The notes below the pieces were generated by a model that was not told where the DNA came from, made no database searches, and saw only the letters and a program-made list of their open reading frames with translations. Positions 1 through 64,000 of a DNA stretch of 64,000 nt are shown one piece after another (the first letter of the stretch is position 1; each line of letters starts with the position of its first letter). This DNA comes from Nitrospiria bacterium (GTDB taxonomy: Bacteria > Nitrospirota > Nitrospiria > DASWJH01), in NCBI GenBank assembly GCA_036397255.1, contig DASWJH010000097.1, positions 1-64,000 on the forward strand. Direction: 5' to 3'. The position numbers and the translations under genes were made by a program.

Positions 1-183
1 GAATGACGAACTGGATTTTGCAGGAACCTCTAATACTTCAAAGGCTTCAACCACAGAATGACTTTGACTTGACCCTTGCCCTGTATGGACCTTAAACACT
101 TTTTAACAATTTTTACCCACTCGATTACACGAAGACCCTTAATTCCTAATTGCAAGACCTGATTACCACTTCGATCTCTCCTA
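1..183. other. Non-coding window edge with a dispersed repeat copy
   Basis: No gene is visible. The stretch from 91 to 137 matches 13511-13557 at about 41 of 47 positions in the same orientation, so it is a copy of a short dispersed repeat. The rest, including a GAATGAC fragment at the very start, may be the tail of a larger repeat cut by the window edge. Confidence 0.6.
91..137 (+). repeat. Dispersed 47-bp repeat, copy 1
   Basis: The core reads TTAAACACTTTTT, then TTTTTACCCACTC, then CACGAAGACC. A second copy lies at 13511-13557, with about six mismatches by eye. Both copies sit in intergenic DNA just beyond the 3' end of a minus-strand gene. The function is unknown. Confidence 0.6.
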
Positions 184-1878
184 TTACTCGCTTTTTGAGG
201 ATGAAAGAAAGGATTTAAAATTTATATTTGAAAGAACCAATGCGGTGAAGATGAGGACCAATGGGTATGCCGGGGCAAGGTAAAGTGTGTTGAGGGCGGG
301 GAATGAGGTTACTTCGATGACAGAGAGAATGCCAAGCCTTGTTGCAACCGCAATCAGAAAAGCTGTTTTAATGATCCACGGGATTAGCACCCCACCTCCT
401 TGTAAGATATGAAAGGTGGTAGTGGTAAAAGTAACAAGTGCTAAAATAAATAAAATAGGGGTACCCCATTGATAGACAAGGCCGATTAGGGTTAGGAAAA
501 ATAACCCTAAATCATCCGTTTTGGTTTTAGATGAAGGGTCGGTTTTAGGGGAAAGCTTTTCTTTTGTGTAGAGGTGAATGATTTTTAATGTTTTTTCTGT
601 TCCAATACTTGGTTTCGAATAGGGTTTGGCATTTTCAAACGAGACCAAAAAGGTAAGTCCATGAAAAAATGTTTTAATCACTGCCCAGTTGTAGGCACTA
701 TGCCAGACTGGCATCATGGTTGCCCGTTCTTTTTCGCAAATTAGTTGGCCTTTTGCACAGGCCGAATTAATTTCCCTTGCGAGACGTTTATAGTAATCGG
801 CCGCTGCTTTCCCCGATGCATGATTTCCAGCAATTGTGGCAGCATCGCGAAATGCCCACATAAACCAACCCCCACCAATGTCGTTGCACACAGAAATTGA
901 TTGGCAACTAATGGCTGCCCATCCTTTTCCGAACCCCCCTTCCAATAAAGGCTTAAGTTGAGCAAACGCTGGGCTTATCATGTAGAGTTGAACCCGTACT
1001 TCCCTGGGAACTGGTATTCGGGGATGCCAATTGGAGTGTTTCACGCGTGAAAGGGAGCCATAAGCGGCTAAAAATTCTTTTGATTTAAATTCTGAAATTT
1101 TTGAGATTCCATAATATAATTGATTAACTCCACTGATCGTGGCAATAGTGATCATCCAAATTCCAAAAGGTAAAATAAAGAGGGCAAGCCGTTGAATTCG
1201 GTCAGGGGATTCTTCTTTCCAAATTTTAAAGAAAGCAAAACCGAGTATAAACAGAAGAGATGGAATGATCCATACCCCCTCCTCCCGAGTGAGCCAGAAG
1301 ACCGATAAGCTTACACCAAGTCCCATGAACCAAATGGAGAGAATTTTCAAGGAACGATCGTGCCTTAACAGGACCCCAATGCAGAAAGCAAACACCATTA
1401 ACGTGAGGGCAGGATAAATCCCTTCTCGAATCACTCGAGTCATGACTTCATCTGTGTAACTGATTGGGTTAAATATTAAAAGGAAAAAAATGAGACATAA
1501 AGCCTTGGGGTTTGGAACCACAGGCCTTATTGCCAGGATGAAAAGGGCACATGCCCCAATATAGAGGAGATGCTGGCCTAAGAGAAGGGGAATACCCAGG
1601 AGGTGTGTTGCAGCAATCCAGGCTGGGTAGAAGGGGCCTTTTGCCAATGTGTAGGTGGTGTAGGGGCCTAACCAGTCCCCTTCAGACAAGGAATTTGCCA
1701 GATATATAAACAACAGGTCATCGATCCGCGCATAACCGTTTGCGGATAAAGTCAAACCGCTGACAAGTGGTAGCTTGATTAGGGAAATAGCAATGAACGA
1801 AATCCATATCCACAAAGGAAATGGGTGGAGAGGGGTTTCTTTTAAGGGGTAAGATGGTGGTTTTTGTGCTTCAGCCAT
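184..1878 (-). CDS. Multi-pass membrane protein, probable GT-C type glycosyltransferase
   Basis: This 564-residue protein has a short polar N-terminus and about ten hydrophobic segments. A soluble loop lies at roughly residues 255-410 and a polar linker rich in Lys/Thr/Asp precedes the last membrane segments. An acidic pair (ARIDDLLF, near residue 53) in the first outer loop resembles the metal-binding region of lipid-linked sugar transferases of the GT-C fold, but I do not recognise a specific family. Its ATG overlaps the stop of the upstream methyltransferase gene by 8 bp, so it is the last gene of a minus-strand glycan operon (GT39-like, GT2, methyltransferase, this gene). The role in envelope glycan or lipid modification is inferred. 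Confidence 0.6.
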   Translation of the reverse strand: MAEAQKPPSYPLKETPLHPFPLWIWISFIAISLIKLPLVSGLTLSANGYARIDDLLFIYLANSLSEGDWLGPYTTYTLAKGPFYPAWIAATHLLGIPLLLGQHLLYIGACALFILAIRPVVPNPKALCLIFFLLIFNPISYTDEVMTRVIREGIYPALTLMVFAFCIGVLLRHDRSLKILSIWFMGLGVSLSVFWLTREEGVWIIPSLLFILGFAFFKIWKEESPDRIQRLALFILPFGIWMITIATISGVNQLYYGISKISEFKSKEFLAAYGSLSRVKHSNWHPRIPVPREVRVQLYMISPAFAQLKPLLEGGFGKGWAAISCQSISVCNDIGGGWFMWAFRDAATIAGNHASGKAAADYYKRLAREINSACAKGQLICEKERATMMPVWHSAYNWAVIKTFFHGLTFLVSFENAKPYSKPSIGTEKTLKIIHLYTKEKLSPKTDPSSKTKTDDLGLFFLTLIGLVYQWGTPILFILALVTFTTTTFHILQGGGVLIPWIIKTAFLIAVATRLGILSVIEVTSFPALNTLYLAPAYPLVLIFTALVLSNINFKSFLSSSKSE

Positions 1879-2473
1879 TTTTTAATATAGCGATAAAGTG
1901 GAGGCATCGATCGAAAAAAAGATTGGCTGGAAAGGGATATAGGGCAATTTTTGAATCCCAAGAAACCACTTGCAGGTTTAATTTTGAAAAAACCTTTTGC
2001 CATTGAGATTCTGTCCAATAATTATAGGGTAAAGAAACACCATGGTGAGCATTTCCCATCCAGTCCATAAACCGCAGAGTTGACGCAGCGAGTATTCCCT
2101 TTTTAGTATGATCCTTCAGCACAATAATTCCTTTTGATACCCTCTTGGTTTCTGCCAGCAGTTGTTCGGGATGGTCCGTGTGGTGGAGAACATCAATCAA
2201 TACAACGGCATCAAAGGTTTTATCATCATGGGGAATTTGGATTCCGTTGAATGGCTTGACGGGGATAAAGGTTTCCTTTCGAGGGAGAACCTCAATTCCC
2301 GAAATTGAAACATCTGGTCGTTGTTTCATAAACAGCGCACCAATGAGTCCATCCCCACAACCCACATCAAGAACACGGGCATTCTTTGGGAGTAACTCAG
2401 AGATCCTCGAGGCGAGCACCTTGACCCTCCTGCTGTGAACAAGACCATCATGTAATTTTTCAATCACCTTCAT
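1871..2473 (-). CDS. Class I SAM-dependent methyltransferase
   Basis: This 200-residue protein has motif I, VLDVGCGDGLIG (about residues 35-46), for binding S-adenosylmethionine. It is followed by an acidic strand end and VLIDVLHHTDHPEQLL (about 110-125), as in Methyltransf_11/UbiE-like enzymes. The substrate is not evident. The start ATG overlaps the stop of the upstream glycosyltransferase gene by 4 bp (ATGA) and its own end overlaps the next gene by 8 bp, so translation is probably coupled. The context suggests methylation of a sugar or lipid intermediate made by the same operon. Confidence 0.75.
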   Translation of the reverse strand: MKVIEKLHDGLVHSRRVKVLASRISELLPKNARVLDVGCGDGLIGALFMKQRPDVSISGIEVLPRKETFIPVKPFNGIQIPHDDKTFDAVVLIDVLHHTDHPEQLLAETKRVSKGIIVLKDHTKKGILAASTLRFMDWMGNAHHGVSLPYNYWTESQWQKVFSKLNLQVVSWDSKIALYPFPANLFFDRCLHFIAILKNG

Positions 2474-3702
2474 TTTCGGATTAATCCGAGCACGCTTAAA
2501 AAGAAGCTAAAAAGGATGATTTGAATCCCTGCCACCAAAGCGGTTAAAGCAGGGATGGTAATCCGCATCATTGAAAAGGGAACCAATGGACCAAAAGAGG
2601 TTTTGCCCCATACAATGACTGCGTAGATAGACCCCGCAATTCCAGTGAGCGTGAGAATTCCACCAAGGACAATGCCCCGTTCCAGGGTAATCCTATTCAA
2701 AAGGGAGGTTATTCGGTCGTCTTCTGGGATAAGGCGTGTTCCCCATGCAAAAACCTTTGAGAAAAGAGCAAAGGCCACGGCTTGTAAACCCAAAATAATA
2801 AAAGCTGAAGCAAACAGCATCGTATGAATGTCGAAGGTCACTCCTCCAATGGTTCTGGGTTCGGGCCAAAGCCAAAGCATGACCGAAGTTCCCAATAAGA
2901 TCATAAAAATTCCAGGGTAGAAAAAAAGCCAACGGGGACTGTATATCAATAAAAAACGGAGGGTCCGCCACCCGTCCCTCCAGGTTCGAAGATGAGAGGG
3001 CCGGCTCCGGCCATCTCTAGATAAAATGATGGGAATTTCGGTAATTTTTAGGTGATGAAGGGTGGATTTGACCACCATTTCATGTGCATATTCCATCCCC
3101 TTCACTTGCAAATCCAGTTTTTGAACCGCTTCTTTTTTAAATCCCCGAAGACCACAATAAAAATCCCCGGCTGGACTTTTAAAAAACAGCCGTCCTAAAC
3201 TGGAGAGCACCGGGTTCCCCAAATATTTGTGGAGAAATGGCATGGCCCCGGGTTGAATGCCCCCCTTGAATCGGTTCCCCATGACCAGTTCGTATCCTTC
3301 TCGAAGTTTTTGAACGAAGGGAAACAGCGCGGAAAAGTCATAACTGTCGTCCGCATCTCCCATGATGACATACTTTCCTTGTGCCGCATTGATGCCTTCC
3401 TTTAAAGCGGCTCCATAACCCCGGGCTTGAACATGAATCAACTTGGCACCTTCTTCTTGGGCGATGGTTTGGGACCCATCCGTACTGCCGTTATCCGCAA
3501 CAATGATTTCCCCCTTGATCTGGTTTTTCTCTAAAAACTCCCGGGCTTTTTTGACACAGGTGCCTACGGTTTCCGCCTCGTTTAAACAGGGCATTACAAC
3601 AGACAGTTCGAGGTGGTTTTCGGAACCTATTTTAAAGGGGGTTTCCGGTCCTTGTTGAATTGGGTTGACCATTTTGAACACCGTTTCTTTTTTATTATAC
3701 AC
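2470..3702 (-). CDS. Family 2 glycosyltransferase with C-terminal membrane segments
   Basis: The N-terminal GT2 domain (about residues 30-260) shows LSVVMPCLNEAETVG, VADNGSTDGS and MGDADDSYDF, the nucleotide-sugar and metal-binding DxD region. It resembles dolichol-phosphate mannosyltransferase-type enzymes that load a sugar onto a polyprenyl phosphate. Three or four hydrophobic segments follow (about 265-405), a common arrangement for DPMS/GtrB-like proteins. Such enzymes provide lipid-linked sugar donors for GT-C enzymes like the two membrane proteins in this operon. The first codon used here is GTG; an ATG ten codons downstream (3672) is an equally reasonable start and neither has a clear Shine-Dalgarno site. 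Confidence 0.82.
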   Translation of the reverse strand: MYNKKETVFKMVNPIQQGPETPFKIGSENHLELSVVMPCLNEAETVGTCVKKAREFLEKNQIKGEIIVADNGSTDGSQTIAQEEGAKLIHVQARGYGAALKEGINAAQGKYVIMGDADDSYDFSALFPFVQKLREGYELVMGNRFKGGIQPGAMPFLHKYLGNPVLSSLGRLFFKSPAGDFYCGLRGFKKEAVQKLDLQVKGMEYAHEMVVKSTLHHLKITEIPIILSRDGRSRPSHLRTWRDGWRTLRFLLIYSPRWLFFYPGIFMILLGTSVMLWLWPEPRTIGGVTFDIHTMLFASAFIILGLQAVAFALFSKVFAWGTRLIPEDDRITSLLNRITLERGIVLGGILTLTGIAGSIYAVIVWGKTSFGPLVPFSMMRITIPALTALVAGIQIILFSFFLSVLGLIRK

Positions 3703-3771
3703 AAATTGATGTGCCCTTCGCGAATTGCAAACCCATTGTCATTAAATAAGCGGCAAAAAACTTCTTTTTTT

Positions 3772-5364
3772 TTAATTTTTTCCCTCTAAAAAAGGAAAGC
3801 CCAAATCTCGAGCCTGTCCCATTGGCATGAACAGAATCCGATTGCTCCCCTTCCAGGTGGGGTAGTAGTTAAAATTGACCTCGTAAGGTCCAAACCATGT
3901 GGTGGTTAAATGACGTCGATTGGCCGGAATATTGGGTTCTCCCAGGTGTCGAAACATTTCCGATGCAAGAAAAATGGCGACATCAGCTTTTTCAGATGGA
4001 TGGTTGTTAATATTCTTCGGGGTCTTTTTTTTCAATACGGCTAAGGCTTGACTCACTTGTGGTGAAACCGAAAAATGGGTGTCAGGGCGTTTTGAGATAT
4101 ACGCATCTAGGTTTTGAATGAGTGTCAACGGCTCATTTTTTCGTATACTTTCCCCTGCATAGATGAGCCAAATTCCATTGATCGTCAATAAAAATAAAAT
4201 AAAGGTGATCACTAGGGGTTTGATGATTTTAAATTTGAACCGCTCATAAATAAAACAGGTTCCCCGGGCTGACAGGATCGCCAAAAAAGGACCCAGGACC
4301 AGGAGATTCCTGACCACCATCATGCCGTGAAAACTGAAATAAAGGAGGTAAAGAAGGGGGAAACTTAAAAATATTAAAGCAAGGGGAGGAGATTCTTTCA
4401 CCAATGCGTAAAGACCGAGGATTGATAAAATAAAAAACGCCACTGCGATTGGAGAAAAATGGGAACCGAAGGAGAGGGCGAAATATTCCAGGTTTTTTAA
4501 AAAGTGTTCGGATCCGGGAGAAACCGCGTATCCCTGGAGTCCGCTGCTGTAGACCTGTTGCTGCATTTTGATGTACTTAAAAACCTGAGAGGAGTCCAGA
4601 AGGGTTGCGGGGGTGGTAATGAGATAGACCAGAAAGAAAACGAGACAAAGTTTAAATAAAAGAACCCATTGCCGGAAACCTTTCAATTTATTATGAGGGT
4701 TTAAATAAGCGACGATGAGAACGGGAACCAACAAAAGTCCTGCGGTCCATTTTGAACCAAACGCAAGTCCCGCTCCAATGGCCGAAAACCAAAGCCAGTT
4801 TTTCCTTTCAGGTTGAAAAAAACCTCCTATTACCCCCAAAAGAGTCATTGCCCCAAATTGCATCATGATACCATCGGGGGCAATCCATCGGATATGGTAT
4901 GCCACCTCCCAAGAAAAGCCTAGAATTGAGGCTGCGAGGAAGGCTTCTAAAATTGACCCCCGCCATACCAAAACCGTTAGATATACAAAAACGACCGCGA
5001 GGGAACTGATCAGAAGAAAAAGAACCCTGGACCGTAACCGATAGGCTTTTCCTTCGATGGCGGAGAGTAGAGGTTCCAAGGTTTTTTCATCGGATACCCA
5101 GTGGTTAAGAATGTCCGGAACCGCACTGGTCAGACTTAACCAGTAGGAAACCCCCGGATATAAATAAATTCCTGGGAGGGGTATTCCACTGGAGATGGTA
5201 TTTTTAACCCCAAGGGCATGGGTCCGCTCGTCCCAATGAAATCCAAAATCAATTCCACGCAGGCCAGTGAAAATGAGAAGGAGAAGCGGAATGAGAACGG
5301 GAACCAGCTGTTTGGTCCACCCAACCCCAAGAAATTTTTCGGTGGAAGAGGTTTTCTTATTCAT
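3772..5364 (-). CDS. GT39/ArnT-like membrane glycosyltransferase
   Basis: This 530-residue protein has about a dozen hydrophobic segments. The first outer loop holds FHWDERTHAL (near residue 40), matching the conserved Asp-Glu position of protein mannosyltransferase/ArnT-type enzymes, which transfer a sugar from a polyprenyl phosphate. The C-terminal ~130 residues form a soluble domain. It is the first gene of the minus-strand operon, 69 bp ahead of the GT2 gene that may supply its lipid-linked donor. The acceptor cannot be told from sequence. Confidence 0.7.
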   Translation of the reverse strand: MNKKTSSTEKFLGVGWTKQLVPVLIPLLLLIFTGLRGIDFGFHWDERTHALGVKNTISSGIPLPGIYLYPGVSYWLSLTSAVPDILNHWVSDEKTLEPLLSAIEGKAYRLRSRVLFLLISSLAVVFVYLTVLVWRGSILEAFLAASILGFSWEVAYHIRWIAPDGIMMQFGAMTLLGVIGGFFQPERKNWLWFSAIGAGLAFGSKWTAGLLLVPVLIVAYLNPHNKLKGFRQWVLLFKLCLVFFLVYLITTPATLLDSSQVFKYIKMQQQVYSSGLQGYAVSPGSEHFLKNLEYFALSFGSHFSPIAVAFFILSILGLYALVKESPPLALIFLSFPLLYLLYFSFHGMMVVRNLLVLGPFLAILSARGTCFIYERFKFKIIKPLVITFILFLLTINGIWLIYAGESIRKNEPLTLIQNLDAYISKRPDTHFSVSPQVSQALAVLKKKTPKNINNHPSEKADVAIFLASEMFRHLGEPNIPANRRHLTTTWFGPYEVNFNYYPTWKGSNRILFMPMGQARDLGFPFLEGKN

Positions 5365-5759
5365 TCTGTTGAAGTTTTTCCTTGGAATCTTTGGGGGGGT
5401 AGATTGTCAAAATACCCAAAGGGTAACTGCTCTAATGGGCGCTGTCAAGAATTGAGGTTAAAAAGGTCAAAGGGATAAAACCCAAGTGGAGGGTCGTATT
5501 TGAAAAATCCCAGGTCTGTTTGTTTTTTTTGAACACGAACGCTTCAGGCGGGTTGGAGGGTTCCCAAAAGGTAATAGTTAGGTTTTCCTCTGAAAAGGCC
5601 AATCAGTCCTTGGGGTAAATTAGGGGATTAACCAGGGAGGGCAGGGTGCTGGTTAATTCCAATTTACCCCAAAGCTGAAGGTGGTGTCATTGTCGATTGA
5701 TTCCACACCACTGGTTTGCCCTGGGAAAAAACCAAGGGCAAAAAAAGAGTTGAAATTTT
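5365..5759. other. Intergenic region with a long inverted repeat
   Basis: I see no credible gene in these 395 bases. The region contains a 21-23 base imperfect inverted repeat (5611-5671) and a smaller hairpin near 5717-5745 (TTGCCCTGGG pairing with CCAAGGGCAA). Neither is followed by a T run on either strand in the way expected of an intrinsic terminator. Confidence 0.5.
5611..5671. repeat. Long inverted repeat (hairpin)
   Basis: The arm TGGGGTAAATTAG...ATTAACC (5611-5633) pairs with GGTTAATTCC...TTACCCCA (5651-5671) across a 17-base G-rich loop, with about one bulge and one mismatch. It lies between the 56-residue membrane protein gene and the GT39-like gene, both on the minus strand. It could be an RNA processing or termination structure, or a relic of a small transposable element. 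No T tract follows it. Confidence 0.6.
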
Positions 5760-5930
5760 TTAGGCCGCCTTTTTTAAAGGAATTGGCATTGCCTCTTCGG
5801 GCACTTCCTGTTCCATTTCTTGGGCCGGTGGGTTTGTCGAAAACAGAGAATACCCAAAAATAAAAGCCCAGGCAAGCATACCAAGCCCCGCGGCAACGGC
5901 GTATAAAATATCCCCAGGTAAACTAAACAT
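5760..5930 (-). CDS. Small single-pass membrane protein (56 aa)
   Basis: I chose the start at 5930 because the ATG has a good Shine-Dalgarno site (AGGAGACACC then ATG); longer upstream readings lack one. The product has a hydrophobic segment at about residues 8-31 (ILYAVAAGLGMLAWAFIFGY) and an acidic, proline-rich tail ending in KKAA. I do not recognise the family. It lies directly downstream of the NtrC-type regulator gene, behind a strong sigma-54 promoter match and two palindromes that look like enhancer sites. It is therefore probably a direct target of that two-component system. A role as a small membrane regulator or a stress peptide is possible but unproven. Confidence 0.65.
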   Translation of the reverse strand: MFSLPGDILYAVAAGLGMLAWAFIFGYSLFSTNPPAQEMEQEVPEEAMPIPLKKAA

Positions 5931-6018
5931 GGTGTCTCCTCTCTTTTGGTTTAATCCTTCTTTCTTTATTTCTTCAAATTTGGCCCCCAAAATCTGGGGA
6001 CGTCTCATCGTTTATACA

Positions 6019-6047
6019 GTTATAAGAGCAAGAGATGTGCCAGTCAA
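6019..6047 (-). promoter_or_regulatory. Possible sigma-70 promoter overlapping the sigma-54 site
   Basis: On the minus strand TTGACT (6047-6042) is separated by 17 bases from TATAAC (6024-6019), a fair housekeeping-type promoter. It overlaps the sigma-54 element base for base, so the two polymerase forms would compete. The sigma-54 reading is preferred because of the neighbouring regulator. Confidence 0.4.
6027..6043 (-). promoter_or_regulatory. Sigma-54 (RpoN) promoter of the 56-aa membrane protein gene
   Basis: Reading the minus strand, CTGGCAC is followed by five bases and TTGCT. This matches the -24 (GG) and -12 (GC) consensus TGGCAC-N5-TTGCW exactly, apart from the usual G after CAC. 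It sits about 100 bp upstream of the gene's ATG and about 180 bp downstream of the stop of a sigma-54-dependent activator gene. It was the only intergenic match of this quality that I noticed in the window. Confidence 0.75.
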
Positions 6048-6189
6048 ATAAAGTCAATAAAAATCTTAAGTTTTTCAATAGGTTAAAGCTATTTTGAAAA
6101 AAATCTAAGGAGAAGGTGATTGGTGGTTTTAAACCGCCTTTTTGGGCTAATTTGAGTGAAATAGCTTAAAAATTAAAGGGTTATGGTAT

Positions 6190-6223
6190 GGCTGAAAACA
6201 GCCAAGGATGGTTGAAAACAACC
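6190..6223. promoter_or_regulatory. Two tandem palindromes, probable enhancer (UAS) for the NtrC-type regulator
   Basis: GGCTGAAAACAGCC (6190-6203) and GGTTGAAAACAACC (6210-6223) share the pattern GGYTG-N4-CARCC and start exactly 20 bp apart, two helical turns. They begin right after the regulator's stop codon and lie about 150-180 bp upstream of the sigma-54 promoter. That is the usual arrangement of dimer-binding sites for bacterial enhancer-binding proteins. They lack a following T run, so they are poor terminators. Confidence 0.65.
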
Positions 6224-6224
6224 G

Positions 6225-7586
6225 TTACTCTTGAATTTGGAACTTTTGAATTCGGTAACGAAGGGTGCTTCGTGTGATACCCAACAATTTTGAGGCATCC
6301 GATATGTTTCCCAGGGTTTTCGAAAGAGCCTCTTGAATAACCCTTTTTTCAATATCATCCAAGGAAAGGCCCAAGGAAAGGAGGGGTGGGACCTCCTTTT
6401 GAAGAGGTAAATTTTCTTCCAGCCGAATGGGGAAATCCTCTGGTTCCACTGTTTCTTTTTTGCAGGTAATCAGGACCCGTTCCACAATGTTCTGAAGCTC
6501 TCGGACATTACCCCGCCAGGAATAGCCTTCTAATTTTTTTAAAGAGCCTTCAGAGAATCCTTTAAAGCGTTTTCCCATGGCTCGATTAAAACCCTCAACG
6601 AAATAGGCCGTCAGTAAACGGATGTCTCCTTTTCTATCTCGGAGAGATGCCAGGGAGATAGGAAAAACATTGAGGCGGTAAAAAAGGTCTTCCCGGAAAG
6701 TGCCTTGTTGAATCATCTGAAGCAGATCTTTGTTGGTTGCCGCAACAACCCTGATATCAAGGGAGGTGGTTTGTGTGCTCCCCAGAGGTTCGATTTCTTT
6801 TTCTTGTAAGACCCTCAAAAGTTTTACTTGGGTCCCCAGGCTCATTTCCGAGATTTCATCTAAAAAAATGGTTCCCCGATTTGCCATGAGGAATTTGCCC
6901 GGTTTGGAGGTTTTTGCATCTGTAAAAGCCCCCTTTTGATAGCCGAAAAGCTCGCTTTCCAGAAGTGTCTCCGGAATGGCGGCACAATTAATGGTGACCA
7001 ACGGGGCCCGGGACCTTTTGCTTGCGTAATGGATGGCCCGGGCAAAGAGCTCTTTGCCCGTTCCGCTTTCCCCTGTGATGAGAACGGTGGAATCGGTTTG
7101 GGCAACTTCCTGGGCCAGTTTTTTAACCTGGATAATCGGTTCGGAGTCTCCAATGATCCGGTCAAAGCCAAATTTTTGTTTGAGCCCTTGGGAAAGGGTT
7201 TTGTTTTCCAGAGTGATTTTTTGTAAATCCAATGCCCTTCGAATGACCAGCTTCAGTTCCTCATTATCAATGGGTTTAGTGATATAATCCCATGCTCCCC
7301 TGTGCATAGCTTCCACCGCGGTTTTGACGGTCCCGTAGGCGGTGATAATCAGAACCGGAATATGAGGGTGTCTTTTTTTAACCTGTTCCAGTACCTGTAT
7401 CCCATCGATTTTCTGCATTTGAAGATCGGTAAGAACCAGGTCACAATTTTTTTCTTCCAGAATTTGAAGTCCTTCTTCTCCTCCAGCCGCGGCATAAATC
7501 CGGTAGCCATCCTGGGATAAAATAATCTCCAAAACCCTTCTCATTTTAGCATCGTCCTCGATGACTAAAAGTGTTTGCGACGTCAT
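6225..7586 (-). CDS. Sigma-54-dependent response regulator (NtrC/ZraR family)
   Basis: This 453-residue protein has the full three-domain layout. A receiver domain spans about 5-120, with phosphoacceptor Asp54 in LVLTDLQMQ and Lys104 in ITKPID. An AAA+ domain spans about 143-370, with Walker A GESGTGKE (172-179), a sigma-54 contact loop that reads GAFTDA (219-224) instead of GAFTGA, Walker B TIFLDEIS and an arginine-finger region. A Fis-type helix-turn-helix lies at about 410-450. It activates RNA polymerase carrying sigma-54 by ATP hydrolysis after phosphorylation. Its start overlaps the stop of the histidine kinase gene by 4 bp, so they form a kinase-regulator operon. The tandem palindromes after its stop and the following sigma-54 promoter suggest it controls the adjacent 56-residue protein. 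Confidence 0.92.
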   Translation of the reverse strand: MTSQTLLVIEDDAKMRRVLEIILSQDGYRIYAAAGGEEGLQILEEKNCDLVLTDLQMQKIDGIQVLEQVKKRHPHIPVLIITAYGTVKTAVEAMHRGAWDYITKPIDNEELKLVIRRALDLQKITLENKTLSQGLKQKFGFDRIIGDSEPIIQVKKLAQEVAQTDSTVLITGESGTGKELFARAIHYASKRSRAPLVTINCAAIPETLLESELFGYQKGAFTDAKTSKPGKFLMANRGTIFLDEISEMSLGTQVKLLRVLQEKEIEPLGSTQTTSLDIRVVAATNKDLLQMIQQGTFREDLFYRLNVFPISLASLRDRKGDIRLLTAYFVEGFNRAMGKRFKGFSEGSLKKLEGYSWRGNVRELQNIVERVLITCKKETVEPEDFPIRLEENLPLQKEVPPLLSLGLSLDDIEKRVIQEALSKTLGNISDASKLLGITRSTLRYRIQKFQIQE

Positions 7587-9586
7587 TCCTGATCCTGTGA
7601 TGAGCTTTGAACCACTGGAAAGTGAAGTGAGAATGTGGAACCCTGGCCCGTTTTGCTGTGGACCAGGACCTGGCCCCCGTTGTCTTCCGTCAGCCGCTTG
7701 ACATTGGTTAGTCCCAAACCTATTCCGTATTGTTTTTGGGTAAAAAATGGATCAAAAATTTTATCCAGGTCTTCCGGGGAAATTCCCTCACCTGTGTCCT
7801 GAATGGAGGTTACCACCTTATCATTTCCGTTTCTTTCGGCTCGAAGGGTAATTGTCCCTCCCTGGGGCATGGCCTCACGGGCATTATTTAATAGATTGAA
7901 CAAAATCTCATTAAGCTGTTCAGGATCGACGAACACCGAGGGAAGGGAGGGATCAATTTTTTTATGAACCGTGATTTTATTTAATATGCCCCCTTGCGAC
8001 CCCCATTGTTTAAGGGTTTCTTCCACCACCTTTTGAATTTGGATTTCTCTTTGCTCGGGTAATCGGTGTCGGGCAAAGCGTAAAAAATCATTGATACGAA
8101 AAGTCAGGCGGTCCACCTCCTCAATAATGTAACGTCCCATTTCCTTTTTCACTTGTTCGGATTCTTCATTTCCCATCAAAATTTGGGCCGAGCTGCGGAT
8201 GACCCCAAGGGGGTTTTTCAGGTCATGGGTCAGCCCCGCCAAAAGCTGTCCGACAGACGCCAGTTTTTCTTTCTGCGCCAGCTCCTTTTGCTGTTTTTTG
8301 ATGGTTTGTAAGTTTTCTTCCAAAGCCAAGGACATTTGGTTGAAGGCTTGGGAAAGCTCTTCAATTTCATCCCCGGTTTGAATATTAATCCGTTCTTTGA
8401 GTTTAAGATTGCTATGGGTGGGGTTTTCCTGAGTGGCCAGTTCATAGCTGGCTTGTCCAATGGACTGGGCCCGTTTTTTCAGAAGCAGAATCGGTTTAAC
8501 AATCCGTTGACCGGCCAGAAAACCTAGAAAGGAAATCACAAATACCAGGCCAAAGCCTTGAACTCCGACTTTAAAAAGAAGATTGTAAACGGGGGAATAG
8601 GTTTCGTCGGGGTGCTGACGGATGAAGGTGTACCATTGGGTCTGATTCAAACTACTGGATGTGAGAGGACGGGCGAATTGGATGGGCGCAAAACCCACAA
8701 TGGACTGTTTACCGCCATGGGCATCATCTTTGGCAACAGCCCATGCCGCGTGGGGTTGTGAAATTTGCGCCATCAGGGGTTTATTGATGATATGGTCCCC
8801 AGGGGGAAGAATCGGGCAGATCATGGGATTGCCCAGGGAGCTGACCAGCATGGCATGGCCGGTTTTTCCGATTTTGACTTCGATGATGGCCTTTAGCAGT
8901 TTATCTCTCCGGATTCCTAACTTTAAAACCCCCAAAACCTCTTGAAATTTTGGTTCACGAATCGGAACAGCAACGTCATAGTAGTAATCTTTTTTTTCTT
9001 CATTAAAATAAATATTACTCAGATAATATCCCCCTTTTCCATTTTGGAAGCTGCTTTTAAACCACTGACGATCTGCCAAGGAAGGGGAATTTATGTCATA
9101 ACTGGAAGCAATCAAAAACCCCCATTGATCGGTGATGACCACATCGCTGTATTCAACTCTTGGGCGGCGTTGGTCTTCCCAATCACGAAAGTACTGAGAA
9201 ATGGAATGGGTTGAAAAATCCAGAGGCCCCGTAGTGGTTTTTGAATTTTCCCCCAGAGCCTGGGGTTTTTCCACCCCATGTTTTAAAGCTTCCGGTGTTG
9301 TGCGGGCGGAATGAGACTCCTTGGCCATTTGGACTGCTCTTCGAATTTCAGGAGAAAGGGCTAAAGCTTCTGCATCTTCGAAGTCATGAAGGATGATGAT
9401 TTCTACTTCTTTTGCCACTGCGAAGGCGATTTCTTGAAAATTTGTTCCGATGGAGTGGGTTAAGACTTTTTTACTGGAAAGGTAGGTGGCAAAGAGGGCC
9501 ACAATTCCGGGAAGAAAGCCTGCAATTAATAAGGCCATGACAAACTTTTTTTGAAGGCCTTTTTTCTTGTATGAAGGCTGTTCCAT
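7583..9586 (-). CDS. Membrane sensor histidine kinase with periplasmic Cache domain
   Basis: The 667 residues contain TM1 (about 16-36), a large periplasmic region (about 37-337) with the double-Cache features DQWGFLIASS and GVLKLGIRRDKL, TM2 (about 338-358), HAMP (about 360-425), a short coiled coil, and HisKA with LTHDLKNPL. His454 there is the expected phosphorylation site. An HATPase domain follows with NLLNNAREAM (N box) and DTGEGI (G1 box). dCache domains usually sense small ligands such as carboxylates or amino acids, but the ligand is not predictable here. The kinase is co-transcribed with, and should phosphorylate, the NtrC-type regulator. Confidence 0.92.
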   Translation of the reverse strand: MEQPSYKKKGLQKKFVMALLIAGFLPGIVALFATYLSSKKVLTHSIGTNFQEIAFAVAKEVEIIILHDFEDAEALALSPEIRRAVQMAKESHSARTTPEALKHGVEKPQALGENSKTTTGPLDFSTHSISQYFRDWEDQRRPRVEYSDVVITDQWGFLIASSYDINSPSLADRQWFKSSFQNGKGGYYLSNIYFNEEKKDYYYDVAVPIREPKFQEVLGVLKLGIRRDKLLKAIIEVKIGKTGHAMLVSSLGNPMICPILPPGDHIINKPLMAQISQPHAAWAVAKDDAHGGKQSIVGFAPIQFARPLTSSSLNQTQWYTFIRQHPDETYSPVYNLLFKVGVQGFGLVFVISFLGFLAGQRIVKPILLLKKRAQSIGQASYELATQENPTHSNLKLKERINIQTGDEIEELSQAFNQMSLALEENLQTIKKQQKELAQKEKLASVGQLLAGLTHDLKNPLGVIRSSAQILMGNEESEQVKKEMGRYIIEEVDRLTFRINDFLRFARHRLPEQREIQIQKVVEETLKQWGSQGGILNKITVHKKIDPSLPSVFVDPEQLNEILFNLLNNAREAMPQGGTITLRAERNGNDKVVTSIQDTGEGISPEDLDKIFDPFFTQKQYGIGLGLTNVKRLTEDNGGQVLVHSKTGQGSTFSLHFPVVQSSSQDQE

Positions 9587-9920
9587 GGGCTTGGTCTGCC
9601 TGGTATAACGATTAACAGGTCTGGGTGATCAAATGGATACGAGGCTCCGGAAAAAAAGATTGGCCTTTACTAAAGCAAATACAAGGTAGGGGACCGCCGC
9701 ATCTGTTCCGTTTGGGGATGAGCCGAAAGTCATTTTATATTCAAGATTTGTGTCCTAAGGCTTCAGGGTTGATGAACCATTAAGGGCTCCATGCTCCTTA
9801 AAATCTAGCAAGGCAGAGCCATTTGTCAAGGAACCCCTGTTTTAAGGATGTTGACACCTTTCAAGAGACTTGGTTATAGTACTCCGCTATAATGAAGGTT
9901 TGGCGAAAAGCGAGGGTGAT
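9587..9920. other. Divergent intergenic region (kinase operon / FG-GAP gene)
   Basis: This region separates the minus-strand kinase gene from the plus-strand FG-GAP gene. It holds a good plus-strand promoter at 9851-9880. I found no gene and no convincing promoter for the kinase operon. Confidence 0.5.
9851..9880 (+). promoter_or_regulatory. Sigma-70-type promoter for the FG-GAP protein gene
   Basis: TTGACA (9851-9856) and TATAGT (9875-9880) are 18 bases apart. The expected transcription start near 9887 lies downstream of the earliest possible ATG for the next gene, which supports the GTG start at 9921. Confidence 0.65.
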
Positions 9921-11090
9921 GTGTTTAAAAAGGATAATCCAAGGTGGTTGGTTTTTCTAATTCTGTGCTCGTTGGGAGTAATACTGGGTTTCTCTTGGGG
10001 TTGCACCCGGGGTGGTCAGGAAAAAGAAAAAATTCCTGAGCTTTTTTCTTCCTTTGCGAGCTTTCCGGTTGGTTCGAATCCTACTTTTGTGGCTGTGGGA
10101 GATTTTAACGAGGACCAAATTCCGGATCTTTCCATTGCAAATATCAACAGCAATGATGTGTCCATCTTAATCGGGAAAGGGGATGGAGGCTTTAACGCGC
10201 AGACCCGTTATCTGGTAGGCCTTCAACCCAGGACGATAACTCTGGCTGACTTCAACAATGATGGGCATTTGGATATAGCCGTCAATAATAACTTGGGAGA
10301 CAGTATTTCCGTTCTGTTAGGAAAAGGAGAAGGGCATTTTCAAGACCCAACGACTTTCCCAGCCACGGCCCGTTCTCCTTTAAGTATTACCAGTGCTGAC
10401 TTTAACCAGGATGGAATAATAGATTTGGCGGTTTGTTTCCGCTTTGATCACGTGACCATTTTTTTAGGGCGGGGAGACGGTGGTTTCCAAACTGGGCCTA
10501 CGTTTGATCCAGGGGACACGCCCGCTTCTCTAGTGGCAGCTGATTTTAATGGGGATGGGATGCCCGATTTGGCGGTTGCCAATAGTGGTCCCATGGGAGG
10601 AAATGTTTCGGTTTTCCTGGGGGATGGGACCGCCCGCTTTAAAGAGTCCGGTCGGTATGGAAAGGGCATTCGACCTATTTTTCTCACCCATGGAGATTTT
10701 GATGGGGATGGGACCCAAGACCTGGTAGCGGCGGATGGGCCTAAGAATAATCTGGTGATTTTTCTGGGGGTTGGCAATGGAACATTTGGCAAACCCTATT
10801 CCTTTAGTGCCGAAAACGGACCGTCTTTTCTCCTACCCGGGGATTTTAACCGGGATCACCGAATGGATATAGCCGTGACCAATAATCAAAGCAGTAATCT
10901 TTCAATTGTGATTGGAAATGGAGACGGAACCTTCCGATATCCTCCCTGGAATTTTAGAACTCAAAGTGGTCCCATCTCTGTGGCAGAGGGCGATTTCAAC
11001 AGGGACGGTTTTTTGGATTTGGTGGTGGTGAATTTCCGAAGTAACACCGCCAGCGTTCTATTGACGAAACCACCGGATGAGGTATCATAG
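9921..11090 (+). CDS. Exported FG-GAP/VCBS repeat protein, seven repeats
   Basis: I place the start at GTG 9921 (GAGGGTGAT just upstream), because a strong promoter lies between it and the earlier in-frame ATG at 9870. The product (389 aa) begins with a basic stretch and a hydrophobic segment ending in FSWGC, an export signal and possibly a lipoprotein site, although the residues before Cys are not canonical. Seven repeats of about 45 residues follow, each with a DFNxDGxxDLxV calcium-binding-like loop and an SVLLGxGDGxF strand. Seven such repeats predict a seven-bladed beta-propeller as in integrin alpha-chain heads. The ligand is unknown; such proteins often act in adhesion or protein-protein contacts. 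Confidence 0.85.
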   Translation: MFKKDNPRWLVFLILCSLGVILGFSWGCTRGGQEKEKIPELFSSFASFPVGSNPTFVAVGDFNEDQIPDLSIANINSNDVSILIGKGDGGFNAQTRYLVGLQPRTITLADFNNDGHLDIAVNNNLGDSISVLLGKGEGHFQDPTTFPATARSPLSITSADFNQDGIIDLAVCFRFDHVTIFLGRGDGGFQTGPTFDPGDTPASLVAADFNGDGMPDLAVANSGPMGGNVSVFLGDGTARFKESGRYGKGIRPIFLTHGDFDGDGTQDLVAADGPKNNLVIFLGVGNGTFGKPYSFSAENGPSFLLPGDFNRDHRMDIAVTNNQSSNLSIVIGNGDGTFRYPPWNFRTQSGPISVAEGDFNRDGFLDLVVVNFRSNTASVLLTKPPDEVS

Positions 11091-11125
11091 GTGGCTGCTA
11101 CAACCGCTTTCAAACCGAGAAAACC

Positions 11126-12316
11126 ATGAGTTTTTGGAAAACCTTAGATACACCGATTATCGCGCTTTCCCCCATGGATGGGGTCACCGATGCTGCTTTT
11201 CGATTCATTACCGCGAAGGTGGGACACCCTGATCTCCTCATGACGGAATTTACCAATGTGGAGGGAATCTGCCGGTCTCCCAAGGGCCTCCTTGAAGATT
11301 TTATCTATGATGAAATGGAACGTCCTATAGTTGCCCAGGTCTATGGATATTCCCCCGAGACGTTCTATAAAGTGGCGCACATCGTTTGTGAGTTGGGGTT
11401 TGATGGTTTAGATATTAATATGGGATGTCCCGCAAAAAATGTTGCCTCAAAGGGGTGCGGGGCGGGGTTGATTCGAGATCCATCCAGGGCCAGAGGGATC
11501 CTTCAAGCCACACAACAGGGTATTGCGGATTGGGTTTCAGGTCAGTCCGTGGCGTCTCTCAACCTTCCGTCTTTTTTAATCCAACGGGTGGCCGATATGA
11601 ATGTCCAGCGTCAGGGGTTCGAACATCCTTTATCCCGGAGGAGTATTCCCGTTTCGGTAAAAACCAGAATCGGCTATGATGAGGTGGTGGTCAACCAATG
11701 GATTAGCCATTTATTAGAGGAGAAACCCGTCGCCATTTCCATTCATGGCCGAACGTTAAAGCAAATGTATCGGGGTATGGCGGATTGGGGGGCGATTTCT
11801 TCTGCGGTTAAACTGGCCCGGGGAACGGGTACCCTTATTTTAGGAAACGGTGACCTGGGATCCATGGAGGACGTTTATAAGCGTGTAAAGGAAACGGGAG
11901 TGGATGGGGTTTTAATCGGACGGAGCGCTCTGGGCAATCCATGGATTTTTAGGAATAAGAAAGAGGTCAAACAGGCCATCCGGTTGGATTGTCCCAACCT
12001 GATTCAACCGGTTTCCATCGAACTTCATGAACGGTTTCGAATATTAAAAGAACATGTCCACCTTTACGAAAAGTTAAAGCGGCCTTGGCGTTTTGTTGGG
12101 ATGAGAAAACACATGGGATGGTACAGCAAAGGGTTTTATAAGGCTTCCGATTTACGAGTCCAATTACTTCAAACACACCATGCCCAGGAAGTCGAAGAGG
12201 TGTTGGAACGTTTTATAACAGATGTCTTGGGTAAAAATTATATCAAGGGTTCCCCTCCTGTCCCCAGTGAGACCTCTGGGGGTATTAAGCAAAGTCTTTC
12301 CTTTCAATGCGGCTGA
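11126..12316 (+). CDS. tRNA-dihydrouridine synthase
   Basis: This 396-residue FMN enzyme reduces uridines in tRNA. Visible family features are the opening ALSPMDGVTDAAFR, IVAQVYGYSPETF, LDINMGCPAKNV with the following SKGCGAGL (proton-donor Cys), VKTRIGYD, SIHGRTLKQMYRG and VLIGRSALGNPWIF for phosphate binding. An insertion of about 45 residues after the active-site loop (around 130-180) makes it longer than the ~330 usual for DusB. The C-terminal 60 residues hold the helical RNA-binding domain with KHMGWYSKG. It overlaps maf by 10 bp. Confidence 0.9.
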   Translation: MSFWKTLDTPIIALSPMDGVTDAAFRFITAKVGHPDLLMTEFTNVEGICRSPKGLLEDFIYDEMERPIVAQVYGYSPETFYKVAHIVCELGFDGLDINMGCPAKNVASKGCGAGLIRDPSRARGILQATQQGIADWVSGQSVASLNLPSFLIQRVADMNVQRQGFEHPLSRRSIPVSVKTRIGYDEVVVNQWISHLLEEKPVAISIHGRTLKQMYRGMADWGAISSAVKLARGTGTLILGNGDLGSMEDVYKRVKETGVDGVLIGRSALGNPWIFRNKKEVKQAIRLDCPNLIQPVSIELHERFRILKEHVHLYEKLKRPWRFVGMRKHMGWYSKGFYKASDLRVQLLQTHHAQEVEEVLERFITDVLGKNYIKGSPPVPSETSGGIKQSLSFQCG

Positions 12317-12933
12317 TTTTAGCCTCTACCTCAGAACGCCGAAGAAATATTATCTCCCTATTGGGTTTGCCCTTTGAGGTCTTTCCTCCGTTTTTGGATG
12401 AACAACCCCAGGCTTTCCGGCCCTTAGAGGAGGATGTTCGGGCTTTTGCCTTTGGAAAAGCAAAATCCATTGCACATCTTTTTCCGGACAGCATCATCAT
12501 TGGCAGTGATACGATGATTCTCCTGGGGAGTGTAAAAATTGGAAAGCCCTCTGACCTTTCCCATGCCAAACAGATTTTGCAACACCTATCCGGAAAAACC
12601 CATCATATTTTGACGGGCCTAGCCATGCTGAATACCAAAACGGGAGAAGATGATCAGCACTTGGAAAAGGTTGACGTTACGATGAAACCCTTTTCCGAGG
12701 AGGAAATCATCCGGTATCTTTCGATTGGGGAATCGCTGGATAAAGCGGGGGCTTATTCTTTACAAGGAGAGGGGCGCTCCCTGATCCGTTCTCTTACCGG
12801 TGATTATCTTGCCGCGGTGGGTTTACCTTTAAAGCCGATTGCCCAAACGCTCAGGAAGGCGGGCTGGGTGTTTCCCCTGAATGTGGATCGCCTATACTCT
12901 GAAAAGGCCTTTATGAATTGGTCTTCCTTTTAA
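12307..12933 (+). CDS. maf: Maf family nucleoside triphosphate pyrophosphatase
   Basis: This 208-residue protein starts with LILASTSERRRNII, the Maf signature that binds the triphosphate, and contains IIGSDTMILL with the catalytic Asp and KAGAYSLQGEGRSLI. Maf proteins hydrolyse non-canonical or pyrimidine nucleoside triphosphates to monophosphates and are linked to house-cleaning or septum control. Which substrate subgroup it belongs to is not certain. The start lies inside the end of the dihydrouridine synthase gene, implying translational coupling. Confidence 0.88.
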   Translation: MRLILASTSERRRNIISLLGLPFEVFPPFLDEQPQAFRPLEEDVRAFAFGKAKSIAHLFPDSIIIGSDTMILLGSVKIGKPSDLSHAKQILQHLSGKTHHILTGLAMLNTKTGEDDQHLEKVDVTMKPFSEEEIIRYLSIGESLDKAGAYSLQGEGRSLIRSLTGDYLAAVGLPLKPIAQTLRKAGWVFPLNVDRLYSEKAFMNWSSF

Positions 12934-12971
12934 GGAAAGAGGCTCATCACGGAATTGGGTGGGTAAAATTC

Positions 12972-12999
12972 GTCATTCCCGTGGAAACGGGAATCCAGG
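12972..12999. repeat. REP-like GTCATTCCCG palindrome
   Basis: ATTCCCGT (12975-12982), four bases, then ACGGGAAT (12987-12994) form a perfect stem. The flanks GTC and CCAG complete the common GTCATTCCCG...CGGGAATCCAG bacterial dispersed palindrome. A related, inverted and longer copy follows at 13183-13236. Confidence 0.6.
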
Positions 13000-13182
13000 A
13001 GCCCACCTTGAACCCTTCGGGAACATCCTATCCAAATTATTCCCTCCCACAAATTTCTCCAGCCCGGATTCTGCTTCTCGACCCGTTCCATTTTTTAATT
13101 TGTTTTTCCCTGTTTGTTTCTGATTCAATATTCTCATGCTTGCCAGGATGTAGACGGCGGGTTTTTTATACAGCCTAAACCA

Positions 13183-13236
13183 CTGGATTCCCGCTCCCCG
13201 CTTAAACCATACGGGGACAAGCTTCGCGGGAATGAC
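13183..13236. repeat. REP-like palindrome, inverted and expanded copy
   Basis: CTGGATTCCCGC (13183 onward) pairs with GCGGGAATGAC (ending 13236), enclosing an inner CCCCG...CGGGG hairpin. It is the reverse orientation of the element at 12972-12999, so the two could delimit a mobile repeat unit of about 265 bp. Confidence 0.5.
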
Positions 13237-13360
13237 GGGGGAGCCTCACCCCCAACGAGGGCGATTCCAGCCTGAGAACATTCACTTACCATTTGTTGTT
13301 ATGAGCCCAAGTATCTTCCCATCTCATATTTATAAATCATATCCCTTCCCTTAATTTCTT

Positions 13361-13387
13361 TAGCTTGCTATTCCTCGTAGCAAGCTA
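13361..13387. repeat. Perfect 10-bp inverted repeat
   Basis: TAGCTTGCTA (13361-13370) and TAGCAAGCTA (13378-13387) are exact reverse complements separated by seven bases. The following CGGGGTAACC...AGGGGGATTT text resembles 15585-15655 upstream of rimO, so this is part of a larger dispersed element. Confidence 0.6.
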
Positions 13388-13461
13388 CGGGGTAACCGCT
13401 TAGGTATCCCCTTTGTAAAAGGGGGTAGGGGGATTTAAGGATTCAGGTTTTCCTCTGAATA

Positions 13462-13482
13462 CCCCGCGGCCTTGCTGCGGGG
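13462..13482. repeat. GC-rich hairpin
   Basis: CCCCGC (13462-13467) and GCGGGG (13477-13482) form a stem around a nine-base loop. ATCTTTAT follows, so weak terminator activity on the plus strand is possible, but no plus-strand gene ends nearby. Confidence 0.4.
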
Positions 13483-13510
13483 ATCTTTATAATCCTTTCA
13501 TTGTGCGCAC

Positions 13511-13557
13511 TTTAAACACTTTTTGATATTTTTTACCCACTCCATTGCACGAAGACC
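13511..13557 (+). repeat. Dispersed 47-bp repeat, copy 2
   Basis: This is the second copy of the element at 91-137, in the same orientation and with the same position just past the 3' end of a minus-strand gene. About 87 percent of positions agree by eye. Confidence 0.6.
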
Positions 13558-13567
13558 TGGAAAAGTT

Positions 13568-13993
13568 TTAGCAGTAATGGGAAGGGGCAGGCCGGATGTA
13601 AAGCATGCCGGAAAGTCCATGGTTGGAGGCAGCCTGAAATCCTAACTTTTCGTAAAAATCAATTTTATCCCGTGTGAACAGTGAAAGGACTTGGATAGGG
13701 GTCAACTTGGGGTGATGAATGATTTTTTCCAACAAGAGCCGACCAAGACCTGCTCTCTGGTGATTCGGGTGAATCACCACGTCGTATATCATCGCTCGAA
13801 AGGTAAAGTCCGTTAGGACCCGTGCAAACCCGACCAGCTTTTCATCGGCCCAAACAGAAAAGACCATGTGGGTATGCTGAAGCATTTGGACAATTTCCTC
13901 GGGGGTTCGATCTTTGGCCCAAGGGGCATGTTTGAATAAAGATTGAAGTTTGACAGGATTTAAATTTTTCTCTTCCTTGATGTGGTAGGTCAT
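13568..13993 (-). CDS. GNAT family N-acetyltransferase
   Basis: This 141-residue protein has the acetyl-CoA binding motif A, VVIHPNHQRAGLGRLLLEKII (about residues 73-93), preceded by the VGFARVLTDFTFRAMIYDVV strands, and ends with YEKLGFQAAS, which is typical of GNAT motif B. The acceptor is unknown. It lies after the HIT protein gene on the same strand with an 81-bp gap and may be co-transcribed with it and thioredoxin reductase. Confidence 0.82.
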   Translation of the reverse strand: MTYHIKEEKNLNPVKLQSLFKHAPWAKDRTPEEIVQMLQHTHMVFSVWADEKLVGFARVLTDFTFRAMIYDVVIHPNHQRAGLGRLLLEKIIHHPKLTPIQVLSLFTRDKIDFYEKLGFQAASNHGLSGMLYIRPAPSHYC

Positions 13994-14074
13994 CGTTCGA
14001 GGTTTTTAATCCTTTTGGGGTTCCTCCACTTTCTTTTTAAACCTTTGGCTTGAGAATATATTTTTATCATCCAC

Positions 14075-14488
14075 CTAAAAGTTTTCTTGAATTTTGCGGA
14101 TGAGTTTTTTGTATTCATCTTCAGGTAAAACCAGGGATTCATGCGGCATGGCCCAGATCGAGTCCGGCCAGGCAGGGTCATTTTTCCATCGGGGGACCAA
14201 ATGCCAATGCATGTGGGGGACCTGGTTTCCAAGAAAGGCATAATTGATTTTATCGGGTTTGAAGGTTTTAAAAAGAAGCTGGGCAGCCAGGTTTATTTCT
14301 TCAATGAGGGTGCTCCTGTTTTCAAAATCCAGGTCAAACAGTTCACAGATGTGACGCTTGCTTTCGAGTACACAATAACCCGGGAAGAATTGATCTTGTT
14401 GAAGAAAAAGGGTGGAGAGCGGAAATTCCTTAATTCTTAAAGGGGATTCAGAAAATAAATGATCACAGATTGAACAGTCTTCCGACAT
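14075..14488 (-). CDS. HIT family hydrolase
   Basis: This 137-residue protein has the histidine-triad signature HMHWHLVPR (about residues 94-102) and an N-terminal CxxC pair (CSICDHLF). The family hydrolyses nucleotide phosphoramidates or dinucleoside polyphosphates. YCVLESKRHICELFDL corresponds to the substrate strand region. It follows trxB on the minus strand by 26 bp, so it likely belongs to the trxB transcript. Confidence 0.85.
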   Translation of the reverse strand: MSEDCSICDHLFSESPLRIKEFPLSTLFLQQDQFFPGYCVLESKRHICELFDLDFENRSTLIEEINLAAQLLFKTFKPDKINYAFLGNQVPHMHWHLVPRWKNDPAWPDSIWAMPHESLVLPEDEYKKLIRKIQENF

Positions 14489-14514
14489 TAGTTTTTCCTG
14501 GTTTACACGGGGGC

Positions 14515-15435
14515 TTAGCCCGCATGTTCCTCTAAAAATTTTTCAGCATCCATCGCTGCCATGCAGCCCGTTCCGGCGGCAGTCACCGCTTGCCGGTAAC
14601 GATGGTCTTGAACATCCCCTGAGGCAAATACCCCTGGGATGCTGGTGGCCGTTCCGTCATGGGTGATAATGTATCCATTGGAATCCAATGACAATTGGCC
14701 TTGAAACAATTGAGTGTTGGGTTTGTGCCCAATGGCAATGAAAACCCCCTCCAATGTCTTTTCGGTGATCTTTCCTGTTTTTGCGTTTTTCATTCGGACT
14801 CCGTGAACCGTTTCTTCTCCTAGGATCTCTTCAATGACGGTGTCCCAAATAAATTCGATTTTAGTATTTTTCTTTGCCTTATCCTGCATGATTTTAGAGG
14901 CTCGGAGAGAGTCCCGACGATGGATAACGGATACCTTTTTTGCAAATTTTGTTAAAAAGGTGGCTTCCTCCATTGCGGTGTCTCCCCCTCCGACAACGGC
15001 AATCTCCTTCTCTTTGAAAAAAAACCCATCGCAGGTGGCGCAGGCGGAGACCCCATGGCCCATTAAGCGCTTTTCGGATTCAAGATTTAACAATTGGGCA
15101 GAGGCACCCGATGCGATAATAAGGGCCTTGGTTTGAAAAGTGGTTTCATCCTCTACCGTGATGGTAAAAGGATGTTTGGACAGGTTCACGGAAATGACAT
15201 CTCCCCGTATCAATTCGGTTCCAAATCGCTCTGCCTGTTTCCTCATCTCCACCATTAATTGAGGACCCATAATGCCGTCTGGGAACCCGGGGTAATTTTC
15301 CACATCGGTGGTAATGGTGAGTTGCCCCCCCGCTTGTGTCCCTTCGATGAGAAGGGGATTGAGATTTGCCCGGGCCGCATAAATTGCCGCAGTGAGTCCC
15401 GCTGGCCCAGATCCAATAATTAAGACATTTCGCAT
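14515..15435 (-). CDS. trxB: Thioredoxin reductase
   Basis: This 306-residue flavoenzyme transfers electrons from NADPH to thioredoxin. It shows [16 protein letters not shown] for FAD at the N-terminus, the redox pair in [10 protein letters not shown] (about residues 135-145), [12 protein letters not shown] for NADPH and [16 protein letters not shown] for FAD near the end. The length is normal for the low-molecular-weight type. A ribosome-binding site (AGGGAG) precedes the ATG, and a good promoter lies just upstream at 15461-15489. The HIT and GNAT genes follow in the same direction. Confidence 0.95.
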
Positions 15436-15460
15436 TTAAGATCTCCCTATAAAAAAAAAC

Positions 15461-15489
15461 ATACTAACATCGTCATAGGGTGAAATCAA
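15461..15489 (-). promoter_or_regulatory. Sigma-70-type promoter for trxB
   Basis: On the minus strand TTGATT (15489-15484) and TAGTAT (15466-15461) are separated by 17 bases, about 26 bp before the trxB ATG. Confidence 0.55.
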
Positions 15490-15623
15490 CGCGTGAGTTG
15501 CCCATTTATACAAATGCGAGGTAGTTTAAACATGTTTCTTCGGGCTTTCCTCCTGTGATATAATGGTTTTTCCTTATGAACTTACCATTCTCGGTAACAG
15601 GCTACGGGGCAACGGTTGGATCT

Positions 15624-15951
15624 CCCTTAGAAAAAGGGGGATCAAGGGGGATTTGGAGATAAAAAATCTCCCCTGGCCCCTCTTTTCCAAAGAGGGGAAG
15701 TATAGCGGTTTTCCCCTCAAAAAAGTGGGGTCTCCCAATTCTTTCCCCCTTAGAAAAAGGGGGATCAAGGGGGATTTGGAGATAAAAAATCTCCCCTGGC
15801 CCCTCTTTTCCAAAGAGGGGAAGTATAGCGGTTTTCCCCTCAAAAAAGTGGGGTCTCCCAACTCTCTCCCCCTTAGAAAAAGGGGGAGAGAGGGGGATTT
15901 GGAGATAAAAAATCTCCCCTGGCCCCTCTTTTCCAAAGAGGGGAAGTAAGG
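15624..15951. repeat. 123-bp tandem repeat, about 2.7 copies
   Basis: The motif TTAGAAAAAGGGGG recurs at 15627, 15750 and 15873, an exact period of 123 bases with very few differences. Each unit contains several hairpins: GGAGAT-AAAAA-ATCTCC, CCCCTCTTT-TCC-AAAGAGGGG and CCCCTC...GTGGGG. The third unit stops after the second hairpin. Near-identity between copies points to recent expansion. It ends 45 bp before rimO, so copy number could alter the rimO leader. Confidence 0.8.
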
Positions 15952-15995
15952 CTGGAATTTTTATGTGAGGGTTATTGCCCTCAAAGGAGGATAGG

Positions 15996-17366
15996 TTGAA
16001 GGTTGGATTGGCCAATTTAGGGTGCTCCAAAAACCAAGTCGATGCGGAAGTCATGCTGGGGTTTTTGGCAAAAGAGGGTTTTACCTTTACCCCGGATCAA
16101 CGTGAGGCGGAAGTGATCATCGTCAACACATGTGGGTTTATTGAAGCTTCACGGGAGGAGTCAATTGACACCCTTTTGGAATTGGCACAAATGAAAGAGG
16201 AGGGCCACTGCCGCCTTCTCATTGCGGCGGGCTGTTTAACCCAGCGATATGGCAAGGAAATGGTCCGGGAAATGCCAGAAATAGATGCAGTGGTGGGTAC
16301 CGGAGACCTTCCCAGAATTGGGGAGATCTGCCTGGATTTAATCCAAAAAAAGGGGGTAGCGAAAAGAGAATGGCTTTCCCCGCCACAGTATCTCTATGAC
16401 GAATTAACCCCCAGAATCCGGTTTGGACAAAAGCATTGGGCCTATGTCAAGGTTTCCGAGGGGTGCAACAAGCAATGTTCATTTTGCAGTATTCCCATTA
16501 TGCGCGGCCGCTTAAAAAGCCGATCATTGGATTCAATTGTTCAGGAGGTCCAGCAGTTAGCGGGAGCGGGGGTTCGTGAAATCAACCTCATCGCTCAGGA
16601 TATGACCAGCTATGGTGAGGATCTCCGAGAACGGGGCGCTTTAGCAAAATTATTGAGGGTTTTGGGAAAAATGGAGGGAATAGAATGGTTCCGCCTGTTT
16701 TATACATACCCCACCACTCTGACCGATGAGATTTTGGAAATTTTGGCTTCGGAGCCAAAGTTTTGTAACTACGTAGACCTTCCTTTACAGCATATCGATG
16801 ACGATATTTTAAAAAAGATGAACCGGTATGGAGATGGCGCATTAATCCGAAAGTTGATCGAGCGAATCCGGTTCATTATTCCCAATGTGGTGCTGCGGAG
16901 TACCTTCGTGGTTGGATTTCCCGGTGAAACAGAAGAACAGTTTCAGCGTTTGGTTGATTTTGTGGAAGAGACCCAATTTGACCGGTTAGGGGTATTTTCC
17001 TTTTCCAAAGAGGAAGGAACCCCCTCTTTTTCCCTTCCCAATCAACTTCCGGAATCGGTAAAAAAGAGACGTCAAAGCAAGCTGCTTCGCCTTCAATCCA
17101 AAATCAGTCATCAAAAAAATAAGAGGCTCATTGGAACCCGTCACCGGGTAATGGTGGATGGCCTTTCGCCCGAAACGGATTTATTACTGCAGGCCCGCCT
17201 TGAGGGGCAAGCCCCGGAAATTGATGGGGTGGTCTATATTAATGATGGAATTGCCTCAGCCGGGGAGTTTGCAGAAGTAGAAATCACGGAAGCTCACCCC
17301 TATGATTTGGTTGGGCGAGTCGTTTCACCCTTATCTTTCCATTCCCATTTCGGCCCCCCCCAATAA
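15996..17366 (+). CDS. rimO: Ribosomal protein S12 methylthiotransferase RimO
   Basis: The start is TTG 15996 because AAAGGAGG lies five bases upstream; the earlier in-frame TTG has no such site. The 456-residue protein has the UPF0004 domain (Cys10 in LGCSKNQ, then NTCGF and AAGCLTQRY), radical SAM cysteines 157, 161 and 164 in GCNKQCSFCSIP, and a C-terminal TRAM domain. ANLGCSKNQVD and the CSFCSIPIMRG wording match RimO rather than MiaB. It adds a methylthio group to an Asp of ribosomal protein S12 using two iron-sulfur clusters. Confidence 0.92.
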   Translation: MKVGLANLGCSKNQVDAEVMLGFLAKEGFTFTPDQREAEVIIVNTCGFIEASREESIDTLLELAQMKEEGHCRLLIAAGCLTQRYGKEMVREMPEIDAVVGTGDLPRIGEICLDLIQKKGVAKREWLSPPQYLYDELTPRIRFGQKHWAYVKVSEGCNKQCSFCSIPIMRGRLKSRSLDSIVQEVQQLAGAGVREINLIAQDMTSYGEDLRERGALAKLLRVLGKMEGIEWFRLFYTYPTTLTDEILEILASEPKFCNYVDLPLQHIDDDILKKMNRYGDGALIRKLIERIRFIIPNVVLRSTFVVGFPGETEEQFQRLVDFVEETQFDRLGVFSFSKEEGTPSFSLPNQLPESVKKRRQSKLLRLQSKISHQKNKRLIGTRHRVMVDGLSPETDLLLQARLEGQAPEIDGVVYINDGIASAGEFAEVEITEAHPYDLVGRVVSPLSFHSHFGPPQ

Positions 17367-17490
17367 CGCTCCTGCATAAGTGGGGCTTACTTCTTTAGTA
17401 TTGTAGGGTTTGGAAAGAACACCCAAATACCATAGCTACCTATAATTTATTTATAAACAATAAGTTATGTTAGATTCAAGGTGGATTTTA

Positions 17491-17519
17491 TTGACACGTC
17501 CGAGAAAGAAAGCTATTCT
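17491..17519 (+). promoter_or_regulatory. Sigma-70-type promoter for the GT2 gene
   Basis: TTGACA (17491-17496), 17 bases, TATTCT (17514-17519). The expected transcript starts about 80 bases before the ATG at 17605 and opens the polysaccharide region. Confidence 0.65.
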
Positions 17520-17604
17520 GAAAGTACACTTATGTTTTGTTTTTTAAGGGTCATAGAAAACATGGTGCAATAGAGGATAATCCACAAAAATAAGCTGCCC
17601 TTTC

Positions 17605-18567
17605 ATGGATGCTACCAAAGGATCAAAAACACGTCTCTCCATTATCATTCCGATCTTGAATGAGGAAACCCTCCTCCCGGAGCTTTATTCCCGTTTAAAG
17701 CAGGTTTTAAATTCCCTTTCCATTGCTCATGAGATTATTTTTGTGGATGACGGAAGTGAGGATTCATCCTATCCCTTTTTGCAGTCCCTGGCTGAAAAGG
17801 ACTCAGATGTTAAGGTACTGCGTTTATCGCGGAATTTCGGACATCAGGTGGCTATAACCGCGGGAATGGATTATTCCCAAGGGGAAGCCGTTGTGATTAT
17901 GGATGGCGACCTCCAAGATCCCCCTGAATTGATTCCGACACTCCTGGAAAAATGGAACGAAGGGTTTGAGGTTGTTTATGCGATTAGAAAAAAAAGAAAA
18001 GGAGAGAAGTTATTCAAACTTTTTACCGCCTATTTTTTCTATCGAATAATTCGAAAAATCACCAAAATTCAAATTCCCTCGGATACCGGGGATTTCCGGC
18101 TCATGAGCCGAAAAGCCATGAACGAACTTCTTAAAATGAGGGAGCGTCATCGGCTCATCCGAGGTATGGTGAGCTGGGTTGGGTACAAGCAGACCGGTGT
18201 GGAATATGAACGGGATGAGCGGTTTGCTGGGAAAACAAAGTTTAGCTGGTTTAAAATGGCCCAGTTTGCATTGGATGGGATTACCTCTTTCTCAAACGTT
18301 CCCTTGAAGATGGCCACCTATTTGGGTTTTTTGGTTTCATTTTTAAGCTTGATTAAGATAATCGAATTGTCTGTTAATTATTTCTATAAATCCTATGTCC
18401 CAGGGTGGGCTTCCATCATGGTGGCGGTTTTATTTTTAGGGGGAGTTCAGTTAATTACCATCGGAATCATTGGAGAATATATTGGTCGGATTCATGAGGA
18501 AGTGAAAAATAGGCCACTATATTTGGTGGATGAGGAAATAAATTTTAAAAAAAATTTGGTACCATAA
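17605..18567 (+). CDS. Polyprenyl-phosphate glycosyltransferase (GT2, DPMS/GtrB type)
   Basis: This 320-residue protein starts with LSIIIPILNEETLLPELY, has FVDDGSEDSS and VIMDGDLQDPPELI (metal-binding DxD) and RLSRNFGHQVAITAGMDYS, all typical of the GtrB/ArnC subgroup that moves a sugar from a nucleotide to undecaprenyl phosphate. Two C-terminal membrane segments (about 233-255 and 268-292) and the closing IGEYIGRIHEEVKNRP complete the signature. It has its own promoter and stands 492 bp before the flippase gene. It probably supplies a lipid-linked sugar for surface glycan modification. Confidence 0.9.
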   Translation: MDATKGSKTRLSIIIPILNEETLLPELYSRLKQVLNSLSIAHEIIFVDDGSEDSSYPFLQSLAEKDSDVKVLRLSRNFGHQVAITAGMDYSQGEAVVIMDGDLQDPPELIPTLLEKWNEGFEVVYAIRKKRKGEKLFKLFTAYFFYRIIRKITKIQIPSDTGDFRLMSRKAMNELLKMRERHRLIRGMVSWVGYKQTGVEYERDERFAGKTKFSWFKMAQFALDGITSFSNVPLKMATYLGFLVSFLSLIKIIELSVNYFYKSYVPGWASIMVAVLFLGGVQLITIGIIGEYIGRIHEEVKNRPLYLVDEEINFKKNLVP

Positions 18568-19059
18568 TTTATTACCTTATCGAAAAAAACACAAAGTGGC
18601 TTATTTACACTACCCCAATTCTTAAACCTCGAAAATCAGTCAGTCCTAACAAGGGATTTTTTCCTTTTTTTAATAATTTTAGCTATTTTAATGAGGAGAT
18701 ATAATTGATTTAGAAAATGCTGTTTCCATCGATTTCAAAAGAATATTTTTTTATTTGGATTTTCATAATTTTTTGAAGGCCTTGGTGGCCCTGGTGTTGC
18801 ACCGTTAAACCCTAAAAATTTTTAAAATAAAGGCTTTTTTTTTAAAAAAGTAATAAGTTTTGGATATTGCGTGAAATAGACTTTTTAATTCTTAATTAAA
18901 AAAAATCTAATCTATTGGCATATTAAAATTTGTCACTGGTTACCAGAGCCCCTTAATTAGCGCAAGCTCGTGTAGAGAAAGAGTAAAAGTTTAATAGGGG
19001 AAATGTAATAAAAAAAGCACTTTTTTGTTGATACCCTTAAGGGGTATTTTGAAGAACTA
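18568..19059. other. AT-rich intergenic region
   Basis: These 492 bases contain no gene I can support, only short A/T-rich frames with many stops. A small hairpin (ATACCC-TTAAG-GGGTAT then TTTT, 19031-19050) lies just before the flippase start and could attenuate transcription. The base composition marks the left edge of the AT-rich part of the cluster. Confidence 0.5.
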
Positions 19060-20424
19060 ATGGTTATTTCCAACCTATTCCATAGATATTTTCCTCTTCC
19101 AAAAAATGTGATCAAACGTTTTTTTTACGGAGGTTCATGGGTTCTTGGGGGACAGGTTTTAGGTTCACTTTCAGGAGTGGTTTTAAATGGTTTAATTGCG
19201 AGGCTTTTGGTCCCTGAGGAGGTTGGTGCATACTTTCTAACTTTTAGCTTGGTTTCGGTAGCTGCTCTTTTAGTTCAGTTAGGTTTAAACCAAACTATTG
19301 TCCGTTTGATTGCCGAATCGATGGGAACTGGTGATCCTAATCGTGCTAAGTCTGTTGTGGTGAAATCATTTTTTTTGTGTGCCTTGGCCTCATTATTAAT
19401 GTTCTTTGGGTTTGTAATTGGTGGTGGAGAATGGATAGCAAGAAATGTATTTAATTCCTCAATCATGGAAAGAATCATATGGTTAGGAGGGCTATGGGTA
19501 GCAGTGATAGCATTTCAGAATTTGTTTGCGGAATCTTTTCGTGGGTTTCACGATATTCGTTTGGCTTCTATTTTTGGGGGACTGCTGACCAGTATTATTT
19601 CTTCTCTTCTTTTTGCTTTAATTTGGATTTTTCAGGGTCATTCCAATTTAACCCAAATAGTAATTTTTTCAATTTCAGCAGGAATTATGAGTACAATAGT
19701 ATCTGGTTTTTTATTGCAAAAAAAATTAAGCGGGTTTGAAAACGGGAAAAATCTTCGTTTTTCTGAAATTTTTAACATCGCCGGGTCTCTTCTTGTTGCA
19801 AATTTGGCCGCTTTCATTCTAACCCAGGCTGATATTTGGATTTTAGGCTCCTTTCGCTCCCAAGAAGAGGTGGCCATATATGGGGCCGCGTCTCGCCTAG
19901 TTATTTTTGTAACAATGCCTTTAATGGTTATTAATTCTGTTATTTCTCCAATAATTTCGGAAATGTTTTCCCAAGAAAAAAAAATTGAATTAGAGGTTTT
20001 GCTTCGAACAACAGCAACAATTGCGGGTATACCTGCATTGGGAGGTTTTCTAATTTGTCTTTTCTTTGGGGCTTCCGTTTTAGAGTTTGTATATGGGCCA
20101 TTTTACCGAGAAGGGACTATCATTCTAATTTTGTTGGCATTGGGGCGTTTGGGAAATGTTTTGGTTGGATCATGTGGATTGACCCTTATTATGACAGGCC
20201 ACCAGGCGACCTTAATGGGAATAACATTGGTCTCGGGAGCTATTGCGGTAGGGGGAGCGTTTCTATTGGTTGGGCCTTATGGAGCTGTAGGAGTTTCGGG
20301 AATTGTTTCCCTTACGATGTTATTGAGAAATATTTTTATGTTGTATTTTGCCAGGAAAAAAAGTGGTGTGTGGACCCATGTCCGATTTTCTATTTTTCGG
20401 TTTAATCAAATTTTTTCGCGGTAG
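19060..20424 (+). CDS. Wzx-type polysaccharide flippase (MOP superfamily)
   Basis: This 454-residue protein has about twelve to fourteen hydrophobic segments and no large soluble domain. The opening GGSWVLGGQVLGSLSGVVLNGLIARLL and PEEVGAYFLTFSLVSVAALL are typical of oligosaccharide flippases (PF01943/PF13440), which move undecaprenyl-linked repeat units across the inner membrane. A hairpin with a U-rich arm follows the stop. No Wzy polymerase is recognisable nearby, unless one of the large membrane proteins in the cluster serves. Confidence 0.85.
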   Translation: MVISNLFHRYFPLPKNVIKRFFYGGSWVLGGQVLGSLSGVVLNGLIARLLVPEEVGAYFLTFSLVSVAALLVQLGLNQTIVRLIAESMGTGDPNRAKSVVVKSFFLCALASLLMFFGFVIGGGEWIARNVFNSSIMERIIWLGGLWVAVIAFQNLFAESFRGFHDIRLASIFGGLLTSIISSLLFALIWIFQGHSNLTQIVIFSISAGIMSTIVSGFLLQKKLSGFENGKNLRFSEIFNIAGSLLVANLAAFILTQADIWILGSFRSQEEVAIYGAASRLVIFVTMPLMVINSVISPIISEMFSQEKKIELEVLLRTTATIAGIPALGGFLICLFFGASVLEFVYGPFYREGTIILILLALGRLGNVLVGSCGLTLIMTGHQATLMGITLVSGAIAVGGAFLLVGPYGAVGVSGIVSLTMLLRNIFMLYFARKKSGVWTHVRFSIFRFNQIFSR

Positions 20425-20816
20425 AGCTTTATTAAAAACCTACCGTGGTTTTTAAAAAAAATTGTAAACCGTAAGGAATTAAAAGTTTAATAAACTAACA
20501 CATTTTTATCCAGATGGCCTCAGGCGAAATTCTTTTTAATTCTTGGAGAAAGGGCAAATGTTTTTTTGAAAATATTGCAGATTACACAAGGAATTAATTA
20601 CAAATAGCTATACATATTTTAATCCTTTTCTATACAAATTAATCAGGAAATAGTAAGATTAACCAGTATTTAGACGGAAGTTTAAACCGTGTGGGGAGAG
20701 CGACAATGTGAAGGGAGAAGGAGGTTTTGAGTTGGGTTTTATACCTAAAAAACCTAATAGAATTTATAAAATAAGATAAATTTAATTTTTGTAAACGGAA
20801 ACCAAGAAAAGTTTAT
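20425..20816. other. AT-rich intergenic region
   Basis: After the terminator-like hairpin I see no gene in these 392 bases. A purine-rich stretch around 20690-20740 (GGGGAGAG, AAGGGAGAAGGAGG) resembles ribosome-binding sequence but is followed only by very short frames, possibly remnants of a lost gene. Confidence 0.4.
20432..20455 (+). terminator. Probable intrinsic terminator after the flippase gene
   Basis: TTAAAAACC (20432-20440), loop TACCGT, GGTTTTTAA (20447-20455). The stem is perfect, its 3' arm carries the T run, and it lies seven bases after the flippase stop. Confidence 0.5.
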
Positions 20817-21989
20817 ATGAAGAGAATGCTTAAAAAATTAAGAACAAAAGGGTCTTTTTCTAAAAACAAATTGTATCCTGTTTTAAGCACTTTATGGTTT
20901 CTTTCCACCCTTAAGTTAATTCCCATTAAAGGAGGTGAGAAAAAGTATCCCAAAGTGATCCAACTTCCTATAACCTATTTTTGTAACGCACGGTGTGTAA
21001 TGTGTGATGTTTGGAACATGGATTATTCCGGGGAATTAACGGCTAAAGAATTGAAAGCAGTTTTGACGGACCCAGTATTTAAAAAAGTGGAGGGCGTAGG
21101 AATTAATGGGGGTGAGCCTTCACTAATTAAAAATTTAGATGAGTATGCTGAGGTTATTATTAATCAATTACCCAATTTAAGGTCGTTAAATATTATATCT
21201 CACGGTTTTCATACCTCGCGTCTTTTGGCCCTTTTAAAGTCAATTTATTTTTTATGTAATAAAAAGGGAATTTCTTTTCATGTTTCAGTGTCGCTTGATG
21301 GATATGGTGAGATTCATGACAAGGTTCGTGGAATTCCTAAGGTTTTTAAAAAAACATTCGAAACAATAAAAGAAATTAAAGCAAATAGGAGCCTCTATTG
21401 CGACTCTTTTGATGTGGGGTGTACAGTTATAAGTCAAAATGTAAATTATTTAGAACAACTTAATGCTTTTGCAAAAAAAATTGAAATACAAATTAAATTC
21501 CGGATGGGGATTGAGAATAAACGAATTGAAAGCGAAAAACTTTTTCCTTCTTTTAGTGGATTTAATGGAAAAGGGTTATTTTCATCAAAAACTTTTTTTT
21601 ATTCTCAATATAAAAACAGCAAAACCATTTCTGATAAATTTAAATATTTTAGCATTTTTAACTCAATTAATAACGGTAGATCAAAAAGGTTGATGGGCTG
21701 TAATTGGAAAAATCAGGGAATAACATTAGATTCAAGAGGAAATATTTATTATTGCGCGGTTGAAAGTGAGTGCATTGGAAATTTGAAAAACACTCCTGGG
21801 GAAAAAATATTTTTTGATGAGGCCCATCTAAAATATCGGGAATCAATTGTCCAAAATAAATGTGATTCTTGTGTACATGATTACTATGGAAATCCAGAAA
21901 TTAAAAATTTTTTAATTTTTGTTTTTCAGGTTCTCCACGAGAGATTTTGGGCTAAAATATATGCCTTTAAATTAAGGTTTATGATTTGA
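20817..21989 (+). CDS. Radical SAM protein with SPASM-like C-terminus
   Basis: The 390 residues contain the radical SAM cluster motif CNARCVMC (about residues 58-65) and GGEPSLI for SAM binding. The C-terminal region carries additional cysteines (MGCNWK, IYYCAVESECIGN, NKCDSCVHDYYG) that fit an auxiliary iron-sulfur site of the SPASM/twitch type. Members in glycan clusters modify sugars or small peptides, but the substrate here is unknown. It overlaps the pyruvyl transferase gene by 4 bp. Base composition is much more AT-rich than in flanking genes and codons are dominated by AAA, TTT and ATT, suggesting transfer from another genome. Confidence 0.82.
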   Translation: MKRMLKKLRTKGSFSKNKLYPVLSTLWFLSTLKLIPIKGGEKKYPKVIQLPITYFCNARCVMCDVWNMDYSGELTAKELKAVLTDPVFKKVEGVGINGGEPSLIKNLDEYAEVIINQLPNLRSLNIISHGFHTSRLLALLKSIYFLCNKKGISFHVSVSLDGYGEIHDKVRGIPKVFKKTFETIKEIKANRSLYCDSFDVGCTVISQNVNYLEQLNAFAKKIEIQIKFRMGIENKRIESEKLFPSFSGFNGKGLFSSKTFFYSQYKNSKTISDKFKYFSIFNSINNGRSKRLMGCNWKNQGITLDSRGNIYYCAVESECIGNLKNTPGEKIFFDEAHLKYRESIVQNKCDSCVHDYYGNPEIKNFLIFVFQVLHERFWAKIYAFKLRFMI

Positions 21990-23149
21990 AAATAACCATT
22001 TTGGGTTGGTATGGAACGGAAACAATTGGAGACCGAGGTACATTTGCTGGAACTTTAAGTATTCTTTTTAAAAATTTAAAAATTGATCAAATTTTTTTAG
22101 GTAGTCTTTTCCCTTTCTTTACAGAAAAAACCATCTTTGAAGACCATCCTTTTTGGGCCAACTTAATAGGCTCCGAACCAAATATAAAAATTTTTAACTC
22201 TAAAAAATCAAAAGAATTGGAAAGTCATATTACCCAATCCGATATGGTTGTTATTGGAGGGGGGCCCCTCATGCATATTGAATCAATGTATATGTTGGCT
22301 TATGCTTTCAAATTTGCGAAGCGGAAAGGTATAAAGAACATTATTTTTGGATCAGGGGTCGGTCCATTTTTCACAAAAAGACATAAGGAGTTACTTACAG
22401 TACTTTTTCAATTCTCAGACAGGATTATTTTAAGGGATAGTACATCTCTTATTAATGCAAAAGATATTTTTAGAGAAATGGGAAAGGTTTTTGAAGAAGA
22501 CAAAATTCTGGTTTCCTTAGATCCTGCAATTGGACCTTGTCTTCATTTTAAAAAAAAGAAGAGTGAAGAATTACCGAAACTTCATTCTAACGAGATAACG
22601 GCCTCTATTTCCCTTCGAAATTTCCCAAAGGAATATCTTAAAGAAAATTCAGATCTTGATAAAATAAAAAATCGATTAGAAGAGTTTTACAAAAAATTAA
22701 ATCTTTCATTTGGTAGAGTTCGTTTTATTCCTATGCATTACTTTACAATTGGTGGAGATGATCGAAAGTATTTAAATAAACTTTATTTTGAATACCCTAG
22801 TGAAAACAGTTACGTCCAAAATGTTCCCCTTTCATTGGAAGAAACAATGGATGAATTTTATTCTGCGGATATATGTTTTGGAATGAGATACCATTCTATT
22901 ATTTTTCAAACCATCCTAAATGGAAAAAATTTTGTTATCGATTATACTGAGCCTAAAAAAGGAAAAACTTCAAATTTTGTCAAAGATATTGAATTTCCAA
23001 AAGAACGGTATGTGAATATACAAGAAGAGGATATTCCTAATTCTTTTTTAAATTTAGAGCAAAAACCATTTGTCCCTGATCAACAAATGATTGAGGAAAA
23101 ACTTAAAATTTATGATAAAACCATTTTTGATCTTTATAAGGGAAATTAA
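21986..23149 (+). CDS. Polysaccharide pyruvyl transferase family protein
   Basis: This 387-residue protein starts at TTG, overlapping the previous stop (TTGA). The opening KITILGWYGTETIGDRG, MVVIGGGPLMHIESMYM, IIFGSGVGPFF and the late CFGMRYHSIIFQTILNG follow the layout of PF04230 (CsaB/WcaK/EpsO), with a GT-B-like fold that transfers pyruvyl from PEP to a glycan. The sugar acceptor is unknown. It shares the strong AT bias of the radical SAM gene and both are probably one acquired unit. Confidence 0.8.
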   Translation: MKITILGWYGTETIGDRGTFAGTLSILFKNLKIDQIFLGSLFPFFTEKTIFEDHPFWANLIGSEPNIKIFNSKKSKELESHITQSDMVVIGGGPLMHIESMYMLAYAFKFAKRKGIKNIIFGSGVGPFFTKRHKELLTVLFQFSDRIILRDSTSLINAKDIFREMGKVFEEDKILVSLDPAIGPCLHFKKKKSEELPKLHSNEITASISLRNFPKEYLKENSDLDKIKNRLEEFYKKLNLSFGRVRFIPMHYFTIGGDDRKYLNKLYFEYPSENSYVQNVPLSLEETMDEFYSADICFGMRYHSIIFQTILNGKNFVIDYTEPKKGKTSNFVKDIEFPKERYVNIQEEDIPNSFLNLEQKPFVPDQQMIEEKLKIYDKTIFDLYKGN

Positions 23150-23233
23150 TATCCTTGTTTTTATTTGCAGTATTTTTTATGGTCAATATGCAATTTGAGA
23201 ATTTTAAGGTTTAGATTGGTTTAAAAAATTTAA

Positions 23234-24502
23234 TTGTTTAAAAAGGTAAACTCTTTGAGAGTCCTTCTTGTAAACACATTTGATATTGAGGGAGGTGCAG
23301 CCCGGGCGATGTATCGTCTTCATGTTGGGCTTCAGGATTTGGGCCTCGATTCTAAAATCCTGGCTCAAATCAAATCCACGGGGGATGCCAATGTGGTTGG
23401 CCCCGAATCCTACATAAAGAGAGGATGGGCACTGGTTCGGTTTGTGGCCGATGGATTTCCGGTTTTGTTGTATCCCAAAAGGGAGCGGACCAATTTTTAT
23501 ACAGCATACCTACCGGATGGACTGAAACAGAAATGTCGGTCCATCAACCCGGATGTGATACATTTTCATTGGCTTGGGGGGGGAGGGTTGCGGATCGAAA
23601 CGCTTCCCAAGTTAAAGAAACCCCTGGTCTGGACCCTCCATGATATGTGGCCCTTTACTGGGGGTTGCGCATATGATGGGGAATGTGGGCGATATCGGGG
23701 GTCTTGTGGATGCTGCCCCAAATTAAACAGTTCTAGGCAAAAGGATCTGTCTTCTTGGATTTGGAACCGTAAAAAGAAGGCCTGGAGAAATTTAAACCTT
23801 ACCCTTGTCACCCCGAGCAAGTGGTTAGCAGGCTGTGCTCGTTCTAGTTCCCTTTTTAACAATTATTCAATCCGAGTCATTCCTAACGGAATTGATATAA
23901 ACCGTTATAAACCGATCGAAAAAGGGGTTGCAAGGAATATCATCGGTTTACCTCAAAATAAAAAATTAATTATGATTGGGACCCTTCAAGCTTTAGATGA
24001 AAAACGGGCTGGTTTTTCATACATGCAGTCTGCACTGGTAAGGTTGGCTAAAAATGGGTTGAGTGATCAAACTGAAGTCGTTATGGTGGGATGTTCAAAA
24101 CCACAACCTGCTCCTAATTTTGGTTTAAAAACCTACTTTGTAGGCCGTTTAAACGATGATATCAGTATGGCGTTGTTCTATTCTGCCGCGGATGTTTTCA
24201 TAACCTCTTCTCTTCAAGAAAACCTTCCAAATATGGTTGTGGAATCAATTTCTTGTGGTACCCCATGTGTCGGGTTTGGGGTGGGGGGTGTTTCAGAGAT
24301 CATTGAGCACCGCACAACGGGGTATGTGGCTCAAGCGGGGGACTGGGAAGATTTGGCCTTTGGAATTCAATGGGTATTAGAGGACCCCTTGCGTTTGAAC
24401 CAATTAGGCGACAATGCCCGAAAAAAAGCCAAACATACCTATTCTATTGACCATCGGGCAAGAGATTATATGTCTCTTTATGAAGAGATTCTTTTAAAGT
24501 AA
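23234..24502 (+). CDS. Family 4 glycosyltransferase
   Basis: This 422-residue GT-B enzyme has VLLVNTFDIEGGAARAMYRL near the N-terminus and the acceptor-side HFHWLGGGGLR. The C-terminal half carries IPNGIDINRYKP, MIGTLQALDEKRAGF and TSSLQENLPNMVVESISCGTPCVGFGVGG, the EX7E donor-binding region. A Cys-rich stretch (YDGECGRYRGSCGCCPKL, about 150-168) is seen in WcaC-like colanic-acid-type transferases and may bind zinc. TTG at 23255, with AAAAGG upstream, is an alternative start that removes seven residues. Confidence 0.87.
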   Translation: MFKKVNSLRVLLVNTFDIEGGAARAMYRLHVGLQDLGLDSKILAQIKSTGDANVVGPESYIKRGWALVRFVADGFPVLLYPKRERTNFYTAYLPDGLKQKCRSINPDVIHFHWLGGGGLRIETLPKLKKPLVWTLHDMWPFTGGCAYDGECGRYRGSCGCCPKLNSSRQKDLSSWIWNRKKKAWRNLNLTLVTPSKWLAGCARSSSLFNNYSIRVIPNGIDINRYKPIEKGVARNIIGLPQNKKLIMIGTLQALDEKRAGFSYMQSALVRLAKNGLSDQTEVVMVGCSKPQPAPNFGLKTYFVGRLNDDISMALFYSAADVFITSSLQENLPNMVVESISCGTPCVGFGVGGVSEIIEHRTTGYVAQAGDWEDLAFGIQWVLEDPLRLNQLGDNARKKAKHTYSIDHRARDYMSLYEEILLK

Positions 24503-24520
24503 AGCAGAATAGGTGAAAGA

Positions 24521-25405
24521 TTGTCTGAGAAGGATTTTCAAACATTAATTTTTCTTCATATTCCTAAGGCGGCAGGAACCACCCTTCATCAGGTTTTAGA
24601 GCGGCAATTCCACCGAAAGGAGGTTTTTACCGTAGATGGCGCCCATGTGCCTGAATCCATTGAAGAATTTAAAAATCTGTCCGAAGAGAAGAAAGCCAAA
24701 ATCAAATGCTTAAAGGGCCATCTCCCATTTGGTTTACATGAGAATTTACCGGGCAAATCAAAGTACATAACAGTTTTAAGAAATCCGGTTGATCGGGTCA
24801 TTTCCCATTATTACTTTGTTTTACAAACCCCAAAACATTACTTGTACCGGCAAGTTGCCTCAAAAAACCTAACTCTTGAGCAATATGTAAAAGGTAACCT
24901 TTCTTCGGAAATTAATAATGGTCAAACCCGTTTAATTTGTGGAGACCCAAGGGTGGATACTGTTTCTGGGAACGGACCGGTGTCACAGGCCACTTTGGAA
25001 GCTGCGAAGCGAAACCTTCAGGAGCATTTTATTGGGGTTGGGATCTCTGAGCGATTTGATGAAACGGTTTTGATGTTCCGAAATTTGTTGGGTTGGGAAA
25101 ATGCTTATTACGCAAAAGAAAATGTGACCCGCAACCGGTCGGCCAAACCGGATGTTGCCCATGATGTTATAAAAGCTATAGAAGAAACCAATGCCCTCGA
25201 TATTGAGCTTTACGCTTTTGGCAAGGAATTATTTTTTGATCTATTAAAAAAGCACGGTGCGGACCAAGAGGAAGTTAAGGCCTTCAAAAAATGGAATCGG
25301 TACTTCGGAATGGCGTATAATTTATCCATGGTTGGAATTCCCAAAAAGGTGGTTAGACGTTTCATTAAAATTTACAAGGAAAATACCGTGTGGCGTAAAA
25401 GTTGA
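24521..25405 (+). CDS. PAPS-dependent sulfotransferase family protein
   Basis: This 294-residue protein starts at TTG with AGGTGAAAGA upstream. It shows FLHIPKAAGTTLHQVL (about 9-24), the 5'-phosphosulfate binding loop, and VLRNPVDRVISHYYF (about 85-99), the 3'-phosphate motif of the sulfotransferase-2/heparan-type family. It would transfer sulfate from PAPS to a carbohydrate. An APS kinase gene (27522-28139) lies in the same cluster and can supply PAPS, which supports glycan sulfation. Confidence 0.82.
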   Translation: MSEKDFQTLIFLHIPKAAGTTLHQVLERQFHRKEVFTVDGAHVPESIEEFKNLSEEKKAKIKCLKGHLPFGLHENLPGKSKYITVLRNPVDRVISHYYFVLQTPKHYLYRQVASKNLTLEQYVKGNLSSEINNGQTRLICGDPRVDTVSGNGPVSQATLEAAKRNLQEHFIGVGISERFDETVLMFRNLLGWENAYYAKENVTRNRSAKPDVAHDVIKAIEETNALDIELYAFGKELFFDLLKKHGADQEEVKAFKKWNRYFGMAYNLSMVGIPKKVVRRFIKIYKENTVWRKS

Positions 25406-25435
25406 TTGCATGACTTGAGGGGTTAATTTATTAAT

Positions 25436-26230
25436 TTGGAAAAGGAGCGTCTGTTTTCTGTAATCACGGTTTGTAAAGATGATTTAAAGAATCTAAAACG
25501 TACCTATCATGATCTCCAGGCCCAAACTTTTCCTGATCTTGAATGGATTGTGATTGATGGGGAGTCAAAAGACGGTACTGTTGCCTTTTTGGAGGATTTA
25601 AACCTATCAAATGCTATTTGGGAAAGTTCTCCCGATCTGGGCTTGTATGATGCAATGAACAAAGGGATCTCTAAAGCCCAGGGAGAATTTTTAATTTTTT
25701 TAAATGCGGGGGATTGTTTTGCCTCGGAGGAGACGCTTATAAGATTAAAAGAAAGGGTAAGAAACGCTTCCGATTTTGATTTAATTTATGGAGATGCAAT
25801 TATTGTTTTTGAGAATGGGGAGGAACTTTTTGAAAAGGCGCGGGGTCCATCCTACTTCAGGTATGGGCAGCCTATCTACCATCAGGCGATTTTATACCGG
25901 CGGGAATCCATAGGGTCGATCCGTTTTCAATTCGAAAAGTTTAAAATAGCAGCTGATTATGCTTTTGCTTTAGAACTGATTGCTCAGGGAAGAGAGGCCC
26001 TCCACATTCCGGTTCCAGTTTGCAGGTTTTTTTTAGGGGGAATTTCATCCAAAAATACGTTTCAGATATTAAAAGAAGTTTGGATCGCTCAGAGGGATAT
26101 ATTGCATGTTTCTTTGGGAACCCGTTTGATGAGTTATATGATTCATCTAGGTTCCATGATCAGCAAAGAGCGAGTTCCATGGTTATTTCGCGGCCTTCAT
26201 CGCTTATACCAGAAATGTAACCCCGTTTAA
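25436..26230 (+). CDS. Family 2 glycosyltransferase (WcaA-like)
   Basis: This 264-residue protein opens with FSVITVCKDDLKNLKRTY, followed by WIVIDGESKDGT, DLGLYDAMNKGISKAQGEFLIFLNAGD and IYGDAI, a pattern of soluble GT2 enzymes adding sugars in exopolysaccharide assembly. The start is TTG, with GAGGGG about 13 bases upstream, which is loosely spaced. The gene is close behind the sulfotransferase gene on the same strand. Confidence 0.87.
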   Translation: MEKERLFSVITVCKDDLKNLKRTYHDLQAQTFPDLEWIVIDGESKDGTVAFLEDLNLSNAIWESSPDLGLYDAMNKGISKAQGEFLIFLNAGDCFASEETLIRLKERVRNASDFDLIYGDAIIVFENGEELFEKARGPSYFRYGQPIYHQAILYRRESIGSIRFQFEKFKIAADYAFALELIAQGREALHIPVPVCRFFLGGISSKNTFQILKEVWIAQRDILHVSLGTRLMSYMIHLGSMISKERVPWLFRGLHRLYQKCNPV

Positions 26231-26282
26231 ATCAGCCCTGATATGGAAAAAAACGGCTGTTCTTTATAGGCTCCTTAAACCA

Positions 26283-27491
26283 ATGGATTCCCACGAACCC
26301 CAAAAAATGTCATTAAAAATTGCTATGGTGGTGGCCTGCCCTTTTCCGGCCAATCACGGGACTCCGGGAGGAATTCGGGAGTTGGCTCAGGCGGTTTCCG
26401 ATAAGGGTCATAAGGTTCATATTGTTACCTACCATTATGGGGAGGGATTAAATCCGCGTGGTGTTAAGTTGCACCGAATTTGGGACTGGGGGTTTAAAAA
26501 GAAAATGGTGGTGGGGCCCACAAAAGAAAAACCGGTATTGGATTTACTCATGGTGGTTAAACTGTGTGGCGTGATTTTCCGTGAAAAGATTGACCTGATT
26601 CATGGGCATAACTATGAAGGTGCTCTGATCGGTTTTTTTGCAAGCGTTTTAACCCGAAGACCCTTGGTATACCATGCCATCAATACCATGATTGATGAGT
26701 TACCCTCTTATAACTTCTTTAAACCCAAAATTCTTGCGGTCTGGATTGCCCGCTTTTTAGATTTTGTGGTCCCCCGATTGGGAGATGAAATCATTGCCAT
26801 ATCGGAGGATTTGGTCCGGTTTTTAAAAAGCCGGAATATAAGCCAGGGAAGGGTTCACTTAATTCCCCTTGGGGTAGACACCCAACGGTTTGAGGGTTTA
26901 GACCCATTGGCCATGAGGAAAAAATATGGGTGGGGGGATCGTCTTTTGGTTGTTTATACGGGAACGGTGGATCGGTTTCAAAGGATTGATTACCTATTAA
27001 ATGCCATGCAGATCGTTTGTCAAAATATACCCAAGGCAACGCTTTTTTTGGTTTGTAATGTTCCATCCGAAAAAGACCTAAAAGAATGTCACCGTATGGT
27101 GGAAGCGTGCAACCTCACGGACCATGTAGAAATTAATCATAAAGCCTCTATGGAGGAGGTTCCTTTTTTTCTTTCGGGGGCCGATGTTGCGGTGGTGAGT
27201 CGCCCGGATTGTCCGGGGTTTCCCATTAAACTTTTAAATTATATGGCTGCGGCCAAGGCGATTGTTCTCTTTGAGGGAACCTCCAAGGGCCTTGAGCACC
27301 TAAAGAATGCTTTTATTGTGAAGGACCATGATTATCAAGCTATGGCTCAGGGAATTATTACCATTCTCTCGGATTTTCAATTGCGGGAAAAACTGGGAAG
27401 GAATGCTAAAGAGTGGGTGGATGAGAAATTTGCATGGCCTACACTGGTTCAACAGATTGAACAGGTTTATTTTAAATTAGTTAATAAATAG
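26283..27491 (+). CDS. Family 4 glycosyltransferase
   Basis: The 402 residues contain MVVACPFPANHGTPGGIRELAQ at the N-terminus, LIHGHNYEGALIG in the acceptor domain and IPLGVDTQRFEGL, VVYTGTVDRFQRIDYLL and PGFPIKLLNYMAAAKAIVLFEG in the donor domain, typical GT-B/GT4 features. The donor-site ExxxxxxxE is altered (GFPIKLLNYMAAAK), which occurs in several subgroups. It is the last plus-strand gene before the convergent APS kinase gene. Confidence 0.87.
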   Translation: MDSHEPQKMSLKIAMVVACPFPANHGTPGGIRELAQAVSDKGHKVHIVTYHYGEGLNPRGVKLHRIWDWGFKKKMVVGPTKEKPVLDLLMVVKLCGVIFREKIDLIHGHNYEGALIGFFASVLTRRPLVYHAINTMIDELPSYNFFKPKILAVWIARFLDFVVPRLGDEIIAISEDLVRFLKSRNISQGRVHLIPLGVDTQRFEGLDPLAMRKKYGWGDRLLVVYTGTVDRFQRIDYLLNAMQIVCQNIPKATLFLVCNVPSEKDLKECHRMVEACNLTDHVEINHKASMEEVPFFLSGADVAVVSRPDCPGFPIKLLNYMAAAKAIVLFEGTSKGLEHLKNAFIVKDHDYQAMAQGIITILSDFQLREKLGRNAKEWVDEKFAWPTLVQQIEQVYFKLVNK

Positions 27492-27521
27492 AAAGGTGAA
27501 GGGCTCCTTAATCAAAGTTTT

Positions 27522-28139
27522 CTATAGTCCCAGAGAATACAGATAGTTGAGGATTTGTCTGGCGCTTTCTTCGGGAGTTTCCTTGTTGGAATGGATAATG
27601 ATTTCGGGAGTGGTGGGTTCCTCATACGGATCTGAGATCCCGGTAAAACCTGTTAATTTGCCCGACCGGGCTTTTTTGTATAACCCCTTTGGGTCTCTTT
27701 CTTCCAATACATCTAAGGGACAAGTGATAAAGACCTCGACAAATTTGGCCCCATCCCTCACCACATTCTCACGAACATCCTGCCGAATGGCCCGATAGGG
27801 GGAGATGGCAGCTACTAAAACCCAAACGCCATTTCGCGCCAGAAGGTTGGAAACAAAACCAATTCTTCGAATATTGGTATTTCGATCGTCTCTGGAAAAA
27901 CCGAGCCCCTTGCTTAAATTGGTTCGTATCACATCCCCATCCAAAACCTCAATCTTACATCCCCTTTCTCTAAGAGCGGGACCGACCATTTGGCTTAAGG
28001 TGCTTTTCCCTGCCCCGGAAAGGCCTGTCAACCAGATGACACCTCCTTGAATGGGTATTTTCTTGGGTTTGCTGGTTCGGGTCCGCGTTCTCTTTGTTGG
28101 GTTAGTTTTCTTTCCTTTTGTGTTGGTGGTTTTTTTCAA
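27522..28139 (-). CDS. cysC: Adenylyl-sulfate (APS) kinase
   Basis: This 205-residue protein makes PAPS from APS and ATP. It has the P-loop GLSGAGKSTLS (about 38-48), LDGDVIRTNLSKGLGFSRDDRNTNIRRIG and FVEVFITCPLDVLEERDPKGLY, all classical CysC features. It carries an unusual 27-residue Lys/Thr/Arg-rich N-terminal extension. The gene faces the glycosyltransferase genes and is 2 kb from a sulfotransferase, so its PAPS is probably used for sulfation and not only for assimilation. Confidence 0.92.
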   Translation of the reverse strand: MKKTTNTKGKKTNPTKRTRTRTSKPKKIPIQGGVIWLTGLSGAGKSTLSQMVGPALRERGCKIEVLDGDVIRTNLSKGLGFSRDDRNTNIRRIGFVSNLLARNGVWVLVAAISPYRAIRQDVRENVVRDGAKFVEVFITCPLDVLEERDPKGLYKKARSGKLTGFTGISDPYEEPTTPEIIIHSNKETPEESARQILNYLYSLGL

Positions 28140-28441
28140 AGGATCCGTTTATCCTAAAAAATGATTTTTGATTCATAAAAGCAAAAGCCCTATATACAAA
28201 AATAACGTTCTTTTCTTTCCCTGTCAATAGGAGGGCCTTTAAAAGAAGGGGTAAAAGGGTTTGGTTCAGGTGGGGTTTTCCAAAAATGGCAAGGAACCCA
28301 TTGGTTTTTTTTCAAAGGATGACTTTTCCCTGTTTCTTTGACGGTATTTTTTAAAATGATTATTGTTAATTGAAATAATCAATTGTTTTTTTAATAAATT
28401 CCGGGTGAAACAGTTTATTTGAATAACCAAGGAAAAAATTG
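28140..28441. other. Divergent intergenic region
   Basis: About 300 bases separate cysC from the large membrane protein gene. AAGGA before 28442 supports the chosen ATG. I find no clear promoter box pair and no gene. Confidence 0.4.
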
Positions 28442-30703
28442 ATGATAGAGGTATTTGGTTTTTTCTTTATTAATTTTTTTATTTTTTCTTCGTGGATTCT
28501 TTTTTTATGGGCATTCCAAAAAACTTCTTTCCGGGATTCATTGGTTTATGGGGGGATGATTGGAATGATCCAAATTGCCTTTGTCCCTTTATTGTACGGA
28601 ATACTCAACCGGCTTACTTTTTCTTGGGTTGTAGGGTCCCATTTAACCCTATCCTTAATCCTGGTGGGTTGGGTCATGGTGGGCCGTAGGGCCCGGTTGG
28701 GTCCTGGCCTTAGAGATTTTTTTTCTACTCTTAAAATTTGGCTAAGGAAGGTGTTTGGATGGGAAAACTATCTTCTCCTTATTCTAGGGTTTTTTGTTTG
28801 GGTGTGGGTTTTAATCGCGGCAATTTTTTTACCCCCCAGGGGCATTGATGATCTGGTTTACCACCTTCCCTCTCTATATCATTTCGTTCAAAACCAGGGA
28901 ATTGAACTCCTTCCCTTAGATCTTCGGCGTGGGTTTGCCATGCCTTTGAATGGAGATCTGCTTTTTTTGTGGCCTTTACTTTTTTTCGGAAATGATTATT
29001 TGATCGATATGGTGGTTTTTTGGGTCGTGCTGTACGGTGTAGGGGTCCTGTATTCCCTTGGGCGACAACTGGATATTGCTCCCAGGCATTCTTTTTTCGT
29101 GGCCCAATTATTTATTTTTTTACCCGTCGTTTTAGGGCAAATCGGAAGTAATTATAATGATGTGATCACGGCGGTTTGTTTCCTTTCTCTGCTGAATGCG
29201 GTTTTCAATTTTTACCGTACGGGAGAAAAACACCATTTAATAATCGCCGGAATTATTACCGGGTACGGTTTAGGGGTGAAATATAGCATGTTTATTTTCT
29301 CGTTGGCGGTTCAACCGATTTTATGGTTGAGATTTTGGGAAGAAAAAAGTTTTAAGAGAGCGCTGGTGCGATACAGTACTTATATCCTCCTGACCATTCC
29401 CATTAGTCTTTATTGGTATGTGAGAAATTATCTGGAAACAGGGCATCCCTTTTATCCTCGGATTTTTGGCGGGGGTGATCAAACGGGGATGGTTAGCGGA
29501 ATGGTACAAGGGGTTGCCCCAAAATTAAAGACAGATTTCGCCTTGGGTGCATTTTTAGAAGATCCCATCAACTTTCTGATGTATCCATTTTTTGATTTGG
29601 GTTTGGGAAGTCTACACGGAGGGTTTGGGGTAATATTTTGGGGTCTAGGATTTCCATGCGTAGCCTATTTTCTTTTTCAAGGCGTTAGGAAGGCTTTTAG
29701 AAAAGATTGCTTCCCCTTGTTTTTTTGGGGACAAATCCTGGTAGGGTTTTACAGTGTTTTCTTAACCATCAACAAAGATTTTGAGTTTAATCAACGATAC
29801 GTTTTATTTGTGGTTGGGTTTGGGTTGCTGGCTGTTGGAAATTTGTTTCAAAACCTTAGGGGAAATCTTCCTTTTACCGTTCCGATCCTTAAATTATTTT
29901 GTGTGGGGTCCTCTTTTTTGGCGGTCATGCATCTTGCAAGTTATGGCTGGCCCTCGTACCAGATTAAACCGGCGGTGGAGGATTGGTTGGCTAACCAGCA
30001 GACCTCTGAATATAAATATTATCGCCAGTCTCCCTGGGACCTTCCCAGTTTGAGTATGGCCTGGGAACCCCTGGATTATTTAACCCGGGAGGGGGATGGA
30101 TGGAATGTCTACATGGCTGCCACCCATGGGGTTTTCTGGGTGACGCCCACTTACGGAAGTCACCTTCAAAATAAAATTTGGAACTTTGAGGAAAATCCCC
30201 AACAGGACCCGGATGCCTATATTTTTCATTATGACTCTCGATCTATGGAGCTGTTTTACCTTGGAAAAAAAATTACACCCGCTGAGGTTCTAAATGATAA
30301 ACGTTATGAATTAGTGACACAAACCCCCTTCACCACATTTTGGGTAAAACGACAACTATTAGATCACCCGTCCATGGCCGCCCGGTTAGCCGACTATTAT
30401 GAAAAAACATTTCCTCCCGCCATTCAAACGGCAACTGCCCTGAAACACCTGGTAATGGACGATGGGGTAATCGTGACTTCTTCCCCACTGGGCTATGGGT
30501 TCAAATATCTGTTTCTGACCGGAAAAATTAGGTCCCCTGTTTATTTGGTTCCCAGAAATCAGGAAGAGGAATTTGTGAAAAGAGCCGACTTTCAAACCGT
30601 TTATACTGTTGGAAACCCTTTAGGGGGATTTCATCCTCGAGATATTGCAGAATTAATGGGTCCTCAAGGCCGGATTTATTTTTACGAAAATATAAAAAAA
30701 TAG
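28442..30703 (+). CDS. Large multi-pass membrane protein, GT39/GT-C-like
   Basis: The 753-residue protein has about twelve to fourteen hydrophobic segments over residues 1-510 and a soluble C-terminal domain of about 230 residues. GIDDLVYHLPSLYHF in the first large loop carries the acidic pair of GT-C sugar transferases. The internal VRNYLETGHPFYPRIFG also resembles uncharacterised GT39-like proteins. The role, probably late glycan transfer or polymerisation in this cluster, is inferred. ATG 28442 follows an AAGGA site and is preferred to the TTG just before it. Confidence 0.65.
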   Translation: MIEVFGFFFINFFIFSSWILFLWAFQKTSFRDSLVYGGMIGMIQIAFVPLLYGILNRLTFSWVVGSHLTLSLILVGWVMVGRRARLGPGLRDFFSTLKIWLRKVFGWENYLLLILGFFVWVWVLIAAIFLPPRGIDDLVYHLPSLYHFVQNQGIELLPLDLRRGFAMPLNGDLLFLWPLLFFGNDYLIDMVVFWVVLYGVGVLYSLGRQLDIAPRHSFFVAQLFIFLPVVLGQIGSNYNDVITAVCFLSLLNAVFNFYRTGEKHHLIIAGIITGYGLGVKYSMFIFSLAVQPILWLRFWEEKSFKRALVRYSTYILLTIPISLYWYVRNYLETGHPFYPRIFGGGDQTGMVSGMVQGVAPKLKTDFALGAFLEDPINFLMYPFFDLGLGSLHGGFGVIFWGLGFPCVAYFLFQGVRKAFRKDCFPLFFWGQILVGFYSVFLTINKDFEFNQRYVLFVVGFGLLAVGNLFQNLRGNLPFTVPILKLFCVGSSFLAVMHLASYGWPSYQIKPAVEDWLANQQTSEYKYYRQSPWDLPSLSMAWEPLDYLTREGDGWNVYMAATHGVFWVTPTYGSHLQNKIWNFEENPQQDPDAYIFHYDSRSMELFYLGKKITPAEVLNDKRYELVTQTPFTTFWVKRQLLDHPSMAARLADYYEKTFPPAIQTATALKHLVMDDGVIVTSSPLGYGFKYLFLTGKIRSPVYLVPRNQEEEFVKRADFQTVYTVGNPLGGFHPRDIAELMGPQGRIYFYENIKK

Positions 30704-30721
30704 AAAGTGAATAAGGTTGTG

Positions 30722-31234
30722 ATGGATTCCAATGTTTTAAAAAAGGGTTTAATCGCATGGGTCACTTTGGGGTTATCTTTAACCTATTTTGTTTGGGTTG
30801 AACGATTCGATTCCCAAACTTTTCAAACCGTCGAGACCGGAGTAAGGATTTATGGAGACACCCTCTTTCCCTGTTTTGTAGGGGCTGCAGTTATTTTGGG
30901 AATTCTGTTGATTTTAAAAATGAAGTGGGCGTCCATCGGTTGGATCTGCTATATATCTCTTCTGTTTTATTTTGGTTTTTTAAAATCTTTAAACGGGGGT
31001 TGGGTGTCTTTCATTTTAGTGGTGGGATTTGCGGGTTTAATTTATGTGGTATTAAGAAAAAAAAACCATTTTGAGGTTCACTCCTCTTTGGTTCTGATCC
31101 ATGTCATGGGAACCATGAGCGGGCTTTATATGTCTTTTCATATAAAGGATTTCTTAAATGGATGGATTCCTTTTCAGGAGGTGATTCAAGGCCTATGGCT
31201 GTTGGTGACACAGGGAGTGTTTAAGATGTGGTGA
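30722..31234 (+). CDS. Hypothetical membrane protein, about five TM segments
   Basis: This 170-residue protein (ATG 30722 with AAGG five bases before the spacer; GTG 30707 is an alternative start) is made almost entirely of five hydrophobic segments joined by short loops. I do not recognise a family. It begins 18 bp after the GT-C-like gene and is probably co-transcribed. Its end overlaps the convergent decarboxylase gene by 14 bp. Confidence 0.6.
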   Translation: MDSNVLKKGLIAWVTLGLSLTYFVWVERFDSQTFQTVETGVRIYGDTLFPCFVGAAVILGILLILKMKWASIGWICYISLLFYFGFLKSLNGGWVSFILVVGFAGLIYVVLRKKNHFEVHSSLVLIHVMGTMSGLYMSFHIKDFLNGWIPFQEVIQGLWLLVTQGVFKMW

Positions 31235-32699
31235 CCACACCCACCAGGGTATTGCTTTCATTCAACCCATCGATGGTTGCCCCGAGATCAGCCATGATTT
31301 TGATATAGTCAATGACTTCTTGGGTGATCACCTCTCCTGGAATTAAAACAGGAATACCCGGTGGGTAAACCGTGACAATTTCCGAGCTGACTCTTCCTAT
31401 GGATTCAGGGAGGTTTAAATATTCATGTTTTGAAAAAAAAGCTTTGTGAGATGAGGTCTGCACCTTATTCTGAAAAAGTGGAAGATCGACTTTTTCTAAT
31501 GGCGAGCGTTCCGCTTTAGGGGGGTTGTTTTTGGAAATCTCTTTGAGGGCGTCGACCAACCGGTTCAGGTCATCCCTTCGGTCCCCAATCGACACAATGA
31601 CCAGGATGTGAAAAGGGTCTGCCATTTCAACCTGGATGTTATAGGTGGAATTTAAAATCTGTGAAACCCGATACCCGGAGAGGCCCAGCTCTTTAACGGT
31701 AACAGTCAGCTTGGTCACATCTAAATCACCCATCTTTGAGAAAATCGTCCCCGTTACATTGGTTTTGCCGAAACAACTTACCCCCGGAATTCGGTTAATT
31801 CTCAACCGGGCTTCTTCGGCCAGTTTAATGGTTTTTTCCAAAAGCTTGGCCCCTTCGGTGGCCATTTGCATTCTGGCAAGGTCCAGAGAGGCCATCAAAA
31901 TATAAGAAGGGCTGGTGGTTTGAACCACTTTTAGTGCATTGGTGAGCGCTCTAAAATTAATTTGATTCCCTTGGGCGTGAAGCATAGAAGCCTGAGTCAT
32001 TCCCCCGATGATTTTATGGGTGCTCTGCACAGCAATGTCTGCCCCCGCTTCTAAGGCAGATATGGGAAGGGAAGGGTGAAATCTAAGATGGGGACCATGG
32101 GCTTCGTCTACCAACACAATGATTCCCCGCTCATGGGCATAGGGAATGATCCGTTCAATATCTGCGGTAATCCCGTAATAGTTAGGCGTGGTCAAAAAGA
32201 GGGCTTTTGCTTCCGGGTTCTGATCAATGGCGTTTTTGGTTTCTTCAAAGGTGACATTCATTAACACATTTAAATCTGTGTCATAGGCAGGAGAAAAGAA
32301 AATAGGGTTTGCGCCACAGAGAATGATTCCCGCCAAGACTGATTTGTGTGCGTTTCGGGCAACCAAAATTTTATCCCCTGGTTTACAGGTGGATAAAACC
32401 ATGGCATGATTTCCCCCAGTGGTCCCATTGACAAGGAAAAAAGAACGTTCCGCGCCGTAGGCCCGGGAGGCGAGTTCCTGGGCTTCTTTGATGACTCCCC
32501 GAGGTTTTTGAAGTGAGTCCACCTCGTCCAGAGTGGTGAGGTCGATGGAGAAAATTTTAGGGCCCACAAATTTACGAAAACGTGTTGAGATTCCCTTTCC
32601 GCTTTTGTGACCAGGGGTATGGAAGGAGACCTTCCGACTCTCCGCCAAATTCACCATTGCGTCAAACAGGGGGGTTCGTAACTGTTCTTCATTTTCCAT
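31221..32699 (-). CDS. speA: Orn/Lys/Arg decarboxylase, probable arginine decarboxylase
   Basis: This 492-residue PLP enzyme has FHTPGHKSGKGI, FFLVNGTTGGNHAMV, VLVDEAHGPHLRF and STHKIIGGMTQASMLH, where the Lys of STHK binds PLP. The short form of about 490 residues, without the N-terminal wing domain, matches Gram-positive and cyanobacterial arginine decarboxylases. It follows speE and speD on the same strand (46-bp gap), so it likely makes agmatine for polyamine synthesis. Lysine or ornithine specificity cannot be excluded by eye. Confidence 0.85.
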   Translation of the reverse strand: MENEEQLRTPLFDAMVNLAESRKVSFHTPGHKSGKGISTRFRKFVGPKIFSIDLTTLDEVDSLQKPRGVIKEAQELASRAYGAERSFFLVNGTTGGNHAMVLSTCKPGDKILVARNAHKSVLAGIILCGANPIFFSPAYDTDLNVLMNVTFEETKNAIDQNPEAKALFLTTPNYYGITADIERIIPYAHERGIIVLVDEAHGPHLRFHPSLPISALEAGADIAVQSTHKIIGGMTQASMLHAQGNQINFRALTNALKVVQTTSPSYILMASLDLARMQMATEGAKLLEKTIKLAEEARLRINRIPGVSCFGKTNVTGTIFSKMGDLDVTKLTVTVKELGLSGYRVSQILNSTYNIQVEMADPFHILVIVSIGDRRDDLNRLVDALKEISKNNPPKAERSPLEKVDLPLFQNKVQTSSHKAFFSKHEYLNLPESIGRVSSEIVTVYPPGIPVLIPGEVITQEVIDYIKIMADLGATIDGLNESNTLVGVVTTS

Positions 32700-32745
32700 T
32701 GTATGTTTACTAGGCGGTGTGGGGTTCCGGGGCCCACGCGGAAGG

Positions 32746-33666
32746 TTAACTATAAATAAAGAGGGGTTGATTGTCTTCTATTAAGCGTTCTTCTTTTTCA
32801 ATGGCTCGGCGAACGTGTTTGGGTAAGAGAAACTGACCTTGGTGGACAGCCGAATCGTAATAACGAAGTTCGCCAGTAACTCGATCCTTAATTCTTCGGT
32901 CAACTTCTTCAGGAGAAAGGTCCTGAGGACGAAGTTTCTTGGAAGCCAGTTCGAATCCCCACGGCAGACCAAACGAGGGGATCCACGCCTCATAGGGGGA
33001 CACCACTGGGAAGACAGATTTCAGGGTTTGATAAACTGCGCTAAAATTTAATAAAGAAGTCAATGCCGTGGTCCCGGCTTGTAGTGAAATGATTCCTTCT
33101 TTGGTTAAGCGCTTCATTAGGATGTTATAGAACTCCCGTGTGTATAGAAGATAGGCCGGTCCTTCCTCGACAGGCTCGGATATATCAATAATAATGATAT
33201 CGTATACTTCTTGGGTCTCTTCCAGATATTTCCGGGCATCTAAAAATTGAAGCTCTACTCTGGGATCATCAAATGCACCCTGGTGCCATTCGGGAAGAAA
33301 TTTTTTGGCGCTTTCCACGACTTCCTGGTCGATATCCACCATCAACACATGTTCAACGCTTTTATGTCGGAGAATTTCCCGGAGGGTGGCTCCTTCGCCT
33401 CCCCCTACGACAAAGACCCGTTTGGGGGAAGGGTGGGTGAGCAAGGCGGGATGCACCAAGGCTTCATGATAAATAAACTCATCACGTTCGCTGGATTGCA
33501 TTTTCCCATCTAGAATCAGGCAACGACCATAATTGGAAATTTCCATAATTTCCATTTGCTGGAATTTGGTCTGCTTGGTGTGAAGAATGGTTTTCACCCC
33601 TAGCATATGACCTTCATCCGGACTTAGGAAATCAAGGAACCATTTGTAGTTCTTTGATTCGGTCAT
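32746..33666 (-). CDS. speE: Polyamine aminopropyltransferase (spermidine synthase family)
   Basis: The 306 residues contain FQQMEIMEISNYGRCLILDGKMQSS (substrate strand), HPALLTHPSPKRVFVVGGGEGATLRE (decarboxylated-SAM binding), VDIDQEVV and IIIDISEPVEEG (catalytic Asp). GGGEGATLRE is the variant seen in broad-specificity enzymes of thermophiles and in thermospermine-type synthases. With an arginine decarboxylase beside it, agmatine could be an acceptor as well as putrescine. The ATG lies 35 bp inside the end of speD, with GGGAGAGG upstream. Confidence 0.9.
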   Translation of the reverse strand: MTESKNYKWFLDFLSPDEGHMLGVKTILHTKQTKFQQMEIMEISNYGRCLILDGKMQSSERDEFIYHEALVHPALLTHPSPKRVFVVGGGEGATLREILRHKSVEHVLMVDIDQEVVESAKKFLPEWHQGAFDDPRVELQFLDARKYLEETQEVYDIIIIDISEPVEEGPAYLLYTREFYNILMKRLTKEGIISLQAGTTALTSLLNFSAVYQTLKSVFPVVSPYEAWIPSFGLPWGFELASKKLRPQDLSPEEVDRRIKDRVTGELRYYDSAVHQGQFLLPKHVRRAIEKEERLIEDNQPLFIYS

Positions 33667-34066
33667 TTTCGGTTGCCTCTCCCTTACCGACTTTATGGGG
33701 AAGTTTTACGTCTCCCTTGGAAAGAAGGCCCCTTTTTATCTCGACCATGGAGGGGTTTTTGCTTTGAAATTTTTCAATGAGATAAGATGCGGCGACTTCG
33801 GGCTTCAAAAGGTCCCCGCATGTAAAAATGTCCACAGCGGCAAAACCATATTCGGGCCAGGTATGAATCGTAAGGTGAGATTCTGCTATCACAACAACCC
33901 CGCTGATACCAAAGGGACTGAATTTGTGAAACGAGATCTCAACAATCGTGGCTTTTGCCTGACGAGCTGCCGAGATCAGGATCTCCTGAACTTTTTTAAT
34001 ATCGTTCAGGATTTTGGAGTTGCTATCTTTCAACTCCACCAGCAAATGCGTCCCCAAAGCGTGCAA
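33632..34066 (-). CDS. speD: S-adenosylmethionine decarboxylase proenzyme
   Basis: This 144-residue protein belongs to the bacterial SpeD type that cleaves itself to form a pyruvoyl group. AESHLTIHTWPEYG contains the cleavage site (Glu62-Ser63) and FAAVDIFTCGD the conserved active-site Cys. It provides decarboxylated SAM for the following SpeE. The start is TTG at 34066, with AGGGGG nine bases upstream. The 3' end overlaps speE by 35 bp. Confidence 0.92.
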   Translation of the reverse strand: MHALGTHLLVELKDSNSKILNDIKKVQEILISAARQAKATIVEISFHKFSPFGISGVVVIAESHLTIHTWPEYGFAAVDIFTCGDLLKPEVAASYLIEKFQSKNPSMVEIKRGLLSKGDVKLPHKVGKGEATENDRIKELQMVP

Positions 34067-34067
34067 T

Positions 34068-34147
34068 CTAATTTCCCCCTTTCATCTGATGGGTCAATTT
34101 TTTATTTGGGTTAGGCTAACACCTCCTTCAGATCATGAGATTCTGAA
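34068..34147 (-). promoter_or_regulatory. speD leader with hairpin and mini-ORF
   Basis: Just after the predicted transcription start, TTCAG...CTGAA (34147-34127) forms a small hairpin that runs into a strong AAGGAGGT (34128-34121). A nine-codon frame (TTG 34097 to TAG 34068, with an internal ATG at 34085) ends one base before the speD start codon. Regulation of speD by upstream translation is possible but speculative. Confidence 0.3.
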
Positions 34148-34160
34148 ATCATTCGGTGTA

Positions 34161-34188
34161 ACTATAACGAAAAATACGTTTTTGTCAA
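34161..34188 (-). promoter_or_regulatory. Sigma-70-type promoter for speD-speE-speA
   Basis: On the minus strand TTGACA (34188-34183), 16 bases, TATAGT (34166-34161). Transcription would start near 34154, leaving a leader of about 87 bases before the speD TTG. Confidence 0.65.
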
Positions 34189-34526
34189 GGAAATTCGACG
34201 GGTTGTATCGGTTTAATTTTTCCTTATTTTCTCAACAACCCTTACCGATAAAATGTTTTTTCCGTTTGGGGTCCCATCACACCCGATCACAGGCCTTCCA
34301 CGAATAGTAGGGCACGAAAAAACATTTTGCGGTTGATGCACTATACACATTTTAGAGAAGATTGCAAGAAGAAAATGACTAAAAAGGGATTTTTAAAACA
34401 GGTAAACCAAACTCATTGATGGGGTCAGAAAGATAAAACTTATTTTAAAAATTGTTACACAGGTCATCAAAGTAAAAAATTCGATTTAATTGTGACGGGA
34501 TTTGGGCGATAAGGGGTTGTATTTTT

Positions 34527-34538
34527 GGAGAAATCTCC
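34527..34538. promoter_or_regulatory. Palindromic operator candidate touching the -35 box
   Basis: GGAGAAATCTCC is an inverted repeat (GGAGA-AA-TCTCC) that ends on the base before TTGACA of the thiS-cysK promoter. A protein bound here could either block or contact RNA polymerase. No regulator gene is adjacent. Confidence 0.45.
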
Positions 34539-34567
34539 TTGACAACAGATTGAAATTCTGATACTTT
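34539..34567 (+). promoter_or_regulatory. Sigma-70-type promoter for the sulfur-carrier locus
   Basis: TTGACA (34539-34544), 17 bases, TACTTT (34562-34567). The start of transcription near 34574 supports translation from ATG 34603 and excludes the earlier in-frame start at 34567. Confidence 0.7.
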
Positions 34568-34602
34568 TGGGACATTGTGGTTTTTTTTATTGCGGAGCTA
34601 GA

Positions 34603-35724
34603 ATGCGAATTAAAATAAACGGAAAAGAAGAGGAAGTCCAAGAAAAAACAGTATTGGCCCTTTTAAAAACAAAGGAGATCGAACCTCAAATGGTCTCCGT
34701 GGAATTCAATTCAAAAATTCTCAACCGGGAGGATTTTTCTCAGACTAATCTTAAAGAGGGAGATAGAATTGAGTTTCTTTTCTTTATGGGAGGAGGAGAA
34801 CCCGGTGTTCCTCAAGACGTGGTGGAACTCATTGGGAACACGCCTATGGTTCCTCTGCGACGGGTTGGAGAAGGAAAAAGAGCCGATCTTTTTGCAAAGA
34901 TTGAATTTTTTAACCCGGGCGGAAGTGTGAAGGACCGGATTTGCCTGAGCATGATCGATGAAGCTGAGAAACAAGGAAAAATCCGCCCAGGATCCACTAT
35001 TATTGAACCGACCAGTGGAAACACAGGGATCGGGCTTGCGCTGGTTTCAGCGGTTCGAGGGTATAAACTTATTTTGGTAATGCCCGAGAGTATGAGTATG
35101 GAGCGAGCCAGTCTTCTTTCTTCCTATGGATCCCAATTGGTTCTAACCCCAGGCTGGGAAGGCATGAGAGGTGCAATTAAGGAAGCCCAAAGCATTTTGG
35201 AGCAGAATCCAAGCTATTTTATGCCCAATCAATTTGAAAATCCTGCAAACCCAGCTATTCATCGTGCCACTACCGCTCTCGAAATTTGGGATGATATGGA
35301 TGGAAAGGTGGATGCTTTCGTGGTGGGGGTGGGAACGGGGGGAACCATCACAGGTGTTGGGGAGGTTTTGAAAGAGAGAAACCCAAGGGTCAAAATTATT
35401 GCTGTTGAACCAACCACCTCTCCTGTTCTCTCGGGAGGAGATCCTGGTCCTCATAAAATTCAGGGCATTGGGGCGGGGTTTATTCCAAAAATTTTGAACC
35501 GCCAGGTTTTGGATCAAATTATTACCGTGGAAGATGATGAAGCTTATCGAATGGCAAAGCTCTTGGCTAAAAAAGAAGGGTTGCTGGTTGGCATTTCTTC
35601 GGGAGCCAACGTACATGCTGCCCTTCAGGTGGCGCAGGAGTTGGGCCCTGGAAAGCGGGTGGTTACCTTGTTGCCGGATACAGGGGAACGTTACATTAGC
35701 ATTGAAAAATATTTTAATATTTAG
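34603..35724 (+). CDS. ThiS-type sulfur carrier fused to cysteine synthase
   Basis: The start at 34603 is fixed by the promoter and GGAG upstream (373 aa). Residues 1-65 are a full ThiS/MoaD ubiquitin-fold carrier ([12 protein letters not shown]... LKEGDRIEF) ending in FMGGG, as free ThiS proteins do. The reading frame then continues directly into a complete CysK/CysM-type PLP enzyme: [20 protein letters not shown] with PLP Lys near 110, [22 protein letters not shown] and [12 protein letters not shown]. Free carriers need the Gly-Gly end to be a C-terminus for adenylation, so the fusion must either be cleaved or the carrier domain act in another way. It heads a locus with two E1 enzymes and a JAMM protease. 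GGAGGAGGAG, which encodes the glycines, could also act as an internal ribosome-binding site, but no well-spaced start follows. Confidence 0.88.
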
Positions 35725-35747
35725 GGAGTGGTTTGTAAAAGGAACCC

Positions 35748-36548
35748 ATGGGTTTTTCAGAAGAACAGATTGAACGGTATAGTCGCCATATTTTATTACC
35801 CGAAGTAGGTGGCAAGGGTCAAAAGAAAATTGGGGAAGCCAAAGTTTTCATTGTTGGGGCAGGGGGGTTAGGCTCTCCGGTTGCCCTTTATTTGGCGGCC
35901 GCGGGAATCGGGACTTTGGGGATGGTCGATGGGGATGTGGTCGACGTGTCTAACCTGCAAAGACAAGTCATTCATCATACCCAGGATGTGGGTGTTTTGA
36001 AGGTTCGTTCTGCCAAAAAAAAGATTGAAGAAATGAATCCCGATGTGAAGGTTGTAGTCTTTGAAGAACATCTCCACTCAAAGAATATTCTTTCTTTGAT
36101 CCGAGATTATGATATTTTAATCGATGGGACTGACAACTTTCCGGCAAAATTCTTAATCAATGATGCTGCTGTTTTAAGCCAAAAACCTTTGATTCATGGA
36201 GGTATTCTGCGTTTTGAGGGTCAGGCCATGACCATTATTCCTAATCAAACTGCTTGTTATCGATGCATATTTAAAGGGCCTCCTCCTTCTGGCCTGGTTC
36301 CTAGTTGTCAGGAGGCAGGTGTGCTGGGGGTTTTGGCCGGCTTAATCGGGACCATTCAGGCGACGGAGGTGTTAAAATTAATTCTGAATATTGGGAACCC
36401 TCTTTTTAATAGGATTTTAGTCTATGATGCTCTGAAGGTCCGTTTTAGAGAAGTTCCCGTCAAGCGGAACCCTGCCTGCCCGGTTTGTGGAGAAAAACCG
36501 ACCATTACCGAGTTGGTAGACTATGAACAAGAGGTCTGCAGGATTTAA
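35748..36548 (+). CDS. ThiF/MoeB-family E1-like adenylyltransferase, copy 1
   Basis: This 266-residue protein activates the C-terminal glycine of a sulfur carrier by adenylation. Seen are RYSRHILLPEVGGKGQKKI, VGAGGLGSPVALYLAAAGIG (ATP site), DVSNLQRQ, DGTDNFPAKFLIND, zinc-binding CYRC and CPVC pairs, and SCQEAGVLG with the candidate catalytic Cys. It lacks the C-terminal rhodanese domain of MoeZ. It is 23 bp after the ThiS-CysK fusion gene and is closely similar to the E1 at 38411-39220, so the two probably arose by duplication. Its carrier partner may be the fused ThiS domain or the MoaD protein. Confidence 0.9.
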   Translation: MGFSEEQIERYSRHILLPEVGGKGQKKIGEAKVFIVGAGGLGSPVALYLAAAGIGTLGMVDGDVVDVSNLQRQVIHHTQDVGVLKVRSAKKKIEEMNPDVKVVVFEEHLHSKNILSLIRDYDILIDGTDNFPAKFLINDAAVLSQKPLIHGGILRFEGQAMTIIPNQTACYRCIFKGPPPSGLVPSCQEAGVLGVLAGLIGTIQATEVLKLILNIGNPLFNRILVYDALKVRFREVPVKRNPACPVCGEKPTITELVDYEQEVCRI

Positions 36549-36613
36549 TGATCGTTTTACGTTTTGTTATTCCAGGTTAACCCCTTCCGATGGGAAGGGT
36601 CAAATGAGAAGAA

Positions 36614-37861
36614 ATGGCTAAAATGAAAGGGTTAAAATGTCGTGAGTGTGGAAAGGGCTATCCCCTTGATCCCATCCATGTTTGCGAGTTTTGTTTTGGT
36701 CCTTTGGAAGTGGTTTACAATTATTCAGAAATTGCGAATCAATTTTCCCGAAAGGATATTCTGAGTGGCCCCAATAGCCTTTGGCGTTATCATGCGCTTC
36801 TCCCTGTGGAAGGTCCACCCACGGTTGGGCTTCACGGGGGGTTTACTCCGATGCTGCATGCCAAGAATCTCGGGAAATACTTGGGATTAGATGAGCTTTA
36901 CCTGAAAAATGACACGGTTAATCATCCCACCCTTTCTTTTAAAGACCGGGTGGTTGCCGTTGCTTTGACCCGGGCAAAGGAATTCGGGTTTTCTACCGTT
37001 GCCTGTGCTTCTACGGGGAATCTTGCCAATTCGGTGTCTGCTCATGCCGCTGAAGCCCAATTGAGGTGTTTTGTCTTTATTCCAAGCGATTTGGAGATGG
37101 GGAAGATTCTCGGTAATTTAATTTTTAAACCCACGGTGGTGGCCGTTGAAGGCACCTATGACGATGTGAATCGGTTGTGCAGCGAAATCGCGGGGGAGTA
37201 CCCTTGGGCTTTTGTGAACATTAATGTCAGGCCTTATTATTCGGAAGGGTCAAAAACCTTGGCGTTCGAAACCGCTGAGCAACTGGGGTGGAATGCACCG
37301 CAACACGTGGTGGTTCCCATTGCTTCAGGCTCACTTTTGACTAAAATTTGGAAGGGACTCAAGGAGTTTGAAACGTTAAAGTTCATTGATCCCATTCAAA
37401 CCCGAGTTCATGGAGCTCAGGCGGAGGGATGTTCACCCGTGGCCAGCGCCTTTCAGGAAGGACGGGATTTTATCAAACCGGTGAAACCCAAAACCGTTGC
37501 AAAATCCTTGGCCATTGGCAATCCAGCTGATGGATTTTATGCTATCAAAACCGCCCGTGAGAGCAATGGGGTAATTGAAATGGTGAATGATCCCGAAATT
37601 GTAGAGGGAATTCAGCTGTTGGCTCAGACCGAAGGGGTGTTTGCGGAAACCGCGGGAGGGGTGACCATTGCCGTCCTCCGGAAATTGGTAAAACAAGGGG
37701 TGATTCAAAAGGGAGAGGTAACCGTTGCCTATATTACCGGGAATGGTTTGAAAACACAGGAGGCAGTTCGACATGTGGTAGATGAACCCACCCGGATTCG
37801 ACCCAGCCTTTCTGATTTTGAGAACACCTTTGGTTTGGACCAAGAAAAGGAAAAAAAATAA
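36614..37861 (+). CDS. thrC: Threonine synthase (PLP enzyme)
   Basis: The 415 residues start with a zinc-ribbon-like segment (LKCRECGKGYP, CEFCFGPL, about 5-33), followed by the PLP Lys motif HPTLSFKDRVVA, ACASTGNLANSV and PIASGSLLTKIW. It belongs to fold-II threonine synthases, converting O-phosphohomoserine to threonine. The stop is directly followed by the MoaD-like gene (ATG at the next base), so they are tightly coupled. Sitting inside a sulfur-carrier locus, it might instead or additionally accept a sulfur nucleophile and make homocysteine; that is inference. ATG 36623 is a possible alternative start. Confidence 0.85.
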   Translation: MAKMKGLKCRECGKGYPLDPIHVCEFCFGPLEVVYNYSEIANQFSRKDILSGPNSLWRYHALLPVEGPPTVGLHGGFTPMLHAKNLGKYLGLDELYLKNDTVNHPTLSFKDRVVAVALTRAKEFGFSTVACASTGNLANSVSAHAAEAQLRCFVFIPSDLEMGKILGNLIFKPTVVAVEGTYDDVNRLCSEIAGEYPWAFVNINVRPYYSEGSKTLAFETAEQLGWNAPQHVVVPIASGSLLTKIWKGLKEFETLKFIDPIQTRVHGAQAEGCSPVASAFQEGRDFIKPVKPKTVAKSLAIGNPADGFYAIKTARESNGVIEMVNDPEIVEGIQLLAQTEGVFAETAGGVTIAVLRKLVKQGVIQKGEVTVAYITGNGLKTQEAVRHVVDEPTRIRPSLSDFENTFGLDQEKEKK

Positions 37862-38137
37862 ATGGCTGTTAAAGTTAGAATTCCAACCCCTCTTCGAAAG
37901 TTAACATCGGGATTGGGGGAAATCAAAATCGAAGGAACCACTGTTCAGGAAATTATCGATAATTTGGAAAAAGAGTACCCTGGAATGAGAGAGAGACTTT
38001 GTGATGAAGGGGGAGAGCTTAGGCGTTTTGTTAATTTTTATTTGAACGAGCAGGATATACGTTTTATCAAAGGGAAGGAAACCCCCCTCCAGGAGGGGGA
38101 TGAGATTTCGATCGTTCCTGCCATTGCGGGAGGTTGA
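37862..38137 (+). CDS. MoaD/ThiS-family sulfur carrier protein
   Basis: This 91-residue ubiquitin-fold protein has VKVRIPTPLRKLTSG at the start, an LEKEYPGMRERL helix, RFVNFYLNEQDIRF strands and ends in DEISIVPAIAGG. The free terminal Gly-Gly is the site of adenylation and thiocarboxylate formation. Length and the NEQDIR segment resemble CysO and other amino-acid-biosynthetic carriers more than molybdopterin MoaD. It begins immediately after thrC and is followed by the NIL gene and the second E1. Confidence 0.9.
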   Translation: MAVKVRIPTPLRKLTSGLGEIKIEGTTVQEIIDNLEKEYPGMRERLCDEGGELRRFVNFYLNEQDIRFIKGKETPLQEGDEISIVPAIAGG

Positions 38138-38159
38138 TGTTTAACACCGAGGAAACCAC

Positions 38160-38399
38160 ATGGCAAGTCTAAAAGTTCATATTACATTTCCTGAAGAGAA
38201 AATAAAAGAGCCAATCATTTATCTGGTGGGCCAGGAATACAAAGTCGTCACCAATATTCGAAAGGCCGACGTCACTGAAAAAACGGGGTGGGTGGATTTG
38301 GAGCTCGTTGGTGATCCTAAGGAAATTGAACGGGCGGTAGAGGGTATTAAGAAAAAGGGCGTTAAGGTTGATCCCATCGAACGAAATATTATTGAGTGA
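38160..38399 (+). CDS. Stand-alone NIL domain protein
   Basis: This 79-residue protein corresponds to one NIL domain (VHITFPEEKIKEPIIYLVGQEYKVVTNIRKADVTEKTGWVDLELVGDPKEIERAV), the ACT-like fold found at the end of MetN and in proteins needed for homocysteine formation in methanogens. GAGGAAACCAC precedes the ATG. Its end overlaps a potential GTG of the next gene. Its place between the carrier and the E1 suggests a role in methionine or homocysteine metabolism. Confidence 0.85.
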   Translation: MASLKVHITFPEEKIKEPIIYLVGQEYKVVTNIRKADVTEKTGWVDLELVGDPKEIERAVEGIKKKGVKVDPIERNIIE

Positions 38400-38410
38400 A
38401 GGGGAAAAAA

Positions 38411-39220
38411 ATGGGGAGTAGTTTTTCTGATGAAGAAATACAACGGTACAGCCGGCACATCATCCTCCCCGAAGTAGGGGGAAAGGGCCAAAAGAAAATC
38501 AAGGAATCAAAGGTTTTTTGTGTGGGGGCGGGAGGTCTTGGTTCCCCGGCGGCGCTTTATCTGGCCGCTGCGGGGGTGGGAACATTGGGGATTATTGATG
38601 CCGACCATGTTGACCTCTCTAACCTGCAACGGCAGATTCTTCATTCGACAAAAAACGTTAATCAACTCAAGGTGGAATCCGCCAAAGAAACCCTTAATGG
38701 AATTAATCCTCACACGGAAGTGAAAATGTATCCCACCAAACTGTCTTCCGATAATATTCTTGATCTGATACGGGATTACGATGTGGTGATGGATGGTTCG
38801 GATAATTTCCCCACCCGTTTTCTCGTGAATGATGCCTGTTTTTTTATGAAGAAACCCCTGGTTTCCGGAAGTATATTCCGTTTTGAAGGGCAAGTAACCA
38901 GCCTCAAGGCTTTTGTCGATGGTAATCCCTGTTACCGGTGCCTCTACCCCGAACCTCCTCCTTCGGGTTTAGTTCCCAGTTGCCAGGAAGCGGGAATTTT
39001 GGGTGTTTTGGCCGGGACCATTGGCGTCATTCAGGCGACGGAAGTTTTGAAGGAGATTTTGGGAATTGGTGAAACACTCTATCATCGATTAATGCTTTAT
39101 GATGCCCTAGAAATGAAATTCAGAGAAGTTAAAACGCTGAAAGACCCTCAGTGTATTCTCTGCGGACCAAACCCCAAAATTACCAAATTGATCGATTACG
39201 AAATTTCTTGTACGATTTAA
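38411..39220 (+). CDS. ThiF/MoeB-family E1-like adenylyltransferase, copy 2
   Basis: I use ATG 38411 (AAGGGG six bases upstream) rather than the earlier GTG. This 269-residue enzyme has the same layout as copy 1: RYSRHIILPEVGGKGQKKI, VGAGGLGSPAALYLAAAGVG, DLSNLQRQ, DGSDNFPTRFLVND, CYRC, SCQEAGILG and CILC. Similarity to copy 1 runs over the whole length, with more than half of positions identical by eye. The position after MoaD and NIL suggests it serves the free MoaD carrier while copy 1 serves the fused ThiS. Confidence 0.9.
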   Translation: MGSSFSDEEIQRYSRHIILPEVGGKGQKKIKESKVFCVGAGGLGSPAALYLAAAGVGTLGIIDADHVDLSNLQRQILHSTKNVNQLKVESAKETLNGINPHTEVKMYPTKLSSDNILDLIRDYDVVMDGSDNFPTRFLVNDACFFMKKPLVSGSIFRFEGQVTSLKAFVDGNPCYRCLYPEPPPSGLVPSCQEAGILGVLAGTIGVIQATEVLKEILGIGETLYHRLMLYDALEMKFREVKTLKDPQCILCGPNPKITKLIDYEISCTI

Positions 39221-39290
39221 ATTTTTGTGATATGGAGGGCAGGGTCGATCTGATGCCCTATGGCGGTTCCTTCAAAATTACCATAAACGA

Positions 39291-39737
39291 ATGTTAACCA
39301 TTTCCCGTTCCCTTTACGATACCATCATTTCCCATGCCCAGGCTGAAGCCCCTAACGAGTGTTGCGGCCTATTGGTGGGTCGAGAGGGACAAATCAGCCA
39401 TATCTATCGGATTCGAAATCTGGAAGATTCGGATCGAATCCGGGAATTGAAAATTCCTTCTGACCGGGCCGTCCGTTACTTTATGGATGAACGCCAAATG
39501 ATGGATGCCATGACCAATATGCGGGATAACCGTTTAGACCTTCTTGCTATTTATCATTCCCATCCCCGGACCGAGGCCTACCCCTCCGCAACGGATATCC
39601 GTTTGGCGTATTACCCGGATTCGTTTTATTTGATTGTCTCCCTGGAGAACCCAAAACAGCCTGATGCCAATCTATTTCGCATTGTCGATGGAAAGGTAAC
39701 CCCTCAGACCCTAAAGATATTAGAAAACGGTGCATAA
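39291..39737 (+). CDS. JAMM/Mov34 metalloprotease (Mec-like)
   Basis: The 148-residue protein has the complete JAMM zinc site: Glu in APNECCGLLVG, then HSHPRTEAYPSATD (HxH-x7-SxxD). In mycobacteria the homologous Mec+ removes cysteine from the CysO carrier after CysM has joined it. Here it may release an amino acid from MoaD, or cut the ThiS-CysK fusion after its glycines. It ends the locus, 70 bp after the second E1. Confidence 0.9.
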   Translation: MLTISRSLYDTIISHAQAEAPNECCGLLVGREGQISHIYRIRNLEDSDRIRELKIPSDRAVRYFMDERQMMDAMTNMRDNRLDLLAIYHSHPRTEAYPSATDIRLAYYPDSFYLIVSLENPKQPDANLFRIVDGKVTPQTLKILENGA

Positions 39738-40045
39738 ACCGGCTCGCTTTATCTCCATCCTTGGTATCCCCCTTTTGTGAAAGTCCTTTGGCCAATGAGG
39801 GAAAAGGTTTTCACTTAAATTCCGATTCTATGTAGCGTTCCCGAATTTGGCCGTCCCCCCTTTTAAGGAACCCATAGGATTAAATATTCTATATTTTTCA
39901 ATTGGTTATATTTATTTTTTAGCCTCATGGCCCTCACTTGGTTTGAAAGTTGCAACTATAAGCTTCAAAAACTATCCTCGGAAGGCTTTTTAAGCGGGTG
40001 GTTTTAACCTAATTTTTTATCGCCTCACGGGCGAGGGGATTTAGC
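39738..40045. other. Intergenic region
   Basis: These 308 bases hold no gene or clear promoter. TATAAG near 39957 could be a -10 box, but no -35 box is correctly spaced. Confidence 0.4.
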
Positions 40046-40480
40046 ATGATTCGGATGAGCGCCATATTTTTAGTGACCATTTTTACCACCCTTTCTGCAA
40101 CTGCTGAGGGAGACTGGATTTCCAAACCTGAAGGGAAATGGCTCAAAGTCAGGGCCACAGCGTATGAGCCCTCCGAGCGCTCCTGCGGAGTATGGGCCGA
40201 TGGCATTACGTCAACAGGGATTCCTGCCCGGGTGGGGACCATTGCAGTTGATCCAACGGTTATACCCCTTGGTAGTCGGTTATTTGTTCCGGAATACGGC
40301 TGGGGTGTTGCTGAAGATGTGGGAGGTGCCATTAAAGGGAAACGGATTGATGTGTTTTTCTGGACCGTTGAAGAAGCGTTGGATTGGGGGATTCAGGATC
40401 TGGATGTGTTCGTGATGCCTGGGGACGCCCCCTCTTTTACGGAGAACGATACTCCCATGGGGGGACACAGGATTATTTGA
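40046..40480 (+). CDS. Exported 3D-domain protein
   Basis: This 144-residue protein has a signal peptide (SAIFLVTIFTTLSATAEG) and a 3D domain, KVRATAYEPSERSCG, IAVDPTVIPLGSRLFVPEYG and AEDVGGAIKGKRIDVFF. The three Asp residues that name the domain are visible. 3D domains form the double-psi barrel of MltA-like lytic transglycosylases and of Gram-positive resuscitation-type proteins, so a peptidoglycan-acting role in the periplasm is likely. Confidence 0.85.
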   Translation: MIRMSAIFLVTIFTTLSATAEGDWISKPEGKWLKVRATAYEPSERSCGVWADGITSTGIPARVGTIAVDPTVIPLGSRLFVPEYGWGVAEDVGGAIKGKRIDVFFWTVEEALDWGIQDLDVFVMPGDAPSFTENDTPMGGHRII

Positions 40481-40514
40481 ACCTGTGGGTTGAGAAATCA
40501 ATGAGGAGAATCTC

Positions 40515-40712
40515 ATGCCTCTTCGTATCTTGAGTAAAGAAAAAACTTTAAAGAAGCTGAACGAACGCTCATGCTTAAAATGTAATGGGCCGCTGATTCC
40601 AGAATCGGTGAATACCGAAGAGGGATCTTCCCGGACTTTAAGGTGTATCGTGTGTGGAGAAGTGGTTGATCCGGTGATCCTTGCCAACCGTTGGAAACGG
40701 GATGCCGCTTAG
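40515..40712 (+). CDS. Small zinc-ribbon protein
   Basis: This 65-residue protein carries CLKCNG and CIVCGEVV, two CxxC pairs about 27 residues apart, forming a likely zinc ribbon. ATGAGGAGAATCTC before the ATG gives a good ribosome-binding site. I do not recognise a family. It is 34 bp after the 3D-domain gene and probably shares its transcript, which ends at the terminator at 40929. Confidence 0.6.
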   Translation: MPLRILSKEKTLKKLNERSCLKCNGPLIPESVNTEEGSSRTLRCIVCGEVVDPVILANRWKRDAA

Positions 40713-40871
40713 CCCTTCGGCCCGGTGCATGCCCTTTTCGTCAGGAACATAAAGCGGAGAGGATGGTCAATTTGAGAGGTTTTGTTCATTTCTTATGGGT
40801 TTTCTATTTTTTTTTGATTCATTTAGACAGAAAGAAGTTTTAAGTTTGAAACAGCTCATCTTCCACAAACA

Positions 40872-40899
40872 GTACTATTTCTTTTTTTTGAAATAGTAC
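40872..40899. repeat. Perfect inverted repeat with T8 loop
   Basis: GTACTATTTC (40872-40881) and GAAATAGTAC (40890-40899) are exact complements around eight T residues. The T run is in the loop, not after the stem, so it is not a standard terminator. It lies between convergent genes. Confidence 0.6.
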
Positions 40900-40928
40900 C
40901 CCGTCCTCAAACTCCTGCCTCTCTCTCT

Positions 40929-40959
40929 GAAAGGGACCCGAAAGGGTCCCTTTCGTTTT
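40929..40959 (+). terminator. Strong intrinsic terminator
   Basis: GAAAGGGACCC, loop GAAA, GGGTCCCTTTC, then GTTTT. The 11-bp stem is perfect and closed by a GNRA-type tetraloop. It ends the plus-strand 3D-domain/zinc-ribbon transcript before the convergent tat genes. Confidence 0.8.
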
Positions 40960-41011
40960 GAAGGCCTTGATCAAAGGCAAATCGTTAGATGGTTTTCCGA
41001 GCCCCTTCAAT

Positions 41012-41740
41012 TTAGACCTTTGTTTTAGATTCTTTTCTTGAGAAAAGACGGGCGCTGAGGATTCCGAGTTCAAACAACACAATGATGGGCCCTGCCATTA
41101 AGACCTGGTTAAAAATATCCGGGGTGGGGGTCAAAATGGCTGCAAAAATAAAAGCGAATAGAATGGCATAACGCCGGTGATGGGAAAGGGTCTGAGGGGC
41201 GACGACTCCCATCATGGAAAGAAGGGTGATGACCAAGGGGAGTTGAAAAATCACAGCAAAAGCCAGAAGGAATTTGATGACAAAATCAATGTATAACCCA
41301 ACGGATAAGGTCGGTTGTATTCCCGCTTTTTCTCCAAAGCTGATTAGAAAATTGAGCCCAAACGGAAGAACGATCCCCCAACAAAAAAGCAACCCTAGAA
41401 TAAAAAAGATTACCGAGAAAAAGAGAAAAAAGAGACCGTACTTTTTTTCTTTTTTAAATAGCCCAGGGGCAATAAAAGCCCATGCCTGATAAAGTAGAAA
41501 AGGAAATGAAATGAAAAGGCCTCCCAATAGGGCTACCTTTAAATTGGCCCAAAAAGCCTCGGCCGGTGAGAGGAAAACCAAATCCGTTTTTAAGGGACGT
41601 TTGATCCAGGAAAGCAAATAGTCCGACACAAAAAAGGCAGCTGTAAAACAGATTAAAAGAGCGCCTAAGCTTTTGATTAATCGGTTTCTAAGTTCTTCAA
41701 GGTGGCCAACCAGCGGCAATTTTTTTTCGGTGTTACTCAC
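41012..41740 (-). CDS. tatC: Sec-independent translocase subunit TatC
   Basis: This 242-residue protein (GTG 41740, overlapping the tatA stop by eight bases, with AAAGGA nine bases upstream) has the conserved HLEELRNRLIKSL start, six membrane segments, FLSPAEAFWANLKVALLGG and FELGILSARLF near the end. TatC recognises twin-arginine signal peptides and exports folded proteins. A longer reading with 23 more residues from 41809 would run through tatA and is not preferred. Confidence 0.93.
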   Translation of the reverse strand: MSNTEKKLPLVGHLEELRNRLIKSLGALLICFTAAFFVSDYLLSWIKRPLKTDLVFLSPAEAFWANLKVALLGGLFISFPFLLYQAWAFIAPGLFKKEKKYGLFFLFFSVIFFILGLLFCWGIVLPFGLNFLISFGEKAGIQPTLSVGLYIDFVIKFLLAFAVIFQLPLVITLLSMMGVVAPQTLSHHRRYAILFAFIFAAILTPTPDIFNQVLMAGPIIVLFELGILSARLFSRKESKTKV

Positions 41741-42008
41741 TGGTTTTTTCCTTTGGGTCGGGAGGTTTGGGCTCGGTGGGTTCCGGAGGATGGATTTCGG
41801 TTCCCCCAATGGATCTGGGTTTTTCCTTTTCCCTGTCTTCGGAATAAAGGTCTTTTTCGATGGACCCTTTAAGGTCTTCGCTCATCCGGCGGAGTTCAGC
41901 GATTCCTCTTCCGATGGATTTGGCCAGTTCCGGAATTTGCCGGGGTCCTAAAATAATGAGGGCCAGGACCAAAATCAAAATCAGTTCTGGGAGCCCTATT
42001 CCAAACAC
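41733..42008 (-). CDS. tatA: Twin-arginine translocase TatA/TatB family protein
   Basis: The 91-residue protein has the short N-terminal membrane helix followed by the hinge and amphipathic helix (MFGIGLPELILILVLALIILGPRQIPELAKSIG, broken at GPRQ) and a charged, proline-rich tail. The Glu at position 8 and the GP hinge are typical. Whether it acts as TatA or TatB is unclear; LPELILILVLALIILGPRQIPELAKSIGRGIAEL has TatB-like traits. It is translationally coupled to tatC. Confidence 0.9.
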   Translation of the reverse strand: MFGIGLPELILILVLALIILGPRQIPELAKSIGRGIAELRRMSEDLKGSIEKDLYSEDREKEKPRSIGGTEIHPPEPTEPKPPDPKEKTSE

Positions 42009-42014
42009 GCTTTC

Positions 42015-42281
42015 CTAGTTCCTTTTAAGTTTAGCCCGTAGATACGGATCATTTAGACCCGAAGACCGGTGTTGCCGAAGGAGAAGTGCCATCTGGTCTT
42101 TGGTGAGTAATTTTTCTTTTTGAAGTTTCTTTTTTTCCAATTCTTCTTGTGGTGTGAGGGTTTTTCGCTTGTTGAGTTTACCTAATCTTTTTTCCAGGTG
42201 TTTATGCGTGTCTTGAAGGGTCTGGATCTGTTGATTGACCGCCCCCGGGTTTATAAAGGGTTTTTGATCAATTGAAGACAT
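42015..42281 (-). CDS. Small charged helical protein (DUF465/YdcH-like)
   Basis: ATG 42281 is preceded by AGGAGGTGGAAG, so the protein is 88 residues. HKHLEKRLGKLNKRKTLTPQEELEKKKLQKEKLLTKDQMALLL is the basic helical-hairpin pattern of the YdcH/DUF465 family, with extra N- and C-terminal residues. The function of the family is unknown. It sits between rimI and tatA, only six bases before tatA, so it is part of one minus-strand operon. Confidence 0.65.
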   Translation of the reverse strand: MSSIDQKPFINPGAVNQQIQTLQDTHKHLEKRLGKLNKRKTLTPQEELEKKKLQKEKLLTKDQMALLLRQHRSSGLNDPYLRAKLKRN

Positions 42282-42300
42282 CTTCCACCTCCTATGTGGT

Positions 42301-42789
42301 TTAAAAAAAGATGGGATCATAAGAATACTTCAAAATCAATGCGTCCTCTTGGGGATTGCTGTAATAATTTTTCCGTTGGGTCAGTTGTTGAAAGCCATTT
42401 TTTTCATAAAGCCGGATAGCCCCTTGGTTTGAGACCCGAACTTCCAAAAACGCGTTTAAGGCCTTCTGCTTTTTCCCTCCGGCCAAAATCCATTGCAATA
42501 ACCTTGTGCCGAATCCTCTACCCTGCCAGGCGGGATCAATGGTCAAATTCAAAAGATGAAGCTCCGATTCTAAAATCCAGAAACAGCTATAGCCTAAAGG
42601 ATCCGAAGATGGGGATAATCTTAACACAACACTGTGCGAAAACCATTTCTCAAACAACTCATCGAGAAACATTTCCCGGATCCAGGGTTCAGTATAAGAG
42701 CGCTGCTCAATGTCCAAAATCTGATCCAGGTCCTCTGGTTTCATAGGTTTTACCTGAAGGGAGGTTTTGTTTTCTTGAGGAACCCTCAT
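42301..42789 (-). CDS. rimI: Ribosomal protein alanine N-acetyltransferase RimI
   Basis: ATG 42789 overlaps the tsaB stop (ATGA), giving a 162-residue GNAT protein. LTIDPAWQGRGFGTRLLQWIL is the acetyl-CoA motif, followed by AFLEVRVSNQGAIRLYEKNGFQ, the RimI-specific segment. RimI acetylates the N-terminus of ribosomal protein S18 and perhaps others. The tsaB-rimI order is common in bacteria. Confidence 0.9.
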   Translation of the reverse strand: MRVPQENKTSLQVKPMKPEDLDQILDIEQRSYTEPWIREMFLDELFEKWFSHSVVLRLSPSSDPLGYSCFWILESELHLLNLTIDPAWQGRGFGTRLLQWILAGGKKQKALNAFLEVRVSNQGAIRLYEKNGFQQLTQRKNYYSNPQEDALILKYSYDPIFF

Positions 42790-43508
42790 TGTGAGATGTC
42801 TCCAGAGGTTTTTTTTTGCTGTTGCAATTCCCATTTTACTTCTGCTTCAGAACGGCGTACATAATTGGGTTTCACCGCATCGGAGGGGACCCGGGTTCCT
42901 TCCCGCCACATTTGCCTTGCAAGCTCAGCAATGGAAAGGGCGGAGGGGGCCCAGAGGCGCTTAGGGGAGAAAATGGCCTTATCCCCGAGGGCTTCCTTCA
43001 GCTGTTTACCGTATATCTGTAGACCATTTCCAAGCAATAGGGTGGGTTGAGTGATTTTCCGGGATAATTCCGAAGGCGACATTACCTGATCTTCCCATAA
43101 TCGTTCCATTTGGTTTGTCCCATTGAAATGAAACAATGCCGTATAGACCTCCCCCTTTTTTGCATCCAATATGGGGCAGATGGGATGGGTAGAAAAAGGC
43201 AGAGAAAAGGAAAGACCCTCTAAGGTAGAAATGGGAAGAACCGGCCGGGTGGTGATCATGGAAAACCCTTTAACGGTACTGACGCCAATTCGAAGACCGG
43301 TAAAAGATCCCGGTCCGATGGAGACCGCGAAGGCATCCATTTCCATCAGTGAGGTTTGGCTTGATTTTAAAACCCGGTCAATGATGGTCATTAACTGCTC
43401 CGAATGCGTGGTTCGTACACTCACCCGAACTTCACCGATGATTCCCTCATCAGAGGTAATAGCCACCCCTCCCATCAATGTGGCGGTTTCGATAGCCAGA
43501 ATTTTCAC
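42786..43508 (-). CDS. tsaB: tRNA threonylcarbamoyladenosine biosynthesis protein TsaB
   Basis: This 240-residue ASKHA-fold protein starts KILAIETATLMGGVAI and has HSEQLMTIIDRVL, IGPGSFTGLRIGVSTVKGF and PILDAKKGEVYTALF, the full set of TsaB signatures. It is the partner of TsaD in making t6A37 in tRNA. It overlaps rimI and the upstream lipoprotein gene by 4 bp each, indicating one operon. Confidence 0.93.
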   Translation of the reverse strand: MKILAIETATLMGGVAITSDEGIIGEVRVSVRTTHSEQLMTIIDRVLKSSQTSLMEMDAFAVSIGPGSFTGLRIGVSTVKGFSMITTRPVLPISTLEGLSFSLPFSTHPICPILDAKKGEVYTALFHFNGTNQMERLWEDQVMSPSELSRKITQPTLLLGNGLQIYGKQLKEALGDKAIFSPKRLWAPSALSIAELARQMWREGTRVPSDAVKPNYVRRSEAEVKWELQQQKKTSGDISQ

Positions 43509-44374
43509 GGAAATCCCCGTCCCTCCAATTGAGAGAGTTGAAAATCTTTTGGAATAAATTTTGGATTGGGTTGAATCTCTTTGAAAGTGAGGCTCGCCTG
43601 ATGGCCTTGGTTTTTTGCGATTACCTGAAAGGGAAGACGGTGGCCGTTAATTTTTTTGTAATTCAAATAATCCATGGTGATTTCAAGACGTCCTTCTTGA
43701 TTGAATAGTTCTTGCTGGGTCATATCAAGGGTTTCCCCCTGGAAAAAAACCTTTCGGTTAAGCACGCCGTGGTTCTTCTCTAGTCTTAGCAGGTGGAGAA
43801 TAGAGAAATTCGGACCTTTCTCCAGCATGGGAGTTTCGACGGGCTCCAAAGTAAGGGGCCCTATGGAGTTGACCATGGTGAAAAGATGGTGCGGAAATCC
43901 AAGAGAAGAGGCAGGCCATAAGGTTTCAATTTGGTCCAGGGTCCCTGAACGATATTGATCCTGAGAAGGCAAGAAGATCTGGAAACCTTCTTTGGTGACC
44001 AATAGGTCCACCACGGTTCTTCCCAGAAGGTCAAACCCTTTAAAGCGCCATGCCCCACCACTTTCAAAAAAGAGTGCTCCTTTTAACGATTCAATGTGTT
44101 TTTCTTGATCCTTCCAAAGGCTGAAATTTAGCTCGACCAAAGCTTTAAACCCTTTTAACTCCCGCTCCCTTTCACGAATAATTTTCAAAAGCTGGGCCAG
44201 GGACAGCTCTGGGGTCTTCCCTTGAGGAGTCGATTCCTTGATGATGAGCGGGTTTCCAAGAGAGCATGAAATGCAGAATAGAATGGGTATCAGGATAAGG
44301 GTTTGGAAGAACTGCCGGTTTAGGGCTTTAGGTAAAAAGAATTTCAAAAACCTCACCAATATCCTGTACGCCAT
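43505..44374 (-). CDS. Lipoprotein of the LolB/DUF4292-like type
   Basis: The likely start is ATG 44374 (GGAGCTTC before it), 46 bp inside the end of radA, giving 289 residues. A signal segment (FQTLILIPILFCISC) ends at a candidate lipidated Cys. The mature part has ELKGFKALVELNFSLWKDQEKHIESLKGALFFESGGAWRFKGFDLLGRTVVDLLVTKEGFQIFLPS, resembling LolB-like outer-membrane lipoproteins (DUF4292). It may help lipoprotein or lipid trafficking. The assignment to LolB function is not secure. Confidence 0.7.
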   Translation of the reverse strand: MAYRILVRFLKFFLPKALNRQFFQTLILIPILFCISCSLGNPLIIKESTPQGKTPELSLAQLLKIIRERERELKGFKALVELNFSLWKDQEKHIESLKGALFFESGGAWRFKGFDLLGRTVVDLLVTKEGFQIFLPSQDQYRSGTLDQIETLWPASSLGFPHHLFTMVNSIGPLTLEPVETPMLEKGPNFSILHLLRLEKNHGVLNRKVFFQGETLDMTQQELFNQEGRLEITMDYLNYKKINGHRLPFQVIAKNQGHQASLTFKEIQPNPKFIPKDFQLSQLEGRGFP

Positions 44375-45695
44375 GAAGCTCCATGGAAGCGCTTGTTTTG
44401 ATGCCGTTGCAGTTTCGTTGAGGAAGCAGACATCGGGTAAACCCCATTTTTTCTGCCTCCCGAAGCCGTTTCTCCGCATGGGTCACAGCCCTGATTTCCC
44501 CTCCCAACCCAATTTCACCAAATAAAACCGTATGGGCCTCCAAAGGATACTCTTTATGACTTGAAATCACCGCGGAGGCGATTCCAAGATCGATAGCAGG
44601 CTCCTCGATCCACATTCCCCCTGCCACGTTAACAAACACATCGTAGGTTTGCAGGTGAATTCCCAACCTTTTTTCCACCACCGCCATCAACAAAGAAACC
44701 CGATGATGATCAACCCCGATGGAGGTTCTTCTGGCCAATCCCCCGGTGGCGGAGGAAACCAGTGCTTGTAGTTCCACCAAAATAGGCCGTGTTCCTTCTA
44801 TGGTAGGAATGACCACGGAGCCGGTTGCTTTTTGTGGGCGTTCGGCTAAAAAAAGGTTTGACGGATTTTCAACTTCTTCCAACCCTTTTTCTTTCATTTC
44901 AAAAACGGCAATTTCATTGGTTGAACCAAAACGGTTTTTGACTGCTCTGAGAATACGGTAAGAGTGGCCTTTTTCTCCTTCAAAATATAATACCGTATCA
45001 ACGATGTGCTCCAGAACCCGGGGGCCTGCAATGGATCCGTCCTTGGTCACATGTCCAATAATAAAAATAGCGGTATGGGTCTCTTTGGCGAGAAACATCA
45101 ACCGTGTGGCCAATTCCCGTACCTGGCTGACGCTTCCGGGGGCGGACGGAATGTGTGTGGTAAAAAGGGTTTGAATGGAATCGGCCACAACCACAGCGGG
45201 GTTGATTTCCTGGATTGCCTTAAGTATGTCTTCCAGGTTGGTGGCCGAAATTAAAAAAACCTGATCCGATGTGGACCCGATTCGGTCTCCCCGCATTTTG
45301 ATCTGGCGAGTTGATTCCTCTCCGGAAACATATAGGCTCCGTTTTCCCCTGAGTCCTAAATTCTCAAGAAGCTGAAGAAGGAGGGTCGATTTCCCGATGC
45401 CTGGGTCACCACCCACCAAAACCAGTGACCCCGCAACCACCCCGCCTCCGAGAACACGGTCCATCTCATTGATTCCAGTACAGAAACGGTCTTCATGATC
45501 GGTAATCACATCTTTGATGGGGGTGGGTTTTTCCCTCTCTTTTTTTGCCAGATAAGAATGGGATGTGGATACAGCGGGTTCTATAGGCTCCTCTACCAGT
45601 GAGTTCCAGCTTTTACATTCGGGACAGCGTCCCAGCCACTTAGGCGATTGATAACCGCATTCTTGGCAGATAAAAATGGTTTTCATTTTAAGCAT
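44328..45695 (-). CDS. radA: DNA repair protein RadA
   Basis: This 455-residue protein has the N-terminal zinc finger (CQECGYQ...CPECKSW), Walker A GGDPGIGKSTLLLQ, the RadA-specific KNRFGSTNEIAVFEM and a C-terminal Lon-like domain (VNVAGGMWIEEPAIDLGIASAVISS). It is a RecA-like helicase acting on recombination branch structures. It begins the minus-strand radA-lipoprotein-tsaB-rimI-YdcH-tatA-tatC row. Confidence 0.95.
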   Translation of the reverse strand: MLKMKTIFICQECGYQSPKWLGRCPECKSWNSLVEEPIEPAVSTSHSYLAKKEREKPTPIKDVITDHEDRFCTGINEMDRVLGGGVVAGSLVLVGGDPGIGKSTLLLQLLENLGLRGKRSLYVSGEESTRQIKMRGDRIGSTSDQVFLISATNLEDILKAIQEINPAVVVADSIQTLFTTHIPSAPGSVSQVRELATRLMFLAKETHTAIFIIGHVTKDGSIAGPRVLEHIVDTVLYFEGEKGHSYRILRAVKNRFGSTNEIAVFEMKEKGLEEVENPSNLFLAERPQKATGSVVIPTIEGTRPILVELQALVSSATGGLARRTSIGVDHHRVSLLMAVVEKRLGIHLQTYDVFVNVAGGMWIEEPAIDLGIASAVISSHKEYPLEAHTVLFGEIGLGGEIRAVTHAEKRLREAEKMGFTRCLLPQRNCNGIKTSASMELHGVQDIGEVFEILFT

Positions 45696-45891
45696 GGAGG
45701 GGAAAAGGTGATGAAATTCAAAAGCTTAACAATTTCCCACATAATACATGAACCAGGCTTTAAAAAGCAAATGATCCTTGTGGAAATAACCTGCCTAAAT
45801 TAGGCGAACTTGGCGTTCTTTGATAACCATTAAAAGATTTTTTCAAATGAGGAATCAAGTATTACTTTGAACAGAAAAAAGGGAGGTTTAT

Positions 45892-45922
45892 TTGACCCAT
45901 GACCCCCCTTTTGGCATATATT
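45892..45922 (+). promoter_or_regulatory. Promoter giving a probably leaderless mRNA
   Basis: TTGACC (45892-45897), 19 bases, TATATT (45917-45922). The ATG of the next gene is at 45928, where transcription should begin, and no ribosome-binding site lies between. Confidence 0.5.
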
Positions 45923-45927
45923 AACGC

Positions 45928-47103
45928 ATGGAGCAATTTGATGTGATTATTATTGGAGCGGGTGCGGCAGGGCTAATGTGTGCCTTAACGGCTGGCCAAA
46001 GAGGCCGCAAAGTTCTGCTTTTGGATCATGCAAATAGGGTGGGAAAAAAAATTCTAATTTCTGGTGGAGGACGCTGCAATTTCACCAATTTACAGGTGGA
46101 ACCTTTTCACTTTTTGTCGAATAATCCCCACTTCTGCAAGTCCGCGTTAAGTCGCTTTACCCAGAACGATTTTATTGCGTTGGTTAAAAAGCACGGCGTG
46201 CAATATTATGAGAAAAAGTTGGGGCAGCTTTTTTGTAATGGGAAATCCGACGAGATCGTATCGCTTTTAATAAAAGAGTGCCGATTGGGGAAGGTTCAAG
46301 TCAGGACGAATTGTTCCGTTGAAAGTATAAAAAAAGAAAAACGATTTACCCTCAGCACAAATTTAGGGAGCTATGAAGCCAACGCTCTGGTCATTGCCAG
46401 CGGTGGATTATCAGTACCCCAAATGGGGGCTTCGGGGTTTGGATATGCTGTTGCCAAACAGTTTGGAATAAGAGTTCTTCCTTGCCGCCCGGGCCTTGTC
46501 TCTCTTCATTTAAGCGGGTCTCTTTTGAAGGACCTTGCCGGGTTTTCGGGGGTCTCGGTGAATGCTTTGGTTTCCTGTAATGGAAAATCTTTTCGGGAGG
46601 CGATTCTTTTTACCCATCAGGGGTTAAGCGGGCCTGCGATATTACAGATTTCCAACTATTGGAAACCGGGGGATGAAATTGGTGTAAATCTGCTTCCAGA
46701 TTTTAATTTAAACGAAGAAATCCGTTCCTGGCAGAAGGAACGGCCGAGGGCGGAGCTAAAAAACCTTTTGGGCCACCTATTGCCTAAACGCTTAGCTCAA
46801 CGATGGGTAGAATTAAGACATCAAAATAAACCTGTTAACCAATACAAAAAAAAAGAAAGCAATGAAATCTCGGAGGATTTTCACCATTGGCCTATTGTTC
46901 CTGTTGGTAATGGAGGATTTCGCACAGCAGAGGTTACCCTAGGGGGAGTCGATACGGATGAACTGTCTTCCAAAACCTTCGAAGCCAAAAGCGTGGAAGG
47001 CCTATATTTTATCGGGGAGGTAGTCGATGTCACTGGGTGGCTTGGGGGTTATAATTTTCAATGGGCTTGGGCATCCGGGTACTGTGCGGGACAAACTGTT
47101 TGA
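45928..47103 (+). CDS. FAD-dependent oxidoreductase (HI0933/YhiN family)
   Basis: The 391 residues start with VIIIGAGAAGLMCALTAGQRGRKVLLLDH for FAD, then KILISGGGRCNFTN, the family mark, and ASGGLSVPQMGASGFGYAVA. The end FIGEVVDVTGWLGGYNFQWAWASGYCAGQ closes the FAD site. Bacterial HI0933/YhiN flavoproteins have no firmly known substrate; some are annotated as aminoacetone oxidases. The start codon lies only six bases after a -10 box, so the mRNA may be leaderless. Confidence 0.9.
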   Translation: MEQFDVIIIGAGAAGLMCALTAGQRGRKVLLLDHANRVGKKILISGGGRCNFTNLQVEPFHFLSNNPHFCKSALSRFTQNDFIALVKKHGVQYYEKKLGQLFCNGKSDEIVSLLIKECRLGKVQVRTNCSVESIKKEKRFTLSTNLGSYEANALVIASGGLSVPQMGASGFGYAVAKQFGIRVLPCRPGLVSLHLSGSLLKDLAGFSGVSVNALVSCNGKSFREAILFTHQGLSGPAILQISNYWKPGDEIGVNLLPDFNLNEEIRSWQKERPRAELKNLLGHLLPKRLAQRWVELRHQNKPVNQYKKKESNEISEDFHHWPIVPVGNGGFRTAEVTLGGVDTDELSSKTFEAKSVEGLYFIGEVVDVTGWLGGYNFQWAWASGYCAGQTV

Positions 47104-47293
47104 ATCTTTTATCCATTGAGCATAAAAAGCAGCTTTTGTTTTTTTAGAAAAGGTTTTTTTAAAGAGGGGGGAAACCCAACTTTTCCCTTTTGCTTGTGTT
47201 TTGAAAAAAATATCAAAACGGTTTTCTGAATATCATTTTGGGTTCGCAATTGTTAAAAAATGTGCTATTTTAGAAAATTTAGGGTGAATAACA

Positions 47294-47611
47294 ATGCCAG
47301 GGACTGTTCTTCCAGAAACCACACCCGAAGTGGAAATAGGGGATGATTCTCGAATTGAAAAGATTCCCCCCTATAAAGTCATTTTTTTAAATGACGATAT
47401 TACCACTATGGAATTTGTTGTTTATGTTTTGATTACCGTTTTTAGAAAAGATCACCAGGCTGCTTTTCTGTTGATGTTGGAAACCCACCATCAGGGTTCC
47501 GCGGTGGTTGCTGTTCTTCCCTTTGAAGAAGCAGAGCTTCGGCAAAGCCAGGTTCACTCCATGGCCAGTAAAGAAGGATTCCCTCTGCGATGTATCATTG
47601 AACCTGCCTAG
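47294..47611 (+). CDS. clpS: ATP-dependent Clp protease adaptor ClpS
   Basis: The 105-residue protein has PPYKVIFLNDDITTMEFVVYVLITVF and AAFLLMLETHHQGSAVVAVLPFEEAELRQSQVHSMA, the folded adaptor domain that binds N-degrons and delivers them to ClpA. The N-terminal flexible tail (about 25 residues) is present. No clpA lies nearby. Confidence 0.93.
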   Translation: MPGTVLPETTPEVEIGDDSRIEKIPPYKVIFLNDDITTMEFVVYVLITVFRKDHQAAFLLMLETHHQGSAVVAVLPFEEAELRQSQVHSMASKEGFPLRCIIEPA

Positions 47612-47664
47612 GTTTTTGTTGTTTTAATTTACATTGATAAAACCAGGAAATAGGAGCGGAATTA

Positions 47665-48072
47665 ATGGAACAAAAATTAGTGGTTCATTTTCAAGATGGA
47701 AAAATACTCAAAGGAGTCTCTCATGATTTTTTCCCAAATAAAAACTGTTTTCATCTTGGTATTAACCATCAGGTTTCGGGGGTAAAACCTTTAGCAGTCT
47801 ATATGTCAGAATTAAAAGCGGTTTTTTTTGTAAAGGATTTTGTGGGGGACAAAGAATTTAATGAATTAAAAGATTTTTCAGCTTCACAAGATTCGACTTA
47901 TGGAAAAAAAATAATGGTCCATTTAAAAGACGGGGAGTCCCTTTGCGGTTTTACACAGGGGTATTCTCCCAATCGCCAGGGGTTTTTCCTTTTTCCCCTC
48001 GACTCTCAATCCAATAATCTAAAGGCTTTTATATTACAGTCGTTTATAAAAAAAGTAGACCTTCCCGATTAA
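47665..48072 (+). CDS. Hypothetical protein with internal duplication
   Basis: This 135-residue protein contains two similar halves: VHFQDGKILKGVSHDFFPNKNCFHL (about 5-29) and VHLKDGESLCGFTQGYSPNRQGFFLFP (about 88-114). Each half predicts a small beta-strand domain of the kind annotated DUF6982 and often seen beside PilZ proteins. The function is unknown. It follows clpS by 53 bp and may be co-transcribed. Confidence 0.6.
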   Translation: MEQKLVVHFQDGKILKGVSHDFFPNKNCFHLGINHQVSGVKPLAVYMSELKAVFFVKDFVGDKEFNELKDFSASQDSTYGKKIMVHLKDGESLCGFTQGYSPNRQGFFLFPLDSQSNNLKAFILQSFIKKVDLPD

Positions 48073-48165
48073 CCGTACTTTTTAGAAATTGAAGTCCCGT
48101 GTTTTTGAAGAAAATCTAATTCCTTATAAACAAAGGGTAATTAGGTCTAAAGGATTAAAAAAGTA

Positions 48166-48189
48166 AAGGAAGGTTAATTTCCCTTCCTT
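48166..48189 (+). terminator. Hairpin, possible terminator
   Basis: AAGGAAGG (48166-48173) and CCTTCCTT (48182-48189) form a perfect 8-bp stem followed by ATTT. It would separate the hypothetical gene from the rpsB operon. The T tract is weak. Confidence 0.4.
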
Positions 48190-48289
48190 ATTTGGAACAA
48201 AGGCTCCCTCCAAAAAGAGCTACCCCCCCCTTTTTAGTCAAAAGGTCATCAACCTACGGCTTCCCCAGGGAAATTTAGCCACTTTTCCC

Positions 48290-48318
48290 TTGCATAGGAA
48301 TTACTATTGTGCTATTTT
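48290..48318 (+). promoter_or_regulatory. Sigma-70-type promoter for rpsB-tsf
   Basis: TTGCAT (48290-48295), 17 bases, TATTTT (48313-48318), with TGTGC before the -10 box. The leader to the rpsB ATG is about 105 bases, long enough for S2 feedback control. Confidence 0.5.
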
Positions 48319-48428
48319 CCAAAGACTTGATCCTAGAATCCTTCCATTTAAGAGCCTAAAAATGGATTGTTTTTTATGCACTTATAGAAACGTGGGTTAA
48401 TTTTAGAACTAAGGGGGTTTAAAAAGGT

Positions 48429-49223
48429 ATGTCTGAAATATCGATAAAAGAACTTTTAGAGGCTGGGGTTCACTTTGGTCACCAAACCAAGCGGTGGAAC
48501 CCAAAAATGAAAAAATTTATTTTTGGGGAGAAAAATAGCATTTATATTATTGATCTCCAGAAAACCTTAAAAAGGTTTAAACAAGCCCGTGATTTTATTT
48601 GGAAGACGGCTTCAGAAGGGAGATCGGTGCTTTTTGTTGCAACCAAACGGCAAGCCCAGGAGATCATTGAAGAGGAAGCCAAACGTTGTGGAATGTTTTA
48701 TGTCACTCAGCGATGGTTGGGGGGAATGCTGACCAATTTTGAAACCATACGAAAAAGCGTGGACAAATTAAAGAAATTAGAAAAAAAACAGGCCGATGGT
48801 ACCTACGAACGACTACCCAAAAAAGAAGTGGCCTCTCTTGAGAAAAAGCGGATGCAATTGGAGAGAAATCTAGGGGGAATTAAACAGATGAATGCTCTTC
48901 CTGGAGCCCTTTTCGTGGTGGATATTAAAATGGAGCATATTGCTGTTCTTGAAGCCAATCGCCTTGGAATTCCCGTTGTGGGGGTTGTCGATACCAATTC
49001 CGATCCGGATGATGTGCAGTACCCTGTTCCTGGGAACGATGATGCCATTCGGTCCATTCGTTTGATTACCTCCCGAATGGTGGATGCCATTTTAGATGGA
49101 CGGCAGAAGGGAGCTTTTGGGGCCCCTGTTGAAGAAAAACCGTTGGCAGCAACTCCTCCTCCCTCCGAGGAGAATCCGGTTTCGGAGGTTACCGATTTTG
49201 TAAAAGAGGGTATTGAAAAATAA
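48429..49223 (+). CDS. rpsB: 30S ribosomal protein S2
   Basis: This 264-residue protein has the S2 signatures [60 protein letters not shown] and [25 protein letters not shown]. The C-terminal 30 residues form a proline-rich acidic tail. It leads the conserved rpsB-tsf-pyrH-frr order. Confidence 0.97.
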
Positions 49224-49254
49224 TTTGATCCTAAAAGTTTTGGAGAGATATTGA

Positions 49255-49857
49255 ATGGCTGTTGAAGCAACACAGGTTAAAGAATTGAGGGAAAAAACAG
49301 GGGCAGGAATTATGGATTGCAAAAAAGCCCTTTCCCAATCCGGAGGGGATCTCCAAAAGGCCATCGATTTTCTTAGGCAAAAAGGCCTTTCGGTAGCGGC
49401 CCAGAAGGGGGGACGTTCAACGGATGAAGGCATTGTGGGATCCTACGTTCACATGGGGGGAAAAATCGGAGTCCTCATCGAGGTGAATTGTGAGACCGAT
49501 TTTGTGGCGAAAACACCTGAATTTCAGGCTTTTGGAAAGGACCTTGCCATGCAAGTAGCCGCGCCTCCGGTTGCTCTATTTGTGACAAGAGAGGATGTGC
49601 CCAAGGAGCTGTTGGACAAAGAACGTGAGATTTATGCCCATCAGGCTCGGGAGACAAAAAAACCAGAGAAGGTGATTGAGAAAATTGTGGCAGGAAAAAT
49701 TGAGCGGTATTATCAGGAAGTTTGCCTTCTGGATCAAACCTTTATTAAGGATGAGGCTTTAACGATTAAGGATTTGCTTGCCCAAAAAATTTCAGCTTTT
49801 GGCGAGAACATTACCATTAAGCGGTTTGTCCGATTTCAGGTCGGTGAAAAAACCTGA
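49255..49857 (+). CDS. tsf: Elongation factor Ts
   Basis: The 200-residue protein exchanges GDP on EF-Tu. TQVKELREKTGAGIMDCKKALSQSGGD is the N-terminal UBA-like domain, followed by GRSTDEGIVGSYVHMGGKIGVLIEVNCETDFVA, the core. At 200 residues it is the short form, with one core subdomain reduced compared with the ~283-residue E. coli protein. It follows rpsB by 31 bp. Confidence 0.96.
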   Translation: MAVEATQVKELREKTGAGIMDCKKALSQSGGDLQKAIDFLRQKGLSVAAQKGGRSTDEGIVGSYVHMGGKIGVLIEVNCETDFVAKTPEFQAFGKDLAMQVAAPPVALFVTREDVPKELLDKEREIYAHQARETKKPEKVIEKIVAGKIERYYQEVCLLDQTFIKDEALTIKDLLAQKISAFGENITIKRFVRFQVGEKT

Positions 49858-49903
49858 CCAACTTTAAAATCTCCCTTTTTCTTCAATCATACCCCGGCTC
49901 AAC

Positions 49904-50632
49904 ATGAGCGACATGACACGCTCCGCTTATCAACGCGTTCTTCTAAAAATCAGCGGTGAAGTATTGGCAGGTGATCAAGGCTATGGGATTGATCCTCAAG
50001 TCCTGGATTCCCTTGCCGAGGAAATCGGAGAGCTTCATAAACTCGAGGTTGAATTGGCCATTGTGATTGGCGGGGGGAATATTTTTCGTGGGATTGCGGC
50101 CAGTTCAAAAGGAATGGAGCGGGCATCTGCTGATTACATGGGAATGTTGGCCACGCTCATCAATGCCCTGGCCCTTCAAAATGCTCTTGAGAAAAAAAAT
50201 ATTTACACCCGGGTTCAGTCCGCCATTGAAATGCGCCAACTGGCTGAGAGTTATATCCGAAGAAGAGCCATCCGGCACCTTGAAAAGAAGCGTGTGGTGA
50301 TATTTGCCGCTGGAACTGGAAACCCTTATTTTTCCACCGATACGGCTGCCGCACTTCGGGCGATGGAGATCGGGGCACAGGTGATTTTAAAAGGGACCAA
50401 GGTTGATGGGGTATTCGATAAGGATCCTCTGAAATATCCCGCCGCGAAAAAATTCGAACAACTTACCTTTTTTGAGGTGATTGAAAAGGGTTTAAAGGTC
50501 ATGGATGCAACGGCGGTAACTCTTTGTATGGACCATGACCTTCCCATTATGGTTTTCAATATTAAGGAAAAAGGAAACATTAAAAGAATTTTATGTGGAG
50601 AACATATCGGAACGGCGGTGAAAAACAAATAA
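49904..50632 (+). CDS. pyrH: UMP kinase
   Basis: The 242-residue protein phosphorylates UMP to [50 protein letters not shown] and [19 protein letters not shown] are the amino-acid-kinase-fold signatures of bacterial Pyr[13 protein letters not shown] completes the nucleotide site. It stands in the usual place between tsf and frr. ATG 49913 (MTRSAY) is an alternative start. Confidence 0.96.
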
Positions 50633-50735
50633 ATGGAACCGGAAGGAGGTTATTTTGATCTGATGGGTTCTCCTTTTTCCAAGTGGAAAGAAAAAAGGGT
50701 CACCTGCTTTTTTAATAAAGGGGGGGTGGAATTTT

Positions 50736-51305
50736 ATGAGCGAACCTGATGTCAGCAGAATCAAAAAGCAAACCGATGAAAAAATGGAAGCTGCCCTGGA
50801 TCACCTTCGAAAGGAGCTTTCAACCATTCGAACTGGACGGGCCTCCTTATCCATTCTGGATGGCATCAAGATTGATTATTATGGGTCTCAAATGCCCCTC
50901 AATCAGGTGGCGACCTTATCCATTCCAGAAAGCCGGATGATTACCATTCAACCCTGGGAAACTCAAATGGTGGGAGAGATTGAAAAGGCCATTCTTGCAT
51001 CGGGAATTGGCATTACACCCAGCAATGACGGAAAAATTATCCGTTTAAATATTCCTCCCTTAACGGAGGAAAGACGGAAAACCTTGGTTAAGACCGCGAA
51101 AAAGACTGGAGAGGAAGCAAAAGTTTCCATTCGTAACATCCGAAGGGATGCCAATGACGAATTGAAAAAACTTCAAAAGGATGCTTCTCTGGCCGAGGAT
51201 CAGCTTCGGAAAAATCAAGAGGAGGTCCAAAAGAGTACGGACCAGTTTATTAAAAAGGTGGACGATATCCTTTCCAAGAAGGAAGAGGAGATTCTGGAGG
51301 TCTAA
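50736..51305 (+). CDS. frr: Ribosome recycling factor
   Basis: The 189-residue protein has HLRKELSTIRTGRASLSILDGIKIDYYGSQMPLNQVATLSIPESRMITIQPWE and RRDANDELKKLQKDASLAEDQLRKNQEEVQK, the three-helix and head domains of RRF. It releases ribosomes after termination together with EF-G. It closes the translation operon. Confidence 0.96.
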   Translation: MSEPDVSRIKKQTDEKMEAALDHLRKELSTIRTGRASLSILDGIKIDYYGSQMPLNQVATLSIPESRMITIQPWETQMVGEIEKAILASGIGITPSNDGKIIRLNIPPLTEERRKTLVKTAKKTGEEAKVSIRNIRRDANDELKKLQKDASLAEDQLRKNQEEVQKSTDQFIKKVDDILSKKEEEILEV

Positions 51306-51606
51306 TGGACTTTAACCCCACCGTTCATTTTGTAAGATCTTAAATTGATTTCAAAACCTTATTTTTTGTCACCATTCCTCAAAACAAAACATTTTCTGAA
51401 ACCCTGGTTTATACCGGTTAAGAAAGGTCTATCTAGGGGTTAATTCTGACCCTGTCTATTAATTCCTCTCTCCATTTCTGTTAAGTTTGTTTTTTATATC
51501 ATTCTTTATTATCCTAAAAGAATAGCAAAAAGGACCTTGTGGTACGTGAAATGCTTTACCTTGGTTTAAGATACAAAGTTTTCTCATTGATCTGTCTAAG
51601 GGCTAG
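51306..51606. other. Intergenic region between frr and alr
   Basis: I see no gene here and no clear terminator or promoter. AACC-CTGGTTTATACC-GGTT near 51400 is a weak inverted repeat. Confidence 0.4.
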
Positions 51607-52740
51607 ATGACTCTTAATGATTCCCACGGCCGGCCCACCTGGGCTGAAATTAATCTGAAAGCACTGTCTAACAATATCGGGGTGGTCCGGGGGAAAGTTG
51701 GGGAGGAACGGAAAATCTTGGCGGTGGTCAAAGCCGATGCCTATGGACATGGGTTGGTTCCTGTTTCAAAAGCCCTTCTTTCAGAAAACATTCAGATGTT
51801 TGGGGTAGCCCAGTTGGACGAAGGAATTGAGCTTCGCCAAGCAGGGATTCAAATTCCCATTCTTCTCATGACAGGATTTTTGGAAAGTCAGCTAAAAGAC
51901 ATATTCCATTACCGGTTGACTCCGGTGGTCCACCATTTTGATTTGCTTTCTCCTCTTCAGCGGTTTGGCAAAAAGGCTCAGAAACCTTTTCGATTTCATC
52001 TTAAAATCGACACCGGGATGGGACGCCTGGGGATGACCCTTTCCGAATTGAAAAGGGTTGCCCAAATGCTAAAGGCTTCTCCGGAAATTTTTTTGGAAGG
52101 AATCATGACCCATTTTGCAGAGTCCGAAGGAGAGGGGGGAGGGTTTCTCAAAGAGCAAACCCATCGTTTCCTTGAGTCGGTCAACCTGGTTTTAAAAAGC
52201 GACTATCCTCATCTGATTTGCCATGCCGCCAACAGCGCAGCAATTGTTAACAGCCCCTCTTCCTATTTTCAGATGGTTCGCCCGGGAATCATGTTGTATG
52301 GATATTTGCCCCCTCCCTTAAAAGGCCTCAACCACGGGTTAATGCCGGTCATGAGTTTAAAAACAAAAATTATTCACTTAAAAAAGGTCCCGCCCCGCAC
52401 ACCTATCGGGTATGGGAGGACTTGGAAAACAAAAAGGGAGAGTCTGATTGCCACCCTGCCTATTGGGTATGCGGATGGATATCCCCGGCTGCTTTCCAAT
52501 CGAGGTTCGGTTCTCATGAGAGGGAAAAAATATCCCATCGTTGGCCGAATTTGTATGGATCTGCTGATGGTGGATGTGACCGGGATGGAACGCCCCGAAA
52601 TTGGGGAGACCGTGGTATTGATCGGTGAGGAGGAAGGAAAAAAAATTACCGCAGATGAAATAGGGATGTGGGCAGAAACCATTTCCTATGAAATTCTGTG
52701 TGGCGTCAATCGCCGGATTCCTCGGGTATACCTATCCTGA
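51607..52740 (+). CDS. alr: Alanine racemase
   Basis: This 377-residue PLP enzyme makes D-alanine for peptidoglycan. It has RPTWAEINLKALSNNI, AVVKADAYGHGLVPVSKAL with the PLP Lys, FHLKIDTGMGRLGM, and TPIGYGRTWKTKRESLIATLPIGYADGYPR with the catalytic Tyr. IVGRICMDLLMVDVT is near the end. Uppercase residues expected in the active site are present. It precedes the ACP-ligase-acyltransferase gene by 36 bp on the same strand. Confidence 0.95.
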   Translation: MTLNDSHGRPTWAEINLKALSNNIGVVRGKVGEERKILAVVKADAYGHGLVPVSKALLSENIQMFGVAQLDEGIELRQAGIQIPILLMTGFLESQLKDIFHYRLTPVVHHFDLLSPLQRFGKKAQKPFRFHLKIDTGMGRLGMTLSELKRVAQMLKASPEIFLEGIMTHFAESEGEGGGFLKEQTHRFLESVNLVLKSDYPHLICHAANSAAIVNSPSSYFQMVRPGIMLYGYLPPPLKGLNHGLMPVMSLKTKIIHLKKVPPRTPIGYGRTWKTKRESLIATLPIGYADGYPRLLSNRGSVLMRGKKYPIVGRICMDLLMVDVTGMERPEIGETVVLIGEEEGKKITADEIGMWAETISYEILCGVNRRIPRVYLS

Positions 52741-52776
52741 TGGAGGTTTTTTTTAAAAAAATAGGGAATAACAACC

Positions 52777-55605
52777 ATGGACCCGCAAACCCAAGATACT
52801 GAGATTCAGGATGTCGAACAGCACCTCCTGGATTTAATCCTGGAACTGGTGGAAGAGCTGGGCATTCAACAGGCCGTCCGGTCTGTTTCCCTGGATGCTG
52901 CTTTGGATCGGGATTTGGGTTTGGGGAGCCTGGAGCGTGTTGAACTTTTTATTCGGGTGGAAACTGCTTTTTCCATTCGTATCCCCGATCGGGGCATGGC
53001 TGAGGTCAATACCCCCCGTGATTTGCTGCAAACCCTTCTAGAGGCAAAAACGTCCAATGAAAAATTCAAGGTGGGGCATCGGGCTTCTATTGGAAGGTCT
53101 GTCCTCTCCCCCGGCCAGGCGACTTCGCTAGATGAAGTGCTTCGTCGTTTTGCATTGGGAGAACCCCGCCGGCCTCATATTTTCCTCCAGAATGAAGAAG
53201 GGGGAGAGGAGGTCATTACTTACGGAAAACTTTTTGAAACCGCTTCGGAAGTTGCCAATGGACTTTTGGACCGTGGGTTAAAACGGGGAGAAACCGTGGC
53301 CATTATGCTTCCCACGGGGAAAGAATTTTTCTCATCTTTTTTTGGGGTTTTATTGGCCGGGGGGATCGTGGTCCCCATTTATCCGCCCTACAAGGCGGAC
53401 CGAATCGAAGAGTATGCGAGCCGCCAGGCACGAATTCTAAAAAATGCGGACATACGGTTTTTGGTGACCTTTCAAAAAGTGGAGGCCCTGGGACATATTT
53501 TGCGTCCTTTTATCCCTTCCTTAAAGGAGGTCATGACCGTTGAAAAACTTTCAACTTCTAAAACCACTTTTTCCTTTTCTCCTAATCAGAGTTGGGAGGG
53601 TGCGCTGATTCAATATACATCCGGAAGTACCAGTGATCCGAAAGGGGTTCTTCTCGCCCATGAAAATGTTCTTTCCAATATCCAAGCCATCGGAAAAGCC
53701 GGGCAGATTTCCCCGATGGACATCGGAGTCAGTTGGCTTCCCCTCTATCACGATATGGGTTTGATTGGATCCTGGCTGTGTTGCCTTTATTATGGGATTC
53801 CCATCACGGTTCTTTCTCCATTTGCATTCTTAACCCGACCGGAGCGTTGGCTTTGGGCGATTCATTACCACCGCGCAACCCTGTCCGCTGCTCCCAATTT
53901 TGCCTATGAGCTGTGTGTCAGAAGAATAGAGGATAAAGACATTGAAGGACTCGATTTAAGTTCCTGGCGCCTTGCCTTTAATGGAGCAGAGGCCATCAGT
54001 CCGGATACCCTTTCCAAGTTTACGGATCGTTTTGGCCCTTATGGGTTCCGGCCAGAGACCTTTTTCCCGGTTTATGGTTTGGCAGAGGCCTCCGTGGCAT
54101 TAACTTTTCCTCCAGTGGGCAGGCTTCCCAGGGTGGATTCGATTTCACGGGAGGGGTTTCAAACCCATCAGCGCGCAGAACCGGTTGGTTTATCGGAAAA
54201 TACCCCTTTGAAATTTATTTCCTGCGGGGTTCCTCTTCCCGGACATGAAATCCGAATTGTTGATCTTCAGGGTAAAGAGTTGGGGGAGCGTCAAATTGGA
54301 TCCCTTCATTTTAGGGGCCCTTCAGGCATGAAAGGATATTTTCAATCTCCAGAGGCAACCCAGTCTGTATTTCATGAGGGTTGGTGGGATACTGGAGATT
54401 TGGCCTACCGGGCCGATGGAGAGCTCTTCATCACCGGAAGGAAAAAAGATGTCATTATTAAAGCTGGACGGAACATTTATCCTCAGGAGATTGAAGAGAT
54501 TGCCAGTGACGTTCCGGGAATCCGGCGGGGGTGTGTCGCAGCCTTTGGGGTGTCGGAGCAACGGCTTGGAACCGAACGGATCGTGGTGGTTGCGGAAACC
54601 CGGGAAACCGATCGAGAAAAACGGGAAACGATCTCTGCTCGGGTTGTGGAACTGGTTTCTGATAACATGGGTATTCCCCCCGATGTGGTTCTTTTGATCC
54701 TGCCCGGAGCCATCCCGAAAACCTCCAGTGGAAAACTGAGGCGGGCGTCTTGCCGGGAATTTTATATCCAGGGGAAATTGCTTCGCTCTCCCCATCCGGT
54801 TTGGTTCCAAATTGCTAAATTATGCCTTAACAGTCTCTTATCATGGGTGAAAAACGGTTTCGGGGCCATCGGTCGGTATGGGTATGCGGCTTATGTGGGG
54901 TTGGCCTTGTGTATCACTGTGCCCCCGGTTTGGTTCCTTATTTTTATTTTCCCGAGGAAGCAAGCGGCCTCTTGGTTGTCACACGTTTGGGCAAAAGGGT
55001 TTTTAAAAAGTATCGGGTGCCCCCTTTCGGTCAAAGGGAAAGAACATTTGGGCAAAGCCACTCCGATGGTTCTGGTTTCCAATCATGCCAGTTACCTGGA
55101 CGCGGTTGTCCTCATGGCGATTTTACCACCTGGTTTTCTTTTTGTGGCTAAATATCAATTACTCCGTGCCCCGATTATCCGAACGGTGATTCAAAGAGTG
55201 GGGCACATTACAGTGGATCGTGAAGATCTATCCAAAAGTGTTTCGGATGCCAAAAAGATTGAAGATGCCCTTCGGGCAGGATCATCCGTCCTGATTTTCC
55301 CGGAAGCGACCTTTACGCCGGTTACCGGATTGAGACCCTTCAAGTTAGGGGCGTTTAAAGTAGCGGCTGAAACCTCCCGGCCGGTCTGTCCCATTTCGAT
55401 CCATGGGACACGGTATATCCTCTGGGGGGACCAATGGGTGCCGAGGCGGGGGTCTATTTCAGTGGTGATTGGAGAACCGATTATTCCTCGGGAGAATAGC
55501 TGGCGGGAGATCACCCGGCTTCGGGATTTGGTGAAGTTCGAGATTGCCAAACACTGCGGGGAGAATCCGTTGAATTTGGTGGGGATGGGCCCCCCTACCT
55601 CTTAG
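52777..55605 (+). CDS. Three-domain acyl-lipid protein: ACP, AMP-dependent ligase, PlsC acyltransferase
   Basis: The 942 residues combine an acyl-carrier domain at about 12-92, with the phosphopantetheine Ser51 in LGLGSLERVEL, and a fatty-acyl-AMP ligase at about 125-660, with IQYTSGSTSDPKG (278-290), FPVYGLAEASVAL and DVIIKAGRNIYPQEIE. One or two membrane segments (about 700-730) follow, then a 1-acylglycerol-phosphate acyltransferase domain at about 740-925, with NHASYLDAV (from 769) and FPEATFT (841-847, with Ala where Gly is usual). The order suggests that a fatty acid is activated, loaded on the built-in ACP and passed to a lipid acceptor at the membrane. Similar ligase-PlsC proteins (Aas) recycle lysophospholipids, but the N-terminal ACP is a different arrangement. 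Confidence 0.88.
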   Translation: MDPQTQDTEIQDVEQHLLDLILELVEELGIQQAVRSVSLDAALDRDLGLGSLERVELFIRVETAFSIRIPDRGMAEVNTPRDLLQTLLEAKTSNEKFKVGHRASIGRSVLSPGQATSLDEVLRRFALGEPRRPHIFLQNEEGGEEVITYGKLFETASEVANGLLDRGLKRGETVAIMLPTGKEFFSSFFGVLLAGGIVVPIYPPYKADRIEEYASRQARILKNADIRFLVTFQKVEALGHILRPFIPSLKEVMTVEKLSTSKTTFSFSPNQSWEGALIQYTSGSTSDPKGVLLAHENVLSNIQAIGKAGQISPMDIGVSWLPLYHDMGLIGSWLCCLYYGIPITVLSPFAFLTRPERWLWAIHYHRATLSAAPNFAYELCVRRIEDKDIEGLDLSSWRLAFNGAEAISPDTLSKFTDRFGPYGFRPETFFPVYGLAEASVALTFPPVGRLPRVDSISREGFQTHQRAEPVGLSENTPLKFISCGVPLPGHEIRIVDLQGKELGERQIGSLHFRGPSGMKGYFQSPEATQSVFHEGWWDTGDLAYRADGELFITGRKKDVIIKAGRNIYPQEIEEIASDVPGIRRGCVAAFGVSEQRLGTERIVVVAETRETDREKRETISARVVELVSDNMGIPPDVVLLILPGAIPKTSSGKLRRASCREFYIQGKLLRSPHPVWFQIAKLCLNSLLSWVKNGFGAIGRYGYAAYVGLALCITVPPVWFLIFIFPRKQAASWLSHVWAKGFLKSIGCPLSVKGKEHLGKATPMVLVSNHASYLDAVVLMAILPPGFLFVAKYQLLRAPIIRTVIQRVGHITVDREDLSKSVSDAKKIEDALRAGSSVLIFPEATFTPVTGLRPFKLGAFKVAAETSRPVCPISIHGTRYILWGDQWVPRRGSISVVIGEPIIPRENSWREITRLRDLVKFEIAKHCGENPLNLVGMGPPTS

Positions 55606-55671
55606 TCTGCTCGTCATGAATGGAGGTTTAACCTTTCGGTTTAAACGTAATTTTTTCTTGGAGGCATCCGG

Positions 55672-56157
55672 ATGGATCTCAAGATGGTCACAATTGAAAA
55701 ACCTGAAGAAGTGAACCTGATTTTAGGGCAAAGCCATTTTATCAAGACGGTGGAGGATCTCCACGAGGCACTGGTGGGGACCGTTCCAGGAATAGGTTTT
55801 GGGTTGGCATTTTATGAATCCTCGGGGGATTGTTTGGTTCGTTGGTCCGGGACGGATGAGGCAATGATCACATTGGCCCAAAAAAATGCTTTGGCCCTTT
55901 CCGCGGGCCACACCTTTATCATTTTTTTAATTCCAGGGGTTTTCCCGCTTAACGTTCTCAATGCGCTAAAAAATGTTCCCGAAGTGTGTCATATTTTTTG
56001 TGCCACCTCCAATCCCGTTGAAGTGATGATTGTGGAGACGGAACAGGGGAGAGGAATTTTAGGGGTGGTGGACGGGTTGCGTCCCAAGGGTATTGAGGGA
56101 AAAGGGGGAATTCAGTGGCGAAAAGATTTTCTCCGAAAAATCGGGTATAAATTATGA
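55672..56157 (+). CDS. Adenosine-specific kinase-family protein (PF04008-like)
   Basis: This 161-residue protein matches the family by [59 protein letters not shown] and by [27 protein letters not shown]. An archaeal member was reported to bind adenosine; the role in bacteria is unclear. The gene lies alone between the ACP-ligase gene and the CBS gene on the same strand. Confidence 0.82.
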
Positions 56158-56259
56158 ACCTCCTTTAACGGTGGATTTTACCAGATGACCAAAAAAAAAT
56201 ATTCGAGTATCATTTGAGGAAAAAGCAACCCACAGGTTTTATCCGGGAAGGAGGTTTTT

Positions 56260-56685
56260 ATGTTGGGGAAAGATTTTAAAAAAGGGGATAACACGTTTCA
56301 GGAATTAACGGCGGATGCGCTGATGCAAACTGATCCGGTGAATTATGACCAAAATGTGAGTTGTCAAGCCATTGCCTCCGCTTTGGTTCTAAAACGTTCG
56401 GGTGCCATTACCATTGTGGATGATGCAAGAAAACCGGTGGGAATCGTGACGGAATATGATTTATTAAGGGCGATTAAAGAAGGGAAAGATTTAAATGAAA
56501 TTACCCCCCAGGCCATTATGACACAACCCATTGTCATTTCCGAAAAAAGCCTGGTCTCGGAAATCTTGGATACACTGGTCACCGGACATATTATCCATCT
56601 TCCCGTTGTGGATTTTCAGGAAAAATTAATTGGTTTAATTGAACGTCAGGATATCCTATCGGCTTATTTGAAGTATCAAAAATAA
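56260..56685 (+). CDS. Two-CBS-domain protein
   Basis: The 141-residue protein is made of two CBS domains: MQTDPVNYDQNVSCQAIASALVLKRSGAITIVDDARKPVGIVTEYDLLRAI and MTQPIVISEKSLVSEILDTLVTGHIIHLPVVDFQEKLIGLIERQDILSA. Such pairs bind adenine nucleotides and report energy or SAM status to a partner. No partner domain is fused. GGAAGGAGG precedes the ATG. Confidence 0.88.
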   Translation: MLGKDFKKGDNTFQELTADALMQTDPVNYDQNVSCQAIASALVLKRSGAITIVDDARKPVGIVTEYDLLRAIKEGKDLNEITPQAIMTQPIVISEKSLVSEILDTLVTGHIIHLPVVDFQEKLIGLIERQDILSAYLKYQK

Positions 56686-56734
56686 ATGGTGTTTTCCTTT
56701 CAGCCATCCCTCCCTGTTCATCTTAGAGCATAAG

Positions 56735-57745
56735 TTAGTTTTTAAAAGCCAGATTGAGAATGCGCTGAATGAGCTCATCAAAGGATATCCCGGCTTTCTG
56801 AGCCGACATAGCAAATTCCTCCTGTGCGGCCAGGCCGGGGTTGGGATTTGCCTCCAGGATGACAACGCGACCCTCTGGGGTTAAACGAAGATCAATCCGT
56901 CCATACCCTTTGATTCGGAGGACCCGGTACACCTTCTTGCAAATTCGGGCAATTTTCTCCGGTAATCCGTTGGAGAGTGTCTTTGCAAAAATGTTTTGAA
57001 TCCCCCACCTTTCCCTGTAGTCTTCATCCCATTTCGCTTTAAAAGTTGAAAACTGTGGGCGGTCATCGGGCATTTTCGAGAAGACAACTTCACGGAATGG
57101 GAAAACGGAGAGACGTTGGTTCCCTAAAATGCTTACATAGAGTTCCCTTCCATCGATAAATTCTTCGGCCATGGCTTCTTGATCCATTTTCTCATGAATG
57201 AACCTGATCCGATCTTCGAATGCCTGGTCATTTTCAACGAAGGAACCCTGGGAAATGCCGTAGGACCCTTCCTCCTGCAGGGGTTTAATGAAGAGGGGAA
57301 AGCCGAGGTTTTTGGAACGCTTGATGGCGGTCCCTCGTGGATAAATCATAAAATCAGGGAAGTCAATCCTGTGGTAGGCAAGAATTTCCTTGGACATTCC
57401 TTTATTTTTACAAAGGGTGAGGCCGGTGGGGCCACTTCCCGTATAGGGGATATCCAGCATTTGTAAAAGACTGGCCACGTTTCGTTCGTAGGCCGATTTG
57501 TTGTTAAACTGTTCCGGAAGATTGAATACCACATCGGGGGGGTGTGATTTGATTTCATCCACAATCAACCCGGGATCGTCAAAAACGCCCAGCACCCGGA
57601 CCTCATGGCCCAGCCGGTTCAGGGCATCGATCACGTCATTTTCTGTAATGCGTTCATCGGAATCCAGTTCCCCGCTGAAATCTAAATCTTTGGGGGGATG
57701 GCAAGAAATATCGAACAGGACTAAAACTTTTAGCTTTTTTTTCAT
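56735..57745 (-). CDS. ATP-grasp protein related to D-Ala-D-Ala ligase
   Basis: The 336-residue protein has the Ddl layout: NLPEQFNNKSAYERNVASLLQMLDIPYTGSGPTGLTLCKNKGMSKEIL, then FIKPLQEEGSYGIS (triphosphate loop), EEFIDGRELYVSILG and YGRIDLRLTPEGRVVILEANPNPGL, the metal-binding Glu and Asn residues. EANPNPGL differs from EVNTxPG of true Ddl, and the substrate loop differs, so it is probably a peptide or amino-acid ligase of another kind. It begins 3 bp after the metallopeptidase stop on the same strand, so the two work together. Confidence 0.82.
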   Translation of the reverse strand: MKKKLKVLVLFDISCHPPKDLDFSGELDSDERITENDVIDALNRLGHEVRVLGVFDDPGLIVDEIKSHPPDVVFNLPEQFNNKSAYERNVASLLQMLDIPYTGSGPTGLTLCKNKGMSKEILAYHRIDFPDFMIYPRGTAIKRSKNLGFPLFIKPLQEEGSYGISQGSFVENDQAFEDRIRFIHEKMDQEAMAEEFIDGRELYVSILGNQRLSVFPFREVVFSKMPDDRPQFSTFKAKWDEDYRERWGIQNIFAKTLSNGLPEKIARICKKVYRVLRIKGYGRIDLRLTPEGRVVILEANPNPGLAAQEEFAMSAQKAGISFDELIQRILNLAFKN

Positions 57746-57748
57746 TCT

Positions 57749-58801
57749 TTATTTTCTTTTAAACCTTCCCGTATGCCGGTAGTTGGAAGCCATGGCCGCA
57801 AGGTAAGCGGTAAACTCCAACCCGGATTTTTCGGGGTCGCTTCCAATTCTCAAGTCTAACTCCGCACACCGCTCGGAAATCGATCTTAAAAGACGATTAA
57901 TGGTAAATTTGGGTTCCCCTGTCCAGGTGGATACCGCATTCAGGATCGATTTTCGATTTCGCCTTAAAAAAATGGTGGCCCGTTGGGCGGAAGATGAATC
58001 AGTGGGTTCGCAAAAAAGTCTTTTCAGATCAGAATCAAAGAAATCGGGAAGATCCTCAGCATAAAACCGGCGGCGCCGCTGATAAAATTTTTTGAGCTGA
58101 GAGCGCAACCGGGAGGCATCGCAGATTTTTTTTCGGGAGACCACCAACGGAGGCGTTCCCGCCAACGCCTTCATCACTTGATCGACAAATTCCAGCTTTT
58201 CCAGAGCTTTCCAGTCTTTGTATTGATGCCTCCAATTCAGTTCAGGGGTTAACCAGATAGCAAAGGTTTCCGCAAAATCCTCTTCCGGATGGCTTTGGGC
58301 GTACCAATCATCTAAATGTTTGACGTACCTCTTGCTGAAGGGCCTGGCCCGGTAAAATTCCGAATATTCAATGGAGGGGGACCCGAAAATTTTTTGCCAT
58401 TTTTTCCTTTTACCCAACAGGTAGGCATGGTTGATGACATGGCCCATTTCGTGGCGAAGGAGCTGCATGCACCAGGTATCAGTTCCCCCTTCAACCTCCA
58501 TCATCATCCGCTCTTCAAGCTTTTCCAAGCGCGGATGAGCCAAATAAAATGGAATGGCGATGGTACAGGCGCCTTCAGGACAGAACCACTCATCCCCAAG
58601 GTAGAAAAGGGGTTTAAAGGAGATGTTTTTTGCTTCTAATTCTTTGCAAAATAATTGAATTTTTGATTCTAACTCTGTTCCATTAATTTTCAACCCAAGA
58701 TCACAAATCCGCATCTCCAGGAGTTTTTCGTCTGTTAATTGTACCCAGTCAAACTCTTTGCAGGGTTGTTCGTCTGATGGTGGCTTATTCATCTTGCCCA
58801 T
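57749..58801 (-). CDS. Putative zinc metallopeptidase
   Basis: The 350-residue protein contains LLRHEMGHVINHAY (about residues 117-130), a HExxH zinc site with the downstream Glu in EEDFAETFAIWLTPE (about 174-188), typical of a putative zinc-binding peptidase family. No signal peptide is seen, so it is cytoplasmic. It is coupled to the ATP-grasp ligase gene (3-bp gap), and its substrate may be that ligase's product. Known relatives are uncharacterised. Confidence 0.75.
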   Translation of the reverse strand: MGKMNKPPSDEQPCKEFDWVQLTDEKLLEMRICDLGLKINGTELESKIQLFCKELEAKNISFKPLFYLGDEWFCPEGACTIAIPFYLAHPRLEKLEERMMMEVEGGTDTWCMQLLRHEMGHVINHAYLLGKRKKWQKIFGSPSIEYSEFYRARPFSKRYVKHLDDWYAQSHPEEDFAETFAIWLTPELNWRHQYKDWKALEKLEFVDQVMKALAGTPPLVVSRKKICDASRLRSQLKKFYQRRRRFYAEDLPDFFDSDLKRLFCEPTDSSSAQRATIFLRRNRKSILNAVSTWTGEPKFTINRLLRSISERCAELDLRIGSDPEKSGLEFTAYLAAMASNYRHTGRFKRK

Positions 58802-58892
58802 TTTACCAAACTATGCATTATTTTGGCTAATTTAAAAGAATGACTTTCAACTTTTACCCAAAAAAGGCTGAGGTGGGAAGGTTTTCGGTTTT

Positions 58893-58921
58893 TTGCCTGA
58901 TCTTTAATCTTCGCATATAAT
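58893..58921 (+). promoter_or_regulatory. Sigma-70-type promoter for the DUF898 gene
   Basis: TTGCCT (58893-58898), 17 bases, TATAAT (58916-58921). The leader to ATG 59024 is about 95 bases. Confidence 0.7.
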
Positions 58922-59023
58922 TACTTTTAAAGTTTTGAAATAACCCAATTACAGGTTGTAGGTTTAGTCTTTGAACCCCATTTTAATTTATAATTGATTT
59001 TAAAGGGTAGGGAGGATAAGTCA

Positions 59024-60190
59024 ATGCTAATCAGTGGTATGAGATGTTCCAAATGCGGGTTTACCCAAATGTCGTCGCCTTCCTGTAAATCCTGTGGGGT
59101 CTCTATGAACGGCAAGAATGGGATGACCACCCATTCAATGGAAACTCAGACCCTTTCCATACCGGCCCCCAGACAGGAGGCTCTCGTCCCTGCTCAATCG
59201 TTTGGGGAAACTTCAGCGGATTATTTAAATGCCCAGGAGGACTCAAACCCATCCCGTCAGCTTTTTTTCTTTGGCAACGGGGGAACGTTGTTGGGAATCC
59301 ATGTGGTTAATTTTTTCCTGACCCTGATCACTTTAGGAATCTATTCTTTTTGGGGAAAGGTTAAGATTCGAAATTATCAATGGGGCCAAACCGAATTGGA
59401 GGGGGATCGTTTTGCTTACCATGGTACAGGAAAAGAACTATTAACCGGATTTTTCAAGGCCTCCCTTTTGTACATTGGGGCGGGTGCATTAATCGAGGTT
59501 TCCTCCCGGTTGCCTGGGGGAAAGCCGGTGGAGTTTGCAATCATCCTCTTCGCCGCTTTTATGATGTTGACCCTTGTCACCATTGCCATGATCGGTCCAT
59601 GGCGATACCGTTTGAGTAGAACGTCCTGGAGGGGAATCCGTTTTTCCTTCCGGGGAAGCCTCCAAGATTTTGCCAAAATTTATATCGGGGGCCTCTTTTT
59701 GATGGTGATCACCTTGGGTTTGTATTATCCTTTCCTTCAAACAAAAATTTTCGGTTTTAAAATGTCCAATGCCTGTTTTGGCAACAAAAAATTCTCTTTT
59801 GATGGAAAGGGAAAAGACCTTTTTGGAAGCTTCCTGCTGACGGTCTTATTATTGATCCCGACGTTTGGCCTTTATTGGTTTTGGTTTAAGGCTAAAATGA
59901 GACGTTATTTGTATAACCACACCGCCTTCGGTCCTGCCCGTTTGAAATCCACCGTAACAGGGGGAGGCCTATTGTGGCTTACACTGACCAATGGCCTTTT
60001 GCTGATTTTTACGCTTGGGTTTGCCTGGTCTTGGGTTTTGGTTCGAACCATTCAATTCAACTATACCTATCTGTCATTGGAAGGACCATTGAATTTGGCC
60101 TCCATTCAGCAGGAGGCCAAAGGTGCAACGGCCATGGGCGAAGGACTGGAAAGCATCTTGGACCTTGACTCGGGTTTTGAAGCCGCATGA
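59024..60190 (+). CDS. Zinc-ribbon plus DUF898 (YjgN-like) membrane protein
   Basis: ATG 59024 follows GGGAGG with good spacing, giving 388 residues. A zinc ribbon (CSKCGFTQM...CKSCGVSM, about 7-28) and a polar linker precede a DUF898 membrane domain (about 75-360). That domain repeats the pattern FFGNGGTLLGIHVVNFFLTLITLGIYSFWGKVKIRNY and FFLLTVLLLIPTFGLYWFWFKAKMRRY-like segments, with NHTAFGPARL near the end. DUF898 proteins have no firm function. It precedes an M48 peptidase gene by 20 bp and may be processed or quality-controlled with it. Confidence 0.82.
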   Translation: MLISGMRCSKCGFTQMSSPSCKSCGVSMNGKNGMTTHSMETQTLSIPAPRQEALVPAQSFGETSADYLNAQEDSNPSRQLFFFGNGGTLLGIHVVNFFLTLITLGIYSFWGKVKIRNYQWGQTELEGDRFAYHGTGKELLTGFFKASLLYIGAGALIEVSSRLPGGKPVEFAIILFAAFMMLTLVTIAMIGPWRYRLSRTSWRGIRFSFRGSLQDFAKIYIGGLFLMVITLGLYYPFLQTKIFGFKMSNACFGNKKFSFDGKGKDLFGSFLLTVLLLIPTFGLYWFWFKAKMRRYLYNHTAFGPARLKSTVTGGGLLWLTLTNGLLLIFTLGFAWSWVLVRTIQFNYTYLSLEGPLNLASIQQEAKGATAMGEGLESILDLDSGFEAA

Positions 60191-60210
60191 TTGAATGGTA
60201 AACTAAACCC

Positions 60211-61323
60211 ATGCGAGGAAAGTGGCAAGGAACCTTCCTAGACGGAAAAACCCCAAACCCTCAAAAGGTCTCGATCCGAATTATGCAAACGGGTTTGGAG
60301 ATCACGGGGGAGGAAGCAAGCGCTTTTCTTTGGCCTTTTTCCGAAATTCGCCAGACTCAAGGAAGTTATCAAGGGGAACCCGTTCGCCTTGAACGGGGCG
60401 GAGAGATTGCGGAAACCCTTCAAATCTCTGATCTTGCCTTTCTCACAGACCTGCATCAAAAGGTTCCTGGGTTAACCCTTCGTTTTCATAACCCGGGTCA
60501 ACGAAAATTAAGAGTTAAACTGACCGTTTTGGCAGGCGTGGGGGCGGTTGCACTTTCGGGGGCCCTTTACCTGTGGGGCATTCCCTCCCTGGTTTCGGTG
60601 GTGACCCCTTATGTTCCTGTCTCTTGGGAAGCTCAACTGGGGAAGGGGGTTTTTGAAGAGCTCGCCCCAGAAAAAATGAGAAGCAACGATCCAAACCTCA
60701 AAGAAGCCATTGATAAAATTTCCGATACATTATTAGCCTCGCTTAAAAACCAACCCTATTCTTTTCGAATTGCCGTTGTAGATAATGCTGCCTTTAATGC
60801 CTTAGCCGCACCGGGAGGGTATATCATTGTGTATCGGGGATTATTGGAAGAAACACAATCCGCAGAGGAATTGGCGGGTGTTCTGGCTCATGAATTTCAA
60901 CATGTATTAAAGCGACACGCAACAAAAGCCATTCTGCATTACGCTTCAACGGGAATTCTGATTGCCGCTTTGACTGGGGATGCCACCGGGGCAATGGCCT
61001 TTGGGGTGGATATTGCCCGGAGTTTTGGGATGCGGCAGTATAGTCGGCAGACGGAACGTGAAGCCGATGAAGCAGGGATGAAAATGATTTTAGAGGCGGG
61101 GATTGATCCCTCAGGGATGATCTCCTTTTTTGATTCACTTCAAAAACAGGAGAATGGGGCTCCGAATCTTATGAAATATTTCTCTACCCACCCTGAGGCG
61201 GCGGATCGGGCACAATATTTGAAATCACTGGCGGACAAATCTCAAGCGCCGGTGGTGCCGCTTTTTCAACAAGGTGAATGGGAGAAGATTAAAAATGGCT
61301 TTTCTGGTCCCGGGAGCCACTAA
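60211..61323 (+). CDS. M48 family membrane-anchored metallopeptidase
   Basis: The 370-residue protein has a small N-terminal domain (about 1-100), a membrane segment (about 105-125), and a peptidase domain with GYIIVYRGLLEETQSAEELAGVLAHEFQHVLKRHATKAIL (HExxH from 227), then the downstream zinc Glu in QTEREADEAGMKMILEAGID. The C-terminus has FSTHPEAADRAQYLKSL. Such peptidases act in envelope protein quality control (HtpX, BepA and Oma1 relatives). It is co-oriented with the DUF898 gene. Confidence 0.9.
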   Translation: MRGKWQGTFLDGKTPNPQKVSIRIMQTGLEITGEEASAFLWPFSEIRQTQGSYQGEPVRLERGGEIAETLQISDLAFLTDLHQKVPGLTLRFHNPGQRKLRVKLTVLAGVGAVALSGALYLWGIPSLVSVVTPYVPVSWEAQLGKGVFEELAPEKMRSNDPNLKEAIDKISDTLLASLKNQPYSFRIAVVDNAAFNALAAPGGYIIVYRGLLEETQSAEELAGVLAHEFQHVLKRHATKAILHYASTGILIAALTGDATGAMAFGVDIARSFGMRQYSRQTEREADEAGMKMILEAGIDPSGMISFFDSLQKQENGAPNLMKYFSTHPEAADRAQYLKSLADKSQAPVVPLFQQGEWEKIKNGFSGPGSH

Positions 61324-61341
61324 GGTAACGGTTCTGAATTA

Positions 61342-61965
61342 TTATTCTTTAAGGCCAATCATCTTGCCGATTTCCGCTTCTACCCCGGGGTCAACCAAAA
61401 ATCCCACTCCGTAAGCCTCACCCTTTGGTTTTCGTCCAATGATTTTTTGAAAATCCTCCACCGCATTGATCCGTTGGGTCACCCAAATCTCCGGATCCGG
61501 GGGACCATTTTGTAGAACCACTTCTGTTGGGCGAAAAAAACCTCCCTGTTTCATTGATCCCACGGCCCGCTTTTGGCTCCATACATATTTAATATTGGTG
61601 GGAATCCCAAAAATGTCTTTGTCCAGGGAAATATAGACATATACTTGGGCTTCAGGATCCTCAGGCCATTTTTTCACTCGCCATTTCCATTCGACGATAG
61701 GAAAGGTTGAGGAATCCCATGAAAGTTTTTTAAAAACCCGAATCGCTTTTTCTTTTCCATGACCCTGAAGATAGGTGTCTTGATTATTTTGGATAACCGT
61801 GTAGATTTCCTTTGCTTTGGATTCATCGCTGCTGACTTTCCACCCTGCTGGAAAAGTGGAAAAATCCGCAAGGGTGATTTTTCCTTCCTCTGCCCATAAG
61901 GGGGTGGTTCCAAAAAACAGATAAAGATAAAAAAAAGCGATTAAAAGAGTGCACGAGGGTTTCAT
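61342..61965 (-). CDS. Exported DUF3047 family protein
   Basis: ATG 61965 follows AGGAGAAAA, giving 207 residues with a signal peptide (about 1-25). The rest reads FSTFPAGWKVSSDESKAKEIYTVIQNNQDTYLQG, VEWKWRVKKWPEDPEAQVYVYISL, KYVWSQKRAVGS and GRKPKGEAYGVGFLVD, as in DUF3047. The function of this periplasmic or outer-membrane family is unknown. It is transcribed with the gene upstream (43-bp gap), opposite to M48. Confidence 0.8.
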   Translation of the reverse strand: MKPSCTLLIAFFYLYLFFGTTPLWAEEGKITLADFSTFPAGWKVSSDESKAKEIYTVIQNNQDTYLQGHGKEKAIRVFKKLSWDSSTFPIVEWKWRVKKWPEDPEAQVYVYISLDKDIFGIPTNIKYVWSQKRAVGSMKQGGFFRPTEVVLQNGPPDPEIWVTQRINAVEDFQKIIGRKPKGEAYGVGFLVDPGVEAEIGKMIGLKE

Positions 61966-62008
61966 TTTTCTCCTGAGATTCAACCGGTTGGCTGTTCAAG
62001 GTGTGATT

Positions 62009-62422
62009 TTAGTGAGGACCTCCCCCTCCTCCCCTTCCTCCGTGGAAAGGCAGTGTGTAATATTTCTCTTTTAATTCTGGGTGTTTATCCAAAAAGGTTT
62101 TGACCTCTGTTTCATTGCCCAAAACCTCTTTTTTACGGGTATTGTACTCGTCAATGGTCAGGTCATAAGAAGAGAGGATTTCTGCGACCATGGCATTGAT
62201 ATCTTTTTCCCATTGCTCCATGAGTTCCATGGAACGTTCTTTCCCACTTTGCTCACGCATAAATTTGAACATGCCCTCTCCGATTTCAATCTGGGCTCTG
62301 ATATATTTTTCCATTTCCCCCATTTCTGCCTGAGCAGAACCTAAAAAAACGGAAAAAAAAGTGACCGCCATCAACCCGGCCATGACCCATTCCTTCCACA
62401 GGGCTTGTTTCCCTTGCTTCAT
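62009..62422 (-). CDS. Small exported helical protein with Gly/His tail
   Basis: ATG 62422 follows TTAAAGGAG, giving 137 residues. A signal peptide ends at SAQA-EMG (about residue 32). The mature protein is helical, ending with LDKHPELKEKYYTLPFHGGRGGGGGPH. SSYDLTIDEYNTRKKEVL and the PELKEKY segment weakly resemble DUF4168-like domains; the identity is uncertain. The glycine- and histidine-rich tail could bind metal. Confidence 0.6.
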   Translation of the reverse strand: MKQGKQALWKEWVMAGLMAVTFFSVFLGSAQAEMGEMEKYIRAQIEIGEGMFKFMREQSGKERSMELMEQWEKDINAMVAEILSSYDLTIDEYNTRKKEVLGNETEVKTFLDKHPELKEKYYTLPFHGGRGGGGGPH

Positions 62423-62681
62423 ATTTTTCTCCTTTAACTGAAAGTGTGTTAACACCGATTTCCATATCAGGGTAGCGTTCCCCTAATAGGCGGGTCAATA
62501 AAAAAAACGTTTTAAATGGAAAAGTGCTGGTTTTGAAAAAATAAAGCGATCTCTATAGTTAAAAGTCTATGGACGCTAAAACTTTTTAAGAGGGTTGGAT
62601 CCGTTAACCCTGGTTTTTTAGAACGTTTTAATTTGGTGGTTAATCCAATCTGTTTTCCGGAACAAGGTGATTTCATTTTTT

Positions 62682-63362
62682 TTATTTTAGGTGTTCCCTG
62701 AAAAAAGCCAGCATCCGGTTCCAGGATTTTTTTGCCAGCTCTTCATTGTAGACTTCTTTTCGACTGTCGTTAAAAAAAGCGTGGCCAACCTTTGGAAAAA
62801 TACTAAACTCGGCCTTCTTGCCCAGAACCCTGAGTTGTTTTTCCAAAGCGTGGGCAGCATCGGGCGTCACAAAAGTATCCTCTTCCCCAAAGAATCCAAG
62901 GACCGGGGCCTGCAGATGGGGGAGGTCGGGTTTTACATTGGGATGGATGCCGTAATAATCTGTGCAGGCGCCGATGGCGGGATTCTTCGAGGCGGCAAAG
63001 AGAGCCAGCTGTCCTCCCATACAAAATCCGACACACCCGACCTTTTGGCTTGTCGTGGCGGAATGACCGACCAGGAACTGGACTGCGCCTTGAAGATCTT
63101 TTTCGGCTTGATCCATCCTAAGGGCCATCATCAGTCGGCCCGCCTCATCGGGGGAAGTGGTGTTTTCCCCGTGGTAAAGATCAGGGGCTAGAGCCAGAAA
63201 CCCCTCGGAGGCAAATCGGTCGCAGACGTCTTTGATGTGGGGGACGAGGCCCCACCACTCTTGAATGACAATCACCCCCTGGCCCTTTCCCGATTGTGGA
63301 ACGGCTAAATAACCGGGTGTGGTTGCACCGTTTGATGTGAAATTCACCATTTTACCGGCCAT
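62682..63362 (-). CDS. Dienelactone hydrolase family protein
   Basis: The 226-residue alpha/beta hydrolase has VIVIQEWWGLVPHIKDVCDRFASEGF, the nucleophile motif GFCMGGQLALFAA (Cys near 118), FFGEEDTFVTPDAAH (Asp) and PKVGHAFFND (His), the Cys-Asp-His triad of dienelactone hydrolases. The real substrate in this organism is unknown; relatives act on lactones or on carboxymethylenebutenolide. Confidence 0.9.
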   Translation of the reverse strand: MAGKMVNFTSNGATTPGYLAVPQSGKGQGVIVIQEWWGLVPHIKDVCDRFASEGFLALAPDLYHGENTTSPDEAGRLMMALRMDQAEKDLQGAVQFLVGHSATTSQKVGCVGFCMGGQLALFAASKNPAIGACTDYYGIHPNVKPDLPHLQAPVLGFFGEEDTFVTPDAAHALEKQLRVLGKKAEFSIFPKVGHAFFNDSRKEVYNEELAKKSWNRMLAFFREHLK

Positions 63363-63458
63363 GACCCTTTCCTCCCTTTTGAGAATGATACCTTTTTAAA
63401 AAAGCCTTATCCTAAAACAATGCCCTGACTAGCGTCAAGCGGGAAGGAGGGTTATAAC

Positions 63459-63956
63459 TTACCCCTCTTTCCCGGCAGTTCTTTTTGTTTTTACAGTCTT
63501 TTGAATGCGCTCTAAAATAACATCCATTGCGATTAAATGAATTCTAGCCCGGTCTTTTAAGGGAAGATGAACGGGTGTTTCGGATGTAATGCATCGAGGG
63601 GTTCCTCTTGTGTAATGAAAAAAGGCCTGGGGCCAATCTTTTCTTTCTTGAATCAGGGTCTCGAATTGAGGTTCAATGTCCTGCCGGGTAATGATTCCTT
63701 TTCTGCTTTTTAAACCATCAATTTTAGAGTGGTGGTTAATGGGAAAATGTTTTTCAATGGCCTGAATAATGTATTTTCCCCACCCTTTTTCCCCATTGGG
63801 ATTGATCTCATAAAGGTAAAACCCATGGGTATCAATATCTTCATGGAATTCGATGGAAATATCGAAGGGTCTAGGACCTACGGCCTGTCGAAACAGGGTA
63901 ACCTCCAATGGGGCTTTTCGTTTTCGAAATTGCCGGTTGAGGTCAACGTTTTCCAT
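63459..63956 (-). CDS. Unrecognised protein, about 165 aa
   Basis: The 165-residue protein is charged and soluble, without membrane segments or known motifs. Notable stretches are FDISIEFHEDIDTHGFYLYEINP and FFHYTRGTPRCITSETPVHLPLKDRARIHLIAMDVILERIQKT, a helical end. I do not recognise a family. The coding direction is supported by its length and by the lack of a competing frame. The reading begins at ATG 63956, 44 bp from the window edge. Confidence 0.6.
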   Translation of the reverse strand: MENVDLNRQFRKRKAPLEVTLFRQAVGPRPFDISIEFHEDIDTHGFYLYEINPNGEKGWGKYIIQAIEKHFPINHHSKIDGLKSRKGIITRQDIEPQFETLIQERKDWPQAFFHYTRGTPRCITSETPVHLPLKDRARIHLIAMDVILERIQKTVKTKRTAGKEG

Positions 63957-64000
63957 GTTTTCCCTGGTGTTATGTTCGTACCCGTAAGGGTTGAGGCAAG

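Follow-up and report, generated by a model that had tools for sequence, protein, structure and literature searches.

We consider it highly likely that the window, by which we mean the whole stretch of 64,000 nt analyzed here, carries a genuine sigma-54 transcription circuit, a level of confidence that excludes the role of the small protein it controls. The circuit consists of a sensor kinase, its NtrC-type partner regulator, a pair of enhancer dyads with a weaker third site, a sigma-54 promoter and a gene for a 56-residue membrane protein (Table 1). In kind it is ordinary; its target is an orphan, and a paralogous counterpart of the circuit lies on another contig of the same genome (G000:C26). 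The sequence-only reading of this region, which had proposed an enhancer, an RpoN promoter and a tiny membrane protein, is strongly supported in these parts by the three-site layout of the paralogous locus and by the presence of RpoN in the genome; its description of the circuit as “self-contained” is not supported, as the same family of sites stands before the C26 promoter.

Table 1. Features of the circuit in the window. Site centers are given relative to the promoter.
Feature	Position	Strand	Remarks
Sensor kinase gene, 667 aa	7583..9586	-	Pfam: dCache-HAMP-HisKA-HATPase; partner of the regulator
NtrC-type response regulator gene, 453 aa	6225..7586	-	Pfam: receiver, sigma-54 AAA+ (GAFTDA loop), Fis-type HTH
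Enhancer dyad GGTTGTTTTCAACC	6210..6223	-	center -174
Enhancer dyad GGCTGTTTTCAGCC	6190..6203	-	center -154
Third, weaker activator-type site GGCGGTTTAAAACCACC	6122..6138	-	center 87.5 bp upstream; matches GGYKGWWWWMMRCC
Sigma-54 promoter TGGCACATCTCTTGC	6028..6042	-	exact TGGCAC-N5-TTGC match
Predicted 5' leader of the small gene	5931..6016	-	about 86 nt, with the promoter spacing placing the start near 6016
Small gene, predicted single-pass membrane protein, 56 residues	5760..5930	-	includes stop; ATG at 5930

Regulator, activator sites and promoter in the window

The kinase gene and the start of the regulator gene overlap by 4 bp, and the receiver, sigma-54 AAA+ and Fis-type HTH domains of the regulator all score above their Pfam cut-offs, which identifies it as an NtrC-type protein. 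The AAA+ loop reads GAFTDA instead of GAFTGA in the window regulator, in its paralogue and in every orthologue of the class that was read. Since GAFTDA is among the loop variants expected to retain activator function in a survey of Desulfovibrio (PMC4641369) and the NorR variant G266D still opens promoter complexes (PMC2941729), this loop is no objection to an activator role. The best-scoring curated model, AtoC, was not reached by the regulator (469 bits against a cut-off of 714), nor were the PrsK-PrsR models of the PEP-CTERM system (regulator 412.8 against 502.6 bits, kinase 96.5 against 300). Our search of the literature found no published target for the GAFTDA regulator family of this class, and a search with the motif letters likewise gave nothing useful.

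Two GGYTG-N4-CARCC palindromes had been described after the NtrC-type gene at a spacing of 20 bp, and we find exactly these: both dyads are perfect, they lie 20 bp apart from start to start, and the first begins 1 bp past the regulator stop codon. The differences between the two dyads are confined to paired positions (T-A to C-G, in both arms), which is the pattern expected from selection on the dyad. When the 294-bp gap was shuffled 20,000 times with its dinucleotides preserved, a similar pair arose in 7 cases, and a search of the 3.35 Mb genome with zero mismatches found no second such pair. The window holds one other match to the motif, a single site at 13621; by chance, 0.18 would be expected. 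While the enhancer pair of the sequence-only reading stands as far as the two dyads are concerned, the third site, an imperfect match to the motif, had been overlooked.

The promoter lies downstream of the dyads, as had been claimed, with the invariant GG and GC in place (the string read on the minus strand is CTGGCACATCTCTTGCT). Of the 20,000 shuffled versions of the gap, 4 held an exact promoter. Genome-wide, the exact pattern has 6 matches in 3.35 Mb compared to 8 for the reversed control, so the match does not by itself exceed chance and draws its weight from its position. The genome has one match for rpoN, so RpoN is encoded. For IHF, inspection by eye showed a single loose match in the stretch from enhancer to promoter, to which we gave no weight. 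Elsewhere in the genome (L112, at G000:C92:10284), the sigma-54 promoter TGGCACCTCTTTTGCTCTTTTA has a start region near-identical to that of the small-gene promoter; it drives a small secreted protein and has a dyad TCCTGT-N10-ACAGGA 155 bp upstream.

The paralogous locus and relatives in the class

Contig C26 carries paralogues of both the regulator (69% identical) and the kinase (62% identical), which sit in an operon with their own sigma-54 promoter TGGCATTCCCTTTGC in front. Upstream of this promoter are GGCTCTTAACCACC and GGTGGTTTTCCACC, 20 bp apart, plus GGTTGAAAAAAACC, the counterpart of the third site of the window. The site centers are at -184, -164 and -87, so that, compared with the window, the pair is displaced by exactly 10 bp while the third site stays in place. 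The C26 pair has 4 mismatches to the pair pattern of the window, a closeness that 5000 shuffles of the region upstream of the C26 promoter did not once reach; five other sigma-54 promoters tested in the genome have 8–10 mismatches. A relaxed pair pattern with up to 3 mismatches occurs at two places in the genome, the window and C26, with none for the reversed control, but this pattern was composed with knowledge of both loci and the shuffle test at C26 is the independent part of the comparison. The scan for further dyad pairs near sigma-54 promoters, which had been suggested as a route to the regulon, accordingly yielded one more place, and only with the relaxed pattern. The relaxed motif stands close to a full sigma-54 promoter match at these two two-component loci only. 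The strict single motif occurs at 22 places in the genome, compared to 6 for the control; a regulon defined by it was dropped, as none of the 15 matches fetched (of the 22) has a credible sigma-54 promoter nearby.

The arrangement on C26 bears on a reading in which the dyads have no connection with the promoter and instead form hairpins in the RNA, at the 3' terminus of the regulator transcript. Their start directly behind the stop codon and their good fold as RNA (z -5.5) would suit this reading, which we nevertheless hold to be highly improbable: no U-tract follows the dyads, the first C26 site is incapable of a proper hairpin, and C26 keeps both the 20-bp spacing and, to whole helical turns, the distance to the promoter. 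The same arrangement also raises the question of which protein is the main activator of a promoter that would itself be real. The C26 operon promoter has the same site family and layout, and the recognition helices of the two paralogous regulators are near-identical (TRNTLRYRIQKY vs. TRSTLRYRIQKF), which would allow the C26 regulator, or a receiver-less activator encoded there, to take this part in place of the adjacent regulator. We judge this somewhat unlikely, as adjacency favors the window's own regulator and the receiver-less activator has a different HTH (INYTTLCRKISLY). The adjacent regulator is our preferred activator, and the recurrence of the site family at C26 means that either regulator may act on both promoters, by sharing or cross-activation.

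The receiver-less sigma-54 activator (L063, 7127-8347, minus strand) lies in the same operon, ahead of the paralogous pair. The C26 promoter falls at the first ATG of its ORF, which makes a start further into the frame probable. A 65-residue putative small lipoprotein with an MGC lipobox (L063, 8572-8769, minus strand), for which Pfam gave no match, ends just upstream of the paralogous enhancer.

Across the class the kinase-regulator pair is widespread, with the gene order either way. In the 14 orthologous class regions fetched, no activator sites or sigma-54 promoter adjoin the regulator, and they hold no comparable small gene. A search for the dyad pair in class relatives gave 3 other matches with one mismatch, which is not above the reversed control, and a search of 98 genomes with the relaxed pair gave scattered matches, mostly with 3 mismatches. 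No genome nearer than class level was available, so intergenic conservation could be tested against the paralogue only. The sequence-only reading had looked to relatives for conservation of the palindromes and the small gene, an expectation that was half disappointed: class relatives show neither the dyad pair above chance nor the small gene, and conservation is supplied, for the sites, by the paralogue in the same genome. At four loci in other genomes of the class (L010 near 2983, L011 near 1351, L016 near 1352 and L023 near 3033) different NtrC-type regulator genes are followed after 134–182 bp by a sigma-54 promoter and then by a small exported Ala/Lys-rich protein. These proteins are unrelated in sequence and the layout is the same as in the window, which marks the layout as a recurring solution.

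The small membrane protein gene

The small gene appears genuine from its sequence features. Its codon score of +13.1 lies above the mean for genes in the window (+8.6) and far from that of shadow ORFs (-2.4), none of which (0 of 62) scores as high. The good ribosome-binding site claimed for it, AGAGAGGAGACACC, is present ahead of the ATG, and a single-sequence structure model predicts one helix over residues 5–32 with a pLDDT of about 90 in its core, in keeping with the single-pass protein first described. An 82-residue reading of the ORF was rejected, as its ATG (6008) would lie about 8 nt past the predicted transcript start, too near for a ribosome-binding site.

The protein had been called unrecognised, and so it remains: Pfam, NCBIfam and PDB sequences gave no match, and no homologue was found at E 0.01 among 396 genomes of the phylum. 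The suggestion that the same protein might stand beside this kinase-regulator pair in other genomes was therefore not borne out in that set. Matches up to E 1 occur in 25 of 58 genomes, the best outside its own genome at E 0.003 over 28 residues, which we read as chance. The closest genomes compared are of the same class only, so the absence of the protein there says little about its age.

This lack of a protein homologue, together with the known sigma-54 promoters of the small RNAs GlmY and GlmZ (PMC4987338), would agree with a leader or small RNA as the product that counts. The good ribosome-binding site, the strong frame-specific codon score and the clean predicted membrane helix make this very unlikely, and the leader stem-loop is weak, with a fold z of -1.7 that is not significant. 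We therefore retain the 56-residue protein as the product. Scanning the window for Rfam families and tRNA genes gave no match. A long hairpin (window 5610-5672, -32.3 kcal/mol, z -5.8) lies between the small gene and a glycosyltransferase-like (PMT) gene; it has no U-tract and is a possible terminator or repeat element.

Proposed mechanism and comparison with known systems

The genes, domains, sites, spacing and paralogous layout are read from the sequence, while we infer binding, phosphorylation and RpoN dependence. The membrane sensor kinase, of the dCache type, would phosphorylate the partner regulator, whose activated dimers would bind the two dyads, two helical turns apart and some 150–180 bp upstream, and probably also the weaker site that lies about 87 bp ahead of the promoter. 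The bound regulator would then assemble its AAA+ ring and remodel the RNA polymerase-sigma-54 complex at TGGCACATCTCTTGC, which would turn on the gene for the 56-residue membrane protein. Before its own operon, the paralogous regulator would recognize the same type of site, which probably makes the two pairs parts of one small shared network.

A local arrangement of this kind is familiar from Desulfovibrio, where genes for enhancer-binding proteins are usually co-located with their own sigma-54 target and regulons comprise 1–4 operons (PMC4641369). The local regulons of Desulfovibrio vulgaris resemble the window in that the activator gene adjoins its own target and GAFTDA is accepted, and for the activator DVU0569 the promoter lies downstream of the activator gene, as here; they differ in their targets, and their sites were reconstructed across species, whereas those of the window were compared with the paralogue only (PMC4641369). 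At norVW, likewise, the AAA+ hexamer of NorR is seeded by three enhancer sites ahead of a single sigma-54 promoter, but NorR senses NO through a GAF domain while the window regulator has a phosphorylated-type receiver (PMC2941729).

The enterobacterial ZraS-ZraR-ZraP system is also alike, with a kinase and an NtrC-type regulator that use a sigma-54 promoter to switch on a neighboring gene for a small envelope protein, and ZraP feeds back on ZraSR, going by the title of Appia-Ayme 2012 (cited in PMC4987338). The window proteins fall far below the curated ZraR and ZraS models (regulator 384 bits against a cut-off of 760, kinase 174 against 479). ZraP is a zinc-binding periplasmic chaperone with a divergent promoter, whereas the small protein is a single-pass membrane protein encoded downstream on the same strand, and its want of a Pfam or NCBIfam match gives no sign of a ZraP-type target. 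The E. coli protein MgrB, a 47-residue membrane protein from its kinase's own regulon, acts on that kinase (PMC8404706); its likeness to the small protein is one of size, a single helix and regulon position, with no sequence relation seen.

As to the function of the small protein we can only guess, favoring either a modulator of the adjacent kinase that acts in the membrane or an envelope-stress effector; feedback on the kinase, as by ZraP and MgrB on theirs, is only a proposal by analogy. A fuller account, in which a class-wide kinase-regulator pair acquired a lineage-specific small protein that it lacks elsewhere, as a component for feedback, and the two pairs were wired together through the shared three-site layout, seems to us unlikely. 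The small protein is a candidate kinase modulator. The two paralogous two-component systems would have kept their enhancer layout while the genes they control differ, and we offer GGYKG-N4-CMRCC, as a pair 20 bp apart with a further site about 87 bp upstream, as a candidate binding motif for the GAFTDA family.

Follow-up and report, generated by a model that had tools for sequence, protein, structure and literature searches.

The locus studied here raises the question of what a bacterium would do with two sulfur carriers, two E1-like enzymes, two fold-II PLP enzymes and a single JAMM protease encoded side by side. The window, which is the whole 64,000-nucleotide stretch of DNA that was analysed, carries them as seven co-directional genes at 34603-39737 of the + strand, with intergenic gaps of 0-70 bp, in the order ThiS-CysK fusion, E1a, ThrC2, MoaD-like carrier, NIL, E1b and JAMM. 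All seven open reading frames lie where the original prediction had placed them and in the order that it gave, and its assignment of the individual genes to known families was confirmed for each of them by Pfam and NCBIfam profile matches. Its further claim, that a cysteine-type and a homocysteine-type set are combined here, is upheld as well, since the modules are separable, the E1s diverged long ago into distinct paralogues, and neighbouring genes, riboswitches and a complementary distribution tie ThrC2-MoaD-NIL to methionine. We read the locus, with good confidence, as a thiocarboxylate-based sulfur amino acid operon of two modules, the homocysteine step of which is the Nitrospirota version of MetM/MetO.

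Gene order was compared across related genomes, as had been suggested with the prediction, and was identical in 80 of 80 Nitrospirota loci, N. moscoviensis among them, a count that tolerates contig ends and a few loci without JAMM. Such an order is conserved far beyond chance. ThrC2-MoaD-NIL forms an invariant core, present in all 36 loci outside the window's class (other classes and families), and in other classes it occurs without the rest of the locus. In Thermodesulfovibrionia-like loci this core is followed by the canonical ThrC1, a TIGR02535 proposed homoserine kinase and lysC; some have hom, a TusA-like protein, E1 and JAMM ahead of it, and often neither E1 nor JAMM is nearby. SAM-class riboswitches were found at five other Nitrospirota loci: one family has four loci in which metK-ahcY stands directly upstream, itself preceded by a SAM-II riboswitch and a terminator, and in L128 a SAM_alpha riboswitch and terminator precede JAMM-ThiS-CysK-ThrC2. 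An Rfam search of the window gave no riboswitch, even at E up to 1; an upstream SAM riboswitch, a regulatory and not an essential trait of the MetM/MetO route, is thus absent from it.

ThrC2 (36614..37861, + strand; PALP) matches TIGR00260 thrC at 291 bits, above the cut-off, and retains the PLP core with the PLP lysine K110 as well as an N-terminal Cys-rich ribbon. Ten residues invariant in threonine synthases, including those of the active site, are nonetheless swapped for fixed others (positions 137, 204, 206, 209, 213, 238, 241, 300, 306 and 307), and in the tree ThrC2 forms a clade separate from the threonine synthases. A canonical second ThrC (ThrC1) adjoins hom and lysC in the genome, and ThrC2 is therefore dispensable for threonine. 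To judge from its sequence, ThrC2 is not a threonine synthase; it is predicted to be a homocysteine synthase of the MetM type with O-phosphohomoserine as substrate. The positions equivalent to Tth R160 and N188, which we take to be the phosphate-site residues of threonine synthase, are altered in ThrC2, so that the enzyme must bind O-phosphohomoserine in a rebuilt way, perhaps through R206. The Nonomuraea ThrC2, used as a proxy for S. albulus MetM, is 51.6% identical, falls inside the ThrC2 clade and carries 9 of the 10 signature residues; it adjoins a MoaD gene, and a SAM riboswitch lies just upstream of the pair.

The MoaD/CysO-like carrier (37862..38137, + strand; ThiS/MoaD 65 bits) begins directly at the ThrC2 stop (37861/37862) and adjoins ThrC2 in 36 of 36 distant loci and in Nonomuraea. 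It is 45% identical to Tsukamurella CysO and scores 60.8 against the SAMP1 profile, just over the cut-off of 60. The free Gly-Gly end ascribed to this carrier is seen in the window, where the protein ends in AIAGG, and in 59 of 116 loci; in the other 57 a tail follows the GG, and the claim does not extend to them. The carrier is predicted to be of the MetO type. The stand-alone NIL domain protein of 79 aa (38160..38399, + strand; Pfam NIL 50.9 bits) accompanies ThrC2-MoaD in all 36 distant loci and is predicted to serve the homocysteine module as a regulatory or binding subunit.

The cysteine half is represented by the fusion gene at 34603..35724 (+ strand; ThiS and PALP), in which a ThiS-type carrier (residues 1-65, ending MGGG) is joined in frame to a CysK domain (about residues 71-373). 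This domain scores 468 bits against TIGR01139 cysK (cut-off 351) and 297 bits against TIGR01138 cysM, below the cut-off of 394; it is 38.6% identical to Tsukamurella CysM, and no cysteine synthase besides the fusion was found in the genome. The same in-frame fusion occurs in L020, L021, L085, L118-L120 and L138. Most relatives encode ThiS apart from CysK, in an overlapping gene that ends in GGG plus extra residue(s), and 71 of 73 unfused relatives terminate in GG(G) and a non-Gly tail. These tails suggest a cut after GGG at the ThiS/CysK junction (34777..34818, + strand), which would free the carrier's C-terminus. A missing cysE, for which the original prediction had advised looking, is rejected, as cysE is present in this genome and in 17 of 18 genomes searched. 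Family score and CysE together fit an O-acetylserine sulfhydrylase of the CysK kind; CysE lacks a C-terminal Ile, and no cysteine-synthase-complex tail was seen. CysK with O-acetylserine could run on free sulfide, with no need of the carrier.

E1a (35748..36548) and E1b (38411..39220, with an alternative upstream GTG at 38396), both on the + strand, were assigned by Pfam/NCBIfam to the ThiF/MoeB family of E1-like adenylyltransferases, with ThiF scores of 282 and 277 bits. Neither has a rhodanese domain, and E1a bears CxxC..CxxC sites. In an unrooted tree E1a falls in a clade with support of 100/99 and E1b in a separate one; the two are old, separate paralogues. One E1 per carrier, as had been envisaged, proves too neat a division, for the genome holds just these two E1s but four carriers, the further ones being a thiamine ThiS and a MoaD-MoaE fusion. 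Thermodesulfovibrionia-like loci have a lone E1, which was dropped as proof that E1b serves the ThrC2 module, since it is E1a-like by BLAST and on the E1b side in the unrooted tree (96/89); the assignment of E1b to that module is only suggestive. The JAMM/Mec-like metallopeptidase (39291..39737, + strand; Prok-JAB 90 bits) has an intact motif (E..HSHPRTEAYPSATD), which recurs in all 79 relatives, and 33% identity to Tsukamurella Mec, as befits a Mec-type peptidase. It is absent near some loci, fused ThiS-CysK loci included. We predict that it trims or releases carriers and cuts amino acid-carrier adducts.

With regard to distribution, ThrC2 was found in 207 of 236 Nitrospirota genomes (genome counts are not phylogenetically independent), MetA in 0, MetX in 8, HcyBio in 5, all of them ThrC2-negative, and Cys_Met_Meta_PP in 68. 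MetX or HcyBio occurs in 3 of the 207 ThrC2-positive genomes versus 10 of the 29 ThrC2-negative ones, and 156 of the 207 possess no MetX, MetA, HcyBio or Cys/Met-PLP enzyme. MetX, MetA and HcyBio (PF01837) were likewise not found in the window's genome; it does carry two Cys/Met-PLP enzymes (at C78 and C54), so that a cystathionine route could operate there. Nitrospira are without the known early methionine steps, and N. marina grows without methionine (Bayer 2020, PMC8115632). The ThrC2 module is the best candidate for this "unknown" methionine pathway of Nitrospira. Nitrospinota show the same gap in methionine synthesis.

Resemblance to characterized systems is partial in each case. The CysO-CysM-Mec route shares the logic of carrier, PLP synthase, JAMM and E1, along with the identities to Mec and CysO given above, but here the synthase is of the CysK type, its carrier is ThiS-type, tailed and fused or adjacent, cysE is present, the E1s lack rhodanese, and the CysO-like carrier sits with ThrC2 instead of a cysteine synthase. 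The plain mycobacterial reading of the cysteine half was rejected on these grounds. The Wolinella homocysteine route (HcyS/HcyF/HcyD-MetY), reportedly described by Krishnamoorthy and Begley in 2011, is said to use a thiocarboxylate donor, an E1, a metallopeptidase, carriers with a residue after GG, and the fold I enzyme MetY. Our locus probably shares the thiocarboxylate donor, and it has the E1, the metallopeptidase and, in relatives, carriers with a residue after GG; its PLP enzyme is instead fold II and ThrC-like, and neither MetX nor MetA is present in the genome for acyl-homoserine supply to a MetY-type acceptor. The homocysteine half had been likened to this route as well, a reading that gives way to MetM/MetO. 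The DUF39/HcyBio and NIL-ferredoxin route also ties a NIL-domain protein to homocysteine synthesis; HcyBio, however, is absent here and confined to ThrC2-negative Nitrospirota, and our NIL protein lacks ferredoxin domains. The class 4c/4e ThiS/MoaD-E1-JAB operons (Iyer, Burroughs and Aravind 2006, PMC1779556) join carrier, E1 and JAB to cysteine synthase or sulfur assimilation genes, whereas two carriers, two E1s, ThrC2 and NIL are found here; the terms 'threonine synthase' and 'NIL' are absent from the text of that paper.

MetM/MetO of Streptomyces provides an O-phospho-L-homoserine route to homocysteine (Hasebe 2024, as summarised in PMC12172450), and the same summary places a SAM riboswitch upstream of metM/metO in actinobacteria, one that is absent for the Microcystis counterpart. 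S. coelicolor SCO4293/4294 are listed with sulfate assimilation genes (PMC2267785). Common to both systems are a threonine-synthase-like enzyme distinct from threonine synthase and here predicted to make homocysteine, an adjacent sulfur-carrier-like gene, and SAM riboswitch control, exerted in some Nitrospirota by other riboswitch classes; the Nonomuraea pair belongs to the same clade. Our locus differs in the NIL gene, added in all loci seen, in the missing riboswitch of the window, and in the two E1s, JAMM and ThiS-CysK module of the window's class. What the locus would encode is a Nitrospirota form of the route known from Streptomyces since 2024, here joined to a CysK module.

Could ThrC2 simply be another threonine synthase, or else an enzyme that deaminates threonine, while MoaD and NIL lie beside it without any relation to its work? 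The TIGR00260 match and kept PLP core speak for this, as does the MetM-like ThrC of Microcystis (52% to MetM), which in vitro was active both as a threonine synthase and as a deaminase and was not fully able to act as MetM in cells (PMC12172450). We consider it decidedly unlikely, given the fixed replacement of invariant residues, the canonical ThrC beside hom and lysC, in many relatives within the same operon, the constant adjacency to MoaD and NIL, the SAM riboswitch control and a distribution mirror-image to that of MetX/HcyBio. ThrC-like enzymes can also act on O-phosphoserine, cysteate synthase being the precedent, and both PLP enzymes might on that basis make cysteine, ThrC2 working as CysM or cysteate synthase does, with homocysteine made elsewhere; the resemblance of the MoaD carrier to a CysO would agree. 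This is very improbable, as the neighbours of ThrC2 are homoserine and SAM-cycle genes and not serine genes, cysteine is already covered by CysE and CysK, most genomes lack another homocysteine route, and Streptomyces MetM is reported to use O-phosphohomoserine (as summarised in PMC12172450).

Transsulfuration, although unlikely, deserves more weight: of the Cys/Met-PLP enzymes at C78 and C54, one would use O-phosphohomoserine as a plant-like cystathionine gamma-synthase and the other would be a beta-lyase, cysE and CysK would supply the cysteine, and the locus would serve cysteine only. Against it stand the 156 of 207 ThrC2 genomes that lack the Cys/Met-PLP family and still keep the whole locus, the methionine-independent growth of N. 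marina (PMC8115632) and the SAM riboswitches ahead of the locus in relatives. The slimmest chance is given to protein modification of the ubiquitin-like kind (SAMP, E1, JAMM), the metabolic genes being bystanders; the SAMP1 score and the pairing of E1 with JAMM, common to archaeal sampylation, accord with it, but every locus has PLP enzymes directly beside its carriers, the context includes riboswitches and metK/ahcY, and the Thermodesulfovibrionia-like core often has no E1 or JAMM nearby.

For a two-module operon with a MetM/MetO-like homocysteine step, we infer the substrates, thiocarboxylates, JAMM steps and role of NIL as follows. In the homocysteine module the Gly-Gly end of the MoaD-like carrier would be adenylated by an E1, and the resulting acyl-AMP turned into a thiocarboxylate. 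ThrC2 would take O-phosphohomoserine, the branch-point substrate that it shares with the genome's true threonine synthase, and eliminate phosphate as that enzyme does, but the carrier's sulfur would be added at C-gamma and not water at C-beta. The product would be carrier-bound homocysteine, released by JAMM, or free homocysteine if sulfide were used. The probable role of NIL is either to sense or bind one of homocysteine, methionine and SAM, or to serve as a small subunit. In the cysteine module the ThiS-type carrier would be made as a pro-protein, either tailed or fused to CysK. JAMM would free it by a cut after GG(G), and CysK would use it, once thiocarboxylated, with O-acetylserine. A wider proposal, offered tentatively and in our estimate likelier to need revision than to stand as worded, is that in much of the phylum every sulfur atom of cysteine and homocysteine passes through protein thiocarboxylates, with a CysK-type enzyme using O-acetylserine and a ThiS-type thiocarboxylate cut by JAMM from its own fusion, a MetM-type enzyme working on the second carrier, one old E1 paralogue for each of the two, and methionine sensed by NIL.

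Nitrospira oxidise nitrite and ammonia and are of global importance in doing so; their pathway to methionine has been reported missing (Bayer 2020, PMC8115632), and the locus names candidate genes for it, rendering the question testable with two purified proteins. The analysis extends the Streptomyces route to another phylum, with likely E1, JAMM and NIL partners, and suggests a maturation path for a carrier fused to its own enzyme. About 88% of the Nitrospirota genomes sampled have a core gene that is labelled "threonine synthase" but probably encodes a homocysteine synthase, and annotations and auxotrophy predictions would therefore be wrong.

The seven genes lie where the original prediction had placed them, on the + strand at 34603-39737 of the window, within 5.1 kb and with intergenic gaps of 0-70 bp, and Pfam and NCBIfam profiles confirm the families of all seven. 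The order of genes in relatives was compared by scanning genome contigs with the ThrC-like protein as query, and the arrangement ThiS/CysK-E1a-ThrC2-MoaD-NIL-E1b-JAMM was found in 80 of 80 Nitrospirota loci, as far as contig ends permit, with a few lacking JAMM. The ThrC2-MoaD-NIL triplet is present in all 36 loci of other classes and families, where ThiS-CysK, the E1s and JAMM can sit elsewhere; the cluster is therefore modular, with the triplet as its core. The locus is real, conserved and informative. Upstream of it, divergent on the - strand (31221-33666), are an Orn/Lys/Arg decarboxylase and a spermidine synthase; SAM is consumed in polyamine synthesis. An exopolysaccharide-type cluster (glycosyltransferases, flippase, radical SAM, polysaccharide pyruvyl transferase and sulfotransferase) occupies 17605-27491. 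On the Aliarcobacter cibarius plasmid pACIB (locus L152), cysteine synthase, JAMM and MoaD adjoin an encapsulin of family 2A whose cargo is a cysteine desulfurase, the gene set being interrupted by two IS elements.

ThrC2 (36614-37861), the threonine-synthase-like PLP enzyme of the locus, was compared with threonine synthases of known structure and with the canonical enzyme, ThrC1, of genomes that carry both. It still has the PLP lysine (K110, Tth K61), the STGN loop and T375, but ten residues invariant in threonine synthases have become other fixed residues (Tth numbering: T88 to L, S155 to N, N157 to R, R160 to Y, Q164 to S, N188 to S, N191 to L, R242 to A, S248 to D and W249 to G), nine of them uniformly in 117/117 ThrC2 sequences and the tenth, N188 to S, in 116/117. 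In threonine synthase, several of these positions contact the phosphate group of the substrate. The tree places the ThrC2 sequences in a separate clade (support 100/99), and ThrC2 is, by sequence, distinct from threonine synthase.

According to Bayer et al. 2020 (PMC8115632), the known early methionine genes are missing from Nitrospira marina and from every other Nitrospira sequenced; N. marina nevertheless needs no methionine for growth, and a pathway not yet known must be present. One or more homocysteine pathways were still undiscovered as of Price et al. 2018 (PMC5764234). As related in PMC12172450, Streptomyces MetM is a homocysteine synthase acting on O-phosphohomoserine and is accompanied by a carrier-like neighbour, MetO, and a SAM riboswitch (Hasebe et al. 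2024). The sulfate assimilation genes listed in a Streptomyces transcriptome include SCO4293 (thrC) and SCO4294 (PMC2267785). An 11.85 Mb Nonomuraea record in the plasmid collection encodes a ThrC2 of 51.6% identity, inside the ThrC2 clade and with 9/10 signature residues, with a MoaD ending AVAGG directly after it and a SAM riboswitch (68.7 bits) about 13 bp upstream. From this pair, its riboswitch and the published genes we conclude that ThrC2/MoaD is probably of the MetM/MetO type, a placement made via the Nonomuraea relative rather than the MetM sequence itself. The likeness lies in a ThrC-like enzyme beside a carrier and, in some relatives, a SAM-class riboswitch, whereas the Rfam scan of the window gave no match and most of the other loci scanned gave none. 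A literature search, which did not include the full text of Hasebe et al. 2024, found no paper tying the MetM/MetO route to Nitrospira.

The gene context of ThrC2 points to homoserine and methionine. NIL is followed in Thermodesulfovibrionia-like genomes by ThrC1 and the TIGR02535 "proposed homoserine kinase" (580 bits against a cut-off of 446), in many then by aspartate kinase, and some of these loci carry homoserine dehydrogenase, a TusA-like protein, E1 and JAMM upstream. The TIGR02535 gene follows ThrC1 or NIL in L114, L115, L121, L125-L127 and similar loci, with lysC and ThrC2, and this company supports a role of the phosphoglycerate-mutase-like protein in making O-phosphohomoserine. Four loci that belong to a single family (L117, L129, L135, L145) have metK and ahcY directly upstream, preceded by a terminator hairpin and a SAM-II riboswitch that scores 43.2-46.5 bits against a gathering threshold of 44. 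In locus L128 a SAM_alpha riboswitch, at 39.4 bits against a threshold of 36, stands with a terminator before JAMM-ThiS-CysK-ThrC2-MoaD-E1-NIL.

ThrC2 is found in 207/236 Nitrospirota genomes, MetX in 8, HcyBio in 5, MetA in none and Cys_Met_Meta_PP in at least 68, the best seven candidates having been scored in candidate-rich genomes, so that a few of the absences may not be real. Of the 207 genomes with ThrC2, 3 have MetX or HcyBio, against 10 of the 29 without it (Fisher p 4e-8, descriptive only since the genomes are related). On the same best-seven scoring of Cys_Met_Meta_PP, these four families other than ThrC2 are all absent from 156 of the 207 and one or more is present in at least 22 of the 29. 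Judged by coordinates, MetX, where present, adjoins a Cys/Met-PLP gene, the arrangement that a replacement route would predict. Family f15 (G022, G032, G041, G049, G055, G060, G064, G068, G072, G076) is without ThrC2, MetX, MetA and HcyBio, and most of its genomes have a Cys/Met-PLP enzyme only (best seven candidates), another methionine gap in the phylum. In family f29 the Cys/Met-PLP domain lies within open frames of ~850-910 aa (G121:C17:42972, G131:C42:12151, G135:C35:17566, G204:C66:1973, G214:C51:17208), suggesting an uncharacterised fusion protein.

The window's genome (3.35 Mb, 97.5% complete), which has Nitrospirota as its closest named relatives, encodes four fold-II PLP proteins: the locus CysK, ThrC2, a canonical ThrC flanked by hom and lysC, and one at C122, taken to be a putative tryptophan synthase beta. 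Searches for metX, MetA and HcyBio found none in this genome; cysE is present, as are two Cys/Met-PLP enzymes (C78 and C54). The predicted homocysteine set is supported by the context and type match of ThrC2/MoaD, but not as the Wolinella route, as the PLP enzyme is ThrC-like and metX and MetA are absent. An E1 for each carrier and PLP enzyme had also been proposed. E1a (35748-36548; support 100/99) and E1b (38411-39220; 98/87) fall into two clades kept side by side, so that by phylogeny their split is old; in the unrooted tree, the single E1 of loci that lack CysK falls on E1b's side, yet BLAST assigns it to E1a. However, these are the only two ThiF-type E1s of the genome against four full carriers (ThiS-CysK, MoaD, a ThiS beside thiG ending VGGG*, and a MoaD-MoaE fusion), and sharing is therefore needed, for which mycobacterial MoeZR, serving both MoaD and CysO, is a precedent (PMC3227635).

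The JAMM of the window has a complete E..HxHx7SxxD motif, kept in 79/79 relatives (61 HSHP, 18 HSHT/S), and C76 holds a second, weak JAB match. The ThiS-type carrier ends in GG(G) and a non-Gly tail in 71/73 unfused relatives (Arg in 44), and 57/116 MoaD carriers have a tail. The ThiS-type carrier of the window, like that of eight relatives, is in frame with CysK through unrelated linkers, GGG always being retained; one Nitrospira fusion (L044:5883-6398), unlike the others, may be a one-base homopolymer artefact in a G run. A Deinococcus JAMM cuts a linear MoaD-MoaE fusion, according to a title cited in PMC11237513, and the window's genome encodes such a fusion with AGG at the junction (C79:40756-40992, L002:1066-1746, - strand), which, after ThiS-CysK, is its second carrier fusion that would need a JAMM-type cut. 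By analogy, and because of these tails, the precedent and the fusion, it is plausible that JAMM matures a pro-carrier and that a pro-carrier could be fused to an enzyme without loss; the failure to find JAMM beside 6/8 fused relatives (one of the six cut by a contig end) counts against such maturation.

In the best supported scheme, ThrC2 would form homocysteine from O-phosphohomoserine with sulfur from MoaD-COSH or, alternatively, free sulfide, JAMM would free the product of this step, and CysK would form cysteine from O-acetylserine with sulfur from matured ThiS-COSH or free sulfide. For the homocysteine part, several lines of genomic evidence converge and a relative has been characterised; proximity, carrier tails and analogy suggest the cysteine part. 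Overall, the locus is a variant of a known route and makes the stated question of Nitrospira methionine synthesis directly testable.
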